DNA of 64,000 bases from Pomacea canaliculata (taxonomy: Eukaryota > Mollusca > Gastropoda > Architaenioglossa > Ampullariidae), in contig NC_037594.1 in NCBI RefSeq assembly GCF_003073045.1, positions 24,186,927-24,250,926 on the forward strand. Direction: 5' to 3'. The number at the start of each line of letters is the position of its first letter. The first letter of the stretch is position 1. A program made the translations under genes and the position numbers. The notes beneath the pieces were generated by a model. It had not been told where the DNA came from. It saw only the letters and a list, made by a program, of their open reading frames with translations, and searched no databases. Below are positions 1 through 64,000 of this stretch, piece by piece.

Positions 1-1437
1 GCTCCATAAGGCGTTGAACCACATCATACGGTCTGTTGCTCAGTCCAGGCATGCAGCAGAAGACTTCAAAGCGCCAGACATACCCAGACTTGCTTTAGCA
101 GAGCTCGTACAATTTGATTCCCCACTTGGTGGGCTTGTCCTTCATGTAGACCTTGAAGCCTAGTCGGCCTTTCCAGGGACACAAGGCCTCATCGATGCTG
201 ATATGCTGTTCTGGCATGTACATAGTCTGGAAGGTCTGGAAGATTAATCAAATTATCTGTTTTTTTGTGTACTGCAAAAGGGGCGTGGCACTCTTGTATT
301 CTGAATTCAGTCAATTATAAATCAGATGTTCCTCATAAGGTAGTTCTTTTAAGCACTACTTATAAATGGTGTTAAGTTACATACAAGAGATATTTCATTT
401 GTTATGAAATGACAAGCAATAATAAAATAATTACACTGACAGCGAGGGTGAGGCATGTAGTTATCAACAACACTGTAATGGTTTTGGATTTTAAAAATTA
501 GAGAACTGTGTCATCCATAAAATAACAATCCGACTATAAAAGTAAATAACATCTAAAAGATAAAAACCTCAAAAAATAAGTTTTAACAACTACTTACATG
601 GTTCAAGTGGTCTATGAATGGTCTCAACTCGTGCAGAGGATCAAAGCCAGGTTGCCCTTTTGGAACTGCTAAAGAATTATCATTCAAGTGAAGAAATTTA
701 AGAATGCTCATAAACCTTTCACGCTTCATTACCTTAGGAGCAAATGTCGTTTGAAGAAATGAACGTTTTGTCCAGTAATCAGTCAATCTTGGCTTCTGCA
801 AAACACTCATATGTAAAATAATAGCAAAAAAATCATACAACTCACAAACGCGTACAGGCTTCCATGTTTTTAGAAAAGACCTAGCTGGAATATCAATTTT
901 AGATTTTTTAACCTTATCTATTACCTGCTTTGCAAATAAATTTGTTTGACTTTTAATCTTTTTTATTTGATCTTTGTTTATAAAAAGATTAAAAAAATCG
1001 ATGGGCTTACAATCTTCCCAAGGGGGAAGATTTAGTGAGTCGCTCAAACCTGGCTTTGCGAGGAAGTTTGGTCGCATTGGAAAACCACTAAGGTTTTCAC
1101 ACCACTCGTTCATGAAATCTCCCTCTAAAGATGACGGAATATCCTCAACCTCGTTGTTTTCCTCGTTATTTGACGATTCTGATGCAGGATGCTCTTGATC
1201 TGAGTCGATTTCAATATCCTCATCTTCCTCCTCGATGCATGCTACTGTCACGTGCTCGTCTGAAAAAAGATTATTAGAAGTTAGATCATCTTCATCTTCC
1301 TCTAATACTACATTTTCCTCGGAGTCTGTAGATTGGGTGTCCTCGTTGTCCCATTCTTCCACCTCCAACTCCATTTCCTCTTCTGATTCTACCGAGAACA
1401 AGTCGCACGCTTTTTGAGCAGTGTGTCGTCCCGCCAT
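1..1437 (-). pseudogene. piggyBac transposase, partial and broken
   Basis: The first true ATG is at 1437 (MAGRHTAQKACDLF), inside a longer frame that opens at a TTG. About 110 acidic, low-complexity residues follow, then a conserved N-terminal domain with PPWEDCKPIDFFNLF and YWTKRSFLQTTFAPKVM. Exon 1 ends at 598 with the donor CAT|GTAAGT. The reading resumes at 235 after TTCCAG, giving FIDHLNH then TFQTMYMPEQ. The core motif SISIDEALCPWKGR-type segment is present as ISIDEALCPWKGRLGF, whose Asp matches the first catalytic Asp of piggyBac enzymes, and MKDKPTKWGIKLYEL follows. A TAA interrupts the frame just after that block, near 90. The rest is beyond the window. It is probably inactive, although one stop could also be a sequencing error. 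Confidence 0.85.
236..597 (-). other. Intron of the piggyBac transposase gene
   Basis: The donor is GTAAGT at 597-592 and the acceptor is TTCCAG ending at 236, both read on the minus strand. The phase is conserved (CAT|ACC) and the joined sequence restores a conserved piggyBac stretch. AT-rich, with no other content seen. Confidence 0.75.
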
Positions 1438-1692
1438 TTTTCCAGTGGAAAAGAACGAGTACTCTGGGAAATTGACGATAGTCAAAACAGAGTAGCCTCC
1501 CTTTAAAAGGGAAGTAGCTGTGTGCAGAAATGTCCAAGCTATCGTAACTAATCAATTTCTTTACTAAAGAAAAGCGCTGTAAACGCCAAAAAAATTAATA
1601 ATAATAAAAATAAATAAATAAAAATAAATAAAAACACGGTGGTTTTGTGCGCCCGCCGCGTGCAAGTGGACTGTTCGCGCGGGCGGGTTTAA

Positions 1693-2064
1693 AGAATCCG
1701 TCGCGTCAACATGGAATTTAAAAACAAATTCGGTCAAGAAAATACGTTGTAGTTTATTTATATACCAAGAACAAAAACTTTTTTGTTGATGTCAACGAAT
1801 CACAGAGATCTCTAATATATATGAACATCGTAAATAACTTTTTTTTAAGACTCAGAACTTCATATTCCTAATTAATTTTTGAACACACAGTTATAAAATA
1901 ACATCCAGTTAGAAAAGTATCAAACCGTTGATACAAGTTTCTTTTATATCGACTCCAACATCGACTATGAACGACATTCAGTTACATTTAAACATTCAGT
2001 AGCAAGAACTACGAAACGTCTGTGAAAATAGCAACAAATAAATTATTACAGAAACTTAGCCTCT
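1693..2064. other. AT-rich spacer
   Basis: No gene, repeat boundary or RNA was recognised between the piggyBac end and copy A of the 5.4-kb element. Confidence 0.5.
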
Positions 2065-2569
2065 CCCCAGCAGCAAAGGAATATTGGCTACAGGTGGGAA
2101 ACATGTCTTGAGTATCCGGGGGCGCCATGTGGCAAAAATGGCGTCCGACCCATAGCGAAAGTGAAACCGGGCCGTAACAACGGGGTCATGTCGGTTTTAC
2201 CTGTGAAACAAGCGTGGACGCTTCTCTCCCCCTTGTGACCGCTAGTCAACCCTGAGGCTCATGTGGTAACGTCCCATCTTTTTTTTTTTTTATATATCCC
2301 ACTATTTATATCTTCAGATTATTGTATTTTTAGGGATTTCGGCTATCCTGATTTACATATTTCTAAATCAAGACATGCCAAAATTCCTAAAAAATACCAA
2401 TATCAAATGGATTAATAAAATTTGTGTATTTGCAATAATTATATATATATAACAAGCAGCAAAAGAGTGCACAAAAGTGCAAAATGTTATAAAAAAACAA
2501 AACAAACATGATTTGTCATTTATTTGGCGTTTATTGAGGTAAACATAAGGATAAAAAGCAAACTAAAAA

Positions 2570-2900
2570 AATTTTTTTAATATAAAATTTTTTTAAAGCA
2601 TTGTCTCATTTGTATACATAACATTTATCATTTATCAAGGTAAAAATATTATCAACAAATAATAAAAAGATAAAAATAAGTGTTAAAAATATAAAAATTT
2701 TTTAAGCTAATAAACTATAAAAATAATGTTAAAAATAAAAAATTTTTTAAAGCATTGTCTTTTGTATTACATACAATTTATCATTCATCAAGTAAAATGT
2801 GGATTCATAAATAAGGATAAAAGCAAAACTGATAACAAAATTTTAAAAATATATATAATTTTTTTTAAAAGCATTGTCTGTTTGCATACATAAAAGATGT
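2570..2900. repeat. AT-rich tandem repeat, about 120-bp unit
   Basis: Units contain an A-rich or T-rich run, the block GCATTGTCT, and a block reading CATTTATCATTTATCAAGG. About 2.5 to 3 units are visible. The matching array in copy B is at 46778-47100. Confidence 0.6.
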
Positions 2901-3567
2901 TTCCTCTTGATTATTAAGGTGCAAACATTCGTATTTTAATTATATAGTTGTAGAACGATGCAAAACCATGTATCCATTGACAAACAATTAAAATTAAATT
3001 GCAGTTTCCTTAACACTAATTACATTTCCAAACGAAAAGGTTCAAAGATCTATGACAATATATCAATGATAAGTATGAACTGAATTGCTGTCAAAAAAGA
3101 GTGATGCTTTAATAGACATTTCCGAAAAAATAATCAAAGTCATGAAATTAACTATAAAAGGTTCTAGGTTGGATTGCAGCTTATGGTATTAACTACAATC
3201 TTTTAAAACAGATTAAATTTTAAATTGCACCTTTATCGCTAAGAAAAGGAAAACCATCAAACACATGTTTGAAACACAATTTGTTCAGAATTTTAGAAGG
3301 TATAGAAAAGAACTGTAAACATATAAAATGACATTCTGGAACTTTACACAACACATCTCTTATTGGATCGGGTGAAAACTATCCTCATTGATAAATTAAT
3401 GGGTTAGAAGTAAATAATAATCACAGCACAGTTTATATAATTATATACGATCCAGATTTAGTATCTGCAGGTTTATGTACAAGAATTTTACAACTGTAAC
3501 GGTAGAAAGTTGCACAGCTTTAACTTGTTCTCCACCCCAGAACAATTAACTGACGTATAGGCTGTCT

Positions 3568-6500
3568 TCAACCCTTTCCCTTCTGCATTCTCTTGATCCT
3601 AGTGCACCAGCTAACCAAGTTGATGCATGCAAGTTCAGCATCTGTAGCTTCAGGATAACTTTTTCTTGCAGCATCTAAAATAGAACAAATATAAAGAATA
3701 TGAGGTCTGCATAAAAAAGTAATCATTAATTGTAGTTACTGACCCTAAAATTACAGAATATAATGTGAAACAAAAAGAGGTGGCAAATTATTACTGATAT
3801 GTAACAGTGCATAAAATTTAAAGCCGTTATAAACAGAAAGGAACCTACAAGTGGAACTGCATTTGAATTTCAGTTAGAATTTCTATAGAGCAGAAAAACT
3901 CTGGAAATTCGTAATTTTCAAAAACAATCCCATACATGGAAACTGTAAAGATGTCATAAAATAGTTCATTTCTTAATTCCTTTCTACACAGTGTTAAGCT
4001 TTAAAGGACTACATCACTAGAAATTGCGAAACATGTGTCCATATTTTTATTTTGGTCCAATGTAATTTCAATCACAATAAAATGAGGTAGGGACAGTTCT
4101 CCAGGCGCCTATTTATCTTTGTCCTGTCATGTTTTTTTTTTCATGACTCATGAAAATTCTTGTCTGCACCTAGCAGAGTCAAGGTTAAGTTCATAACTAA
4201 AGATAAAGAAACAATCCAACAGTACCTATTTTATGACGGCATGTATTAATGTACCGTATACACACACAACCAGACAAGTCAATCAAACAACGAGAGTTTA
4301 AATCCTTACCCTGAACTGTTGTAAATGAAGGTGGTTCTTGCAGTCCCATTGAAGTTGTAAGATCAGGCAAACCAGTTGAAATAGCACAGATAAGAATGCC
4401 CCTCATACATGCCTTTAATGTGAAGCCCGAACGCATCACCCGATGGCATTCCTGAAAACAGACAAAAATAAATACACATCATTAAAAAAAAATTTGCAGT
4501 GGGCAACATATAATACCTGTTATGACAACTAGTATTTAAAAGACACCCCCCCCCAAAAAAAAAAGACTACAATTCAGGAAGTTTCATACAACAAGCAAAG
4601 TCGGGTACAGAAAAAATTTACTATCTCTCTAATCAATGCCACCATAACAATGCCTTTATTACTTTTTAGTACTGCAAACATGTCATTAGTTTTATACAAT
4701 GGATTTTGTATGGTATGAACCTTTAAAGGGAATCAGATAAAAAGATTTGACTCCTCCGTACTAACAAATAGAATAACACATACCAAGCATGTCCTTCCTT
4801 TTATGGGTCGTCTTCATCTCTCCCTCAAGACTACTCTACATTTCTGCTGATTGTTAAGGGGAACTGGAACCCCTCTGGCAGATTTCCCGTGTCATTTGCC
4901 TTCTGTTCTTGTTCTCCATCCATGTAACATCCTTTTAAGGTTGTTGTATCATTTCATCTCTTCCAAAGAGACAGTTGTGCATCCCAACTTTCTCTAGTTT
5001 ATTCTAACCTAAGAACACAATTAGCAGAAAACATGTAAAATACTGATCTTTGCTAGCTTTGCTATAGTTCACATGCCTGGAAAATACCATTAATTTTGGT
5101 ACTCTTTACATTTGTCATATCTATTTGATATGTGATCCATATTTGTTTCAAATTTTTTCCACTATGGCAAAAGGCTTGGGATTTTCCTCTTCCAGTTTAA
5201 CTCATAAAAAGCCTGTTCATAACTCTTGGCCAAGGGTAAGAAGAAAAAAAAGCTAAAATGATTATAAACAAAATGGCTTTAAATTACCTTCCAAGGGTTA
5301 TGGGTCTTTATGCTGGCAGGCTGAAAACCAGACAATGGAATCGGAGGCGCTGGGGTGTGAAGGCAAAGGTGAAACAGTCCTTTTTTGAAAGCTGCTACTT
5401 GGGGACACCCTTGAGATGGTGCACACTAGTGCAAAGAGTATGGCAATGGTGGTGGACATTGCTGCATAACTGAATGGTCAGCATATAGTGATTCCTCGGC
5501 ATCCTTCTCTCCTTCGCTGTTAGCTGTGCATCCCTGTGTCAAATGAATACATTTGCATAAACTTTTTTCAGCTTAGTACATTTAAAACTGTCAGCTGCTG
5601 ATAGGTTGTTAACATTTTTTTAAAGAACATTTTATTGTTATTGTACAAAACTTGTTTATCACTGTATGCTATTTTACCAGAAAGAGGACACAGCCTGTGT
5701 CCTACATGATGTCCACCAAAAAAAAATTCCCTAAAATTAAGCAGAGGAAATGAAAACGACCGAAATCTAATGGAGTTATCCGTATCCTTTTGGGTTGAGT
5801 GGGAGCATTTTTGTCACACTCTCCACCTCCGACATTTTTGTCCCTTGCAGATTCAGCTAGATTCTTGGTAGTTACCTGCATGGAAATAAATATAGAAGGC
5901 AAATAAGATTTCACAAATCAAGATCAAAGTATAATAATAACACTCATAGTGCAGCATCACAACAAAAGCTACACTATCTGTGGTGGTAATGACTGTGTTC
6001 AAACAGTTCAGGTATTACTTTTTCTCCTTCCTTAAATCTGCAGCACACAATAACATAGAAATCATTTGACATTAATGGTCACATGCTTCATAAATTTTCT
6101 TTCTGCACAAGGATTATGAATATTATGAATCAAAAAGTAATTGCACTTACTTAATGACTTGTGCAGGAAACTGGAAGCATAGGACATGAGGAATCAGCTT
6201 TATAGCTCTAATTAATGAAGCTTGCATCTGGTTCAATAGATTGTAGTGGGAAGTTGCACACCCTGTGGACCACTTTCATCTTAAAATGCCAGCAGCCAGC
6301 TATCTAGAATAACAGTAAAATAAATTATTGACCATTATGCAGTTATTATGATTTGTGTTGAAAAGACCATTAAGTTGTCTGAAATGATACTTCCAGTCAC
6401 AATCAGTTGTCAATGGCTATCTATATAAGTTTTTTTTTTGGTTCACCACTGGGAACACAATCCTTATGCTGTCTTCTTGACAAATATTCTTAATTAGCTG

Positions 6501-7066
6501 CTGCAGTGGAAGTTTGGTGTTTGAAAAAGTCGTTTAAGCTAGCCTAAAAAGTTATAAATTGAGAGGCAGAGTTAAGAGTCCAAAGGACCAAATCTGTCAA
6601 CATTATCTCAGCAATATGTGACAAAGCAAGTAAATTTTACACCAAAATCCTTTACCATACAAACTGCTTCTTGAACAAATAAACATGAAAGGTTATGAGC
6701 CTAATAATCAGCATAGTTCACACCACAGCCAGGACTTGCAAGACAAAAAAAAACCAAACCCACAATAATAAGAGAAAAAATATTATACTCTGCCCGAAGA
6801 AACCTGGCATTTTAACGCTATCGTACCAGTAAACGACGGAACTGTCGAAGCTCTGTTACGTTCCACTTTCGTAATCGCAATTTGAGGAAATTCTGACAGC
6901 TCCAAATTCTCTCCATTGCTAACGGCTAAAGAATTATCAAATGCAAGCGTTCAGAACTGCTGAGCACGATTTCTACCTCTGTCTGGAAAACTTGTGCATT
7001 TATTGCGTTAATGTGTACTCTTAATTTTTTTCTCTTAGAATGATATTCTGCATTAAATTTGGACAT
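3568..7066 (-). pseudogene. Spliced gene of unknown function inside copy A
   Basis: Several exons can be traced because the same blocks recur in copy B. They are: a basic N-terminus from ATG 7066 (MSKFNAEYHSKRKKLRV); a block near 6790-6900 with SEFPQIAITKVERNRAS; a block near 5760-5890 with TQPKRIRITP; a block near 5310-5535 with EGEKDAEESLYADHSVM; a charged, probably helical block near 4800-4980; a clean exon at 4310-4451 starting ECHRVMRSGFTLKACMRG; and a last exon at 3568-3674 starting DAARKSYPEATDAELACI and ending in TGA. The last two exons have canonical splice sites and matching phase. Blocks in the middle carry frameshifts. The layout (basic start, helical middle, small C-terminal domain) suggests a DNA-binding accessory protein, perhaps BEN-like at the end. 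I do not recognise the family. Confidence 0.5.
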
Positions 7067-7489
7067 TTCTGTAGTTAAAATCTCAATAACTATGTTAATA
7101 TAGAGTATAAAAATTATACGTACTGTTATCGAAGCGTCGAACACATGTATCAGTATAGAAATTGACCGCTTGAGAAGCTTTTCTGTTGGGAAAAGTGTAG
7201 ACTCACACATTTGAAAATGGCGGCTTTGCCTGCACGCATGTGGTCGTATGTAGCACGCCATGGCGAAGAGTCATTGCCATTGTTAGGGGTCACGACCCTA
7301 TATGTGGGCATGATCTCCCGCACTCTGGTTTCGCCTCGGCGAGCGTGGAACTTGGCTTATGTGCGCATGCGCTGACAGCGCCATGCCCCACGAGTCAAGC
7401 ATTGCGATAGATTGACCCCCTGTATCACAGTCGGATCAAGACAAACTTGGTGGACCCCTTGAGCTTATGGTTTCCGATGCTGCTAGGGT

Positions 7490-10319
7490 GGTTGTCTTTC
7501 ATGTCTTTCTTGTTATTTTTGCACCGAGCTCGGCACCAGGTGCTCTTCGGCAAGAACATAAACTTGACAATAAACCCTCCTTGACAGTTTAGAGCCATCC
7601 GGCCTGTTCATTTTTTTCTAGTTTTTTTTAATATTTTTTGTTTTTGTTTGTGACTCATTTCGCGTTTTTAACATCTTACAATAAGGCCTTCATTACTGAA
7701 AAGTTGCCGTTAGCTCGCTGTTGACGTCACGTTCAAGGCAAATAAATAATAATTAAATAAGTAAATAAATAACCTTACATTCTGATGACCACGGAAGGAT
7801 AGACGACTTCTATCTTTACGTCTTCTCGGAATTCCGAAACTGTAGATCATGTGGACAAGGGATTGTGGTTAATCTCCCGACCCCTGGTTCATTTCTAGAA
7901 CATTAGTTTTAAAAAAAAAATCACTAGAAAGTTTATCTTGCGAGAACAGAACAGGGGGAATTCGAGGAATGTTAGGGAAATCAATTGATACGCATGCTCA
8001 AATGGAGGACATGGCGGCTGCACCATCGAGTTCCACGTTCATGACGGCTGACTCACACGTCCTCGGACAGCAATCCTCGTCTCCACATGCAAATCCGTGC
8101 CTAACCTGAGCAGATGCCACAATAAAGTGCTGTCGGAATGGCAGATGCTCCCCTGAGGGGCCGACAAGCTAGTTCATCAGCGCCGTGGGCGTAGAGTCTG
8201 TTTTGGCACAAAAACCTTTGGCATCGCATTGGGAAGGGGAAGCAAAAGGGACTGAGTGGGGGTGGCGGGGGACCGGATCGAGGCCAAAGAACTGCCGACA
8301 GCCTTCATTTGTAACCTGTAGAAGAACGCAGTGTCATTAATGAGCCAGTATTGTCCTGACACCGTTATTGCCGGCCAGAAATGGCGGCTGGTCTCTCCCT
8401 GCAAATTAGCATCGTCCTCAGACAAGTGCGTCGTCAGTCGTGGTCACTGCCTCGCAAAGGTGGGTGGAGCCGGGTGGGTGTTGTTATTATGATCTTGGGA
8501 AAGTTGAGGTTGAGGCGTAAGGTGAGCTGATGGACCACAATCAACAATTAACGACTTTGACAAGCTGTAGTAACGACATTTTGATGGCAAAATAAAGGTT
8601 AAAAGGTTAATCAACGGCAAAACTAATGGCCCTATTACTGAAGTAATTAAAGACGGTCATGTGGCTTTGTTATAGCTTTGTTGAGATTTGTTAATTAGAC
8701 TGTTATGCTCTGTCTTCGTCATCAAGCGGCAGTTAGGACTCGATGTGCCATGATGATGTCGGGTTAATCAAAAAGCAATATTACCCAGATCACCAGAAGA
8801 CTGACCTCAGCCTAAGTGGTAACTAAAAGTGAAAAAAAGAATGTTTATTCACAGAAAGAAACCCTCCGGGTGGTACATTTGTTGCAGATGAAAATTGTTA
8901 CCACGTTTCCTTTTCTTCCCCGCCTCACTCACTCCACGCTTTACATACACACTTCTAAGGTGGTAATTTGTGCCATTTGTTGCATGATTTTGTCGACTAG
9001 TGATCTCATCCTAGCGACTGTTTATGTCAACACGTGGCAACCCAGCATCGCAGCTCTGTGCCGCAACTGTCTGTCGCCAGGAAAGATACATCAATGTTCC
9101 GGAACCATGTCGGCTGACCCAAGGGCATTGTAATGTTGTCCCTTTGTTGTTGTTTTATTACACTTTTTATTGTTTTAGATCAAAAGAGATTCAAAGAGTA
9201 GTTAGTTCTTGTTATCAGATCTTCTCTACAGGCGCGCTTGTTTATCCTGCGGAGTGGTTGTAAACACAGAGCGCCACCCACCCGGGGTGTGCTATATTGC
9301 CCAAAGCAAAGTCGAGTTCTTGTGGTCATTTCCTCACAAACCTTTCATGCCATTCTCCATGATATTTCTGATGCTATGGGGAAAATGTTTTCAGTTATCC
9401 ATCCCAACACTTTCAGTAGTACTGTTCGTCATATAATGTGAGCAAAGTGTTGTGCATTAGTAAAAAGTATACCCCTTTCAGGAGGCAGAACAGAAATTTG
9501 TCCATAAACCACTTATGACGCACTTAGAAGACTTAAAGCAAACCGATTCCTGTCACTATAGACTTCACCGATTTACTGGATTGCCATTAGTTGGAGTGTT
9601 TCTGTCTAGGTGCCTTGCTGAGTTGTTTACTTGCCTTCATAAAGACAATTTCTTCCGAAAGCAAACGTTCCCTTCTCTGCTCCTGCTGTTTGCCAGTTAT
9701 CTTCAACACCAGACTGGCTCTGATACAGTGCTTGTCACTATTACTTTTCGCAGCTTGACAACCTTTTAGCTGATTGTTCCACAGATTCCACAATGTCCAC
9801 CCTGATGTGCTCCTGGTATTTTCTAGCTCATGTGTGAAGTGTCTGCTTTTCTCACATTGGTGTAACGTGCGAACGTTCCCCGTTCCATGTCTCTCGGATC
9901 GAGGGGTGTTTGATGATGTCTGGGTCTTTTTCGAACTAATCGCGTTTTTTGTCAAAAATTGTCATGTCCTGTTCGCTGTCTATGATGAATTGCGGATCGA
10001 CTGACCTTTGCACTCGCGGTGTTCTCTGAATGTGAAATGCCTGTGTATTGACATCACACAATGTACAGATAGACATGCACCATTGGGGATGCTAAGTGTG
10101 TCTGTGTGGCCGTCTTCTGGATGACATCTAAAATCACGGATACTAGGCTAGTTCTCGTCACGTGTAACGGGGTGGAAAGCAAAATGGACTTGGTGTCAGT
10201 ATTTCGTCTGGTGTAAAACTCAGGGTGACTAACATGATCACCGAGGCCACGTGAACAGTCCTGGCGAACTGCCAGGCTCCTGGTTGGTGATGTGTGCATC
10301 ATGCTACCGAGTTCACGTT
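7490..10319. other. Intergenic, nothing recognised
   Basis: Open frames here are short, lack recognisable domains and are not supported by splice patterns. The 3' part, from about 9300, may be the decayed upstream part of the LINE that follows, but I could not identify an endonuclease motif. Confidence 0.4.
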
Positions 10320-11120
10320 CTCCTGGCATACTTTCTTCGTTCTACATTTTTCAGGGCAAGGTCTAAAAAAATCAGACATTATCTTATTTCTCTTCCCATA
10401 CCTACTGCAAAGGCAGCCGACAGGTTTGATGGCACTCAAGTAAGTTCTTTCAAACCTAATTCGGTTGAGTATGTTATATACTAGCGCTGCAAGTATTTAA
10501 CAAATCCTGTGAAGAGAATCCTGATCCTTCTAGGCTTTTCTTCCAGTATCTAGACCTTCTACTAACAATGTCTACATTAAATTACTTTTTTTCGTCTGCT
10601 TCAAACTTGCACTAATAGAAATCCTTCTAAAGAAAGTCAGCCTGAATTCTGGTGTTTCAAAAATCTATAGACTGGAGCATCATCTCTCATTTCATGGGTT
10701 ACCCGGATGGTAATGATGATCTTGTCTTACCACGAAGCCTGTCATCAGTCGCACTCACACGGATTCAGCCTTTTTGAATGCATCTGACCATGGGGATGTC
10801 TCATTACTCTCTTCTAGACTTGTCTGCGACAATCGATGTCATCGACCATTGATATTATGCTAATGACTTTCATCGACTTTGGAAGAAAGTCACAACCATT
10901 GTGCTCAGTAGGTTTGAATCATCCCTTTCCGAATGTACACAGTCAGTAGCTCTTGATTCACAGCAACAGGAAAGTGTTCCTTCGCTGTTCTGTCTTGCCC
11001 TTCATTGACTTACTCGGGACACGTGACTGGCTTCCATCAGGGCACCCATACAATGTAAAGTGACTCCCTTTTTTCCGTGAATGAACTGTTGCAGTTTTTC
11101 TGTTATATCTACTCTTATTC
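10320..11120 (+). mobile_element. Decayed LINE reverse-transcriptase fragment, CR1/L2-like
   Basis: Pieces of a non-LTR reverse transcriptase appear in order on the plus strand in different frames. They are: a segment ending FDGTQVSSFKPNSVEYV near 10420-10470; KSCELNPDPSRLFFQYLDLL near 10505-10565; a DHGDVSLL-like segment near 10785; LLDLSATIDVIDH near 10815-10855; and a segment similar to SWFKSYLSGRSQSV near 10905-10960 (RFESSLSECTQSVALDS). These match the CR1/L2/Rex1 pattern in which LLDLSAAFDTIDH is the palm motif with a catalytic Asp. The FADD-box region is not recovered. There are many frameshifts, so it is an old copy. Confidence 0.7.
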
Positions 11121-11449
11121 GCCACTATAAATCATCAAGGTGCTGATATCTCAGGACGCGACGCCTTGTGCGCGATAACCTGTAGCTAAACCTATACGCA
11201 ATATAAGAATTATTTTTTTAAGCATCCAGGAATCTATCATCGCAGCCTATAGTCGCCATTCTTTGTTTAACGCTGAAATATTTGAATGAAGTGATGTTTA
11301 TCAATCTGCGTGTGCACAAGAAAATAATATACAGAATATCAAAGTATCCCTGCTAGACAACAAGCCTTTTTAATATATTTTATTCGTGTTTAAGCTGCTT
11401 AAGGGGGGATTCGCCCCCCTAAATCACCACATCCCCTTTATATTTGTAC

Positions 11450-11492
11450 TCTCGCTCCCTCTCTCTCTCTCTCACTCACTCACACACACAGA
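11450..11492. repeat. (CT)n-(CA)n microsatellite
   Basis: A CTCTCTCT run leads into CACTCACT and then CACACACA. Simple-sequence DNA with no coding value. Confidence 0.85.
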
Positions 11493-12731
11493 GTCTGTCA
11501 ATCTTTCCTTAACGCCAGAAAATATTTGTTCTACAGAAAGAAAACATGTTTATCATCTGTAGATGTCCTGTCCATGTGCATGGAACAAGATAAATTAGTG
11601 GGATCCCTTTGGTAAAAATGTTAGTTTTCGTAATATTTCTCCTCTTTTCTCGTTTCGTTGGCTTTTTGGTAGGGAGGTAATTACATCCCAGGATGATCTC
11701 TCCTGACCCGGACCCAGACGTAAAGGTTAAGGCAGCACAAAGCCCAGAGGATAATCAGATCACAAGTAACTATATGTCGCCTTACCCTCTGGCTTTCCTG
11801 CCAGACAAAACAGAAGGTCACTAATAGAGACTGACAGCAAAAACCCTAAATACTCTTCTAACAGGCTTTGAGGTCGCCAAGGAAACAGTCCAAGGCGTTG
11901 GAGGCTGTTAGAGGGCAAAGGTCGGCAAAAATCTTTTGGTGGACAATTTCTGCCACACACATATTGTTTTCATTGGTTGTACGTCCTTCTCTACCTTAAA
12001 CAATCCTGTGTCCCATTTTATTTTCGAAAAGGTTTCCATGGATGAAATTATTAATAAAAAGCTTGTAGAGAATATTTGTGAAAGGCAGAGTTAACGATAG
12101 TCTGCTTTTTTGGACACAAATAAGGATTTCCCTCATTTTGTTTTCATCAAAGTTTCATTAATCCTAGCGCTGGTTCGCCCTCACAAAGTACACAAGTGCT
12201 GAGATTAACAAACTGCAAATAAGTTATCTCAGTTTTATTTTTACCTTTTTCATGTTGATCTCATATTTAGAACCCTGTGTGGTGGGAGGGAGCTGCTAGG
12301 GGAAGGACTAGAGTCCAGTCACCAGACACTGAAACTGCCTCCCTCTCACGTTCAACATAGATTCAGGAGGAAGGGGAACTACTCTGTTCAGTTACTCATA
12401 TTTCTCTTTCACTTGTATTCTCCCTTAGATGTTTCAGCGAAACCATTCGTGGTGATCGCCTAGTGCCAGCCTGACTCCCATCAGACCTTTCGTGAGAATT
12501 TTACGTTTTAATGATCGGGAAAACAAGCTAAATCATTTGAAGGTATCTTTAAATTTTGAAATGCCGGTCCCAGACAAACTGTATATTTTTAAGACAAGGA
12601 TACGACATCGACATATAAATATAAAAACTCCATTTGATTTTCATATATAAGCAAACTGTCCTGGTACCGTAAAGCTTTACTCCTGTTTCAGGTCGTTCCA
12701 CAAAGTTAATGCACAGACACGTCCACAAGGA

Positions 12732-12767
<36 letters not shown>

Positions 12768-13960
12768 AACAAACAAACAAAACAAACACACACACACACA
12801 CACGGCAGACATAAACACACTCTTGCCTCTTCCACTCCGTCCTACCTAAACAAACCCCGGATGCTCCTCCATGAATATCCATTATGGGCGACAGTGGACT
12901 GTATATGAGGTAACGTGTGACTGGTGAGGCTTCCTTATATAACAGAGACACTGATATATTTTGCAATATATATCGACTTTTATTAAATGTTAGTATCCTA
13001 ATAATTGTACTATCCCAACACTCCAACATTGTCATACTCTCATAGATGACTCGTCGTCGATGAAGACGTTGACGAGGCTAGGCAACCCAAGTCAACCAGT
13101 TTTTATTTTAAGTTCGTTCAGTCTTCAGCCCATCACCGGATGTCAGAAGCGCCTGAGGCAGGTCTTGGTGAGGTCGTCTCAAGTGCTTCCTTCCGACTGA
13201 CCCTCTTTGTTATTTTAGTCATTCCCATGCACTTACTCAAATATTCATCATTCAGTTGATTGACATATGACTTCTGGTTGTGAGAAAAGGAAATTATTTC
13301 CTATATGTCGAAACCACGGGAGGGTTGTTGTGCTAACCACTAATTAGTTCAGATGAAAAAAGGTGGTAATTTTTCAAAAAACGTGTAACTGGGAAGGGAG
13401 ATTTGAGATGCAGCTGGTTCAAACTGACAAAGTCAGATTGTTATGAGGCTGAAAGACACTAGGAAAGCTAGTAATTCCACCGAGTGATTTGCACACAGGG
13501 TACAGCAGTTTAGGCTTCTACACACACAAAAAAACAATTTTTTATTGTTTCAAAGAAGTTTCTTATACAGATACGAGCTTTACAAACACACTTCACTTGG
13601 ATTAATTAGCTTAGTTCATGCAGTGGTTGTGCATTGACTGTTGCCTGATAAAACTTTTGTTTTCCTGGCTCATATATGCATGGCTTTTACATGTTTGTTT
13701 GGTAAATAAAAAGAGATATCTGGTAATTGGAAACAAGGGTGAGGGTCAAATAGTGGCATGGCATAGCCTTCAAATGAAATATTCTGTAATCGAAAACACT
13801 GTCTCTATGAAATCTCTTTGCTTTAGCCACTACTTTTCCCTGTTCTCTCTTTTCTTTCTTTCCTTCTCTCTCTCTCTCTGTGCGCACACACATCCATCAT
13901 TTACTATTTTGTTGTGGTGGATGCAGTGAGTTGTGGTAGGTCGTGTGTTGTTTCTTGTAA
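11493..13960. other. Intergenic with microsatellites
   Basis: No gene was recognised. Open frames over 12549-13035 are translations of the simple repeat and its flanks. Confidence 0.4.
12728..12802. repeat. Compound (GAAA)n-(CAAA)n-(CA)n microsatellite
   Basis: About twelve GAAA units pass into AAAC units and then a CA run. This array creates the poly-Phe/Leu/Ser frames on the minus strand. Confidence 0.9.
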
Positions 13961-13969
13961 GAAAGGTGT

Positions 13970-14275
13970 TTTGTGTTTGACGTCCTGTGTGCGTCATTTG
14001 TTCCACGTCATTTGGAGAGGTAAAAAGACGTCATACATCAGAGAAAACCAATTGCTCTAAAAATGGCCGAGTGAGCTGGAAAACACAACAGTCTTCTCCG
14101 CCATCTTCTTTATTACTCTCTCAGTGACATTCCTGTGAACTTGTGTCTCTTTGATTCTATTCACCTACAAATCTCTTCATCCTCATCTACATCTGACGGG
14201 GGATCTTAGAGCGTTGTGTGTGTGTAATACGTCGTGCGTGTGCAAGGTAAGTGTACGTTCGTCAAGTTACAATAA
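13970..14275 (+). promoter_or_regulatory. CRE-rich segment with a possible non-coding first exon
   Basis: Four ACGTCA/GACGTC-type motifs lie between about 13978 and 14035, three of them with the full palindromic core or a close half-site. Downstream, at about 14250-14257, the plus strand has a strong donor, CAAG|GTAAGT, and no long frame precedes it. This fits a promoter and 5' UTR exon. The next plus-strand coding gene is TLR1 at 22818, which would imply an 8.5-kb intron containing the antisense GPCR. The link is a guess; the motifs are visible. Confidence 0.3.
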
Positions 14276-16207
14276 ATAGACGCGTTTTCAGCCGACTATT
14301 ATTGTCATCAATACCTTAATACAATTCTAGGTTTAACAGGTGTGTTAAAGTGCTTTGCTCTCGTACCACTTCCCACCATTGATATAGTATATTCGGTTAC
14401 CTATAATAGGAGGTTTGCATTGCAGAACTGTATTCACAACCTCATTTTCAAAATTTTATGTTAGTATTATTACGCAGTTAACACAATCCCAAAAGTGTCC
14501 AGGCTACGAAGGCTTGTTACATTTGGTGATGCTGCTTACTGAAGGAATCTCCAAGATTCAGACAATACTGTAGTTGACACGTGCCGTTACACGTGACTGC
14601 GTCCACTTACGTGACAGAAAAGATATTAAAAGGCAATGTCATTAATATACTAAAAATCTTATAAAAAGTATATAGCTAATAAACAATGCATCAGAGTCAA
14701 ATAACAAATGGGGCGTGATTTCACATACCTGTTATGCCAAGATAGCATCAAAATAACAAAAGAATCTAATCTGCAGCACAGAATGTATTATATACAATAC
14801 TTGGCGACGCCTATTTTCCTGTCATAAGATTGATGCTTTATTGTACGAAATTGTTAGGTAGGCTTAGCACAGCAAGTCATGTCACTGAACTAACTTCTAC
14901 GCCGTCTTTGCCAAAAATACAAGCATCAGCTCATCAACTCCTATACTTACCATCTTATACTATTTCATACCATCTCATACTCATATGAAAATTTGCTTCA
15001 TCTATCAGCAAAATTCCGAAAAAATGCCGGAGGTCTTCACTGGATCGTTACGCTTTCATTTCTGTGTTTCTCTCAGAAATACCCAAAATGCTTAAAATAT
15101 ATTGCTTTGTTTCTCAAGTGTCCCGTCGATCCCTCATGTTTATTTTAGAAATATCCACCGCAAGGAGAAGTGGGTAAAAGAGCAGTACCAGGACTGACGT
15201 CCCGGAGGTTTGCACACTTGCCGGTTCAGTACCCGTGTCGCGCACATTCCCAGTAGTCACTCTCACCTCTAGTTTCTCGAAGAACAAATCATCTAAGCTC
15301 TTTTTAAAATATTCTGTAAAGATGGATCATTTCCACTACGAAGGACCTAGTTTGCCAAGCATCAAATTTATTGAAATTCATAAAAAATGTTAAACTTTTC
15401 TCAACCTTTTGAGAGCTAAGGTATTTTATAAGTTCCCACAATTTAGAAGGTTACTGTTACAATCTTGCACTTGACGCGAATATTACTTACCTGAGTATTT
15501 CTAAGTTGAAAGAAGTGAATTCAAACTACGTGAAGGCGGTTCTCTTTAGGCCTTACAGAAGTTAAGTCATTGAAAAAAAAAATGTGGCAGTACCTGACAG
15601 TATGTTTACATTAGGACTTCACATTAACAACTTAAATTTACAACGTATAGGTTAAGTTAGCACAAAACTGGCTCCTTAAAAAATATATTCACAGCTCGGT
15701 CTCATTCAGTTTACATTTGTTTTTAATATTAACCACGTTCAACGTCTACATATGTCTTTGAGTTCAAAGCAATAAGTAAATTACCTGCCAAGCAAACTGT
15801 TAAAAATAAATATTTCTCTTTCGCCACGATAACAATATCCGCAATTCGTACAAACAATTTTAAAGCAGAGGTCAACAAGGAGTCAGGAGTCACGTGCAAT
15901 CGCTTAGTTTGACTCAGAACGTAAGGAAGTGATACACTGGCAAACCTTGGTGTGTTCAAGTATATTATACGTGTGTGTATATATATATAAATTTCTCTGA
16001 AAATTAACTTTGATTAATTTTTATACGCAATACCAGATAGACCTGTCACAAATATCGTCTTACCTTCCCGAAGTTATAGGAAATACACATGAACCTCTTT
16101 GTTGGCTGTTTTCACAATTCTAGCTTTTGACATCTGACCATTGTAAAACATTTTATCAGGATAGTGTTCTGGGTGTGAACATGCGTTCAGATGTCCAGGT
16201 GTGCGTG
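14276..16207. other. Intergenic, nothing recognised
   Basis: AT-rich sequence downstream of the GPCR. No clear poly(A) signal for the GPCR was pinned down and no other gene was seen. Confidence 0.4.
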
Positions 16208-17302
16208 CTATGCGGTAATACTCTTCGACCTGCAGGAAAGAAGGTTCCGATACAATCTCGCGAGACGGGTGGCAGACTGATCGCGCAGCCACACCCGAAT
16301 CTTGCCGAGCGCCTTCATCTCCTGCCTAAAGCGCGATGAGCGAGAGTAGTAGACGACTATGTTGAGCGAGCTGTCGACGTAGGTGACGTAAAATGCGATG
16401 CTGGTGATAGTTAGATACATATACGAATACCGCCCAGAGGCAGAGAACTCGGGCACGCACAAACGAGCGACGGTCAAGACCGACATTGGGATCATGCAGA
16501 CGATGTACACGCACGACACCAGCACCAGCATGGAGGTCAATGCCACCTGGTGCTCCTGACGCTGGATGCTGGAGGAGCTGGCCTGCCTCCTCCACAACAT
16601 GGCGGCCCTCAGCCTGTACACCGTGATCAGGGTCGCGACACATACGCCCATCATGGTGGCCAAGGGCGTGACGATCATGAAAAAGACATCTGCGATCGCG
16701 TTGAACAGAGTCTTGTGGCTCAGCCACATCGAGGTCGGGACAAGCCCCCACTGAACCTCACCTGTCACGTTGTTCAAGAACATCACAGGTCGATTCTGGA
16801 AAAAATTGATGCTGAAGCCGAGTAAGGACGATGCAAAGAGGATGACTAACACCAGCGCCACCGTGCGGGTCCTGACGAGACTGTTGGCGCGCAAGGGAAG
16901 AACCACACACAGGCAGCGCTCCACGGCCACCAAGAGGCTGACGCTGCCGGACAGCGTGCGGAACGTGTGCATGACGCCCACGCTGGGCATCAGCAACCGG
17001 AAGTACAGCTCCTCCCCGCGGGTCTTGTCCGCCAGCTCCACGAAGGCCGCGAAGCTCAGCGGCAGGGAGGTGATGACGTAGCACAGGTCAGCCAGGGAGC
17101 GAGTGAACAGGCAAAGGTTCATACGATCTCGCAGCCCCTGGCGCATGAACACCAGGCAGCACAGACAGTTGGCCGGAAGTCCGGCGCAGGCTACCAGCGG
17201 CTTGCACACACAGTTGAGGACGGACAGCGTCCAGCGATACGCCTCTGGAGACAGGTCAGCAAGTGCACCTGGTGTGTCGTCAAAGCCTGTCAAACTACTC
17301 AT
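16208..17302 (-). CDS. Orphan class-A (rhodopsin-like) GPCR
   Basis: A single intact exon encodes 364 residues from ATG at 17302; the frame extends ten codons upstream but opens with TTG, so I chose the ATG. It is a seven-helix plasma-membrane receptor that signals through G proteins; the ligand is unknown. Visible marks by helix: TM1 near residues 40-60 with GLPANCLCCLVF, TM2 with SLADLCYVITSLPLSF (the conserved Asp), TM3 with LLVAVERCLCVVLPL (ERC in place of DRY), TM5 near 205-235, TM6 with SMLVLVSCVYIVCMIPMSVL, and TM7 with YVDSSLNIVVYYSRSSRF in place of NPxxY. A basic tail follows. The weak DRY and NPxxY versions are usual for the large lineage-specific orphan receptor families of gastropods (peptide-receptor-like or chemosensory). 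The GC content is clearly higher than its surroundings, as expected for a real coding exon. Confidence 0.9.
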   Translation of the reverse strand: MSSLTGFDDTPGALADLSPEAYRWTLSVLNCVCKPLVACAGLPANCLCCLVFMRQGLRDRMNLCLFTRSLADLCYVITSLPLSFAAFVELADKTRGEELYFRLLMPSVGVMHTFRTLSGSVSLLVAVERCLCVVLPLRANSLVRTRTVALVLVILFASSLLGFSINFFQNRPVMFLNNVTGEVQWGLVPTSMWLSHKTLFNAIADVFFMIVTPLATMMGVCVATLITVYRLRAAMLWRRQASSSSIQRQEHQVALTSMLVLVSCVYIVCMIPMSVLTVARLCVPEFSASGRYSYMYLTITSIAFYVTYVDSSLNIVVYYSRSSRFRQEMKALGKIRVWLRDQSATRLARLYRNLLSCRSKSITA

Positions 17303-20300
17303 AGCGTACAGGCTAACTAACACTAATGACAATTGAATAAGTCATATTATGTCATTCAGTTTAGATGGCGACGAACACTATTGTTTTAAAATAATAATTC
17401 AAATAAAGTTGGGCTTCTCACAACATCGCTGAAAGATCTCTGAACGCTCATCGTCTTTAGGTTTTCCCTGTAATTTCACCTGAAAAAAAAAACGGAAGGA
17501 GAGACATCAGTCTAGCGAAATTCAAAAATGTAGGAAAGTTTTCAATTTTTAAAATAAAAATTGTGCGCAGGGTTTATTAAAATGACAAGCTACCTCAACT
17601 GCCTATGGTTTCAGGTATATAAAATAAACCTGATGATTACTTATCAGCGTGATAAGGTCACCATGCCTCTAATCCCTTAAGACACTAACCCACTAACACC
17701 CAGACACAGGCACACAGAATACATCCATTGGATATATTGCTGAAACTTGGTTTCCAGGAAGGGCTAAGGGGTTTTTGAACATGGTGGATTAAGAATGCAC
17801 TTGAACTGAGTGCAGAGAGTGATTTAAGTCTCCCATGTTTAGGATAATATAGCCCTCCGTTCCCCCACAAGCTGATAAAGAAACGAACTGAGTGAGTGAG
17901 GACAGTGCTTATCAGTGTTTGTGAGCACCCAGCTAGGATTCTCTGCTATTCAGGTCGTTGTTTGAAAACCTCCAAATGCCTTCAGAGTTTTACACACCAA
18001 CAAAGTCTAGCCAGTGGAGGTGCAGGTGAATCACCAATCGTAGTTTAACAGTTTAATGTTCAAAAAGAGCTTTGATGGTCCCAGGAGTCTCACTGCAAGT
18101 TGTGGCAGGTATGTCCATCCGAAGTTTCTTTCTTTTTTTTTTTTTTTTTTTGCTGATAGCATCTAATGATGGATAGAATCACAATCAAAAGCAATAGTAG
18201 GAAAAGCTACTTTTATTAAAGCTGTCATAGTGCAAGTAAGATTACAATAATTTAACGCGGGGTCAACTATTTTTCTAGTCTAGGTCACAGCCTGCACTGA
18301 GAGCTGCCTGTACATAACATTTATTCGCACTCTAGTAAGATTCTATTATTTAGCATTTAATGTAATAATATCAAAACAGATTGGCCTAGTGAAAGTTTCG
18401 ATCAACCGTTCCGACAAAGAACTGTACATCCTGAAATAAAGAATTTAGCAGCAGCGGTTCGATTGTCTGTGTGAACAACATCAGTGTCTACTGAAAGATT
18501 CGGTTTCCTGTCCCGCTAAATCCTCCCTTAGAAATCCATACAACCTCTTCTTCTTTCTAATTTCCTCCAAACTTCCAGAGCTTGCAAGACGCGGAATGTT
18601 GTTATTGATTACACAAAGTTGTTGTTCACAATCTATGATGGAATGTGGAAGTTCGTTTTCTTCAGGTTTCTGGCACCACACAGAAAACCGTTTGTCTGTC
18701 CTTCAGCAACCAGTTGTCATCGCAATGCGAAACTCTCTGAATATTATTTTCTTACCTTTCTGAATAAGACACTTAAAAATTCCAGTAATGGCTTTGACTT
18801 TCATGTTTTTCGTACTCAGAAATTGCCCTTGATCCCGGTCTTAATTGTTATTAGCTTTCAAGGTGTGTTTCTACACCTCGCGGCTGTCGGCAACCTAGAC
18901 CCTCAGGCTCTCACTGCTTGACTTGATGGACATCAACAATCCTGTTCATCGACATGCTACGAATGTATGTTGCCATGACAGTCGAATGAGGTGCATAATT
19001 TATAGTTGTGTTCGGAAGATTCGTGACAGTCAAGAATTTTTTTTTAAATCGACCTCTCAGCAGCTTACACTTTGCTTTTTTGTCTTTAGAACGTGTTTAG
19101 AACGTATTTCTGCAACGGATATTTGACAGAAAATCAGTAGTTATCAAATATATATATCCCAGAGAAACTTCCTTCGCTCTTGTAATTAGCTTCGTTTTAA
19201 AATGAATATCATCCACAGCATTTTCCAACAAGTTTCGGACAGATTATCTGACATTTTGTGACATCACGTGCTTAAAAATAATTTTGCGTAAATCGTACTT
19301 TACTTACAACTAATATAAAATGATCCTTCGTAAATCGTAAATTCTGAATAATTAATGCACAAAATGAAATTAGATGATATTCGATATTAATATATCTTCA
19401 TTTCTTTTAATATATCTTCGTTTTTTTAAAGCTCTGTCGCCTCTTTATCCTAGCTTTATCCAATGCTATTGCTTGAACTTTTTTATTGTAGATGGCGCGC
19501 GGAAGCCAGTGAAACCCCAGAGTAAAAATTAGACCCTCGATCTTGTCCACATGTGACCAGCTCAGTCACGTGGTCGGCGTGTCAGGTCGCCTCCTCAGCT
19601 TTGTATTCTCTGTTTATGAGACACATTGCAGAGGGGGGCGCACTTGACTAATTGTCCTATTGGACTTAATTATGTGTGTGTCCTCTGTAGAAACATTTTT
19701 AATGAATGCTCTTAACTCCACCCCTTCCTCTCCCTCCACACACACAGTATGTTTCTGTAAATACACATCCGTCAACATCACTGAAACTTTGTCTGCACTT
19801 GCTCAGTAGAAGGTGCAGCTAGCGTCTGATTAATGAGATTGTCTCTGAGTTTGTTGACAGCGGAGGGAGGGAAGACAACATTAGCCGCGAATGTAGGTCA
19901 GTGTTGTGACGTCAGCTTGCAAATGGCGAGAAGTTTCGTCTCACTTCATATTGTGGGACAGTAGGTGCAGTCGACGCCTCGCAAGTATCACTCACGGCTC
20001 CCAGGTCAGCCTGACAACAACACTCGACGTTTGAAAACACTTCTCCTCGGTCAGCATGTCGACACGTCAGCACTCAGCAGTCTAACGCCAGCCTCACGCC
20101 AACTCATGTCGTCCAGGATGCGACAAAGACATCAAAGGTACTGAGTGTTCGGTATCTTGGGTCACAGTACACGTGAGGTCACGAGGTAGCCTGAGGTCAC
20201 ACGAACAAATGCTGTGTCTAATCGTGACCGTGAGACTGTGACTATCTCCGCCATTGTTTGTAGTGTCGAGGGTGCTGAAACTCGATCTGCACCAGGGCGC

Positions 20301-20498
20301 CAAGAGAGGAACATTTGATTTTTTTGTCTCAGTACAATCCACTTTATGATTGTAGAATGCATTCTATACCTCTTCAATCCATTTTATAATTATAGATTGC
20401 ATTTTATAGCTATACAAACATGCTATAGAATGTATTGTATGACTAGAGAGAGAAAAAAGGTAAAACCAATTATTTCATTTTTTTCATTATTTTTAAAA
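17303..20498. other. Intergenic, nothing recognised
   Basis: On the minus strand a pyrimidine-rich acceptor ending in CAG near 17480 could begin a 5' UTR exon of the GPCR. Otherwise only AT-rich sequence, a T-run near 18127-18150 and short unsupported frames are seen. Confidence 0.35.
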
Positions 20499-20503
20499 GT
20501 TGC

Positions 20504-21468
20504 TGTCACGGACCAGTCTATTAGGAACAGGAGGTTGTTGCCCCTGTCTATTGTTTTCTTAAAGATTATTGCCCTTACCTTACAGATATGAGTGTGTTGG
20601 TTGCGTCGCGGTTTCACGTCAGAACCCGACGTCATTTCATGACGTTATTTTAGTTTGGACGAGAGTGAAAATTATTTGGAAGAGAGCAGACGGCTGTGAG
20701 CAGGGAAGAGAGGCGGACAGAAAGTGTGTGTGGTGTTGGTTTCGGATATTGTGTGGGTCGATCCCTGCGGATATATGTGTGGTACCAGCTTTGGGTCATG
20801 TGTTGACCCCCCAAGAGTTTATTTGTGGTGCCAGCTTTGGGTCATGTGTTGACCCCCCAAGAGTTTATTTGTGGTGCCAGCCTTGGATCATGTGTTGATC
20901 CCCAGGAATATATTTGTGGTGCCAGCTTTGGATCATGTGTTGACTCCAGCAACTATATTCTGAGTCGTCTGTTAGGTGTCTGCTGAGTCAGCACCTATTA
21001 TTAGTAAGCTGCGGAACGTGTATGTGATTTCCTCTGAACGTTTGTGTGTGTGGATATTAGTCAAGTGTGGGCAAGACTGCACCACTGTTGGACAGAGAGG
21101 ATTTTACGCAGACGTTACAATTGTGGATGTGAGTAACTAAGACTCTAATGAATTATTCAGAAACAAACGACAGTTCGTAGTATATTGAAATGGACATGTG
21201 TATGTCGTCTTGGTGACATGAAGAGAACAATTGGAGCAGCCTGTGCGCTGTAGTATTTCCGGAATTGAAAGATATTTGACGTATATCTTATAATTTAGAA
21301 GCGAACTGAAAGACTCAGACATTTCTATATCTTTAGTTAATGTTGATTGTTATAAAGTTTTTGTTGCCTACGACAAATCTAAGTGTTTTGTGAGTGAAAG
21401 AAAGAACACGCAAGGGGACGCGTGCGTGTTGTGAGAGAAAGTGAGATTCAAAAAGAGCGTCTCTGACA
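20504..21468 (+). mobile_element. Solo LTR, probable Ty3-like, 965 bp
   Basis: The element starts TGTCACGG and ends CTCTGACA, the TG...CA ends of an LTR with a short inverted TGTCA/TGACA terminus. It is flanked by a perfect 5-bp duplication GTTGC (20499-20503 and 21469-21473). No internal retroelement sequence lies beside it, so it is a solo LTR left by recombination. It holds a minisatellite at 20781-20946. The assignment to Ty3-like is inference from the 5-bp duplication and the similarity of its ends to the LTR at 56112. A perfect duplication suggests a moderate age. Strand is arbitrary. Confidence 0.8.
20781..20946. repeat. 46-bp minisatellite inside the solo LTR
   Basis: About 3.6 tandem units begin GGTGCCAGCTTTGGGTCATG and continue with TGTTGACCCC and an ATTTGT end. 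The first two units are nearly identical and the later two are more diverged. Confidence 0.9.
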
Positions 21469-21473
21469 GTTGC

Positions 21474-22817
21474 TATCCAATTCATTTTATTATATAATTA
21501 AATTCTTTATAAATTCATTCTAACTATACAATTTAATTTTATACAGGATATACAGTAATATATATATCTCTAGAGAAAGAACAGTATAAAAATTCTCCTC
21601 CTGCCATCCCATACTCTGAGCACGTGATCCAGCTTAAATAATAGTAAATCCCGTTTCGCTGGCTCAGTTTAAACTGTTTCGATATTACGTGTTCTCTATT
21701 TGACTTTAAATTGTCTGATGTAGCTATCAGACTGGCAGGGAGCGGCGATGGCAAGTTAATCGCGTTTTCTTCCGGGTCCTCTTGAGAGATAACACATCTC
21801 TTGACAGACGATTTATCAAATCGCAGGACAGACGACCAAAGTAACATCGACGTGTGCAGGTGTCAGAAAGGTCTTTTGTCTCTTGTGTACTTCAGACTAC
21901 TAGCGGGTTTTCGGGTATAGTAATTTTAATTTTACCTCCAAAACATCATTGAAAAGCTAAATTGTTGCTACTTTGAAATCACTAGGCACACAGTTGATAA
22001 TAAGCTACCGCCTACACAAAGTTGTTTGCAGTCACCAGAGACTGTTGTTATCATGACCACAGGAAGAACTACATTTACATGAGGGTCACAGAAGTGTTTG
22101 TAGTCGAGCCTAGGTTGTGGCTGTCCCAGATTTCCTAAAGCAAAATGGATATTTTTGGTCATTAATCTATGACAAAGTATTTTGTTATTGACTTGTTCAT
22201 CTCTCTCCCTTACACTCTCACACACACAAAGCTTACACAAGAATCGGTGTTCTTACGATAATCTGTGCTTACGAAAAATTTCATGTTACTAATAATTCGT
22301 GTAGTTTGCGAAGATGATTCATGTTATCAATCATTTGCATGCGTATTGTAGTTTGCCTCCAAATACTTCTAAAGTACTCTTTATTTAGTAATTTCTATGA
22401 GGAAATGTGTTGACTTCAATTGACGGCGTGATTAACCGCTAATTGCTCAGCTGTGCAATGTCCTGTTCAAATCACTTCCTACTTTTGTGGCAGCTTCGCT
22501 CATTGGACAAGTAGTGAGGGGTACATCTGAACATGATGTTCAGAGGCCAAGAAAAACAGCGAGAGATTAAGATGTCCATCCACCACAGCGTTGGATCTTA
22601 CCTGCGACGACTTACACCTGGGTGTTCATGACTGGTCTTCCATCAGAGTTGAAGAAGGGCTGATGGTGTACAACGTGGGCGACAGACTCCACCAACCTTG
22701 ACCTACCGTCGTGCGCATTCGTGGGTCAGCTGTTCAGAGGACTGTGTTCACATTCGGTCAGCCACACAGATGTGAAAGTTGAAGGACTTTGAGATTGTTT
22801 GATGCTGCACGTACTTG
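21474..22817. other. Upstream region of TLR1
   Basis: No gene was recognised. Just before the coding start, around 22760-22770, CAGCCACACAG could be an acceptor of a 5' UTR exon. Confidence 0.3.
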
Positions 22818-25800
22818 ATGACAATGAGTGTCGGATCCTTCGGCGCGAGCGTTCTGTGGTATGTGCGTGTCCTGGGAGTCATACTCCTGTGTCGTCACCA
22901 GTTGCATGTGTCGAGCGAGTGTTTGATGAACGCGTCCACCTCGCTCACCTCGAAGAATTCGAGTGATTTTCTGATTGCAAACGCGTCAGTCCCTCTTAGG
23001 GATCTGCTGCAGCAGCTGGTCCACTCAGTAACAAGTGGAGGCAAGCTAGTGGACCAAGTGCATCTGGACCTATCGCGAAAAGGCATAAAAGACTGCGACC
23101 TGCCCCTAGTTGCAAATATCACAAATATCGTAGTGTTGGACATGTCTGATAATGAGCTAGAGAACTTGACAGAGAATGTTCTGTCCAACTTCCCAAATGT
23201 CTGGCATGTGAACTTAGCTTTCAACACTATATCTGATATTTCTGATAAGTCTTTGCCATATAGTGTGAAGCTGCTAAACATTTCAGGAAACAGACTTCGT
23301 CGTCTTGAGCGAGGAATGTTTCACAACTCCTTACGGAACCTCACAGCGTCTCGAAACCGTATTTTTGAACTTCTGCCCGGGTCTCTTCCTACAGCACTAA
23401 CAGATCTGGATTTATCATTTAATGAAATCCGCATTCTGCTGAATGGGGTGTTCGCGAATCTCTACGCCTTAAGATCGCTTAATCTGTCTCACAATCAACT
23501 TGCAGTCATCCAGCCGCACGCCTTCCATTGGGGGATGACTTTGAGAACTGCTGACCTGTCTTACAACTCGCTGACGTCATACGAACCGTGGCCGTACCTG
23601 TTCACTTACGATCGAAATGTTATAAGGGTGGATCTCCGGTACAACAACATCTCACGCTTTACGAACGACATGAACATGACGGTGATCATGGAGAATAAGT
23701 ACACGAGGGTGGATCTGCGTCACAACGCCTTGCGAAGTGTGACGTTGCAGGATCTGAGCATCTACTTCAACGGACAGCTGCCCAATGACTTCCAGGTGGA
23801 GAACTTGGAGCTGGACATAGAGGAGAACCCCTGGGTGTGCGACTGTTCACTTTACGGATTGGTCTCACTGTACAGCACGAGCTTTATGCGAATTCTTTCG
23901 CGTGTGAACTCTCTACTCACGTGCCAGAATCCTCCTACACTTCGCGGCAAAACGTTTGGCTTTCTGATAGACAATCCAGACTCGCTGACGTGTCACTTGA
24001 CACACGAGTGTCCTCCAGGCTGCTCGTGCCAGGACAGACCTCATCGAGGCTACGTGGAAGTGTACTGCGATCGCAATCAGCAAGTTTATGCTCACCTGCC
24101 CGCAGCCTTGCCCTCTGACCGACTCCTGTTTCTTAACCTCTCCGGTCACCAGCTTCAAGCTCTCGACCCAACCGTCCCGTACGTATCCCGTTGTATGGAT
24201 TGGACGTCAGCCGGAACCACTTGCAGGAAGTGACGTCAGAGTTCCTGGACCAGGCCCGTGATCTCGTTGTGCTGGACGTCGGGCACAACCAACTAACCTC
24301 ACTTCCTCCGCAGGTGCGCAAGCTCTTGCTGCAACACCTGCATGTGGCAGGAAACCCCCTGCAATGCTCCTGTAGCTTCGTTTGGTTCGGGGAGTGGCTT
24401 CGTTCGTGGGCCGCCAACGTCTCCACCACAACGACTAACTCCAGGAAGTCGTCGTCGTCGTTACTGAGTGACGTCGCTGGTGTCGTGGCGGACGAAAGCA
24501 AGCTGCCGAGTGACATGGAGTCGCTGACGTGCCAGCAGCCAGGAGGCGGGCTCATGATCGTCATGGATATGACAGACAAGAGTCTAAGATGCGGGCACTT
24601 GGCCCAGGCTGTCGTCGCTGGTGTCTGCTGCATGGTGCTGCTGGTGCTGTGCATTGTTGTCGCAGGCTGGCGCAAGAGATACGAACTAAAAGTCTGGCTT
24701 CACTTTCGGACGTGGGGTCGCTGCTGCGGCAAAGGTTTGTGGGCCCTTTCTGTTTTTATGATTCAGATACCAGCTCCTGCCGGTAAAAAAATTATCTTTC
24801 TTACAAATAGCCATCATTGTTTTGTTTATATTCTTAATATTAATATTGTATTTCCATATCTAAATTTTTATCACACAAATAATCACATTAATGCTGCTTA
24901 TTATTTTATACTGACATCTGCAACTGTAAAATGTTTATTGTCTGAAAAGAGAGACAGTCGGCGCATTTGCTTAAAGGCTAGTTGCCGTGGTGACGAGGGG
25001 GATCATGACCACTGACCGAGTGTCGGTAAAGATTGTGTCACAGGGAGGGGGAATGGTGGTAGAGATAAACAGTAGCAAAAGTTGGAATGTTTACGATAGT
25101 ACATTAATACGATTAGACAGCAGAAGTTATGGTTAGTACTATCAAGGAAAAGGTATCAAGACGAAGGCGATGATGATTAGGAGAAGGAAGAAGTTGGGGA
25201 TGGCAAGGAGAAGTCATGATACAAGTTGAGCGGACGTAAAAAGAAAAGGTACAATAGCACAGGTAATGATGGTAACAATGACACTACCCTTCAGATGAAA
25301 AATTATCTGCGTATCCTCCCTTTGAAACAGACGAAGGTCCATGGTCGGCGACAATCAGCATCCCAGAAGGTTCAACGTGTATATATCGATGGATGAAGAG
25401 GATGTAGAAGCAGTGGCTTGGGTGCTCCATGTGCTGCTGCCGTTTCTGGAAGGGAGAACCACGCCCTTGAGGGTGTACCTTCCACTGAGGCAAGAAGCCC
25501 TTGGGGAGAGCAAGGCCAATGTAAGGACCTTTCTTTCTGTCGATCTTTCTTCCTAAAGCCAATGGAACTTTTAATCTTACCTTTTATGAAATATGTGACC
25601 AGCTGCTTTCGACTGATAGTTCTGTTGCATTACATTCAAACCGATGTCTTGAGCTAGTATGGAGCCAGTACAAACTTTTTTCCAATACAGAGACTAAATC
25701 TAAAATTAATAGTTTGTCTGAAAAATAAAATGGCTGTTGTATAACCAATTTTTTTGTGTCAAGGCTCGTGCGGACGCCATTGTCGACAGTCACAACATGC

Positions 25801-26573
25801 TGGTCTTGCTCACACCTGGCTACGTCCAGAACGAGTGGTGCCGCTTCGAGTTTGATCAAGCATGTCGGCACCTGGAAGAGGAGAGCGCGGGCAAGCTGGT
25901 TCTCCTCAAGATGGCTGGCGAGGACTACAGACACCGCGAGCATCAGGTCGGCGTGACCCGCCTGCCAGGAGGCGGAGGTGAGATGCTGCCGGCCACCGAG
26001 GGACGTGCGGGACGGTGTGGTGGCGCGGAAGATCACCAGCACGCGCAGCAGAACGGAACTGACATGCGCCCTGCATCTGCGCTGCAGCCGAACCGTGACA
26101 CTGTCATGAGAGGAGCTTCCCCTGGCGGAGACAACCGTCGTCTTTTCGAGGCTGCGACGCCTGATCCAGTTCCGTGTCCCGTAGCGAGGACGACGACGGC
26201 GGTCCACATCTGCTGCAATCCGGAACTCGCCGCAGCGGTGCCAGAGCATCTTCCTTTAGATGCGCGACATTCATGCAGCCGCAGAAGGCAAGTGGTGGCT
26301 GGCGCCTCACGACGTCAGCGAGCTCTCCTTGGTTGCAGCTTGCTCGCCCGGGTGCGGTGTTGGTGTGGATGTCGGACGTGTCGCGAACCTGGACCCGCGC
26401 GGCGGACACATACCAACCACTTGGAGTTCGCTCAGTTCTATGACGTCACGGGTCAGCCGGAGACCCTGGAGAGCCTTAGTGCGTTTCTAGGGGAAGGGAG
26501 GTACATCAGTCTGGGGGAACACTTGTGGCGGGAGAAAGTCTTTTACGAACTGTCCACTTACAAACAAAATTGA
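22818..26573 (+). CDS. Toll-like receptor 1 of this cluster (mcc-type), three coding exons
   Basis: Innate-immune transmembrane receptor. Exons: 22818-24734, 25331-25520, 25764-26573. The ATG at 22818 (or 22824) precedes a hydrophobic signal region (SVLWYVRVLGVILLC). About ten leucine-rich repeats follow, then an LRRCT with NPWVCDCSLYGL, an LRRNT with CPPGCSCQDR, further repeats, a second LRRCT with NPLQCSCSFVWFGEWL, a membrane helix (VVAGVCCMVLLVLCIVVAGW) and the TIR domain: box 1 FNVYISMDEEDVEAV, box 2 TPGYVQNEWCRFEFDQACRH, C-terminal WREKVFYELS. The double cysteine cluster marks the protostome multiple-cysteine-cluster type. Roughly 190 low-complexity residues lie between box 2 and the C-terminal motif. 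Reading through needs one extra base near 24190 (VPYVSR|LYGLDVS) and one in exon 2, before box 1. Exon 3 is open. With both restored the protein would be about 972 residues. Confidence 0.88.
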
Positions 26574-26751
26574 CCACAATCTCTCTCGTATACGTCGCAT
26601 CCATGCAAGGTCAGAGACAGTTAAAGGCAAGAGTGCTCAGACAAACGTGCAGGTCGTGCTTGCACAAGAATCAGTGTGTATTAGTAAAGCTGAAAACTAT
26701 AGGAGGTAATCTACTTTTCTCCTCTGTGCTCTGGAGTCTCTATGCGCACAA

Positions 26752-26757
26752 AATAAA
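26752..26757 (+). terminator. Poly(A) signal AATAAA of TLR1
   Basis: The first canonical AATAAA after the stop codon at 26573, about 180 nt downstream. Confidence 0.55.
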
Positions 26758-27429
26758 TGTAATAAGCGATTCAAAGGCAATTGTGAATGACAATTGTGCA
26801 TAAATGTCCTAATTGGTATAAATGTCATTGGGTTGAACAATATTTCACTAAAAATTGCTAAAGATACTGATAATGTATATAATAATAAAGAAAAATTGCT
26901 AAATATATTGACACACACAATTGGTATTGCATCTTAAATGTAACAACAGTCAACAGAAGTCAAATAATCACACTTTTTTATTTTCACTAAATTTGTTAAA
27001 TGTACTGCTAATAAAATTTATATTATAAAATGTATTGCTAAATGTATATATACAACCACCTAGAATTAATTGTCCTTACATCTGAAATGGTAAGTCTATT
27101 AATTTTAAATTTTGAAAGCCCTAGAACAACCATAATCTAATAACCATAAGCCATATATTAATATGCAAAAAAAAAAGTAACAAAATGTGTAAAAGTGACA
27201 CTTATCAATACAAGACTATGTAAAAATCTTAAACATGAAAGATAACATGGTTACATGTGTATCTAAGGCAGCTACTATTACCATTACCGTCATACATTCA
27301 TTTTCCTGGTGTGCACATTTCTTGACATATCTGCCTCTGTTTTCTTTTAATTTCTCCCTTTAATTCTGTTGTACAGTTTAAACACTTTTTTCATACCTCT
27401 CCCTCTAGTTTTGGTAATCAATGATTTTT
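26758..27429. other. AT-rich gap between convergent TLR1 and LMF1
   Basis: Nothing recognised. The two genes end toward each other here. Confidence 0.5.
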
Positions 27430-27435
27430 TTTATT
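27430..27435 (-). terminator. Poly(A) signal AATAAA of LMF1
   Basis: AATAAA on the minus strand about 55 nt past the LMF1 stop codon, which would give a short 3' UTR. Confidence 0.6.
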
Positions 27436-27487
27436 AAAAAAGCAGAAGTATTGCCATTCATGTAGCATGAGCATTCGAGTTTTCTGC

Positions 27488-30400
27488 CTAGTTCTGCTTG
27501 ATCTTTGGTTTCTTCCATCCCATCTGCTCGAGAATCGGTTTTGCAGACTGCATGGACAATGGTGGCAGATAGTTCTTAATGTACTTCCTCTTCCACCAAG
27601 CACCTCCCACAGTTTCATTTGTTCCAAGTTTGGTATAGCGGTACTTGTAATGTTCTGCTCGGATAAACCTGAGGATTGACAGGAGCAACAAAAAAAAAAG
27701 AAAAACATAAAAAAACACACTGTAGAAGTCAGAAAAAAGAATAGACTAAGCTGTATTTTAGTATCTTAAACTCCAGATATTTTGCACAACAAACAAGTAA
27801 ATAATGCATTTTCATTAAATATTATTTTAAAATATTGAATCTTTCCTTTTTCTCTGCATTTCCGTTTTGGAAACAGATAAGTCACATAAAAGGTTCATTC
27901 CAACTTCCCTCGTACTTATAAACATACTACAAGATTTACCTTCCCCATATTGTGCTGAAGATATTTTCATGGGAGACATACCTCATATACATATGTTTTT
28001 AAGCCAATTTCTCCCTCACAAAATATGATCATGTTGATGCCAGATTTTTGTTTTCTTTTTTCAATACCAACTCACTTGGGAGGCTGCTTGCCAGCAAAAG
28101 GGTTGTAGGCAATGAGACTCACGGCATCTTCATCATTAGCGAGAAGTTTGATTGCCAGGTGCACTAGCCATGGATTTTGATTAAAGCTCTGAAAACACCC
28201 AAAATACAAAAACAAAGGTTATGAAGAACACTCCATGGTGAATAAAGCTGTTTTACATTTATTAACCACTCAATCTGTGCTAAAAGTGACTTTTTTCATC
28301 CATTTCATCTGTTCCACTTTCTTTTATGGGGTAGTAGGGGGAGGGGTGTAAAACATTTGGGAACACCCCAGTAAACTGTCTTCAGGCAAGAGCATTACAT
28401 GCACTCAGACAAATAGGAAAAAGAAGCTCCACAGAATAAGATGTGCACCTGAAAAGCCGCAAACCACATTAGCCAGTCCAGGCGGTAGTGGTAAGGTGAT
28501 ATCAAACATGGTCTTCGCATGACATTTCCTGGTTTGCATTTGAATTCGTATTCTTCCCAGACTGCATTGGGACTGTAGGGGTCATTACTGTATGTGCCTT
28601 GAAATATGACTTCTGTCCTCTTCTTTGTAACACTGCCAAGTAAAAGAATTTTGTTTATGTCTTGTGCTATTATCTTTGTAAGAGATAACAACATTATGAA
28701 AAATTAAGTAATTAGTTATGTCAAAAGTTACTGCATAAATATATAATGCAATCATCAACAAATTTTTCTGGCAGATAATGAATTAGTTACTTGAAAACAT
28801 GATTAACTCCCCTGTCCTGTGGTCAGGTGTAGGAGGTAACAATATGTATTGTAGGTTGGAAACATTGGTTTCTTTTTGTATTACTGAAAATAACAATTTT
28901 TCACAATGATGTTTTTATCTCTGATGGCACTTAATAAACAATGATATTAAGTAATATTCAAACAGCTAAAGAGTACTAGCAGGATAAGAGACTCTGCATT
29001 CCTTAATTATCAATCACATATTTAGTCAATGGAGTAATCACGACAAATTTTAAACTTTCTGTGTTTATCACTGGACAAATATGCTAAATCACAATATATA
29101 AAATAAAATACATATTTAAAAAATCAAGTCCCATTCAAAAAATATTGTAAGGGGGGAAAGTAGATCTTTCACTACCTGACATGAAATCTTTAAGTTTTAT
29201 TTTTAAAAGTAAAACAATATAAGTTAAATATACCTGCCAAATGCTCCATATGTATTTACAAGTCGCAAAGGGTCAAAAGAAGTATTCATTGCCTGTCGTG
29301 AAGACAATAGGTTCTGAACTACTGGGATGCTTAGGTATGCTACAAGCAGTCCTACTCCAATGTTGAATACACGCCTGATATACATACCTGCATGGACAAT
29401 TATGGATTCAGTAAAGTTTTCAGAAAACAAGCGTCAGATTATTTAATTTGGTATGACTTTCTTATCTACATATGTTAAAATAAAGTATACAGGTAAAGAG
29501 GACAGGATCTTATACTACAATGCTTTGCTATAGCTCCACAATGCTCCATTCTCAGATAAAATACTTCTTCGTAAACATAACAATGACTTGTAACTCCAAA
29601 TTGAATTATCATACGGCAAAAAAAAGTTTTATTGCATACCTATGTCGATGGACGGGGCAGAGGTAGAGTTATTCATGTTGGACTTTTGAAGTTCAGCCAC
29701 CTGTTTAAGTACTCTTTTGGAGAACATCCAAGAGTAACTGGCATCATCATAACAGGCCAGATTTGGCAATATTGTCAGCCAGTTCAGAAAACTCAAGTTT
29801 CCACTGATGATCAGTACCACCTGGAAAATGACAAAACTTTGATTCTGAAGTCAGCTAGAAACTTCTCAAAATGACTTTAAAATAATAAGACTATGTGAAA
29901 TCACCAAATCCTCATATGCTATAGTGAAAATGTAAAGTGTAAAATAAGAAATAAAGCCAATCTTCCTACTTCAGAAAACTAACTTTAAAGCTTAATGCCC
30001 ATATTAAATAAATAAGCAGTGCAGATCTTTTAGAATAGAAAATATCTTAAATAGCACAGAGAACGGTTCTTGTCAAAAAGGAGTGGTCAGTGAAGTTGAA
30101 AAACATAATACAGTCAAATCTCCCTACTATGCCACCCCGCTACTATGCCACTCTCGGTATTATACCACTTTTGCTCGGTCCCGACTATAAATTCAATGTA
30201 AAAATAAATTTACTATGCCACCCAGACTCTCGCTACTATGCCACTTTTTTTTGATTGTTAAAAGACACAAGTTGTGAAATTCCGCGCAGTGCTCGATTAC
30301 TAAACTGTATGGTAGTGTGGCACATCGCAGTTAGGTGGATGGAACATAGCACGCACACAGGGAGGGTGGAGGCTGGCGATGTGGGGGGGGGGTGGTCGCT

Positions 30401-33400
30401 AGCCGGGTGACAGCCACGTGACAGAGCAGGGTTCCCAGGGATCAGGGATGGTGCCAAAAAAGGACCTTAAAAGGACCTTTCATGCATTCGAAAGGACCTA
30501 AGTGACAGTCATCAATGCTTAAGTTTTTCTCTTGTGTGGTCGGAAAGATGTATTATTTATGAATCTGTGGTCTTCTCTATGTTCTCAAATACATGTATTT
30601 CTAGTAATAAATAATCAAAGAGTTAATTTTGATGCCTGTCTGCCATATTTAGATTAGATAACTTAAAAAGTCTCCTTAGCGCGCTGATAACATACACCGT
30701 TAATGTTCCAGTTTTCTAGAAATCTAAGTAATAATAATTGCAAAACCTGAAAGCCATTCTTTGGTGTAATACAAAAGTCAGTTCACGTGTCTCTCTCTCG
30801 CACACACACTCTAATGGGAAGAGAGAGATAGAAATAGAGCTATGCACAGTAGTACTAGAAGATCAAAGTTCAAGAAAGAGTAAGTTTCTAAAGAACTTTT
30901 GAAAAAAAGAGCGTTTTTTGCGAATACGGAAGGGCAACTAGTGTTGTACAGATGTGTAGACCAAACATTTTCTTGTGACTACAAGGAATGCCAAGGATTG
31001 GAGGATCAGATGAGGAATGAAAAGAGTGTGATCCTAATGCTAAACCAAAGATGGAATGAGTCGAAACTGTCAAGCATTACAGCCCATTTATTTTTAACCT
31101 TGAGATATTATTTAAGCATTCTTATTACACATACATGTAACACATGCAAACATATACATAAACAGCATGATATACTAATACACATAAGATTAAGATTACA
31201 AAATGACAAAGCAATCCATCTACTATAAGCAAAAGTTTCATTGATGAAATTCAATTCTTTGTCACCCCTACAGCTTTACCAATACTAAACAATACAATTT
31301 CTTTACACAACCTAATTTCCTCTAAATAGTTCTGGTTTTTTAACATGTTCCATAGCATACATGTACAGAATTGTGCAGGCTTATTTAAACTGAAATAAAC
31401 ATTAATTCTGAATGTCACAATTCAACACCTTTTAATTTCTTCCTGTAATCTATCAATGTCTGACTGAATCTTTGTTATCTCCTTCTTCTTGTCTTTGGCT
31501 AACAAACGCATGTTGTTAGATCTTTCAATAAGTGAAAAACTTTTTTGCTCTTCAGCCTGGAAAACTATGTCTGTCAGCCAGTTCCAGCAGGTGTCGTTCT
31601 TCGGCACTGGTGGTCTTTAGCCTTTTTGTGAGTATTACCAGCTCATCTCCTAATCTCTTTCTGTGGACCTGCTTTTCTTCTGTTTCCTTCTGCTGCTTCT
31701 GCTCAGAGAGGTAACGTTCATACCTGCCATAGGCACTAGAAGCGGATATCATCAGTGGTTTGGAGATCTCAACATTTTCCACCCCTCCCACACTGTGAAT
31801 ATGATCAAGAATTACTCTGCGTGCTTTTAGTGCAGTCTGACTAAGATTGTCAGCTACTGTTTCTTTGTTGAATGAAAATCCTCTTTCCACTGTAGCTTGA
31901 CCATGAGAGAGTAGGAGTAACTGTCTGACAACAGACCACAACACCTGAAACTCTGCTTTTCCAGCAAGGGCATCATAAAACCAACTATCCAGTCTTTGTG
32001 TCATAGGGTCAAAAGCCTTACTACCACACTCACCTGCAGAACTGTCAAGAAAATTACGGAACTCTGACAATACCTTGTCACAAGTCACATCATCAAACCT
32101 TTTTCACACCTTGGCAATACAACAAAACCTTTTTCATTTTTTGTATTGATTTGTCTTTTTCCCCCATGGTCTTTGGGTTTAAGAAAGTTATGTTTCTCAC
32201 TAGGGTGTACTTCAGTGGAGATTTATCCTGCAATTTTAGAACAACTGCTTTCAAAAAATCTCTGCATTCAGCTCTGAAGGCCATGAGAGTTCCATCGTTT
32301 ACTGATGACTGTTTCTTAGCTACAGCCAGTAGTCTATCAACCCTGAAGCCAAGTTCGATCATGCTCAGATTGACATGGTTAGAACTGTTGCATATATCAA
32401 CCTGCACAAGTTGGAGGGCAGTTTCACATTTATTAAGTACATTTGACTTGATAAATTTGTGCATCAGATTTTTCATAATGTCATGTAAGTCTAAACAAAG
32501 GAAAGGAAGAAGAGGCTGATCAGCTTGGTATTTTCTCAAAAAAGGTTCAAGTATACTGGCAATTAAACTAAAGAAAGCCAGACGACATGAAAGCAAAGGG
32601 GTAGATAAGACTCCAGCTTTTACAATATCAAAAGATTTGTTCTTTGGCAATGTTATTTTTTTCTCCATTGCAGCTTTGACAAATTTTTCCAAGTATGGAA
32701 GCATAACAATTGCTTTTTCAGCAACAGAATTGTTTTCAAGCCATCGGTGAGCACAGAACTTGGCTGGAAAAGATGTGGAACCAGTTACTTTTATATAATC
32801 TTCTCTTCTGGCTGGGCTGTCTCTGAACAAGATATAAGCAGATGTAAGAAAATGACTCAAGCTCCCATTGAGAAGCCTCGCACCCACGCCTAAATGCATT
32901 GTGCATAACATGGAGTCCACAGCTGCCCACATTTAACAAACCAACATTGTGATTGGTAATCATGTCGTTATTAATTTTCTCAAGAAGGTTTAGGTTTACA
33001 GAAGGTCCATCCATAGAAATTTGAAGTAAATTAGCTTGCTTGAAGTTTGATTCGCTAATTACCTTACTGAACTTTTGTTGAAGGTCTATGGCCGCGGAAT
33101 GACCCAAAAATTCCGAGGTCAGGTAATGAGTCCTTACAGCATTGTCACTCCAGTAACGAACATGGAAATCCAGCTGTTTAGTTTGAGTCTTATGGTTAGA
33201 AGATTCATCAAACAAAAGAACATACTCAGGCGACGAATTTACACAGTCCAGAAGCAATTTCGAAAAGTGAGGAGCAAGCCCAAATGAAGTTAGATAACTG
33301 GCTTTTGTTTGACCGCACTTAAATTCTGCAGCTACTTGGCTGTCTGGGAACATAAGTCGAAACAGTTCAGCAGACTTTTCAGCAGATCTGAAACTGTAGT

Positions 33401-36400
33401 GTGATTCCACAATCTTGAGAGTCCACAGGATCTCTGCCTTCAATCGTTCATTGCTCATCACGAAACCTATTCAAAGAAAACATTTAAGTTACCATTATGT
33501 CTGTAAACATTATGTTCTGTCTGAATAAAAGACAGGTTTCAAAAAGCAATAATTAATGACATGATAATATAAATAATACTAAACTAAGTTAAAGTATAAA
33601 GATGGCAGCATAGTTGAAAATGAAAGTTATTTTCAGCTAACTGATTTAGCTTTAATGTTAAATTGTTTGATTTTAAAAATCCAAAAAATAATGTATTTGC
33701 TGGTAAAATAGGATAATAAGCATACATTATTAATTATACTTTCTTTTTAATCTTTCCTGATCAGATGCCAAAAATTCAGATCAATTTTCTGCAGCAAAGC
33801 TGTAGTAAGATTCGTGATTGTATAAAACTCTATTTGTAGTTCGAATCATGAGAAAATGAAAATCTCAACTTTTTAATTTAAATAATTCTTTGCTATTTAC
33901 TGATCTTTAAGCTATTGGCTTCACCGTAAATTAGACGATAGGCTTAATAAAGAGTGGAAAAAAACCGCAAAATGTTATGCACGCTTTAATTTAATGTGTT
34001 TTCTAAGTACCCACATCGTTAACTAAATGAATCGCTAAAGATAAATAATTGTCAACTTACTGGACACACTTGCAGAGCTGGTCGGTGCCGTCTGATTTTG
34101 AGCGGGCTGTGGATGTTCTCGATGACGAAAGTAATCAGTTACACAAAAGCGCGCATCTTTCAGAAATACTTTTATTTGCCTTTGGTGTCTTTCGGTAACC
34201 ATGTGCTGTTTCAGAACACTTTCGCCCATTGATGAAAGATTCAGAGATATTTTGCAGGCAGCACATCGTGCCAAATGTTTATTGCTCGAGTCTTTTATTA
34301 ACCAATCTTTATACTTGTCTTCCTTTAGCCACTTCTCCTGAAAAGAGCACTTCCCGGCATCTTTCAAATTGTTAAGCAGACAAAGAAATGTGGTCGACAC
34401 GACGAGAGTGAACTCGCGAAAGGCCGAAACGGACGTTCCCGCCGCGAGCGAGACTGGGTAGTCATGTGATTAAAATAGCAATGCAGCGAAAAATCGTCGG
34501 TATTTTGCGCCAAAGTCTACTCCGGAAATAAATTTGTTGTAATATTTTATCGATAAAAGGACTTAAAAGGGTCACAGAGAAAATGTAAGGACCTGTGTGA
34601 GAATTTGAAAGGACCGCATGGCAAATAAAAGGACTTAAAAGGCCTTTTGGCGAAAATTCAATATAAAAGGACTTAAAAGGACCTTGCAAGGACCTGGGAA
34701 CCCTGCAGAGGGAAGGTGTGAGGGAGTCGACTAGCGACAGGATTCAGGTGCGCGGATGTGGTTGGGAGGGGTGGAGGATGAAGAGGTGAGGGGGAGAATG
34801 AGAGGAGACAGCTAGCGAAGCCGACGATTCTTGAGAGCTTTGGACCAGACCTGGGCAAAGGCCTCCTGTCTCTGACCGGCCCGCCCACCAGTATATATAC
34901 TATACATACAGTGTTGGGTAAAACTGAGTTAACTATATTAGTCCGGCCCTCTAAAACCATCCCAATTTCTCATGCGCCCCTTGGGAAAATTAATTGCCCA
35001 CCCCTGCTTTGGACTGACGGGTAACTTGAACAAATAAAACCGTTTTTACGAACACTCTCTACTATGCCACTCTCGCTACTATGCCACTTTTGCTCGGTCC
35101 CGGTAGGTGGCATAGTAGCGAGATTTGACTGTATTGTACATTTTAACCTTCCTTTAATCCTAACAAGTATTTGTTTTCATACTGTAATATTCCCCCAATA
35201 AAATGAGACCAATCTATCTGTCCATCTCATCACATGCACTAAGAAAAGACTCAAAGTAGTCAAGAAGAAGCATGCTGCATCCAACAAGCATATTCTGTAT
35301 GTCTGCCTTCTCAGAAAAATCAAAAAGGTAAAAACAAAACCACAGATCATATTGAGGTGAATCTTTGAAAATTAATTTCAGATTGATGGTTTGAACTTAC
35401 TTTATTTCAACAGAATCCATATCATACCTGAAAGAGAATCTGGAAAGCTCCCCCTAGAAGGCAGAATGGACGCGGCATGAGAAGAAGGAAAGGGGCAACC
35501 AGCTCAATGAAGTGGTTGGACAATGTCTCAAACTTGTGCCATGCCTCAGGTGCTTGATGCATATAGGTGCTCATAGGGTTAGGCACTGGCTGAGTCTAGA
35601 GGAAGCGATAACATCATTATTTCTAGTAATGTTAAATACATCCAATGAAAAATGTCCACTCTCTACTAATAGATGTTTCTCAACTAATAAAATCATGCAG
35701 TCTGACTATAAAGCAACTCCTGCAACTTATAATTGGAAACCCTAAGACCATATCTTCAAGTACTTTTAATCAGAACAAACTTCCATTTTTAAAATAGACT
35801 TATATCAAGAATAAAAGCAGTTTACCTCATAGTGGTAGTTCATGCAAGTAAGATCTCTCCAACACTTGTCTCCCCTGATCTTGATCAACCCCTGTGAGAA
35901 TACTTTAATCCATCAATTATAATCAATTATGATGATACTAGTAATTTAAAAACTTAGGTAGTGTTGTTGCCCAACCAAAGTCAGTGCTTTGCAAAACCTA
36001 CCTACACTTTTACAGACTGAAATAAATGTCACTTGAATGAACACCTTCACTCCGCTACAGACATGCACTAAAAAAAAAAATAATCTAAGACAATCACTAC
36101 AGAGGCCCAATATTGACAGTGTTTAAAAATTGTTGTTAGTGAAAAAGACAGTAACATGTGATCTGAGAGAAAACGGGCTCAACTGCATAAATCCAAGAGT
36201 TGTTTTGTAATGCAACTCCAATGCAAGAAACAAACCACTGCAGTTTTCAGGTGAAGAACAAGATTCACTAGCAGGTAGGCATTTGACGTTCCAGTTGTGT
36301 TCTGATTATTTCGATCTCAGACAGACATGACTCTGCTGTCGCTAACACTGTTTCCAAACCAAAATGGCCTGTTACCTATTCTAAACATATCTAAATGCTG

Positions 36401-39300
36401 ACAACACAAGGAGCACTTATAATGTTTGATAAATATTAATATTTTGAAACTATAGCTTTGTTCTTACTGCTCCAAGCATGATCCTAAATATCAACCACCG
36501 ATAGCCCATGATGATAATAAAAGATGTTGGCGTTTTACGTGGCATCTGGCGCAAGGACCAAACAGGACACAAAAATGTAGCAAGAAATCCCGTCTCCAAC
36601 AGTTGAGACTCCCATCCTGCAAAACCAAATAAACTTGATATGTTCACATTGTTTGCCTATGTGCCATCTCCTTTCGATATCTATTTCCCAAAACAAATTA
36701 GGCTATCAACTGACTCAAAAGATGTATCAGCGTGAAATACTTTGAAATACGTACACTTATTATTTTATTTAGGCCCTTCGCCCCTCCTGGGGCATAGGCC
36801 ATCGACTACAGTCTTAACTGTTGTCGATGTTTTGGTAGCAAGGATTTGTTTTACGGGGTGGGGGTGCTGGCCCCACGCCCAACCCTCCTCCTTTTTCAGC
36901 CGGGCTTGGGACCGTCCTTGGCGGAGGGCAGCCAGCCCTGTAAACAGATGCCACGTGCAGAGAAAGAACAGCATGCCCGAGACGAGAAATGAACTCAGGG
37001 CAGCCAACCTTCACTGTATTGGTGACAGGCGCTAACAGCGCTAACCGTTGCGCCACTGGGCCGCCTGAAATACGTACACAATGACTACCAATGATGCTTA
37101 CATCATCAAGACAACAGCCAACGGAAAAGCAATGACCATAAATTAATTACAAAACAAAGAATACACCAGATAAACTTGTACTATTATAGACCTTTATTTC
37201 TTTTCATTTTGGTTTTTTTGAAACGAGGAAAAGTATTGTGAAGTTGCTGTGTGCATTGCATGTTCATAAATTCCTATGGTTTTATCTGGCTTTCTGAACT
37301 AATTCTACATTGAGTGCAAGATTTCTTCAGTTTTTATTTTTGCAATTTCTTGGTTCATAAGATCATAATGTGCAGCTTAAAACAATTATCAATCAGAAGT
37401 ACTAACCCCCACTCCTTTTCTTTACTGTGCTCTTAAATCTTAAATCAGAGGACTAGTCTCGTAATGTCTAGTTTCATGTTATAAGATACACAAATAAAAT
37501 TAAATTATTGTTTTATTAATTTAAGTGGTGATTCATTTATCGAAAATCAAACAAACATGACCTCAATCAGTTACCACATAAATCAATAAACAGTAATTTA
37601 GTTTTAACCAGAAAAATATGCTCACGTTTTACAGTCTAGCATATTTCATTCCATGAGTTTTAGTTTTTGATTTAAACGTGGATGTACTGTCCTTATCTGC
37701 TAACTAGTGGATATCCCTACCCTTAGCATTGTAAGTGTCATTTACTGCCACGATGTGCTAAAACAGTAGTGCTGATATCTGCAAATAATTGGATGTTTTA
37801 AACTATGGATAAAACTAAGTTGAATTCCTTACAAACAAACATCTTCATCAACTTAGATATGACTAACCTGAATTCCTCATTGACAATATTATCAACTTAC
37901 CAAATCCATACCTGCAAAAAAATTGATTATACAGTAATAAATGTAGAAAAGAAGGAAAAATATTGCATTAAAAATATTAACATCTTTCTGATTGAGCAGC
38001 TCTTTCAATTACTGTAACATATGATTGCTCCAAAAAGATGCTAAGGAATAATATAATCATCATTAACAAGAAAAGACTACAGACAAGATGAACATTATAT
38101 AAGAGTTCATGAAACTATTTATAACATACAAATTATTTTTCTTTCATCAGACATTGCATTTAATAATAAGCCACAGCAATAATATTATAATTTTACAGCA
38201 ACCATGCATTTTGTCTTCAAATATTTAAGCTTACCATCGCTGTCCAACATTGACAAGAGAATGATAGAGGACCCATAGGGTCAGCATTATGAACCAGTTG
38301 GCTGCTCCAAGAACAATTACTAATCCCGATAAAGCTAAGCCTGTCAAGGCAATCCTATCCAGTAAAGTAGAGAGGTTGTGTTCATAGTCAAACATCCATA
38401 TTATGGTTGGTACATTGAAAATGGTGTTGAAGTTCAGCCCTCCCATTCTCTTCTTGATGCTATCTAAAAATAAATTTGCTGGAAGCAGCCCATTGGGGCC
38501 AATAAGCTGCTTGTTTTGGTGCAAGGCCACAAGGAAAGCAACAACTGGAAAAGACATATGTAGTATGCATCAGTTAACTATAAACATTTATATCTAAAAT
38601 CATATATTTACTAATATTTTTATGAAATACAGCTTTTACTATACATCTGCATAACACAGAAACATTTCATATATTGTTGATGCAAAGCTGCCCATTTTCT
38701 AACCAATGAAATAATGTGCTTTTATGATGGAATAATATTATGATTTATAAGCACAAGACTGACAGAAATGGAATAAAGATCACAAAAGTAAGGAATGAAA
38801 AGTTCACTTGAATATAACAGCTTTATAACTTTTAATGCTTCTTTACATACAAAATTAACTCTGTGTGCACATACACACACTCATAGATACACTCATATAT
38901 GTGCACAGTGACTGTTTTGCAGTAGCTGAATTAATTTTTTTATTATATTTGTATCAATTGTTTCAATCCCCTTTCCCTGCGTGCTAAACTCAAAGCTGAT
39001 CTGCATCTTGCATCTCAAATTTTGCATCTTACACATATGCAATGTATTTTAATTATTTATGAAAATAAGTGCACTTACAATAAATAAAACCTAGATATCT
39101 CAAAAGGACGATACGAGTGAACCAAAACGTTCCTTTGCCAACTACGCAGCCAACATCAACATCTTTGACTTTCGCTTTTGTCTTTTCTTCCCCTCTTCTT
39201 GAGACGAAGAATCAGTGCGCCTTGACTGACTGTCTTCAAAAGGTTTAGCCGTTGTTCTCTTTCGGACAGCGGACTGCGTACCTCCGGCGTGCTCACTCAT
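27488..39300 (-). CDS. LMF1: Lipase maturation factor 1, eleven coding exons
   Basis: Polytopic ER membrane protein; in vertebrates LMF1 is needed for folding and dimer assembly of lipoprotein, hepatic and endothelial lipases. Exons in gene order: 39079-39300, 38235-38544, 37901-37911, 36468-36616, 35826-35891, 35428-35595, 29640-29820, 29234-29387, 28449-28632, 28076-28188, 27488-27668. All junctions are GT-AG and phases agree from exon 1's end to the TAG. Family signatures: GKGTFWFTRIVLL, VAFLVALHQNKQLIG, GWESQLLETGFLATFLCP, RWLIFRIMLGA, GLIKIRGDKCWRDLTCM, SGNLSFLNWLT, NLLSSRQAMNTSFDP, VNTYGAFG, PCLISPYHYRLDWLMWFAAF and WWKRKYIKNYLPPLSMQ. The length would be about 579 residues; human LMF1 has 567. 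Odd: ATG 39300 opens a 51-codon frame (MSEHAGGTQSAVRKRT) that is one base out of phase with GKGTFW, so one base seems missing in the A-rich stretch near 39150-39185. Confidence 0.95.
30466..30512. repeat. Left sub-terminal AAAAGGACCT repeats of the hAT
   Basis: Three AAAGGACC-type units lie just inside the left end. Confidence 0.75.
31422..34400 (-). pseudogene. hAT transposase with BED zinc finger, frameshifted
   Basis: Exon 1 (34061 to about 34400) encodes a BED-type finger: CAACKISLNLSSMG with HMVTERHQRQ supplies the Cys and His pairs. No ATG opens this frame, so the start is uncertain. The intron runs from donor GTAAGTTG at 34060 to the acceptor AATAG ending at 33467. The catalytic core follows: LLFDESSNHKTQTKQLDFHV with the first acidic residue, LLQISMDGPSVNL, and the C-terminal hATC dimerisation motif LLLLSHGQATVERGFSFNKE near 31840-31910. 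A charged helical tail follows. At least three lesions are visible: near 32845, near 32090 and near 31575. Probably inactive unless these are base-call errors. Confidence 0.88.
34553..34696. repeat. Right sub-terminal AAAAGGACTT repeats of the hAT
   Basis: About nine units of AAAAGGACTT or AAGGACCT lie within 150 bp of the right end, several as AAAAGGACTTAAAAGG pairs. Such arrays are known transposase-binding sites in hAT elements. Confidence 0.8.
36757..37065 (-). mobile_element. tRNA-derived SINE in LMF1 intron 3
   Basis: Read on the minus strand it starts GGCGGCCCAGTGGCGCAACG with an A-box-like TGGCGCAACGG, then GAGTTCATTTC as a degenerate B box, a roughly 200-bp unrelated body and an A-rich AAATAAAATAATAA tail. 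It is flanked by a perfect 14-bp duplication, TGAAATACGTACAC, at 36743-36756 and 37066-37079. That is a LINE-type insertion mark. The perfect duplication suggests a fairly recent insertion. Confidence 0.92.
37901..37911 (-). other. LMF1: LMF1 exon 3, an 11-nt microexon
   Basis: The exon reads GTATGGATTTG, flanked by TTTTTTTGCAG and GTAAGTTG on the minus strand. Exon 2 ends in phase 2 (CGATG) and exon 4 starts GATGGGAG. Only an 11-nt insert of this phase gives W-Y-G-F-G-W-E-S-Q, which matches WYSFGWESQ of vertebrate LMF1. Without it the frame is lost. Confidence 0.9.
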
Positions 39301-39442
39301 GTTCACTTTCAGATATTTCTAACAAACGAAGATTGTGATTTAAAAACAAGTTGACGTGTGCTTCGCAGATTATTGCAGGGGAAGCTACTCTTGCACGATA
39401 ACTAGAGTAGCATTTCCTACCATGAAGGAAATCAACAGTGGC
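39301..39442. promoter_or_regulatory. Short LMF1 5' flank
   Basis: Only about 142 bp separate the LMF1 ATG from the Harbinger terminal repeat. This must hold the 5' UTR and, at most, a minimal promoter. I see no TATA box. Confidence 0.45.
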
Positions 39443-39553
39443 GTGTTGCATAGCACGTAGCGAATCGAGCGAAGCTAGCCTAGCGAATCTAGGGGTTAGC
39501 GAAAGCTAGCGGTCCCTGTGCAACGCAGTGTAGCCGGAAGCCAGAGTTTCAAG

Positions 39554-40135
39554 ATGGCCGACTTACGGCGAGGTTTGAGTGAAGTCTTTGTTTTGCAAGC
39601 TACACCCCGCCATGCTGTGGCCAAGCCGTCGCAAATAAATATCGAGCTTGCGGCCCACTGTCCACTGAAAGTAAATCAGGACAATAATGAAAATTCCAAT
39701 GCCCACATGATCGGTTTCGTCGAAGTCATCGTTCCAGGATACTCGACATACCAGTTCAAATCTCACTTCGAATGTTGCCGGACGCCTTTGATGTAAGTTA
39801 ACGTAATAAAATAAAGTAAAATGTAATAAACTTAATGAAATATAAATAAAAATGCCAAAATCAATTTTAAGGAATGTGAACGTCCAAGATATATATATAT
39901 GCATAAATGTATCCACTACACATATCTATAATAATGCTCTCACACACAATAAACACAAACTTTCATAGAGATCTTTTGTGAAATTTTTCAGGCTCTCCAG
40001 GCTTGGATTGAGCCTCATCTGCCACAGCAACGTGGTTCAACAATAGAACAAAGCTGCTTGCCACCTTGTGGTTACTGGCACCAAAATCACCCTCCAGAAT
40101 ATATTCACCTATATTTGCCATACCACGTCTATAGC
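39554..40135 (+). pseudogene. Harbinger transposase, N-terminal remnant
   Basis: ATG at 39554 follows CAAG. The frame runs MADLRRGLSEVFVLQATPRH to VPGYSTYQFKSHF. A shift then gives RMLPDAFD before a GTAAGT donor at 39793. After an acceptor near 39991 come ALQAWIEPHLPQQRGS and, in another frame, KLLATLWLLAPKSPS. YQFKSHFRMLPDAFD-type and KLLATLWLLA blocks are typical of the helical region before the DDE core. The DDE core was not found; the remainder seems deleted or replaced by a tandem repeat. Confidence 0.78.
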
Positions 40136-40137
40136 AA

Positions 40138-40640
40138 AGCATCCATCATCAGTGTCTGCTTTTCTCTTCCACCAACATTTATTATTTCATTATATAATTT
40201 GAATATTTTGCATAAATATCTCTTGCATTTGTATCAACACCCATAATTTCTTTCCCCATGCAAATTGAGGTCTACATGTCTTTGTGTCACCATCATTAAT
40301 AAGTTGTCCACCATGTGCATATATTATCTATGTGCATTTATATTTATGATTGGTGTGATTTTGCAGTTGTGCTTATATGTTGTCTACATACTGAAGTTGA
40401 CACAGCAGCAGCAAAGTATTGTCATACACCATATGGCTGTGTATTTTTTCATCACTGTGTACAGTTCTCTCCCAGCAACCTTTATTATTTCCATTGCATA
40501 ATTTGAATTTTTTTATACATATCTCTTGCATTTGCATCACCACTATGATTTGTTTTTATTCGTGTAAATTGAGGAGTGTGCGTGTGTTTAATTCCTGTCA
40601 CCATCCTTAATAATTTGCTTTGTCACCAGATGCATGTCAT
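40138..40640. repeat. Tandem duplication, about 300-bp unit
   Basis: Both units contain ACCTTTATTATTTC-like, ATAATTTGAAT, ATATCTCTTGCATTTG and AATTGAGG blocks in the same order, about 300 bp apart. They are clearly diverged. Confidence 0.7.
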
Positions 40641-42169
40641 GTTCTGTGCTTTTCAAATGAGTGTCACTTTTCGTGTTTAGCTTTGATGCAACACTTTTCC
40701 AGTTATAATTTCTCATTTGATTATCATGTAATGTGTTATCATATAATAAATTTTCATTTGATTTTACTAATTCATGGTAGAAAACAAGTGTGCTTCATTG
40801 TGTACATGATTATCAGGTAAATCAGGATTTTTTGGTTTTTAACGGTCACAGTGAAAAAAAAAAAACCATTTGTAAGGGCGTGTAAGTTTTTTTATTTAGT
40901 ACTAAAATCAAGACAGTGACAATATCCTTTATTCAGTAGGGTCGTACTAATAACCGATACTGGGAGAGGTGAGGAGTCTCCTGAGACATTCCTTGCTGTT
41001 CTTGCTTCTTTGTAGGGGTGGCACATTGCTGGGTATTGGAGATCTCGGAGAGAGTGTTTACTGAAAATAAATATTAATGAATTATGACCAATATATGGGC
41101 ATGGAAAACCCAAATATGTCTAGCCTGTATGCCCATGATAACTGCTCTTGCTGGAACAGTGCATGAATACAAAAAGTTCCTAACTGAGCTTTTTACATAT
41201 CTAGACTCATCTCTTTGTGGCAGAACAGACTTTTGTCACTACCCTCCCCAAATACCTGTAGGAAAAGAAGCATTAAACAATTAATACTTGAACTGTCAAA
41301 TGTTTTACTAAATATGGCTATACTAAAATTATGCTTTACTTGCTTATTTATATTATAAATGGTTCACTCACCTTTTACACTCCCCAGTGATGATGATGTC
41401 AGTGGTGGGATGAACAAGGGTCTCCTTCCAAGATTTTAGCCATTCTGGAATAGAAATTCCATCGTGATCTTCCCTGGCCCGTTTTCTTGTTAAAATCTAA
41501 TATAGCTTTGTACCTGTTGGGATACAAGTACCAAACATGCTTACATATCATTATGTATCCAGACTAATTTCACACAGCTACCAAAAAATCTCTACTAAAG
41601 CTTGGTTGATACTGGTGGGGTCTTGTTTACAGGTTAAATGAATGAATTGTGGTAACAAATAAATAAGAACTTGCACAACCTTAAAAACCTGCGATGTTTT
41701 GTTTCTCAGATCTATGGAAAAATGTTGCACTCTAAGACAGAAAGCCCAATGATTTTGTAGGAACTCACCATATTTTCATATTGCTCCATTTTTTTTCTCA
41801 AGTGCTGCTGGAGCAAAGTGGCATCCTGAGGCTGCATTTCCGAAGCAATCCTCTTCCATACCTCTATTTTCAAGTTGGAATTGCAAATTGTTCCTTATGT
41901 TCGGCATAAGTGTCCATGAGGAAAAGTATGCCCCCTTGGTCCATTGATTTCCCACATTCATTTCTGTTAAAATATGAAATCAATTAATCAGGAATAAAAA
42001 CAGGAAAATAAAAACCAGAATAACATAGTGATATGTTTAGTAAATGCAACAGTATCAGATTCAAACTTAAAGCTTTGATTCTAAACATCAAAGAATAGGG
42101 TAGTTGTACTATTTTATTCTGTTGGAAGGATAGTTCAATAATGTGCACAATATTTTCATAGCTGGGTTA

Positions 42170-45100
42170 CCCTAGCAGCATCGGAAACCATAAGCTCAAG
42201 GGGTCCACCAAGTTTGTCTTGATCCGACTGTGATACAGGGGGTCAATCTATCGCAATGCTTGACTCGTCTTGCATGGCGCTGTCAGCGCATAAGTCAAGC
42301 TCCACGCTCGCCGAGGCGAAAACAGAGTGCGGGAGATCATGCCCACATATAGGGTCGTGACCCCTAACAATGGCAATGACTCTTCGCCATGGCGTGCTAC
42401 ATACGACCACATGCGTGCAGGCAAAGCCGCCATTTTCAAATGTGTGAGTCTACACTTTTCCCAACAGAAAAGCTTCTCAAGCGGTCAATTTCTATACTGA
42501 TACATGTGTTCGACGCTTCGATAACAGTACGTATAATTTTTATACTCTATATTAACATAGTTATTGAGATTTTAACTACAGAAATGTCCAAATTTAACGC
42601 AGAATATCATTCTAAGAGAAAAAAGATTAAGAGTACACATTAACGCAATAAATGCACAAGTTTTCCAGACACAGGTAGAAATCGTGCTCAGCAGTTCTGA
42701 ACGCTTGCATTTGATAATTCTTTAGCCGTTAGCAATGGAGAGAATTTGGAGCTGTCAGAATTTCCTCAAATTGCGATTACGAAAGTGGAACGTAACAGAG
42801 CTTCGACAGTTCCGTCTGTTTACTGGTACGATAGCGTTAAAATGCCAGGTTTCTTCGGGCAGTATAATATTTTTTTCTCTTATTTATTGTGGGTTTGTTT
42901 TTTTTTTGTCTTGCAAGTCCTGGGCTGTGTGTGAACTATGCTGATTATTAGGCTCATAACCTTTCATGTTTATTTGTTCAAGAAGCAGTGTTTGTATGGT
43001 AAAGGATTTTTTGGTGTAAAATGTACTTGCTTTGTCACATATTGCTGATAATGTTGACAGATTTGGTCCTTTGGACTCTTAACTCTGCTCTCAATTTTAT
43101 ATTTTTTTTAGGCTAGCTTAAACGACTTTTTCAAACACCAAACTTTCCACTGCAGCAGCTAATTAAGAATATTTGTCAAAGAGCAGCATAAGGATTGTGT
43201 TCCCAGTGGTGAACCAAAAAAAAACTTATATAGATAGCCCATTGACAACTGATTGTGACTGGAAGTATCATTTCAGACAACTTTAATGGTCTTTTTCAAC
43301 AACAAATCATAATAACTGCATAATGGTCAATAATTTATTTTACTGTTATTCTAGATAGCTGGCTGCTGGCATTTTAAGATGAAAGTGGTCACAGGGTGTG
43401 CAACTTCCCACTACAATCTATTGAACCAGATGCAAGCTTCATTAATTAGAGCTATAAAGCTGATTCCTCATGTCCTATGCTTCCAGTTCTCCTGCACAAG
43501 TCATTAAGTAAGTGCAATTTACTTTTTGATTCATAATATTCATAATCCTTGTGCAGAAAGAAAATTTATGAAGCATGTGACCATTAATGGTCAAAATGAC
43601 TTCTATGTTATTGTGTGCTGCAGATTTAAGGAAGAGAAAAAGATAATACCTGAACTGTTTAAACACAGTCATTACACCACAGATAGTGTAGCTTTTGTTG
43701 TGATGCTGCACTATAAGAGTGTGTTATTATTATACTTTTGATCTTGATTTGTGAAATCTTATTTGCCTTCTATATTTATTTCCATGCAGGTAACTACCAA
43801 GAATCTAGCTGAATCTGCAAGGGACAAAAATGTCGGAGGTGGAGAGTGATGACAAAAATGCTCCCACTCAACCAAAAAGGATACGGATAACTCCGATTAG
43901 ATTTCGGTCTGTTTTTTTCCTCTGCTTAATTTTAGGGAATTTTTTTTGGTGGACATCATGTAGGGACACAAGGCTGTGTCCTCTTTCTGGTAAAATAGCA
44001 TACAGTGATAAACAAGTTTTGTACAATAACAATAAAATGTTCTTTAAAAAAATTTTAACAACCTATCAGCAGCTGACAGTTTAAATGTACTAAGCTGAAA
44101 AAAGTTTATGCAAATGTATTCATTTGACACAGGGATGCACAGCTAACAGCGAAGGAGAGAAGGATGCCGAGGAATCACTATATGCTGACCATTCAGTTAT
44201 GCAGCAATGTCCACCACCATTGCCATACTCTTTGCCACTAGTGGTTGGCACCATCTCAAGGGTGTCCCAAGTAGCAGCTTTCAAAAAGGACTGTTTCACC
44301 TTTGCCTTCACACCCCCAGCGCCTTCCGATTCCATTGTCTGGTTTTCAGCCTGCCAGCATAAAGACCCATAACCCCTTGGAAGGTAATTTAAAGCCATTT
44401 TGTTTATATCATTTTAGCTTTTTTTCTTCTTACCCTTGGCCAAGAGTTATGACATGCTTTTATGAGTTAAACTGGAAGCGGAAAATCCCAGCCTTTTGCC
44501 ATAGTGAAAAAATTTGAAACAAATATGGATCACATATCAGATAGATATGACAAATGGTAAAGATTAACCAAAATTAATGGTATTTTCCAGGCATTGTGAA
44601 CTATAGCAAAGCTAGAAAAGATCATTATTTTACATGTTTTCTGCTATTGTGTTCTTAGGTTAGAACTAAACTAGAGAAAGTTGGGATGCAACAACTGTCT
44701 CTTCTGGAAGAGATGAAGAATGATACAAACAACCTTAAAAGGATGTTTACATGGATGAGGGAACAAGAACAGGAAAGGCAAATGACACGGGAAATCTGCC
44801 AGAGGGGTTCCAGTCTCGCTTAACAATCAGCAGAAGATGTAGAGAGTCTTGAGGGAGATATGAAGACAGACCCATAAAAAAGGACATGCTTGGTATGTGC
44901 TTTATTCTGATTTGTTAGTAGGAGGAGTCAAATCTTTTTATCTGATTCCCTTTAAAGGTTTCCATACCATACCATTCATTGTATAAAACTAATGACATGT
45001 TTGCAGTACTAAAAAGTAATAAAGGCATTGTTATGGTGGCATTGATTAGAGCAGATAGTAAATTTTCTGTACCCACTTTTGCTTGGTTGTATGAAACTTC

Positions 45101-47554
45101 CTGAATTGTTGCTGTCTTTTTTTTTGGGGGGGGGTGTCTTTAAATACTAGTTGTCATAACAGGTATTATAATGTTGCCCACTGCAATTTTTTTTAAATGA
45201 TGTGTATTTATTTTTGTCTGTTTTCAGGAATGCCATTCGGTGATGCGTCGGGCTTCACATTAAAGCATGTAGTGAGGGGCATTCTATCTGTGCTATTTTC
45301 AACTGAGTTGGCCTGATCTTACAACTTCAATGGGACTCAAGAACCACCCCTTCATTTACAAACAGTTCAGGGTAAGGATTTAAATATTTGACTCTGTGTG
45401 TGTGTGTGTATACGGTACATTAATACATGCCTGTCATAAAATAGGACTGTTTGGATTGTTTCTTTATCTTTTAGTTATGAACCTTAACCTTTGACTCTGC
45501 TAGGTGCAGACAAGAATTTCATTAAAAAAAAAAACATGACAGGAAGATAAATCAGGCCTGGAGAACTGTCCCTACCTCATTTTATTGTGATTGAATTACA
45601 TTGCCAAAATAAAATATGGACACATGTTTACGCAATTTCTAGTGACTGTAGTCCTTTAATCAGCTGGTTAACACTGTGTAGAAAGGAATTAAAATGACAG
45701 TTTATAGACATCTTTACAGTTCCCATGTATTGGGATTGTTTTTGAAATTAGAATTTCCAGAGTTTTTCTGCCTATAGAAATTCTAACTGAAATTCAATTC
45801 AGTTCCACTTGTAGTTCCTTTCTGTTTATAACGCTTTAAATTTTTATGCCACTTTACATATCAGTATAATTTGCTTGTACCTCTTTTTGTTTCACATTAT
45901 ATTCTGGATTTTAGGGTCAGTAACCTACAATTAAGTGATTACTTTTTTATGCAGACCTCATATTCTTATATTTGTTCTATTTTTAGATGCTGCAAGAAAA
46001 AGTTATCCTGAAGCTACGGATGCTGACTTGCATGCATCAACTTGGTTAGCTGGTGCTAGGGATCAAGAGAATGGCAGAAGGGAAAGGGTTGAGCACAGCC
46101 TATACGTCAGTTAATTGTTCTGGGGTGGAGGACAAGTAAAGCTGTGCAACTTTCTACCTACAGTTGTAAAATTCTTGTACATAAACCTGCATATACTAAA
46201 TCTGGATTTATATAATTATATAAAACTGTGCTGTGATTATTATTTACTCTAACCCATTAATTTATCAATGAGGATATTTTCACCCGATCCAATAAGAGAT
46301 GTGTTGTGGTAAATTCAGAATCATTTATATGTTTACAGTTCTTTTCTAATACCTTCTAAAATTCTTGAACATAATTGTGTTTCAAACATGTGTTTGATGG
46401 TTTCCTTTTCTTAGTGATAAAGGTGCAATTTAAAATTTTAATCTGTTTTAAAAGATTGTAGTTAATACCATAAGCTGCAATCCAACCTAGAACCTTTTAT
46501 AGTTAATTTCATGACTTTGATTTATTTTTAGAAATGTCTATTAAAGCATCACTCTTTTTTGACAGCAATTCAGTTCATACTTATCATTTGATATATTGTC
46601 ATAGATCTTTGAACCTTTTCTTTGGGAAAATGTAATTAGTGTTAAGGAAACTGCAATTTAATTTTAATTGTTTTGTCAATGGATACATGGTTTTGCATCG
46701 TTCTACAACTTATAATTAAATAACGAATGTTGCATTAATATATCAAGAGGAAACATCTTTTATGTATGCAAACAGACAATGCTTTAAAAAAAATTTTATA
46801 TATTTTTAAAATTATTTTTTTTTATCAGTTTGCTTTTTATCCTTATTTATGATAACATTTTTACCTTGATAAATGATAAATTGTTTATGTATACAAATGA
46901 GACAATGCTTTAAAAAAAATTGTATATTTTTAACATTATTTTTTTATTAGTTTGCTTTTTATCCCTATTTGTGATAATATTTTTACCTTGATAAATGATA
47001 AATTGTTTATGTATACAAATGAGACAATGCTTTAAAAAAAAATTTATATTAAAAAAAATTTTTTTAGTTTGCTTTTTATCCTTATTTTACCTCAATAAAC
47101 GCCAATAAATAACAAATCATGTTTGTTTTTTTATAACATTTTGCACTTTTGTGCACTCTTTTGCTGCTTGTTATATATATATAATTATTGCAAAATACAC
47201 AATTTATTAATCCATTTGATATTGGTATTTTTTAGGAATTTTGGCATGTCTTGATTTAGAAATATGTAAATCAGGATATGCCGAAATCCCTAAAAATACC
47301 AATAATCTGAAGATATAAATAGTGGGATATATAAAAAAAAAAAGATGGGACGTACCCATGAGCCATCAGGGTTGACTAGTGGTCACAAGGGGGAGAGAAG
47401 CGTCCCACGCTTGTTTCACAGGTAAAACCGACATGACCCCGTTGTTACGGCCCGGTTTCACTTTCGCTATGGGTCGGACGCCATTTTGCCACATGGCCCC
47501 CGGATACTCAAGACATGTCCCCCACCTGTAGCCAATATTCCTTTGCTGCTGGGG
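42170..47554 (+). mobile_element. Copy B of the unclassified 5.4-kb TIR element
   Basis: Reverse-complement partner of 2065-7489. The ends are CCCTAGCAGC at 42170 and GCTGCTGGGG at 47554, and TA lies on each side (42168-42169 and 47555-47556). It is nested in an intron of the Harbinger Myb/SANT gene, so it arrived after that element. The same exon blocks as in copy A are present: ATG 42582 (MSKFNAEYHSKRKK), SEFPQIAITKVERNRAS near 42750-42800, TQPKRIRITP near 43870, ANSEGEKDAEESLYADHSVM near 44135-44200, a helical block with LSLLEEMKNDTNNLKRM near 44700-44770, and DAARKSYPEATDADLHAS near 45985-46040. It is more damaged than copy A in the C-terminal exons. Confidence 0.78.
46778..47100. repeat. 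About 122-bp AT-rich tandem repeat in copy B
   Basis: Nearly three units share CAATGCTTTAAAAAAAA, AGTTTGCTTTTTATCC and ACCTTGATAAATGATAAA. Same array as in copy A. Confidence 0.75.
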
Positions 47555-48230
47555 TATTTGTGAAAATAATTAAAGCCTTCCATTATAACAGCTCTTTATG
47601 GCATTTATAACACTGAAAAAATACCTTTATCACCACCTTCAGCCTTTTCATAACTTGAGATAATAAATTTTGGAACTAGAAAGCAGAAAATTAAAACACA
47701 CACACAAGAAGCCGGTACACGCGGAGACTGCAGATTGGAGGATACTGTCGGGGCTACAAGTTGTTATAAAATTACTCTCGCTAAACATGTGAATATTTTG
47801 TCAACCTTGATAATAGGGTATTTTAAATAGCAATCGCTAAAAAGACACCACTTTGTACACGGCCTTAATCGTAAAGCTCGTACTCGGCAAACGCCAATCC
47901 GACTACACATTGTCTAAAATTGCTCCGCTACACAAATAAATATATGTTCCACATAAATAATAGAGTATTTTTATTACTTATCATTAAAAGATACTTACCA
48001 CTTTGTATCCGGTCCAATACTCCTTTTTAACGGGAGCATCAAAGAAACTCTCATCTGCAAACTTGAAACCGACAACAATGTCGGCCATTTTGAATAGCAA
48101 GCGTAGGACCTCCAGCGGCCGCTAGCTTTGCTACGCTAGGGGTCTAGGTTCGCTAGCTTGTAGGGGCGCGCTCTTTACACTTCCGGCTAGATTGGCTAGC
48201 TTCGCTCGATTCGCTACGCCTATGCAACAC

Positions 48231-48597
48231 GTCTCAGGAGTCTTGATGTAAGTTTATTTTTCAAGATTTTCCATGAAACCCACCCCTAGAACCTTACAAT
48301 ACTACTAACTTAGTTACACAATACACTTTATAAATAAACTCCTGCGTCTTAGAGTCAAATTATAAAAGTAACCTTTAGCGTCTCCTTGAATACTATTGTC
48401 GTCTGCTTTGTCGCTTTTGCATTGTCCTTCCCTTTTACGGATCGACCAGGCCTTACTTATCAATCTTAGGCCATGCAGTGTTAACAGTGCGTACACAGTG
48501 TCTAAACTGTGTGCAAAAGGTTTCCCTTTCTTGCTGATCAGGGTCAAACATCGAACGAATCATTTATTATCGACGGTAACAAAGACACGTTCTGAAT
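48231..48597. other. Spacer between Harbinger and the TLR units
   Basis: No gene was recognised. Confidence 0.4.
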
Positions 48598-48796
48598 CCA
48601 AAGCTCTGATCGAACTAATCTAAAAACCTTTGAAACAGAACTTTTGTTGTTGTTTTTTTTTTAAGATAGCCATAGTACGTTCAGTCATTGAATTAGATCA
48701 TACACCTGAAAAAACAAGCAGACCAGCACACACACCTGTGCACGCATGAATCTTCAGACAAAGGAAACTCTTTGTTTTAGTTTTTTTTTTTTTTAA

Positions 48797-48925
48797 CAAC
48801 AGACAGTTCATCAAGAAGTTTTTGTTTCAGCATGCGGTCACTGATGTGCCAGCACCGCCCCTCAGCGAGGTATACGTGTTGAGAGGCTCGTACAGCTATC
48901 ACGTCTTCACATCTCTCATAAGATA
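48797..48925 (-). pseudogene. Leftover 3' tail of a TLR exon (unit 1)
   Basis: The stretch matches the last 35 or so codons of TLR2 exon 3 (the segment with EPLNTY, the C-terminal TIR helix and YELSVV) at good identity but with indels. It lies just downstream of TLR2 in the same orientation. No other TIR exon accompanies it. Confidence 0.75.
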
Positions 48926-48971
48926 CTTAATTAACAGATCGACTCACTAATTCAGTGTGCGTGCATGGGTG

Positions 48972-49115
48972 CAGGCCCGTTCTTACCCCCTGCGGGGTCC
49001 GAGGCATAGGGTATGTGCGGGGCCCTTGACACCACGATCGCCACGGTTGTTATTTAATGAAATGTGCGGGGCCCTAGGCAGATGCCTCGTCTGCCTGCCC
49101 CTAAGCACGGCCCTG
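48972..49115. mobile_element. hAT-type MITE, 144 bp
   Basis: The ends are CAGGCCCGTTCTTA and, from the right, CAGGGCCGTGCTTA. A perfect 8-bp duplication CATGGGTG flanks it (48964-48971 and 49116-49123). It is missing from the matching place in unit 2, which shows an uninterrupted site. Confidence 0.9.
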
Positions 49116-49314
49116 CATGGGTGTATGTGTGAGTGTGTGAATGGCCATCAACAGACATTGACGGACAGCTGGTGTGCACGAAACTATCACCGTTCTACAC
49201 GCATGCACTAAAAAAAAAAAAAAGAGTACAGCTTGTATACAGGTCAGTCTGCCTTAGAGGCATAATAAATCACTACGAAACCAGCGCAGGCAAGTAATTA
49301 AGTAATAAACGCTG

Positions 49315-49320
49315 TTTATT
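49315..49320 (-). terminator. Poly(A) signal AATAAA of TLR2
   Basis: AATAAA on the minus strand about 40 nt past the stop codon at 49359. Conserved in unit 2 at 56910-56915. Confidence 0.6.
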
Positions 49321-49358
49321 TACTACAAAGGGTCACAGCTTCACATACACAAACAAAT

Positions 49359-52300
49359 TTAGACAAAGGCAGGTGTTTGTTTTTTCACAACAGACAGTTC
49401 ATACAGAAGTTTCTGTTTCAGCAAGCGGTCACCGATGTGCCAGAACCGCCGCTCAGCGATGTACGTGTTAAGAGGCTCGACAGCTATCATGTGGTCACCG
49501 CTCTCACAATAGCGCGCTAGCTTGTGCGCCCTCTGACGGCGAGGTGGTGTCGTCTTTTCGTCCGGCCGTTGCTGTCGTCGCCACAGATGTGGTAAATGAA
49601 AACTACGACCATGACCAATACACCAAGCCCCACACAGTTTGTTACCAGCACGGTTATCAGGAATGGTGATCAGCTCGCGGCGGTCGTTCTTAGGCTTGTC
49701 GTCGCCAGCAGCACGATCTTCGCCTAAGTCTCTTGCTTCCTTTCTGGGAACATCGCCGTTCGGCGCCTCAACAAAGTCGCCTCCCCCATGATTATCGTGT
49801 CTTCTTATATCGTCTGCATCGTTACCGTCGTTATATTGGATGTTTCCGTTGTAGACGACTGCCTGCTGTCCGCCCCCGGCTTTCACACAGTCTGGACAAG
49901 GCCTGTCCTTTTTCCCGTCCTCCACGTCGTTATCCTCCCCGTTTTTATTTGCGATCTCATCGTTGTCATTATCGTCGTCGTCGTCGTCATCGTCGTCGTT
50001 TTTGTCCGCCATCCTGAGAAGAACGAATTTTCCAGCGTTGTGCTCCTCCAGATGTCGGCACGCGTGATCGAACTCGTAGCGACACCACGGGTTGCGGGAA
50101 TAGCCAGGTGTGATGAGCACCAAAGTGTTTCGACTCTTCACGATGGCGTTGGCCCTGGCCTGCCACGAATATGAAATCCAGCAGTTACATTAGGCACAAG
50201 AAATTTCAATTTGTAATTTCTCATGGGCAATGCAAATGACAAATATTACAGCATTTACTTCAGCGTGTAATCTACATGCATTTTATGCCCAAGTGGCCGT
50301 CTACTCAATTCTTTTGTTCTTCAAAATTACGCTTTATGTTATTTAAAATACCTGAATGCCTTACCATACGTGATGTGCGCTATCGAATCATGCAAACTTC
50401 TGCATTTTAAGCAAATGTTATATTGCCTTTCTCTGAAACACGCGCACAGATGGAATCTCGCAGACGTTTTCTTAGTATTCTGCTCTAAGGAACTGATGAC
50501 AAAATACATGGAATAGATTGTATCCCCTTTTTTAAAATCAAAAGGCAATGGCAATAGAAGATTAAATGCAAAGTAATAGACACTGATGTGCTGAATCTCT
50601 ATGCTGCAAGTTTCAAACTCCAAAACAATCGCTTCATTACAATGACGTCTAAAGTACAGTCCTGAGGAGGTATATGGAGGCCGCCATGTTTTCTGGTTGA
50701 GTAACATATTCAAAGCCAGCCAGTGCGAACGTTAACTTTTTGTCTCCTCAGCGCAATCGTCGTTACACTGGCATCATGGGTCTGGGAATCGTGTCATACC
50801 CGACTACAGCGAGGAAGAGCTGAGCGTCTGGGAATTGTGTCATACCCGAGTACAGTGAGGAAGAGCTGAGTGAAGTGTAGAAATGGCGAAATAGAAAATA
50901 ACTTTCTTTAAAATCATGCCCTCAAAGTCACAAATAGAGTCCGACTGGTTTTCTTTCCAAATGCGTCTACGAAGCATGGCAGCCAAGAACAAGTGCGCAG
51001 CTGTGTTGTCCCTCCCTTCCTCCCATCGTTCGATACATCAGTTCATTTTTTCCGAACATATTAGCTTGGAAAAACGTTTTTCTCACCTCTGCTTTGCATT
51101 CCCCGGGCAGTTCTTGTCTTGCTGGGAGGTACACGGATAGGGGCAGGTCTCTTTTTTCCAGCAGCGGCAACAGCACTTGGATCACCCAGGTAAGTGCCAC
51201 GTCATCCTTTTCATCGACAGACACGAACACGTCGTAATGCTCGTCTGCTGCAACAGGGCCCTCCGTGACCTCCTCCTTCTTGTACACCACTGTGCAATGA
51301 TAACAATCAAAATGATAAAGGACTGAACGCAACATGGAGTACACTCAGATTGTCTTCCTCTTCCATTCTCATCATTGTTTCATGATCACCACCTCACTTC
51401 TATTGTATCTTATTACGACTTTTATTACATCGACTGCTACCCCACCACCACCACAACAACCTTTTCTATTTCAGTCTATTTTAATACTTTATATTCCATC
51501 ACTGTTTCTTATCACTACGCGCTTTCCAAACTTCGTGTATACATAGTTATAAATAAATACAGTTACTCTTGTCAATAAATTGAAAAAAGAAGGTAGAAAT
51601 GTACCGATGGGTCTTGTGCAGCAAGCCTCCTTGCAGTGGCGGTACACCCAGAATAAGAGGATCTTGGTCTCGTACTGACGTCGCCAGCAGACGACCGCAG
51701 CACACAGCAGCAACAGCACTACGCACCCGCCGGCAATGCCCTCCACTGCCAGCCGACCACACCCGAGCGACGCCACCGACATCTCCGTCAGCGCCATCGT
51801 CTGCCCCTCTCGACGACAAGTCAGCGAGGACAAATCCTGACGTAGCTGTTCGTCCAGAGAAACGTCGTGAGGCGCTTCCGGCGGGAAATCGGGCGCCATG
51901 TTGTTGAGCAGCGAGGAGTCTTCTTCTCGCCACGAAGGCTTTGCTGCCTCTTTAGATGAAACGTTGCCGATGACAGTGCGAACCCACTCGCCAAACCAGA
52001 TAAAATCACAAGAACACTTGAAAGGGTTCCCTGTTACCTTAAGATGTTGTATAGGCAGGCGGCGAGCTTCACCAGGAAGTGACGTCAGCTGATTTTGGCT
52101 GAGGTCGAGCATAACGAGACTGCTAGCAGCGGCCATGAAAGATGACGTCACTTCTGTCAATCTATTATCGGCGATGTTCAATCCGTAAAGTCGCGGTAGG
52201 TAATCCAGTCCAGTGTCCAACTCGCGCACCTGGTGACCGGACATGTTGAGGTACAGGAGAGGGGCGGAAGGAAGCACAGCAGGGAGACGAGTGTACAGAT

Positions 52301-53278
52301 GTTGGATGGGATCGCAGTTCACCAGGGTGTAACCTCTCTGAGGTCGTTCCTGGCACGTGCAGCCTGGCGGACAGTCTCGGCTGACGTTGCAGATCAAGAC
52401 GTCTGGACTCCGAATAAGGAAATCGAAGGACTTATTTTTCAGCTCTGCTGGTTGCGCGCAAAAAAGCAGTGTATCAACTATCTCGTCTTGTCGCACAAAA
52501 CTTCTTGAGACGAGAGACACGAGCCAGTGCAGCCTGCAATCACAAATAAAGGGGTTGTTTTTGAAATAAGCGCCATAATTTCCGAGCTGCACCGCGTTGG
52601 GCGGACCCCATTGTGGTAGATAGCGAGGTCCTTGGCTTCCAGGGTGGTGATGTTGTTATAATTGAGGTTGATAAAGCTACCATACTGCTCTCGTGTGATG
52701 GTGATTCCCAGCTCGTTGGTGAGGCGAGAGATTCTGTTGTGACTGAGATCCATGTGAACACTGATGCTAAAAAGATACTGCCATTGCTCGTAGGCCGTCA
52801 GTAAGTTATAAGAAAGGTCCACCATTTTGACAGTGTACATCCCTTGTCGGAAGGCGCCCACCTCGATTCTCGCTATTTTATTGTGAGAGAAATATAGCTT
52901 TTCAATGCAGCATGCCTCGGAAAACGTTCCGTTTGTCAACACCGTCAAAGCGTTGTGAGAGAAATCAAGTTCCTTCAGTTGTGGCAGGTACGAAAAGTTT
53001 ACACTCTCTAGACTGCTTAGGTTGTTGTAAGAAAGATTTAGCGACAAGATTTGCGCCGCCAAAGGAATGTTAAAGAAATCTGTTGGCAGGAAGGAGAGGT
53101 CATTATGGGAAAGGTCAATACTCGAACAGGTCAAAGAACGTATTGATGCTCTTACAGAGTCAGTCGTGGCGTTGGCGTCAGTTAGCAACTTGCTTCTGAA
53201 GTTGCAGAAGGCAGCGTCTGCAGACCTCAAGCCAATAAACCCAAATCCAATCAGAGCTAAGATTGCAGCCCAGAACAT
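49359..53278 (-). CDS. Toll-like receptor 2 of this cluster (mcc-type), three coding exons
   Basis: Exons 51605-53278, 51087-51289 and 49359-50159, all GT-AG with phases 1 and 0, as in TLR1. ATG 53278 opens a clear signal peptide (MFWAAILALIGFGF). Leucine-rich repeats lead to an LRRCT (NNPFICDCRLHWLVSLV), an LRRNT (CPPGCTCQERP), more repeats, a second LRRCT (NPFKCSCDFIWFGEW), a membrane helix (AGGCVVLLLLCAAVVCW) and a TIR domain: YDVFVSVDEKDDVALTWV (box 1), TPGYSRNPWCRYEFDHACRH (box 2) and LLKQKLLYELS at the end. Between box 2 and the end lie about 160 residues rich in Asp, Asn and Gly. One base is missing near 52605, where unit 2 has a longer C run; with it the protein is about 892 residues. 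An acceptor just before the ATG suggests a 5' UTR intron. Role: membrane receptor of innate immunity, signalling through its TIR domain. Confidence 0.9.
49966..50010 (-). repeat. (GAY)n trinucleotide repeat coding for poly-Asp in TLR2
   Basis: An in-frame GAC/GAT run encodes about nine Asp, then a mixed Asp/Asn stretch. The matching run in unit 2 is at 57579-57612 and differs in composition. Confidence 0.85.
50160..51086 (-). other. TLR2 intron 2
   Basis: Contains two tandem 46-bp units at 50780-50871 starting GTCTGGGAATCGTGTCATAC. About 450 bp of this intron are absent in unit 2. Confidence 0.7.
51290..51604 (-). other. TLR2 intron 1
   Basis: 315-bp intron, acceptor TTGCACAG and donor GTACATTT. 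Conserved in unit 2. No other content. Confidence 0.8.
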
Positions 53279-55815
53279 CGTGATAGAAATATCCTTTTTG
53301 TTCTTCTGTTAGCAAGGTTTATGAAGGTGTATCCAGCAGTCGATGAAACAACTTTATAAAAAGGATGCCAAGAGAGCTTTAAAATAGCCGCTTCTGCAAT
53401 ATAATTAGACAAGAAAAAATTAGAAACGAAAGATTAAGCATAAATCATCATAAACTCAAACATTTAGAAAGATCAATCAATCAAGATAATGAAAGTAAAG
53501 TCAGCTGTTACAAATGGTGAGCAGTATACACGGCTTGTCGATGTAAGGCAACCAGAGACAAAATGACATAACGCTTGTGAATTATTCCAAATACCTTTTC
53601 AAGATAAATACGAGACAGTATGTAACCGCCACAGACCTTGTCCATTTATGTCTCAGTACAGGAATTTCACTTCCGCCATCTTGTTACCTCCTGCTATTAC
53701 GCATCTGAAACATAAATCATACGTGTTCAAGCCTACCTTGAGTGTTGTTATTTTCATAAGCTGACCTTCTGACCTGCAAATGGTCGCTCCGAGCACTACT
53801 CTGCTGTACTACATTGGAAAGAACCCTCACCTAGAGAGGTCTAAAACTCGTTGGTGTAACTGTTGAAACTAGTCTCAAACGAGTCCTTCTGTCGCTAAAA
53901 CTTTGTCGGATAACGATTCCAGTATCAAGAGGAAAATTCCAGAACACTGCAAGGATATCCTCTGTGCTGAAACTACTTCACTGTCTTGAAGACGTGTTCA
54001 TGTGCCAACAGAAGTCTGCAGCATACCTGGCATCACATGTCAAGGCTACATGGCTGGCTCTTTGTTACATCAAACCTCCTTGTTTTCAGTTCTAAAGAGA
54101 GTGCCACACGTTTTTAACAAGAGGAAACAGCCAGGGAGACAATTGTCTGTAATCCACTTCAGCTGCATGTGCAATAAAACAAAACACGTCCCGGATTGGA
54201 AAGTCCTTTTTGTGTCTCTTGCCGGAAGTAAATCAGCGTGTTGTTGATTACTTTTTTAGAGATGGATACCGAACTGTTTTTGGTTTTTGTACGCTTCTAG
54301 GAGGATAAGAAACGTAAAAGCCTCAGGACCTACTCTCACAATCCTAACCTGGTTGATCATTTAAGCATAAGTGCCACTAGGTTAACACACTCTATATATA
54401 TACATCTGGTTTCCCCGTGAAATCTTGTCCAACTCGCTCGCTGCACCTCTCCACCTGTATACCAGGATGTAACAAGAAATAGGTCAGAGGCCGGTCGGGT
54501 CAACAAGGAACACGAGCTGGGAGGTTGGATAGGGGTATGAATAGGGGTTGAGACCTAACTCCACCATGAATATTAACAGAACAAAATTACCGCGCCACCT
54601 CTGTGTGTGTGAGAGAGACAGAAACTATGTTAGCTTATTTACATCGTGAGGAGAGCAAAACGGATTTCTACACCGCCATGCGTTGCAGTCTGATCACAAA
54701 GACAGGCTAGAAAACACACATTCGTATGCTAGATGCAACGATAGCTGCGCGATGAAGGAAAAATGTGGTGTCCTATCGGAATTGTTACAAAATCAACCAT
54801 GCAAACCGGAGAGTGCAAACGATGGTGTTCTACATTTATCATCTCATCAAACCGTAGACATTACTAAGATCGCTGATGACGATAACAGCTTGACTGCTTT
54901 GTCGCCCCCACTCATCTTCACCATCATACTTACTTCACAACTGATTGTGCGCAGTGCCGCTAGCTTCACCTTTTAACACTTGGTATTTACGACCTCTTTG
55001 TGGTGGCTGGGGGCATCTGTTTACTATTTTAAAATCCGGAAGTGTGTGTTCGTTCTTTTATGTGTGTGAGAGCGTGTGGAGAGCAATGTCACACTTGTGT
55101 ACATCTAGCCTGTCTGTCGGTGACTGTGTAAAACTGATATAAATCCTGGTATATACGTGTATTCTATTAATAATTCCTTCTGTCCTTGCAAGTCATGCAT
55201 GCAGAAGTTCCTTCTGACAGAAAGTCACACAGGCCAAATTCCATGTGTAGTAAGACTTCAAGTGTCAACAAAATAGACTGACTTTTGTAAACAACTTTCA
55301 AAAACAGAAGATATTGCTAGAACAGTAGAATCATTGCTTTCAACAACATAATCCACTCGTAAATCACACTGTATCCGTTATTCTTGTCATGTATGTGACA
55401 CTAAATGTCCAAGCTTCCTGCTATCCTGTCTCAATTGCCTCTTTACAATGAATCCAGCTCTTCAGATTGCTTGAGTGTCTCTGCCCAAAAGTATACATAC
55501 CGGGAAGGTCGCTTTAATGTATGTAGATAAAAAAAAATGATATCATTGCTGAGCTGCTTAATTGATGCTTATTTCATATTCTACAGCTACTATTGAGAAG
55601 AGGGTCATGAAAGGATTGAGAGATCCGTATTGAGCAAAAATCGTGTCTTCCTGAAAATATAATGTCTGTTTGAGCACGTGTAAGGGTTAATGTAGTAGTG
55701 ACATTTTTTTTACAACTGAACCTCAAGAATTTGTGTACCTGTGTGACAGTCCTGTCACTAAAATCTGTGCTGCTGTATCAATAACATGTTGACATCTCCG
55801 AAGCTCTTATTATTA
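53279..55815. other. 5' flank and intergenic part of TLR unit 1
   Basis: Matches 60421-63876 of unit 2. No other gene was recognised; small frames at 54002-55142 exist in both units but show no domain and differ by indels. Confidence 0.5.
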
Positions 55816-56002
55816 TCCAAAGCTCTGATCACTATAATCTAGAAACCTTTGAAACAGAGAACTGTCGTTGCTTTTTTAAAGATAGCCATAGTACGTTGTC
55901 ATTAATTAGATCATACACCTGAAAAACAAGCAGACCACACACACGTACACCTGTGTACGCATGCATCTTCAGACAAAAGTAACTCTTTGTGTAGTTTTTT
56001 TT

Positions 56003-56690
56003 TTTTTTTTAACAACAGACAGTTCATCCAGAAGTTTTTGTTTCAGCATGCGGTCACTGATGTGCCAGCACCGCCCCTCAGCGAGATATACGTGTTGAGA
56101 GGTTCGTACAGTGTCATGGATCGAGTCAGAGTGCTAGGACTGGGCGCGTGTGTGGATAAAAGCGTGCGAATGATGGACTTTCTCTAAATGGAACGTAATA
56201 AATGACGTAAAGTGACGGTCAAAAAAAAAAAAAAAAAAAAGAGTGACGTAAAAAAGGAGGTGACGTTAGGAAGCAGCTAGAAGAAGAAGGACGTTAGAAG
56301 GCAGATAGAACAAGAAGGCAAGGACGTTAGAGAGTAGATAGAAGAGGAAGAACGTTAGCGAGTGGAAGAAGAAGGTTAGAGAGCGGATAGAAGACGGAGT
56401 GAGTTAGAAGAGAGCCTTTGGCAAGACATTGTGCCTCGCGAGTGAGTAGAAGATTGAGTGTGATTGTCAAAGAAGAAGCCCTTGTGCTAGTGACTGCATT
56501 TTTTTTAGTCAGGATTTGTTCTTTTGAGTTTTCGTTTAGTAAACACGAGCAGACTCGTACAGGCGAATCTTTATTTTCTGAGTGAAAGAACGCGCAATTG
56601 TCCGACCCGCTGGTGTGTTGGAGAGAGTGAAAGACGAGAGGCACTGGCGGCATCGTGACATACAGCTATCACGTCTTCACCTCTCTCATA
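56003..56690 (-). pseudogene. Leftover 3' tail of a TLR exon (unit 2), split by the solo LTR
   Basis: Same TIR-tail remnant as at 48797-48925. Here the solo LTR lies inside it, between GTACAG and CTATCACG. Its presence in both units means the remnant predates the unit duplication. Confidence 0.75.
56112..56660 (+). mobile_element. Solo LTR, probable Ty3-like, 549 bp
   Basis: Starts TGTCATGG and ends CGTGACA, with a 5-bp duplication TACAG on each side (56107-56111 and 56661-56665). Unit 1 has the uninterrupted site, so it is younger than the tandem duplication. Its first bases and its 3' part (GAGTGAAAGAA and nearby) resemble the LTR at 20504, so both probably belong to related families. No internal region remains. 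Strand is arbitrary. Confidence 0.85.
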
Positions 56691-56964
56691 AAATACTTAA
56701 CAGATCGACTCACTTCAGTGTAAGCGTGCATCGGGGTGTGTGTGTGTGAGTGTGTGAATGGCCATGTATAAGTTATCAACAGACACTGACGGACAGCTGG
56801 TGTACATGAAAAAAAAAAAAAATTGTACAGCTTGTACACGCTTCCGTCTGCCTTAGTGGCATAATAAATCACTGCGAAACCAGCGCAGGCAAGTAAGTAA
56901 TAAACGCTGTTTATTTAATACAAAGGGTCACAGCTTCACACACACACACACCGTTTAAACAAAT

Positions 56965-59900
56965 TTAGACAAAGGCAGGTGTTTGTTTTTTCACAACAGA
57001 CAGTTCATACAGAAGTTTCTGTTTCAGCAAGCGGTCACTGATGTGCCAAAACCGCCGCTCAGCGATGTACGTGTTAAGAGGCTCGACAGCTATCATGTGG
57101 TCACCGCTCTCACAATAGCGCGCTAGCTTGTGCGCCCTCTGACGGCGAGGTGGTGTCGCCTTTTCGTCCGCCCGTTGCTGTCGTCGCATTCAGATGTGGC
57201 AAATGAAAACCACGACCATGAGCTATACACCAAGCCCCACACAGTTTGTTACCAGCACGGTTATCAGGAATGGTGATCAGCTCGCGGTGGTCGTTCTTAG
57301 GCTTGTCGTCGCCAGCAGCACGATCTTCGCCTAAGTCTCTTGCTTCCTTTCTGGGAACATCGCCGTTCGGCGCCTCAACAAAGTCGCCTCCCTCATGATT
57401 ATCGTGTCTTCTTATATCATTTGCATCGTTGCCGTCGTTATATTGGATGTGTCCGTTGTCGACGACTGCCTGCTGTCCGCCCCCGGCTTTCACACAGTCT
57501 GGACAAAGGCCTGTCCTTTTTCCCGTCCTCCACGTCCTTATCCTCCCCGTTTTTATTTGCGATCTCATCGTTGTCATTATCGTCGTCGTCGTCGTCGTCG
57601 TCGTCGTCTTTGTCCGCCATCCTGAGAAGAACGAGTTTTCCAGCGTTGTGCTCTTCCAGATGTCGGCACGCGTGATCGAACTCGTAGCGACACCACGGGT
57701 TGCGGGAATAGCCAGGCGTGATCAGCACCAACGTGTTTCGACTCTTCAAGATGGCATTGGCCCTGGCCTGCCACGAATATGAAATCCAGCAATTAGGCAC
57801 AGAAATTTCACTTTGTAATTTCTCATGGGCAATGCAAATGACATAAATATTACAGCATTTACTTCAGCGTGTGATCTACATGCACTTTATGCCCAAGTGG
57901 CCGTCTACTCAATTCTTTTGTCCTTCAAGATTACGCTTTATGTTATTTAAAATACCTGAATACGTGATGTGCGCTATCGAATCATGCAAACTTCTGCCGA
58001 GTACAATGAGTGAAGTGTAGAAATGGCGAAATAGAAAATGACTTTCTTTAAAATCATGCCCTCAAAGTCACAAATTAGAGTCCGATTGGTTTTCTTTCCA
58101 AATGAGTCTACGAAGCATGGCAGCCAAGAACAAATGCGCAGCTGTGTTGTCTCTCCATCCCCCCATCGTCGAATACATCAGTTTATTTTTCCCTGACATA
58201 TTAGCTTGGAAAAACGTTTTTCTCACCTCTGCTTTGCATTCCCCGGGCAGTTCTTGTCTTGCTGGGAGGTACACGGAAAGGGGCAGGTCTCTTTTTTCCA
58301 GCAGCGGCAACAGCACTTGGATCACCCAGGTAAGCGCCACGTCATCCTTTTCATCGACAGACACGAACACGTCGTAATGCTCGTCTGCTGCAACAGGGCT
58401 CTCCTTGCCCTCCTCCTCTTGTACACCACTGTGCAATGATAACAAGTAAAATGATAAGGACTGAACGCAACATGGAATACACTCAGATTATCTTCCGCTT
58501 CCATTCTCATCATTGTTTCATGATCACTACCTCACTTCTATTGTATCTTATTACGACTTTTATTACATTGGCTGTTACCCCACCACCACAACCTTTTATA
58601 CTTCAATCTCTTATAATACTTTATATTCCATCACTGCTTCTTCTACAATCAGTATGCGCTTTCGCTACTACGTGTATAAATAGTTATAAATACATAGTTA
58701 TTCTTGTCAACAAATTGAAAAAAAAGGAGGTAGAAATGTACCGATGGGTTTTGTGCAGCAAGCCTCTTTGCAGTGGCGGTACACCCAGAATAAGAGGATC
58801 TTGGTCTCGTACTGACGTCGCCAGCAGACGACCGCAGCACACAGCAGCAGCAGCACGACGCACCCGCCGGCAATGCCCTCCACCGCCAGCCGACCACACC
58901 CGAGCGACGCCACCGACATCTCCGTCAGCGCCATCGTCTGCCCCTCTCGACGACAAGTCAGCGAGGACAAATCGTGACGTAGCTGTTCGTCCAGCGGAAC
59001 GTCGTGAGTCGCTTCCGGCGGGAAATCAGGCGCCATGTTGTTGAGCAGCGAGGAGATGTCTAGGTCTCCTTCTGGCCACGAAGGCTTTGCTGCTCTTTAG
59101 ATGAAACGTTGCCGATGACAGTACGAACCCACTCGCCAAACCAGATAAAATCACAAGAACACTTGAAAGGGTTCCCTGTTACTTTAAGATGTTGTATAGG
59201 CAGGCGGCGAGCTTCGCCAGGAAGTGACGTCAGCTGATTTCGGCTGAGGTCGAGCATAAGGAGACTGCTAGCAGCGGCCATGAAAGATGACGTCACTTCT
59301 GTCAATCTATTATCGGCGACGTTCAATCCGTAAAGCCGCGGTAGGTAATCCAGTCCAGCGTCCAACTCGCGCACCTGGTGGCCTGACATGTTGAGGTACA
59401 GGAGAGGGGCGGAAGGGAGCACAGCAGGGAGACGAGTGTACAAATGTTGGATGGGATCGCAGTTCACCAGGGTGTAACCTTCTGAGGTCGTTCCTGGCAC
59501 GTGCAGCCTGCCGGACAGTCTCTGCTGACGTTGCAGATCAAGACGTCTGGAGTCCGAATAAGGAACCCGAAGGACTTTCCTTTCAGCTCTGCTGGCTGCG
59601 CGCAAAAAAGCAGTGTATTAATTCGCTCGTGCTTTCGCAAAAGACTTTTTGCGACGAGAGACACGAGCCAGTGCAGCCTGCAATCACAAATAAAGGGGTT
59701 GTTTTTGAAGTAAACGCCGTAAGTTCCGATCTGCACCGCGCTGGGCGGGACCCCATTGTGGTAGATAGCGAGGTCCTTGGCTTCCAAGGGTGGTGATGTT
59801 GTTATAATTTAGGTTGATAACACTACGATACTGCTCTCGTGTGATGGTGATTCCCAGCTCGTTGGTGAGTCGAGAGATCCTGTTGTGACTGAGATCCATG

Positions 59901-60420
59901 TGAACAGTGATGCTAAAAAGATACTGCCATTGCTCGTAGGCCGTCAGTAAGTTATAAGAAAGGTCCACCATTTTGACAGTGGACATTCCTTGTCGGAAGG
60001 CGCCCACCTCGATTCTCGCTATTTTATTGTGAGAGAAATTTAGCTTTTCAAGGCAGCATGCCTCGGAAAACGTTTTGTTTTTCAACACCGTCAAATCGTT
60101 GTGAGAGAAATCAAGTTCCTTCAGTTGTGGCAGGTACGAAAAGTTTACACTCTCTAGACTGCTGAGGTTGTTGTAAGAAAGATTTAGCACAAGATTTGCA
60201 CCAAGGGGATGTCAAAGAAATATGTTGGCAGGAAGGAGAGGTCATTATGCGAAAGGTCAACGCTGGAACAGTTCAAAGAACGAATTGATGCTCTTACAGA
60301 GTCAGTCGTGGCGTTGGCGTCAGTTAGCAACTTGCTTCTGAAGTTGCAGAAGGCAGCGTCTGCAGACCTCAAGCTAATAAACCCAAATCCAATCAGAGCT
60401 AAGATTGCAGCCCAGAACAT
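56965..60420 (-). pseudogene. Toll-like receptor 3 of this cluster, copy of TLR2 with several lesions
   Basis: Exons correspond to 58742-60420, 58227-58428 and 56965-57767, with all splice sites kept. ATG 60420 and the signal peptide are intact, and most of the leucine-rich repeats, both cysteine clusters, the membrane helix and the TIR boxes read as in TLR2. Compared with TLR2 there are single-base or short indels near 60190, 59788, 59478, 59060-59095, 58415, 57505 and 57187, some gains and some losses. Several fall in the extracellular part and one near the TIR C-terminus. Either it is a young pseudogene or this stretch is poorly polished; the number and mix favour a pseudogene. Confidence 0.8.
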
Positions 60421-63400
60421 CGTGATAGAAAAATCCTTTTTGTGCTTCTGTTAGCAAGGTTTATGAAGGTGTATCCAGCAGTCGATGAAACAACTTTATA
60501 AAAAGGATTCCAAAAGAGCTTTGAAATAGCCGCTTCTGCAATATAATTAGACAAGAAAAAATTAGAAACGAAAGATTAAGCATAAATCATCATAAACTCA
60601 AACATTTAGAAAGATCAATCAATCAAGATAATGAAGCGAAAGTCAGCTGTTAAAATTGGTGAACAGTATACACGGCTTGTCTATGTAAGGGATGGACAAC
60701 TAGAGAGAAAATGACATAACGCTTGTGAATTATTCCAAATACCTTTTCAAGATAAATACGAGACAGTATGTAACCGTCACAGACCTTGTCCATTTATGTC
60801 TCAGTACAGGAATTTCACTTCCGCCATCTTGTTACCTCCTGCTATCACGCATCTGAAACATAAATCATACGTGTTCAAGCCTACCTTGGGTGTTGTTATT
60901 TTCATAAGCTGACCTTCTGACCTGCAATGGTCTCTCCGAGCACTACTCTACAGCTCTACACTGGAAAGAACCCTCACCTCTGAAAAAATAAATCATCGCG
61001 CCAAAGTAGGAACAGGACGCCTTAGTCTCCCCTAAAGTTCAAGAACGGTGACTCCTTGACATTAATTTTGACTGCCTGAAGTCACTGATAAGAAACTAAA
61101 AAACGAGATTACTATAACATCAAACGCGCTTTTCAAAGTGAATGCTTAATTTGTTTTCTAAATTACACCAACAAGAGTGAATAGATAGCGTTCACACATT
61201 AGTTAGGTCTTAGTAAAGGAAACTTTACGTCTGGTATCTAAGCTGGGAAGGATTAATTCTTCTTTCCCTTTCAGCGAACTTCTGACAATGTTTAAGGGAT
61301 GAATTACTCTAGGAATCACCACGTTTGATAAAGTCTTTATATAAGTGTTATCAAAAGTTTGTTCACGATTGTCCATTACTACGACTAGCGATGGCAACGC
61401 TCGTGTAAATCAGTCTGCCACCATACAACATCATCGTTAGATAACATTAGTTTCACAAGTCAGTGGACAAGAATATTCTAGAAATGAGATGAATGTCTGT
61501 CTACTGCACTACTGTCCTCACCTGTCTGTAGCAAAAGGCGTCTGAGTACCTCTGTTGATGCATGATGTAACTCCACCGTTTGTCAACACTAATGACACAA
61601 TGCACGCACGTGCGAGTGTTCTCTGGACTGATGTAAGCTTGCGCTGCCGCTCCTATAAATACATATTCCGAACAGTGCAGGTGTTGCTGGCGATGAAAGC
61701 AGGTGGACTATGCTTTGCTAAGGACGACAAACCAGCGCTCTGGGTTTTCCACAGTCGTAACTGTTGAAACTAGTCTCAAGTGAGTCCTTCTGTCACTAAA
61801 ACTTAGTCGGATAACACGATTCCAGTATCAAGAGGAAAATTCCAGAACACTACAAGAATATCCTCTGTGCTTCATACGTTCGTGCACGTATGTTGTTTTT
61901 TTACTAAGACTATTATGACAATCACATGACATGTTAACGGTTCTCTGCTGCGGCCACTTCAGAGCTGAGTGTCCCGTGCTGTCGCCAGTGAGACCATCCA
62001 ACATAGTTTATTGTAATGGAGGTCAGGTGCAACACTAGCGGATGTGCGGATCATACTCACATTGCTCCTGGACCACAGGTGAAACTACTTCACTGTCTTG
62101 AAGACGTGTTCATGGCGAGCTGGTTCCAACAGAAGTCTGCAGCATACCTGGCATCAGATGTCAAGGCTACATGGCTGGCTCCTTGTTACACCAAACCTCT
62201 TGTTTTCAGTTCTAAAGAGAGTGCCACACGTTTTTAACGAGAGAAAACAGTCAGGGAGACAATTGTCTGTAATCCACTTCAGCGGCATGTGCAATAAAAC
62301 AAAACACATCCCGGATTGGAAAGTCCTTTTTGTGTCTCTTGCCGGAAGTAGATCAGCGTGTTGTTGATTACTTTTTTAGAGATGGATAACGAACTGTTTT
62401 TGTACGCTTCTAGGAGGATAAGAAACGTAAAAGCCTCAGGACCTACTCTCACAATCCTAACCTGGTTGGTCATTTAAGCATAAGTGTCACAAGGTTAACA
62501 CACTCTTTTATATATATGGTTTCCTCGTGAAATCTTGTCCAACTCGCTCGCTGCACCTCCCCACCTCGATACCAGGATGCAACAAGAAATAGGTCAGAGG
62601 CCGGTCGGGTCAACAAGGAACATGCACGAGCTGGGAGGCTGGAAACAGCATCTGTATGAATAGTGGGTGAGACCTAAACTCCACCATGAATATTAACAGA
62701 ACAAAATTATCGCACACCTGTGTGTGTGTGAGAGAGATGATCAGACACTATGTTAGCTTATTTACATCGTGAGAAGAGCAGAACGTATGCTGAGCACAAA
62801 CAACGGATTTCTACACCGCCATGCGTTGCAGTCTTATCACAAGACAGGCTAGAAAACACACATTCGTATGCTAGATGCAACGATAGCTTCGCGATGAAGG
62901 AAAAATGTGGTGTCCTGTTGTAATTGGTTACAAAATCAAACATGCAAACGGGAGAGTGCAAACGAGGGTGTTCTACATTTATCATCTCATCGAAACATTA
63001 CTAAGATCGCTGATGACGATAACAGCTAGACTGCTTTGTCGCCCCCACTCGACTGCACCACCATACTTACTTTACAACTGATTGTGCGCAGTGCCCCTAG
63101 CTTCACCTTTTAACACTTGGTATTTACGACCTCTTTGTCGTGGCTGGGGGCATCTGTTTACTACTTTAAAATCCGGAAGTGTGTGTTCGTTCTTTTATGT
63201 GTGAGAGCGTGTGGAGAACAATGTCACACTTGTGTACATCTAGCCTGTCTGTCGATGGCTGTGTAAAACTGATATAAATCCTGTTATATGCGTGTATTCT
63301 ATTAATAAGTCCTTCTGCCCTTGCAAGTGTCAACAAAATAGACTGACTTTTGTAAACAACTTTCAAAAACAAAAGATATTGCTAGAACAGTAGAATCTTG

Positions 63401-63876
63401 CTTTCTACAACGGAATCCACTCGTAAATCACACTTTAGCCGTTATTCTTGTCATGCATGTGACAATAAATGTCAAGCTTCCTGCTATCCTGTCTCAGTTG
63501 CCTCTTTACAATAAATCCAGCTCTTCAGATTGCTTGAGTGTCTCTGCCCAAAGTATACATACCGGGAAGGTCGCTTTAATTTATGTAGATAGAAAAAATG
63601 CTATCATTGCTGAGCTGCTTAATTGATGCTATTTCATATTCTACAGCTACTATTGAGAAGAGGGTCATGAAAGGATTGAGAGATCCGTATTGAGCAAAAA
63701 TCGTGTCTTCCTGAAAATATAATGTCTGTTTGAGCACGTCTAAGGGTTAATTAATGTAGTAGAGACATTTTTTTACAACTGAACCACAAGAATTTGTGTA
63801 CCTGTGTGACAGTCCTGTCACTAAAATTTGTGCTGCTGTATCAATAACATGTTGACATCTCCGAAGCTCTTATTAT
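60421..63876. other. 5' flank and intergenic part of TLR unit 2
   Basis: Matches 53279-55815, with about 780 bp extra at 60978-61758 and about 200 bp extra near 61875-62080. No gene was recognised in the extra pieces. Confidence 0.5.
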
Positions 63877-64000
63877 TTTTGTTTTCAAATCAGTTTTTGA
63901 AACATTCCATCCTACTGTTGTTTACATTGCATTACCATTGAATCGCTTAACCAGCATCAAAAATAGCCTCGGTGGAAAAGCAAGTAGAGCTATTTATAGC

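What the first reader, a model, noticed from the sequence alone, without database searches (positions are those of the whole stretch)
2065..7489. A 5.4-kb TIR element with a spliced gene and no visible transposase
Two copies in one window share both ends (CCCYAGCAGC) and at least six exon blocks of one gene with a basic N-terminus, a helical middle and a small C-terminal domain. I find no DDE-like, piggyBac-like or THAP-like sequence. Either the gene itself is an unfamiliar transposase, or the element is mobilised in trans and carries an accessory gene. This is the best candidate here for something undescribed.
Basis: partly seen in the sequence, partly recalled or inferred. Interest (0 to 1): 0.8.

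Follow-up and report, generated by a model that had tools for sequence, protein, structure and literature searches.

The report
Jumping element carrying a DNA-binder gene
Two closely similar copies of a jumping DNA element in an animal genome carry an intron-containing gene that probably makes a DNA-binding protein of a catalogued but little-studied family, and no visible enzyme for jumping, so the element is probably moved by a helper encoded elsewhere.

Summary
Window 2065-7488 and 42170-47554 are two inverted copies of one 5.4-kb unit. Homology stops at the same two ends, and 14 of the terminal 17 bases are inverted repeats. [quoted passage not shown] That match needs frame joins between the copies (strict joins 16.7-22.0 bits, looser ones up to 25.9, cut-off 25), and the longest stop-free readings of the key exon lie in another frame; I rate it about 0.8. 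No transposase family appeared in the nine frames scanned. Neither copy has a clear target-site duplication, so the mobilising superfamily is unknown. A/B differences are indel-led, unlike five other duplicate pairs in the window, which suggests unpolished sequence. A stop and a frame slip inside the domain are shared, so the gene is probably defective here. Best reading: a non-autonomous, trans-mobilised TIR transposon carrying a DUF4806/BEN-type gene as passenger or accessory. This could explain why DUF4806 genes are enriched in some lineages (Hydra, a beetle). More copies from the source genome, which was not available, would decide.

The parts
2065..7489 (-). element copy A (gene on the minus strand); base 7489 is shared by both copies but may be a chance match outside the TIR
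   Evidence: A/B homology limits
42169..47554 (+). element copy B (gene on the plus strand)
7472..7488 (-). copy A, terminal inverted repeat on the promoter side of the gene, CCCTAGCAGCATCGGAA
2065..2081 (+). copy A, terminal inverted repeat on the far side, CCCCAGCAGCAAAGGAA
42170..42186 (+). copy B, terminal inverted repeat, promoter side
47538..47554 (-). copy B, terminal inverted repeat, far side
7207..7400 (-). possible first exon / GC-rich promoter side of copy A; a donor-like GTGAGT follows 7207; the start is not determined
   Evidence: string found in both copies; GC 0.54 in the first 300 bases
6789..6950 (-). exon block E1; start approximate; the donor differs between the copies
6151..6303 (-). 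exon block E2
   Evidence: acceptor and donor strings in both copies; open mosaic of 51 aa
6019..6037 (-). exon block E3 (short; donor string in A only)
5761..5875 (-). exon block E4, basic stretch (...TQPKRIRITP)
5288..5533 (-). exon block E5, proline-rich, ending PIPLSGFQPASIKTHNPWK
4784..5008 (-). exon block E7 (no E6 is used), stretch that looks helical by eye, then the start of the DUF4806 match (FQFPLT, SAEDVESLE, KDMLG)
4310..4451 (-). exon block E8, core of the DUF4806 match; in that frame it holds a TGA that both copies share
3568..3674 (-). exon block E9 with the stop codon (DAARKSYPEATDA...RIKRMQKGKG*); lies beyond the matched part of the Pfam model
44659..44892 (+). copy B, counterpart of E7
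45228..45371 (+). copy B, counterpart of E8

Best explanation
A non-autonomous, probably recently active TIR DNA transposon that carries an intron-containing transcription unit for a DUF4806 (BEN-type DNA-binding) protein and no transposase. Shown: two insertions with the same ends, a terminal inverted repeat at both, splice-like block boundaries, a DUF4806-like C-terminus (by frame-joined composites), and no transposase family in the nine frames scanned. Inferred: the ends are recognised by a transposase encoded by another element; the unit moves as DNA, since introns appear to be kept; the DUF4806 protein, when intact, bound DNA either as an accessory to the transposon (its ends or chromatin) or simply as a captured host gene's product. 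In the copies seen here the gene is probably already defective.
For: The same limits of homology in two unlike flanks. TIR at fixed position, 26 of 3,000,000 random pairs as good. Splice-like strings, 12 of 16 in both copies. DUF4806 was the best family in 10 of 14 C-terminal composites scanned: 0 of 3, 3 of 3 (biased, see against), 2 of 2, 1 of 1, 4 of 5. None of nine decoys gave DUF4806; their best E-value for any family was 0.029. The E7 and E8 pieces SAEDVESLEGEMKTTHKRKDML and MPFGDASGFTLKHVVRGILSVLFSTELA*SYNFNGTQEPPLHLQTVQ are true A/B mosaics and join in frame across the predicted splice. No Pfam family at E below 0.1 in nine read-through frames.
Against: No target-site duplication in either copy, also not when the flanks of A and B are swapped as an inversion would do (by inspection). 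The DUF4806 match needs frame joins chosen by eye: strict A/B mosaics score 17.1, 16.7, 22.0 and 21.7 bits, below the curated 25; looser piece-wise composites score 24.5 and 25.9 and 23.8 (one search shows that its tail is not a mosaic). E8 alone gives nothing. The scores (27.0, 36.3, 36.2 bits) include letters guided by my memory of the family and should not be counted. The longest stop-free reading of E8 is in another frame; none of the fully open E8 mosaics keeps both GFTLK and YNFNG, and the A-only reading of E7-E9 gave no DUF4806 match. The decoys were longest open mosaics from random places, not pieces picked frame by frame, and one contained part of the real E9, so they control my choice of frames only in part. 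No further copy was found, though none of these collections holds animal genomes.
Confidence: 0.6

Rival explanations
1. The DUF4806 gene is a standing second gene of a transposon family, as the Myb/SANT gene is in PIF/Harbinger: autonomous relatives with the same ends carry DUF4806 plus a transposase, and these copies have lost the transposase. (A refinement of the best explanation, not exclusive of it.)
For: Two-gene layouts with a separate DNA-binding protein are usual in PIF/Harbinger and NuwaI (passages of PMC4482050). The gene ends about 3.9 kb into the element and the last 1.5 kb shows only short open stretches, where a lost gene could have been. DUF4806 is enriched in Hydra together with transposase domains (passages of PMC7642931).
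Against: No autonomous relative could be looked for. No remnant of a transposase was seen.
Confidence: 0.25
2. A plain captured host gene (Pack-type passenger): a DNA transposon acquired a whole host DUF4806 gene with its introns and promoter; the protein plays no part in transposition. (Also a refinement of the best explanation.)
For: Introns apparently kept, GC-rich end with a donor-like site. The gene has a TGA and a frame slip in its domain in both copies, as expected of cargo under no selection.
Against: No single-copy host parent gene could be searched for. A transposon-encoded gene in a trans-mobilised lineage would decay in the same way.
Confidence: 0.33
3. The gene product is itself a new kind of transposase.
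For: It is the only gene seen in a mobile unit, and the N-terminal blocks match nothing in Pfam.
Against: The only recognisable domain is a DNA-binding type; E4-E9 joined give only 286 aa; no conserved acidic triad could be assessed with two copies.
Confidence: 0.06
4. Not a transposon: two segmental duplicates of a gene whose ends happen to look inverted.
For: No target-site duplication; the window has other duplications.
Against: Homology stops at a 14-of-17 inverted match at both sides, and the copies are inverted in unlike flanks.
Confidence: 0.06

Closest known systems
DUF4806 domain proteins (Pfam PF16064; described as a BEN subtype)
   Same: C-terminal blocks match positions 3-70 of the 90-position model in order, across the predicted E7/E8 junction
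   Different: here the gene sits inside a TIR-bounded repeated unit and is frame-broken; the last exon lies beyond the matched part of the model
Fungal DNA transposons that carry TET/JBP dioxygenase genes (PMC12730594, abstract and outline read)
   Same: DNA transposons carrying a gene of DNA/chromatin function besides the transposase
   Different: those belong to named transposon lineages; here no transposase was found and the cargo family is different
PIF/Harbinger, with a Myb/SANT DNA-binding second gene (passages of PMC4482050)
   Same: a separate DNA-binding protein encoded in the element
   Different: no DDE gene seen; first TIR base C, where A or G is usual; no TWA duplication
Spy elements of the PHIS superfamily (passages of PMC4482050)
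   Same: insertion without target-site duplication
   Different: no AAATTT target at either insertion; no DDE gene seen
piggyBac
   Same: termini beginning CCC or CCY (recalled), and a piggyBac-type ORF stands at 583-1551, next to copy A
   Different: no TTAA at the ends of either copy

Membership tests
DUF4806 (PF16064) | profile match above the curated cut-off of 25 bits | tested here: inconclusive
   25.9 and 24.5 bits for composites whose letters come from single frames of A or B; strict mosaics 16.7-22.0 bits; no match without frame joins or for the three composites; the scores of 27-36 bits are biased by guided letters
BEN domain | BEN fold | not testable with these tools
   taken from PMC11075544 (passage), which cites Pan 2023 (not held); no solved-structure match by sequence; I did not try a fold, since a joined composite is not the window's own protein
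DNA transposon with TIRs | inverted repeats at the limits of homology of independent copies | tested here: met
DNA transposon with TIRs | target-site duplication (usual, not universal) | tested here: not met
   by inspection of flanks: A CCA/AGA, B TTA/TAT (gene orientation); flank swap tried too
Tc1/mariner | TA on both sides | tested here: inconclusive
   B has TA on both sides, A has CA and AG
piggyBac | TTAA duplication | tested here: not met
Spy | insertion within AAATTT without duplication, DDE gene | tested here: not met
   flanks; no DDE family; definition from a passage of PMC4482050
PIF/Harbinger | TWA duplication and a DDE gene | tested here: not met
   flanks
Helitron / Helentron | HUH Rep and helicase; no terminal inverted repeats of this kind (recalled) | tested here: not met
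   inverted ends; no family in the nine frames
any catalogued repeat family | ends or body matching a repeat library | not testable with these tools
   no repeat library and no animal genome is held

The most novel reading that the evidence does not exclude
DUF4806/BEN-type genes are spread in animals as standing accessory genes of a TIR transposon group: the protein binds the transposon's own ends or chromatin and works with a transposase supplied in trans. This would explain why DUF4806 is enriched in some lineages only, such as Hydra and a beetle, and why zebrafish-specific copies sit in the unusual, repeat-distinct Region-2 of chromosome 4.
Probability: 0.22. Interest if true: 0.68.

Novelty: new variant of a known kind. 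Interest (0 to 1): 0.45.

Why it matters
DUF4806 is a 'domain of unknown function' by name and is unevenly enriched between lineages. A mobile unit that carries such a gene gives that pattern a simple, testable cause and adds a case of a transposon carrying a DNA-binding gene. In the searches made here (DUF4806 with transposon, 3 papers; DUF4806 alone, 4 papers; BEN domain / DUF4806 / transposable element, 21 papers; BEN domain with transposase and inverted repeat, 2 papers; PF16064 or IPR032071, 1 paper) no listed title or start of abstract reports a DUF4806-bearing transposon. Of the 4 papers that name DUF4806 I saw the passage in 3. The library holds open-licence papers only, so this is weak evidence of absence.

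Tried and rejected
Own-genome search by ends: no genome held. Both 20-base ends in viral contigs and the promoter-side end in genome contigs: 0 matches. DUF4806 composites: viral contigs, 2 pattern stretches, none a relative; genome contigs, 46 pattern stretches, none a relative; phages, no match; plasmids, one hit at E = 2 to a bacterial record, taken as chance. piggyBac-type ORF against viral contigs: 2 pattern stretches, none a relative. Solved structures by sequence: none. The printed ends as a text search: 65 papers hold one of the strings, 20 listed, none about transposons by its title. Subterminal GGGTC motif: 6 in the two end stretches against a mean of 1.1 in shuffles, 0 of 500 as many, but chosen after looking; over all 5-mers the best shared motif (7) is within the shuffle range (mean 5.4, max 10), so not claimed. 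Tandem repeats in A: none by TRF, although BLAST shows weak internal repeats in the AT-rich part near 2540-2890. hAT-like unit near 30-35 kb as helper: its inverted repeats differ from the element's. Rfam and tRNA scans of the window: nothing. A bacterial promoter scan of 36 bases was of no use. Papers on bivalve transposons (PMC10294476, passages) gave nothing on this element.

Changes on checking: one search was run to check which composites are true A/B mosaics; one is not. With that, and the fact that the longest open reading of E8 lies in another frame, I lowered DUF4806 from 0.85 to 0.8 and the best explanation from 0.62 to 0.6.
Full report
What is there. The window is very probably from an animal: no prokaryote genome is held for it, and it holds an LRR ORF (22803-24233), a rhodopsin-type receptor ORF and a TIR-domain match that is below its cut-off (49359-50189). 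The species was not identified. Copies A (2065-7489) and B (42169-47554) are one unit in opposite orientation, 93.1% identical over 5547 columns with 98 mismatches and 183 gap openings. Homology ends abruptly at CCCTAGCAGC on the promoter side and CCCCAGCAGC on the other. The 17-base form of the end is found at these four places only, even with three mismatches allowed. With the position fixed by the homology limits, 14 of 17 bases pair; 26 of 3,000,000 random position pairs do as well. A free search over the ends would not stand out from shuffles.

Quality of the sequence. Five other duplicate pairs of at least 250 bases in the window have more mismatches than gap openings: 146/17, 47/10, 59/14, 17/7 and 18/9. 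The A/B pair is the reverse (98/183), and its differences are clustered. The first 500 bases on the promoter side carry 7 substitutions and 2 gap runs, the middle many more; the far end is not as clean. I infer unpolished long-read sequence in a repeat that short reads could not be placed in. If so, the copies are younger than 93% suggests and many reading-frame breaks that differ between copies are not real. This is inference. It also means that the two copies cannot be used for dN/dS.

The gene. On the minus strand of A and plus strand of B there are blocks bounded by AG and GT; of 16 splice-site strings that I picked, 12 occur in both copies. Since the copies are near-identical, this is not independent proof. 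Choosing A or B at each difference opens most of the nine stretches tried, but not the second part of E7, where the longest reading is 26 aa. In order they give a basic stretch (E4), a proline-rich block (E5), a block that looks helical by eye (E7, not computed) and a C-terminal part in E7-E9. In the frame that fits the domain, two lesions are shared by both copies: a TGA in E8, and a one-base slip between FQFPLT and SAEDVESLE in E7. The lineage seen here therefore probably does not make an intact protein, unless assembly error is shared.

The family. My first guess, DUF4806, came from memory and was then tested. Fourteen C-terminal composites were scanned against Pfam: 0 of 3, 3 of 3, 2 of 2, 1 of 1 and 4 of 5 returned DUF4806 as best family, 10 of 14. 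One search is biased because I had written in letters of neither copy. One search uses letters of A or B frames only, with joins chosen by eye: E = 3.4e-5 and 1.3e-5, 24.5 and 25.9 bits, cut-off 25, within positions 3-70 of 90. Stricter composites give E = 0.0068 and 0.0091, 2.1e-4 and 2.6e-4; a fourth (5.7e-5) has a tail that is not an A/B mosaic, and E8 alone gives nothing. Nine decoys made of longest open mosaics from random places gave no DUF4806 and at best E = 0.029 for another family; they do not fully mimic joins picked by eye.

Against the assignment: the longest stop-free reading of E8 (54 aa) is in another frame after GFTLK, no fully open E8 mosaic keeps both GFTLK and YNFNG, and the A-only composite matched nothing of the kind. 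For it: the match is colinear over about 70 positions, returns the same family in different composites, and crosses a predicted splice junction in frame. I put it at about 0.8. [quoted passage not shown] the paper it cites is not held.

No transposase. Nine read-through frames (three of the gene strand of A, three of B, three of the other strand of A) gave no family at E below 0.1. The other strand of B was not scanned. The same nine frames also missed DUF4806, so a gene split into short, frame-broken exons can escape this test; a DDE core in one or two large exons should not.

Insertion. In gene orientation the flanks are CCA|element|AGA for A and TTA|element|TAT for B. B could be a TA duplication; A has none. 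Exchange of flanks by inversion between the two copies does not restore one either. So the element is inserted without duplication, or the assembly has joined different copies inside this repeat, or the duplications have decayed. I cannot choose. AAATTT (Spy), TTAA and TWA are not met by either copy as they stand.

How it most likely works. Shown: a repeated unit with TIRs, block boundaries of an intron-containing gene, and a DUF4806-like C-terminus. Inferred: moved as DNA by a transposase from another element that recognises the ends. Between passive capture and an accessory role I lean slightly to capture because of the apparent introns and promoter-like end, but two-gene transposons with a separate DNA-binding protein are well known (PMC4482050, passages), and fungal transposons with TET/JBP cargo (PMC12730594, abstract and outline) show that such cargo can be kept. 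DUF4806 counts in Hydra (69 and 54 against 6, 0, 1, 0 and 0 in five other cnidarians, table passage of PMC7642931) stand beside enriched transposase domains. A beetle gene set is enriched in DUF4806 (PMC13270666 passage), and four zebrafish-specific genes of chromosome 4 Region-2 bear it (PMC11075544 passage). That fits transposon carriage but is only an association.

Verdict. The claim of an undescribed gene is weakened by the DUF4806 match. What remains new is the carriage of such a gene by a TIR element, of moderate interest until more copies are seen.

Noticed in passing
583-1551 (-): piggyBac-type transposase fragment (PF13843, E=1.2e-21) about 500 bases from the left end of copy A; no inverted repeat like the element's ends was seen in 1-2100.
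   Followed up: partly
22803-25015 (+), 49359-53308 (-), 57110-60211 (-): Receptor-like genes: LRR matches at 22803-24233 and a sub-threshold TIR_2 match at 49359-50189; the other ORFs were judged by eye. The two latter clusters are duplicates (93.7% over 2991 columns); overlapping ORFs suggest frame breaks.
   Followed up: partly
30095-35147: A unit with 42-base inverted repeats (86% complementary) around ORFs at 31552-34469 that look hAT-like by eye; three of these ORFs gave no Pfam match.
   Followed up: partly
16208-17341 (-): Open reading frame of 377 aa matching a rhodopsin-type receptor (PF00001, E=6.6e-11).
   Followed up: no
7200-7400 and 2100-2180: Both ends of the element hold AAAATGGCG/CGCCATTTT, and copy A has GCGCATGCGC; these resemble YY1 and NRF1 sites (recalled, not tested), and copy B lacks the latter through an 8-base difference.
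   Followed up: partly
2065-7489 against 42169-47554: Differences between the copies are indel-led (98 mismatches, 183 gap openings), unlike the five other duplicate pairs listed; looks like unpolished repeat sequence.
   Followed up: partly
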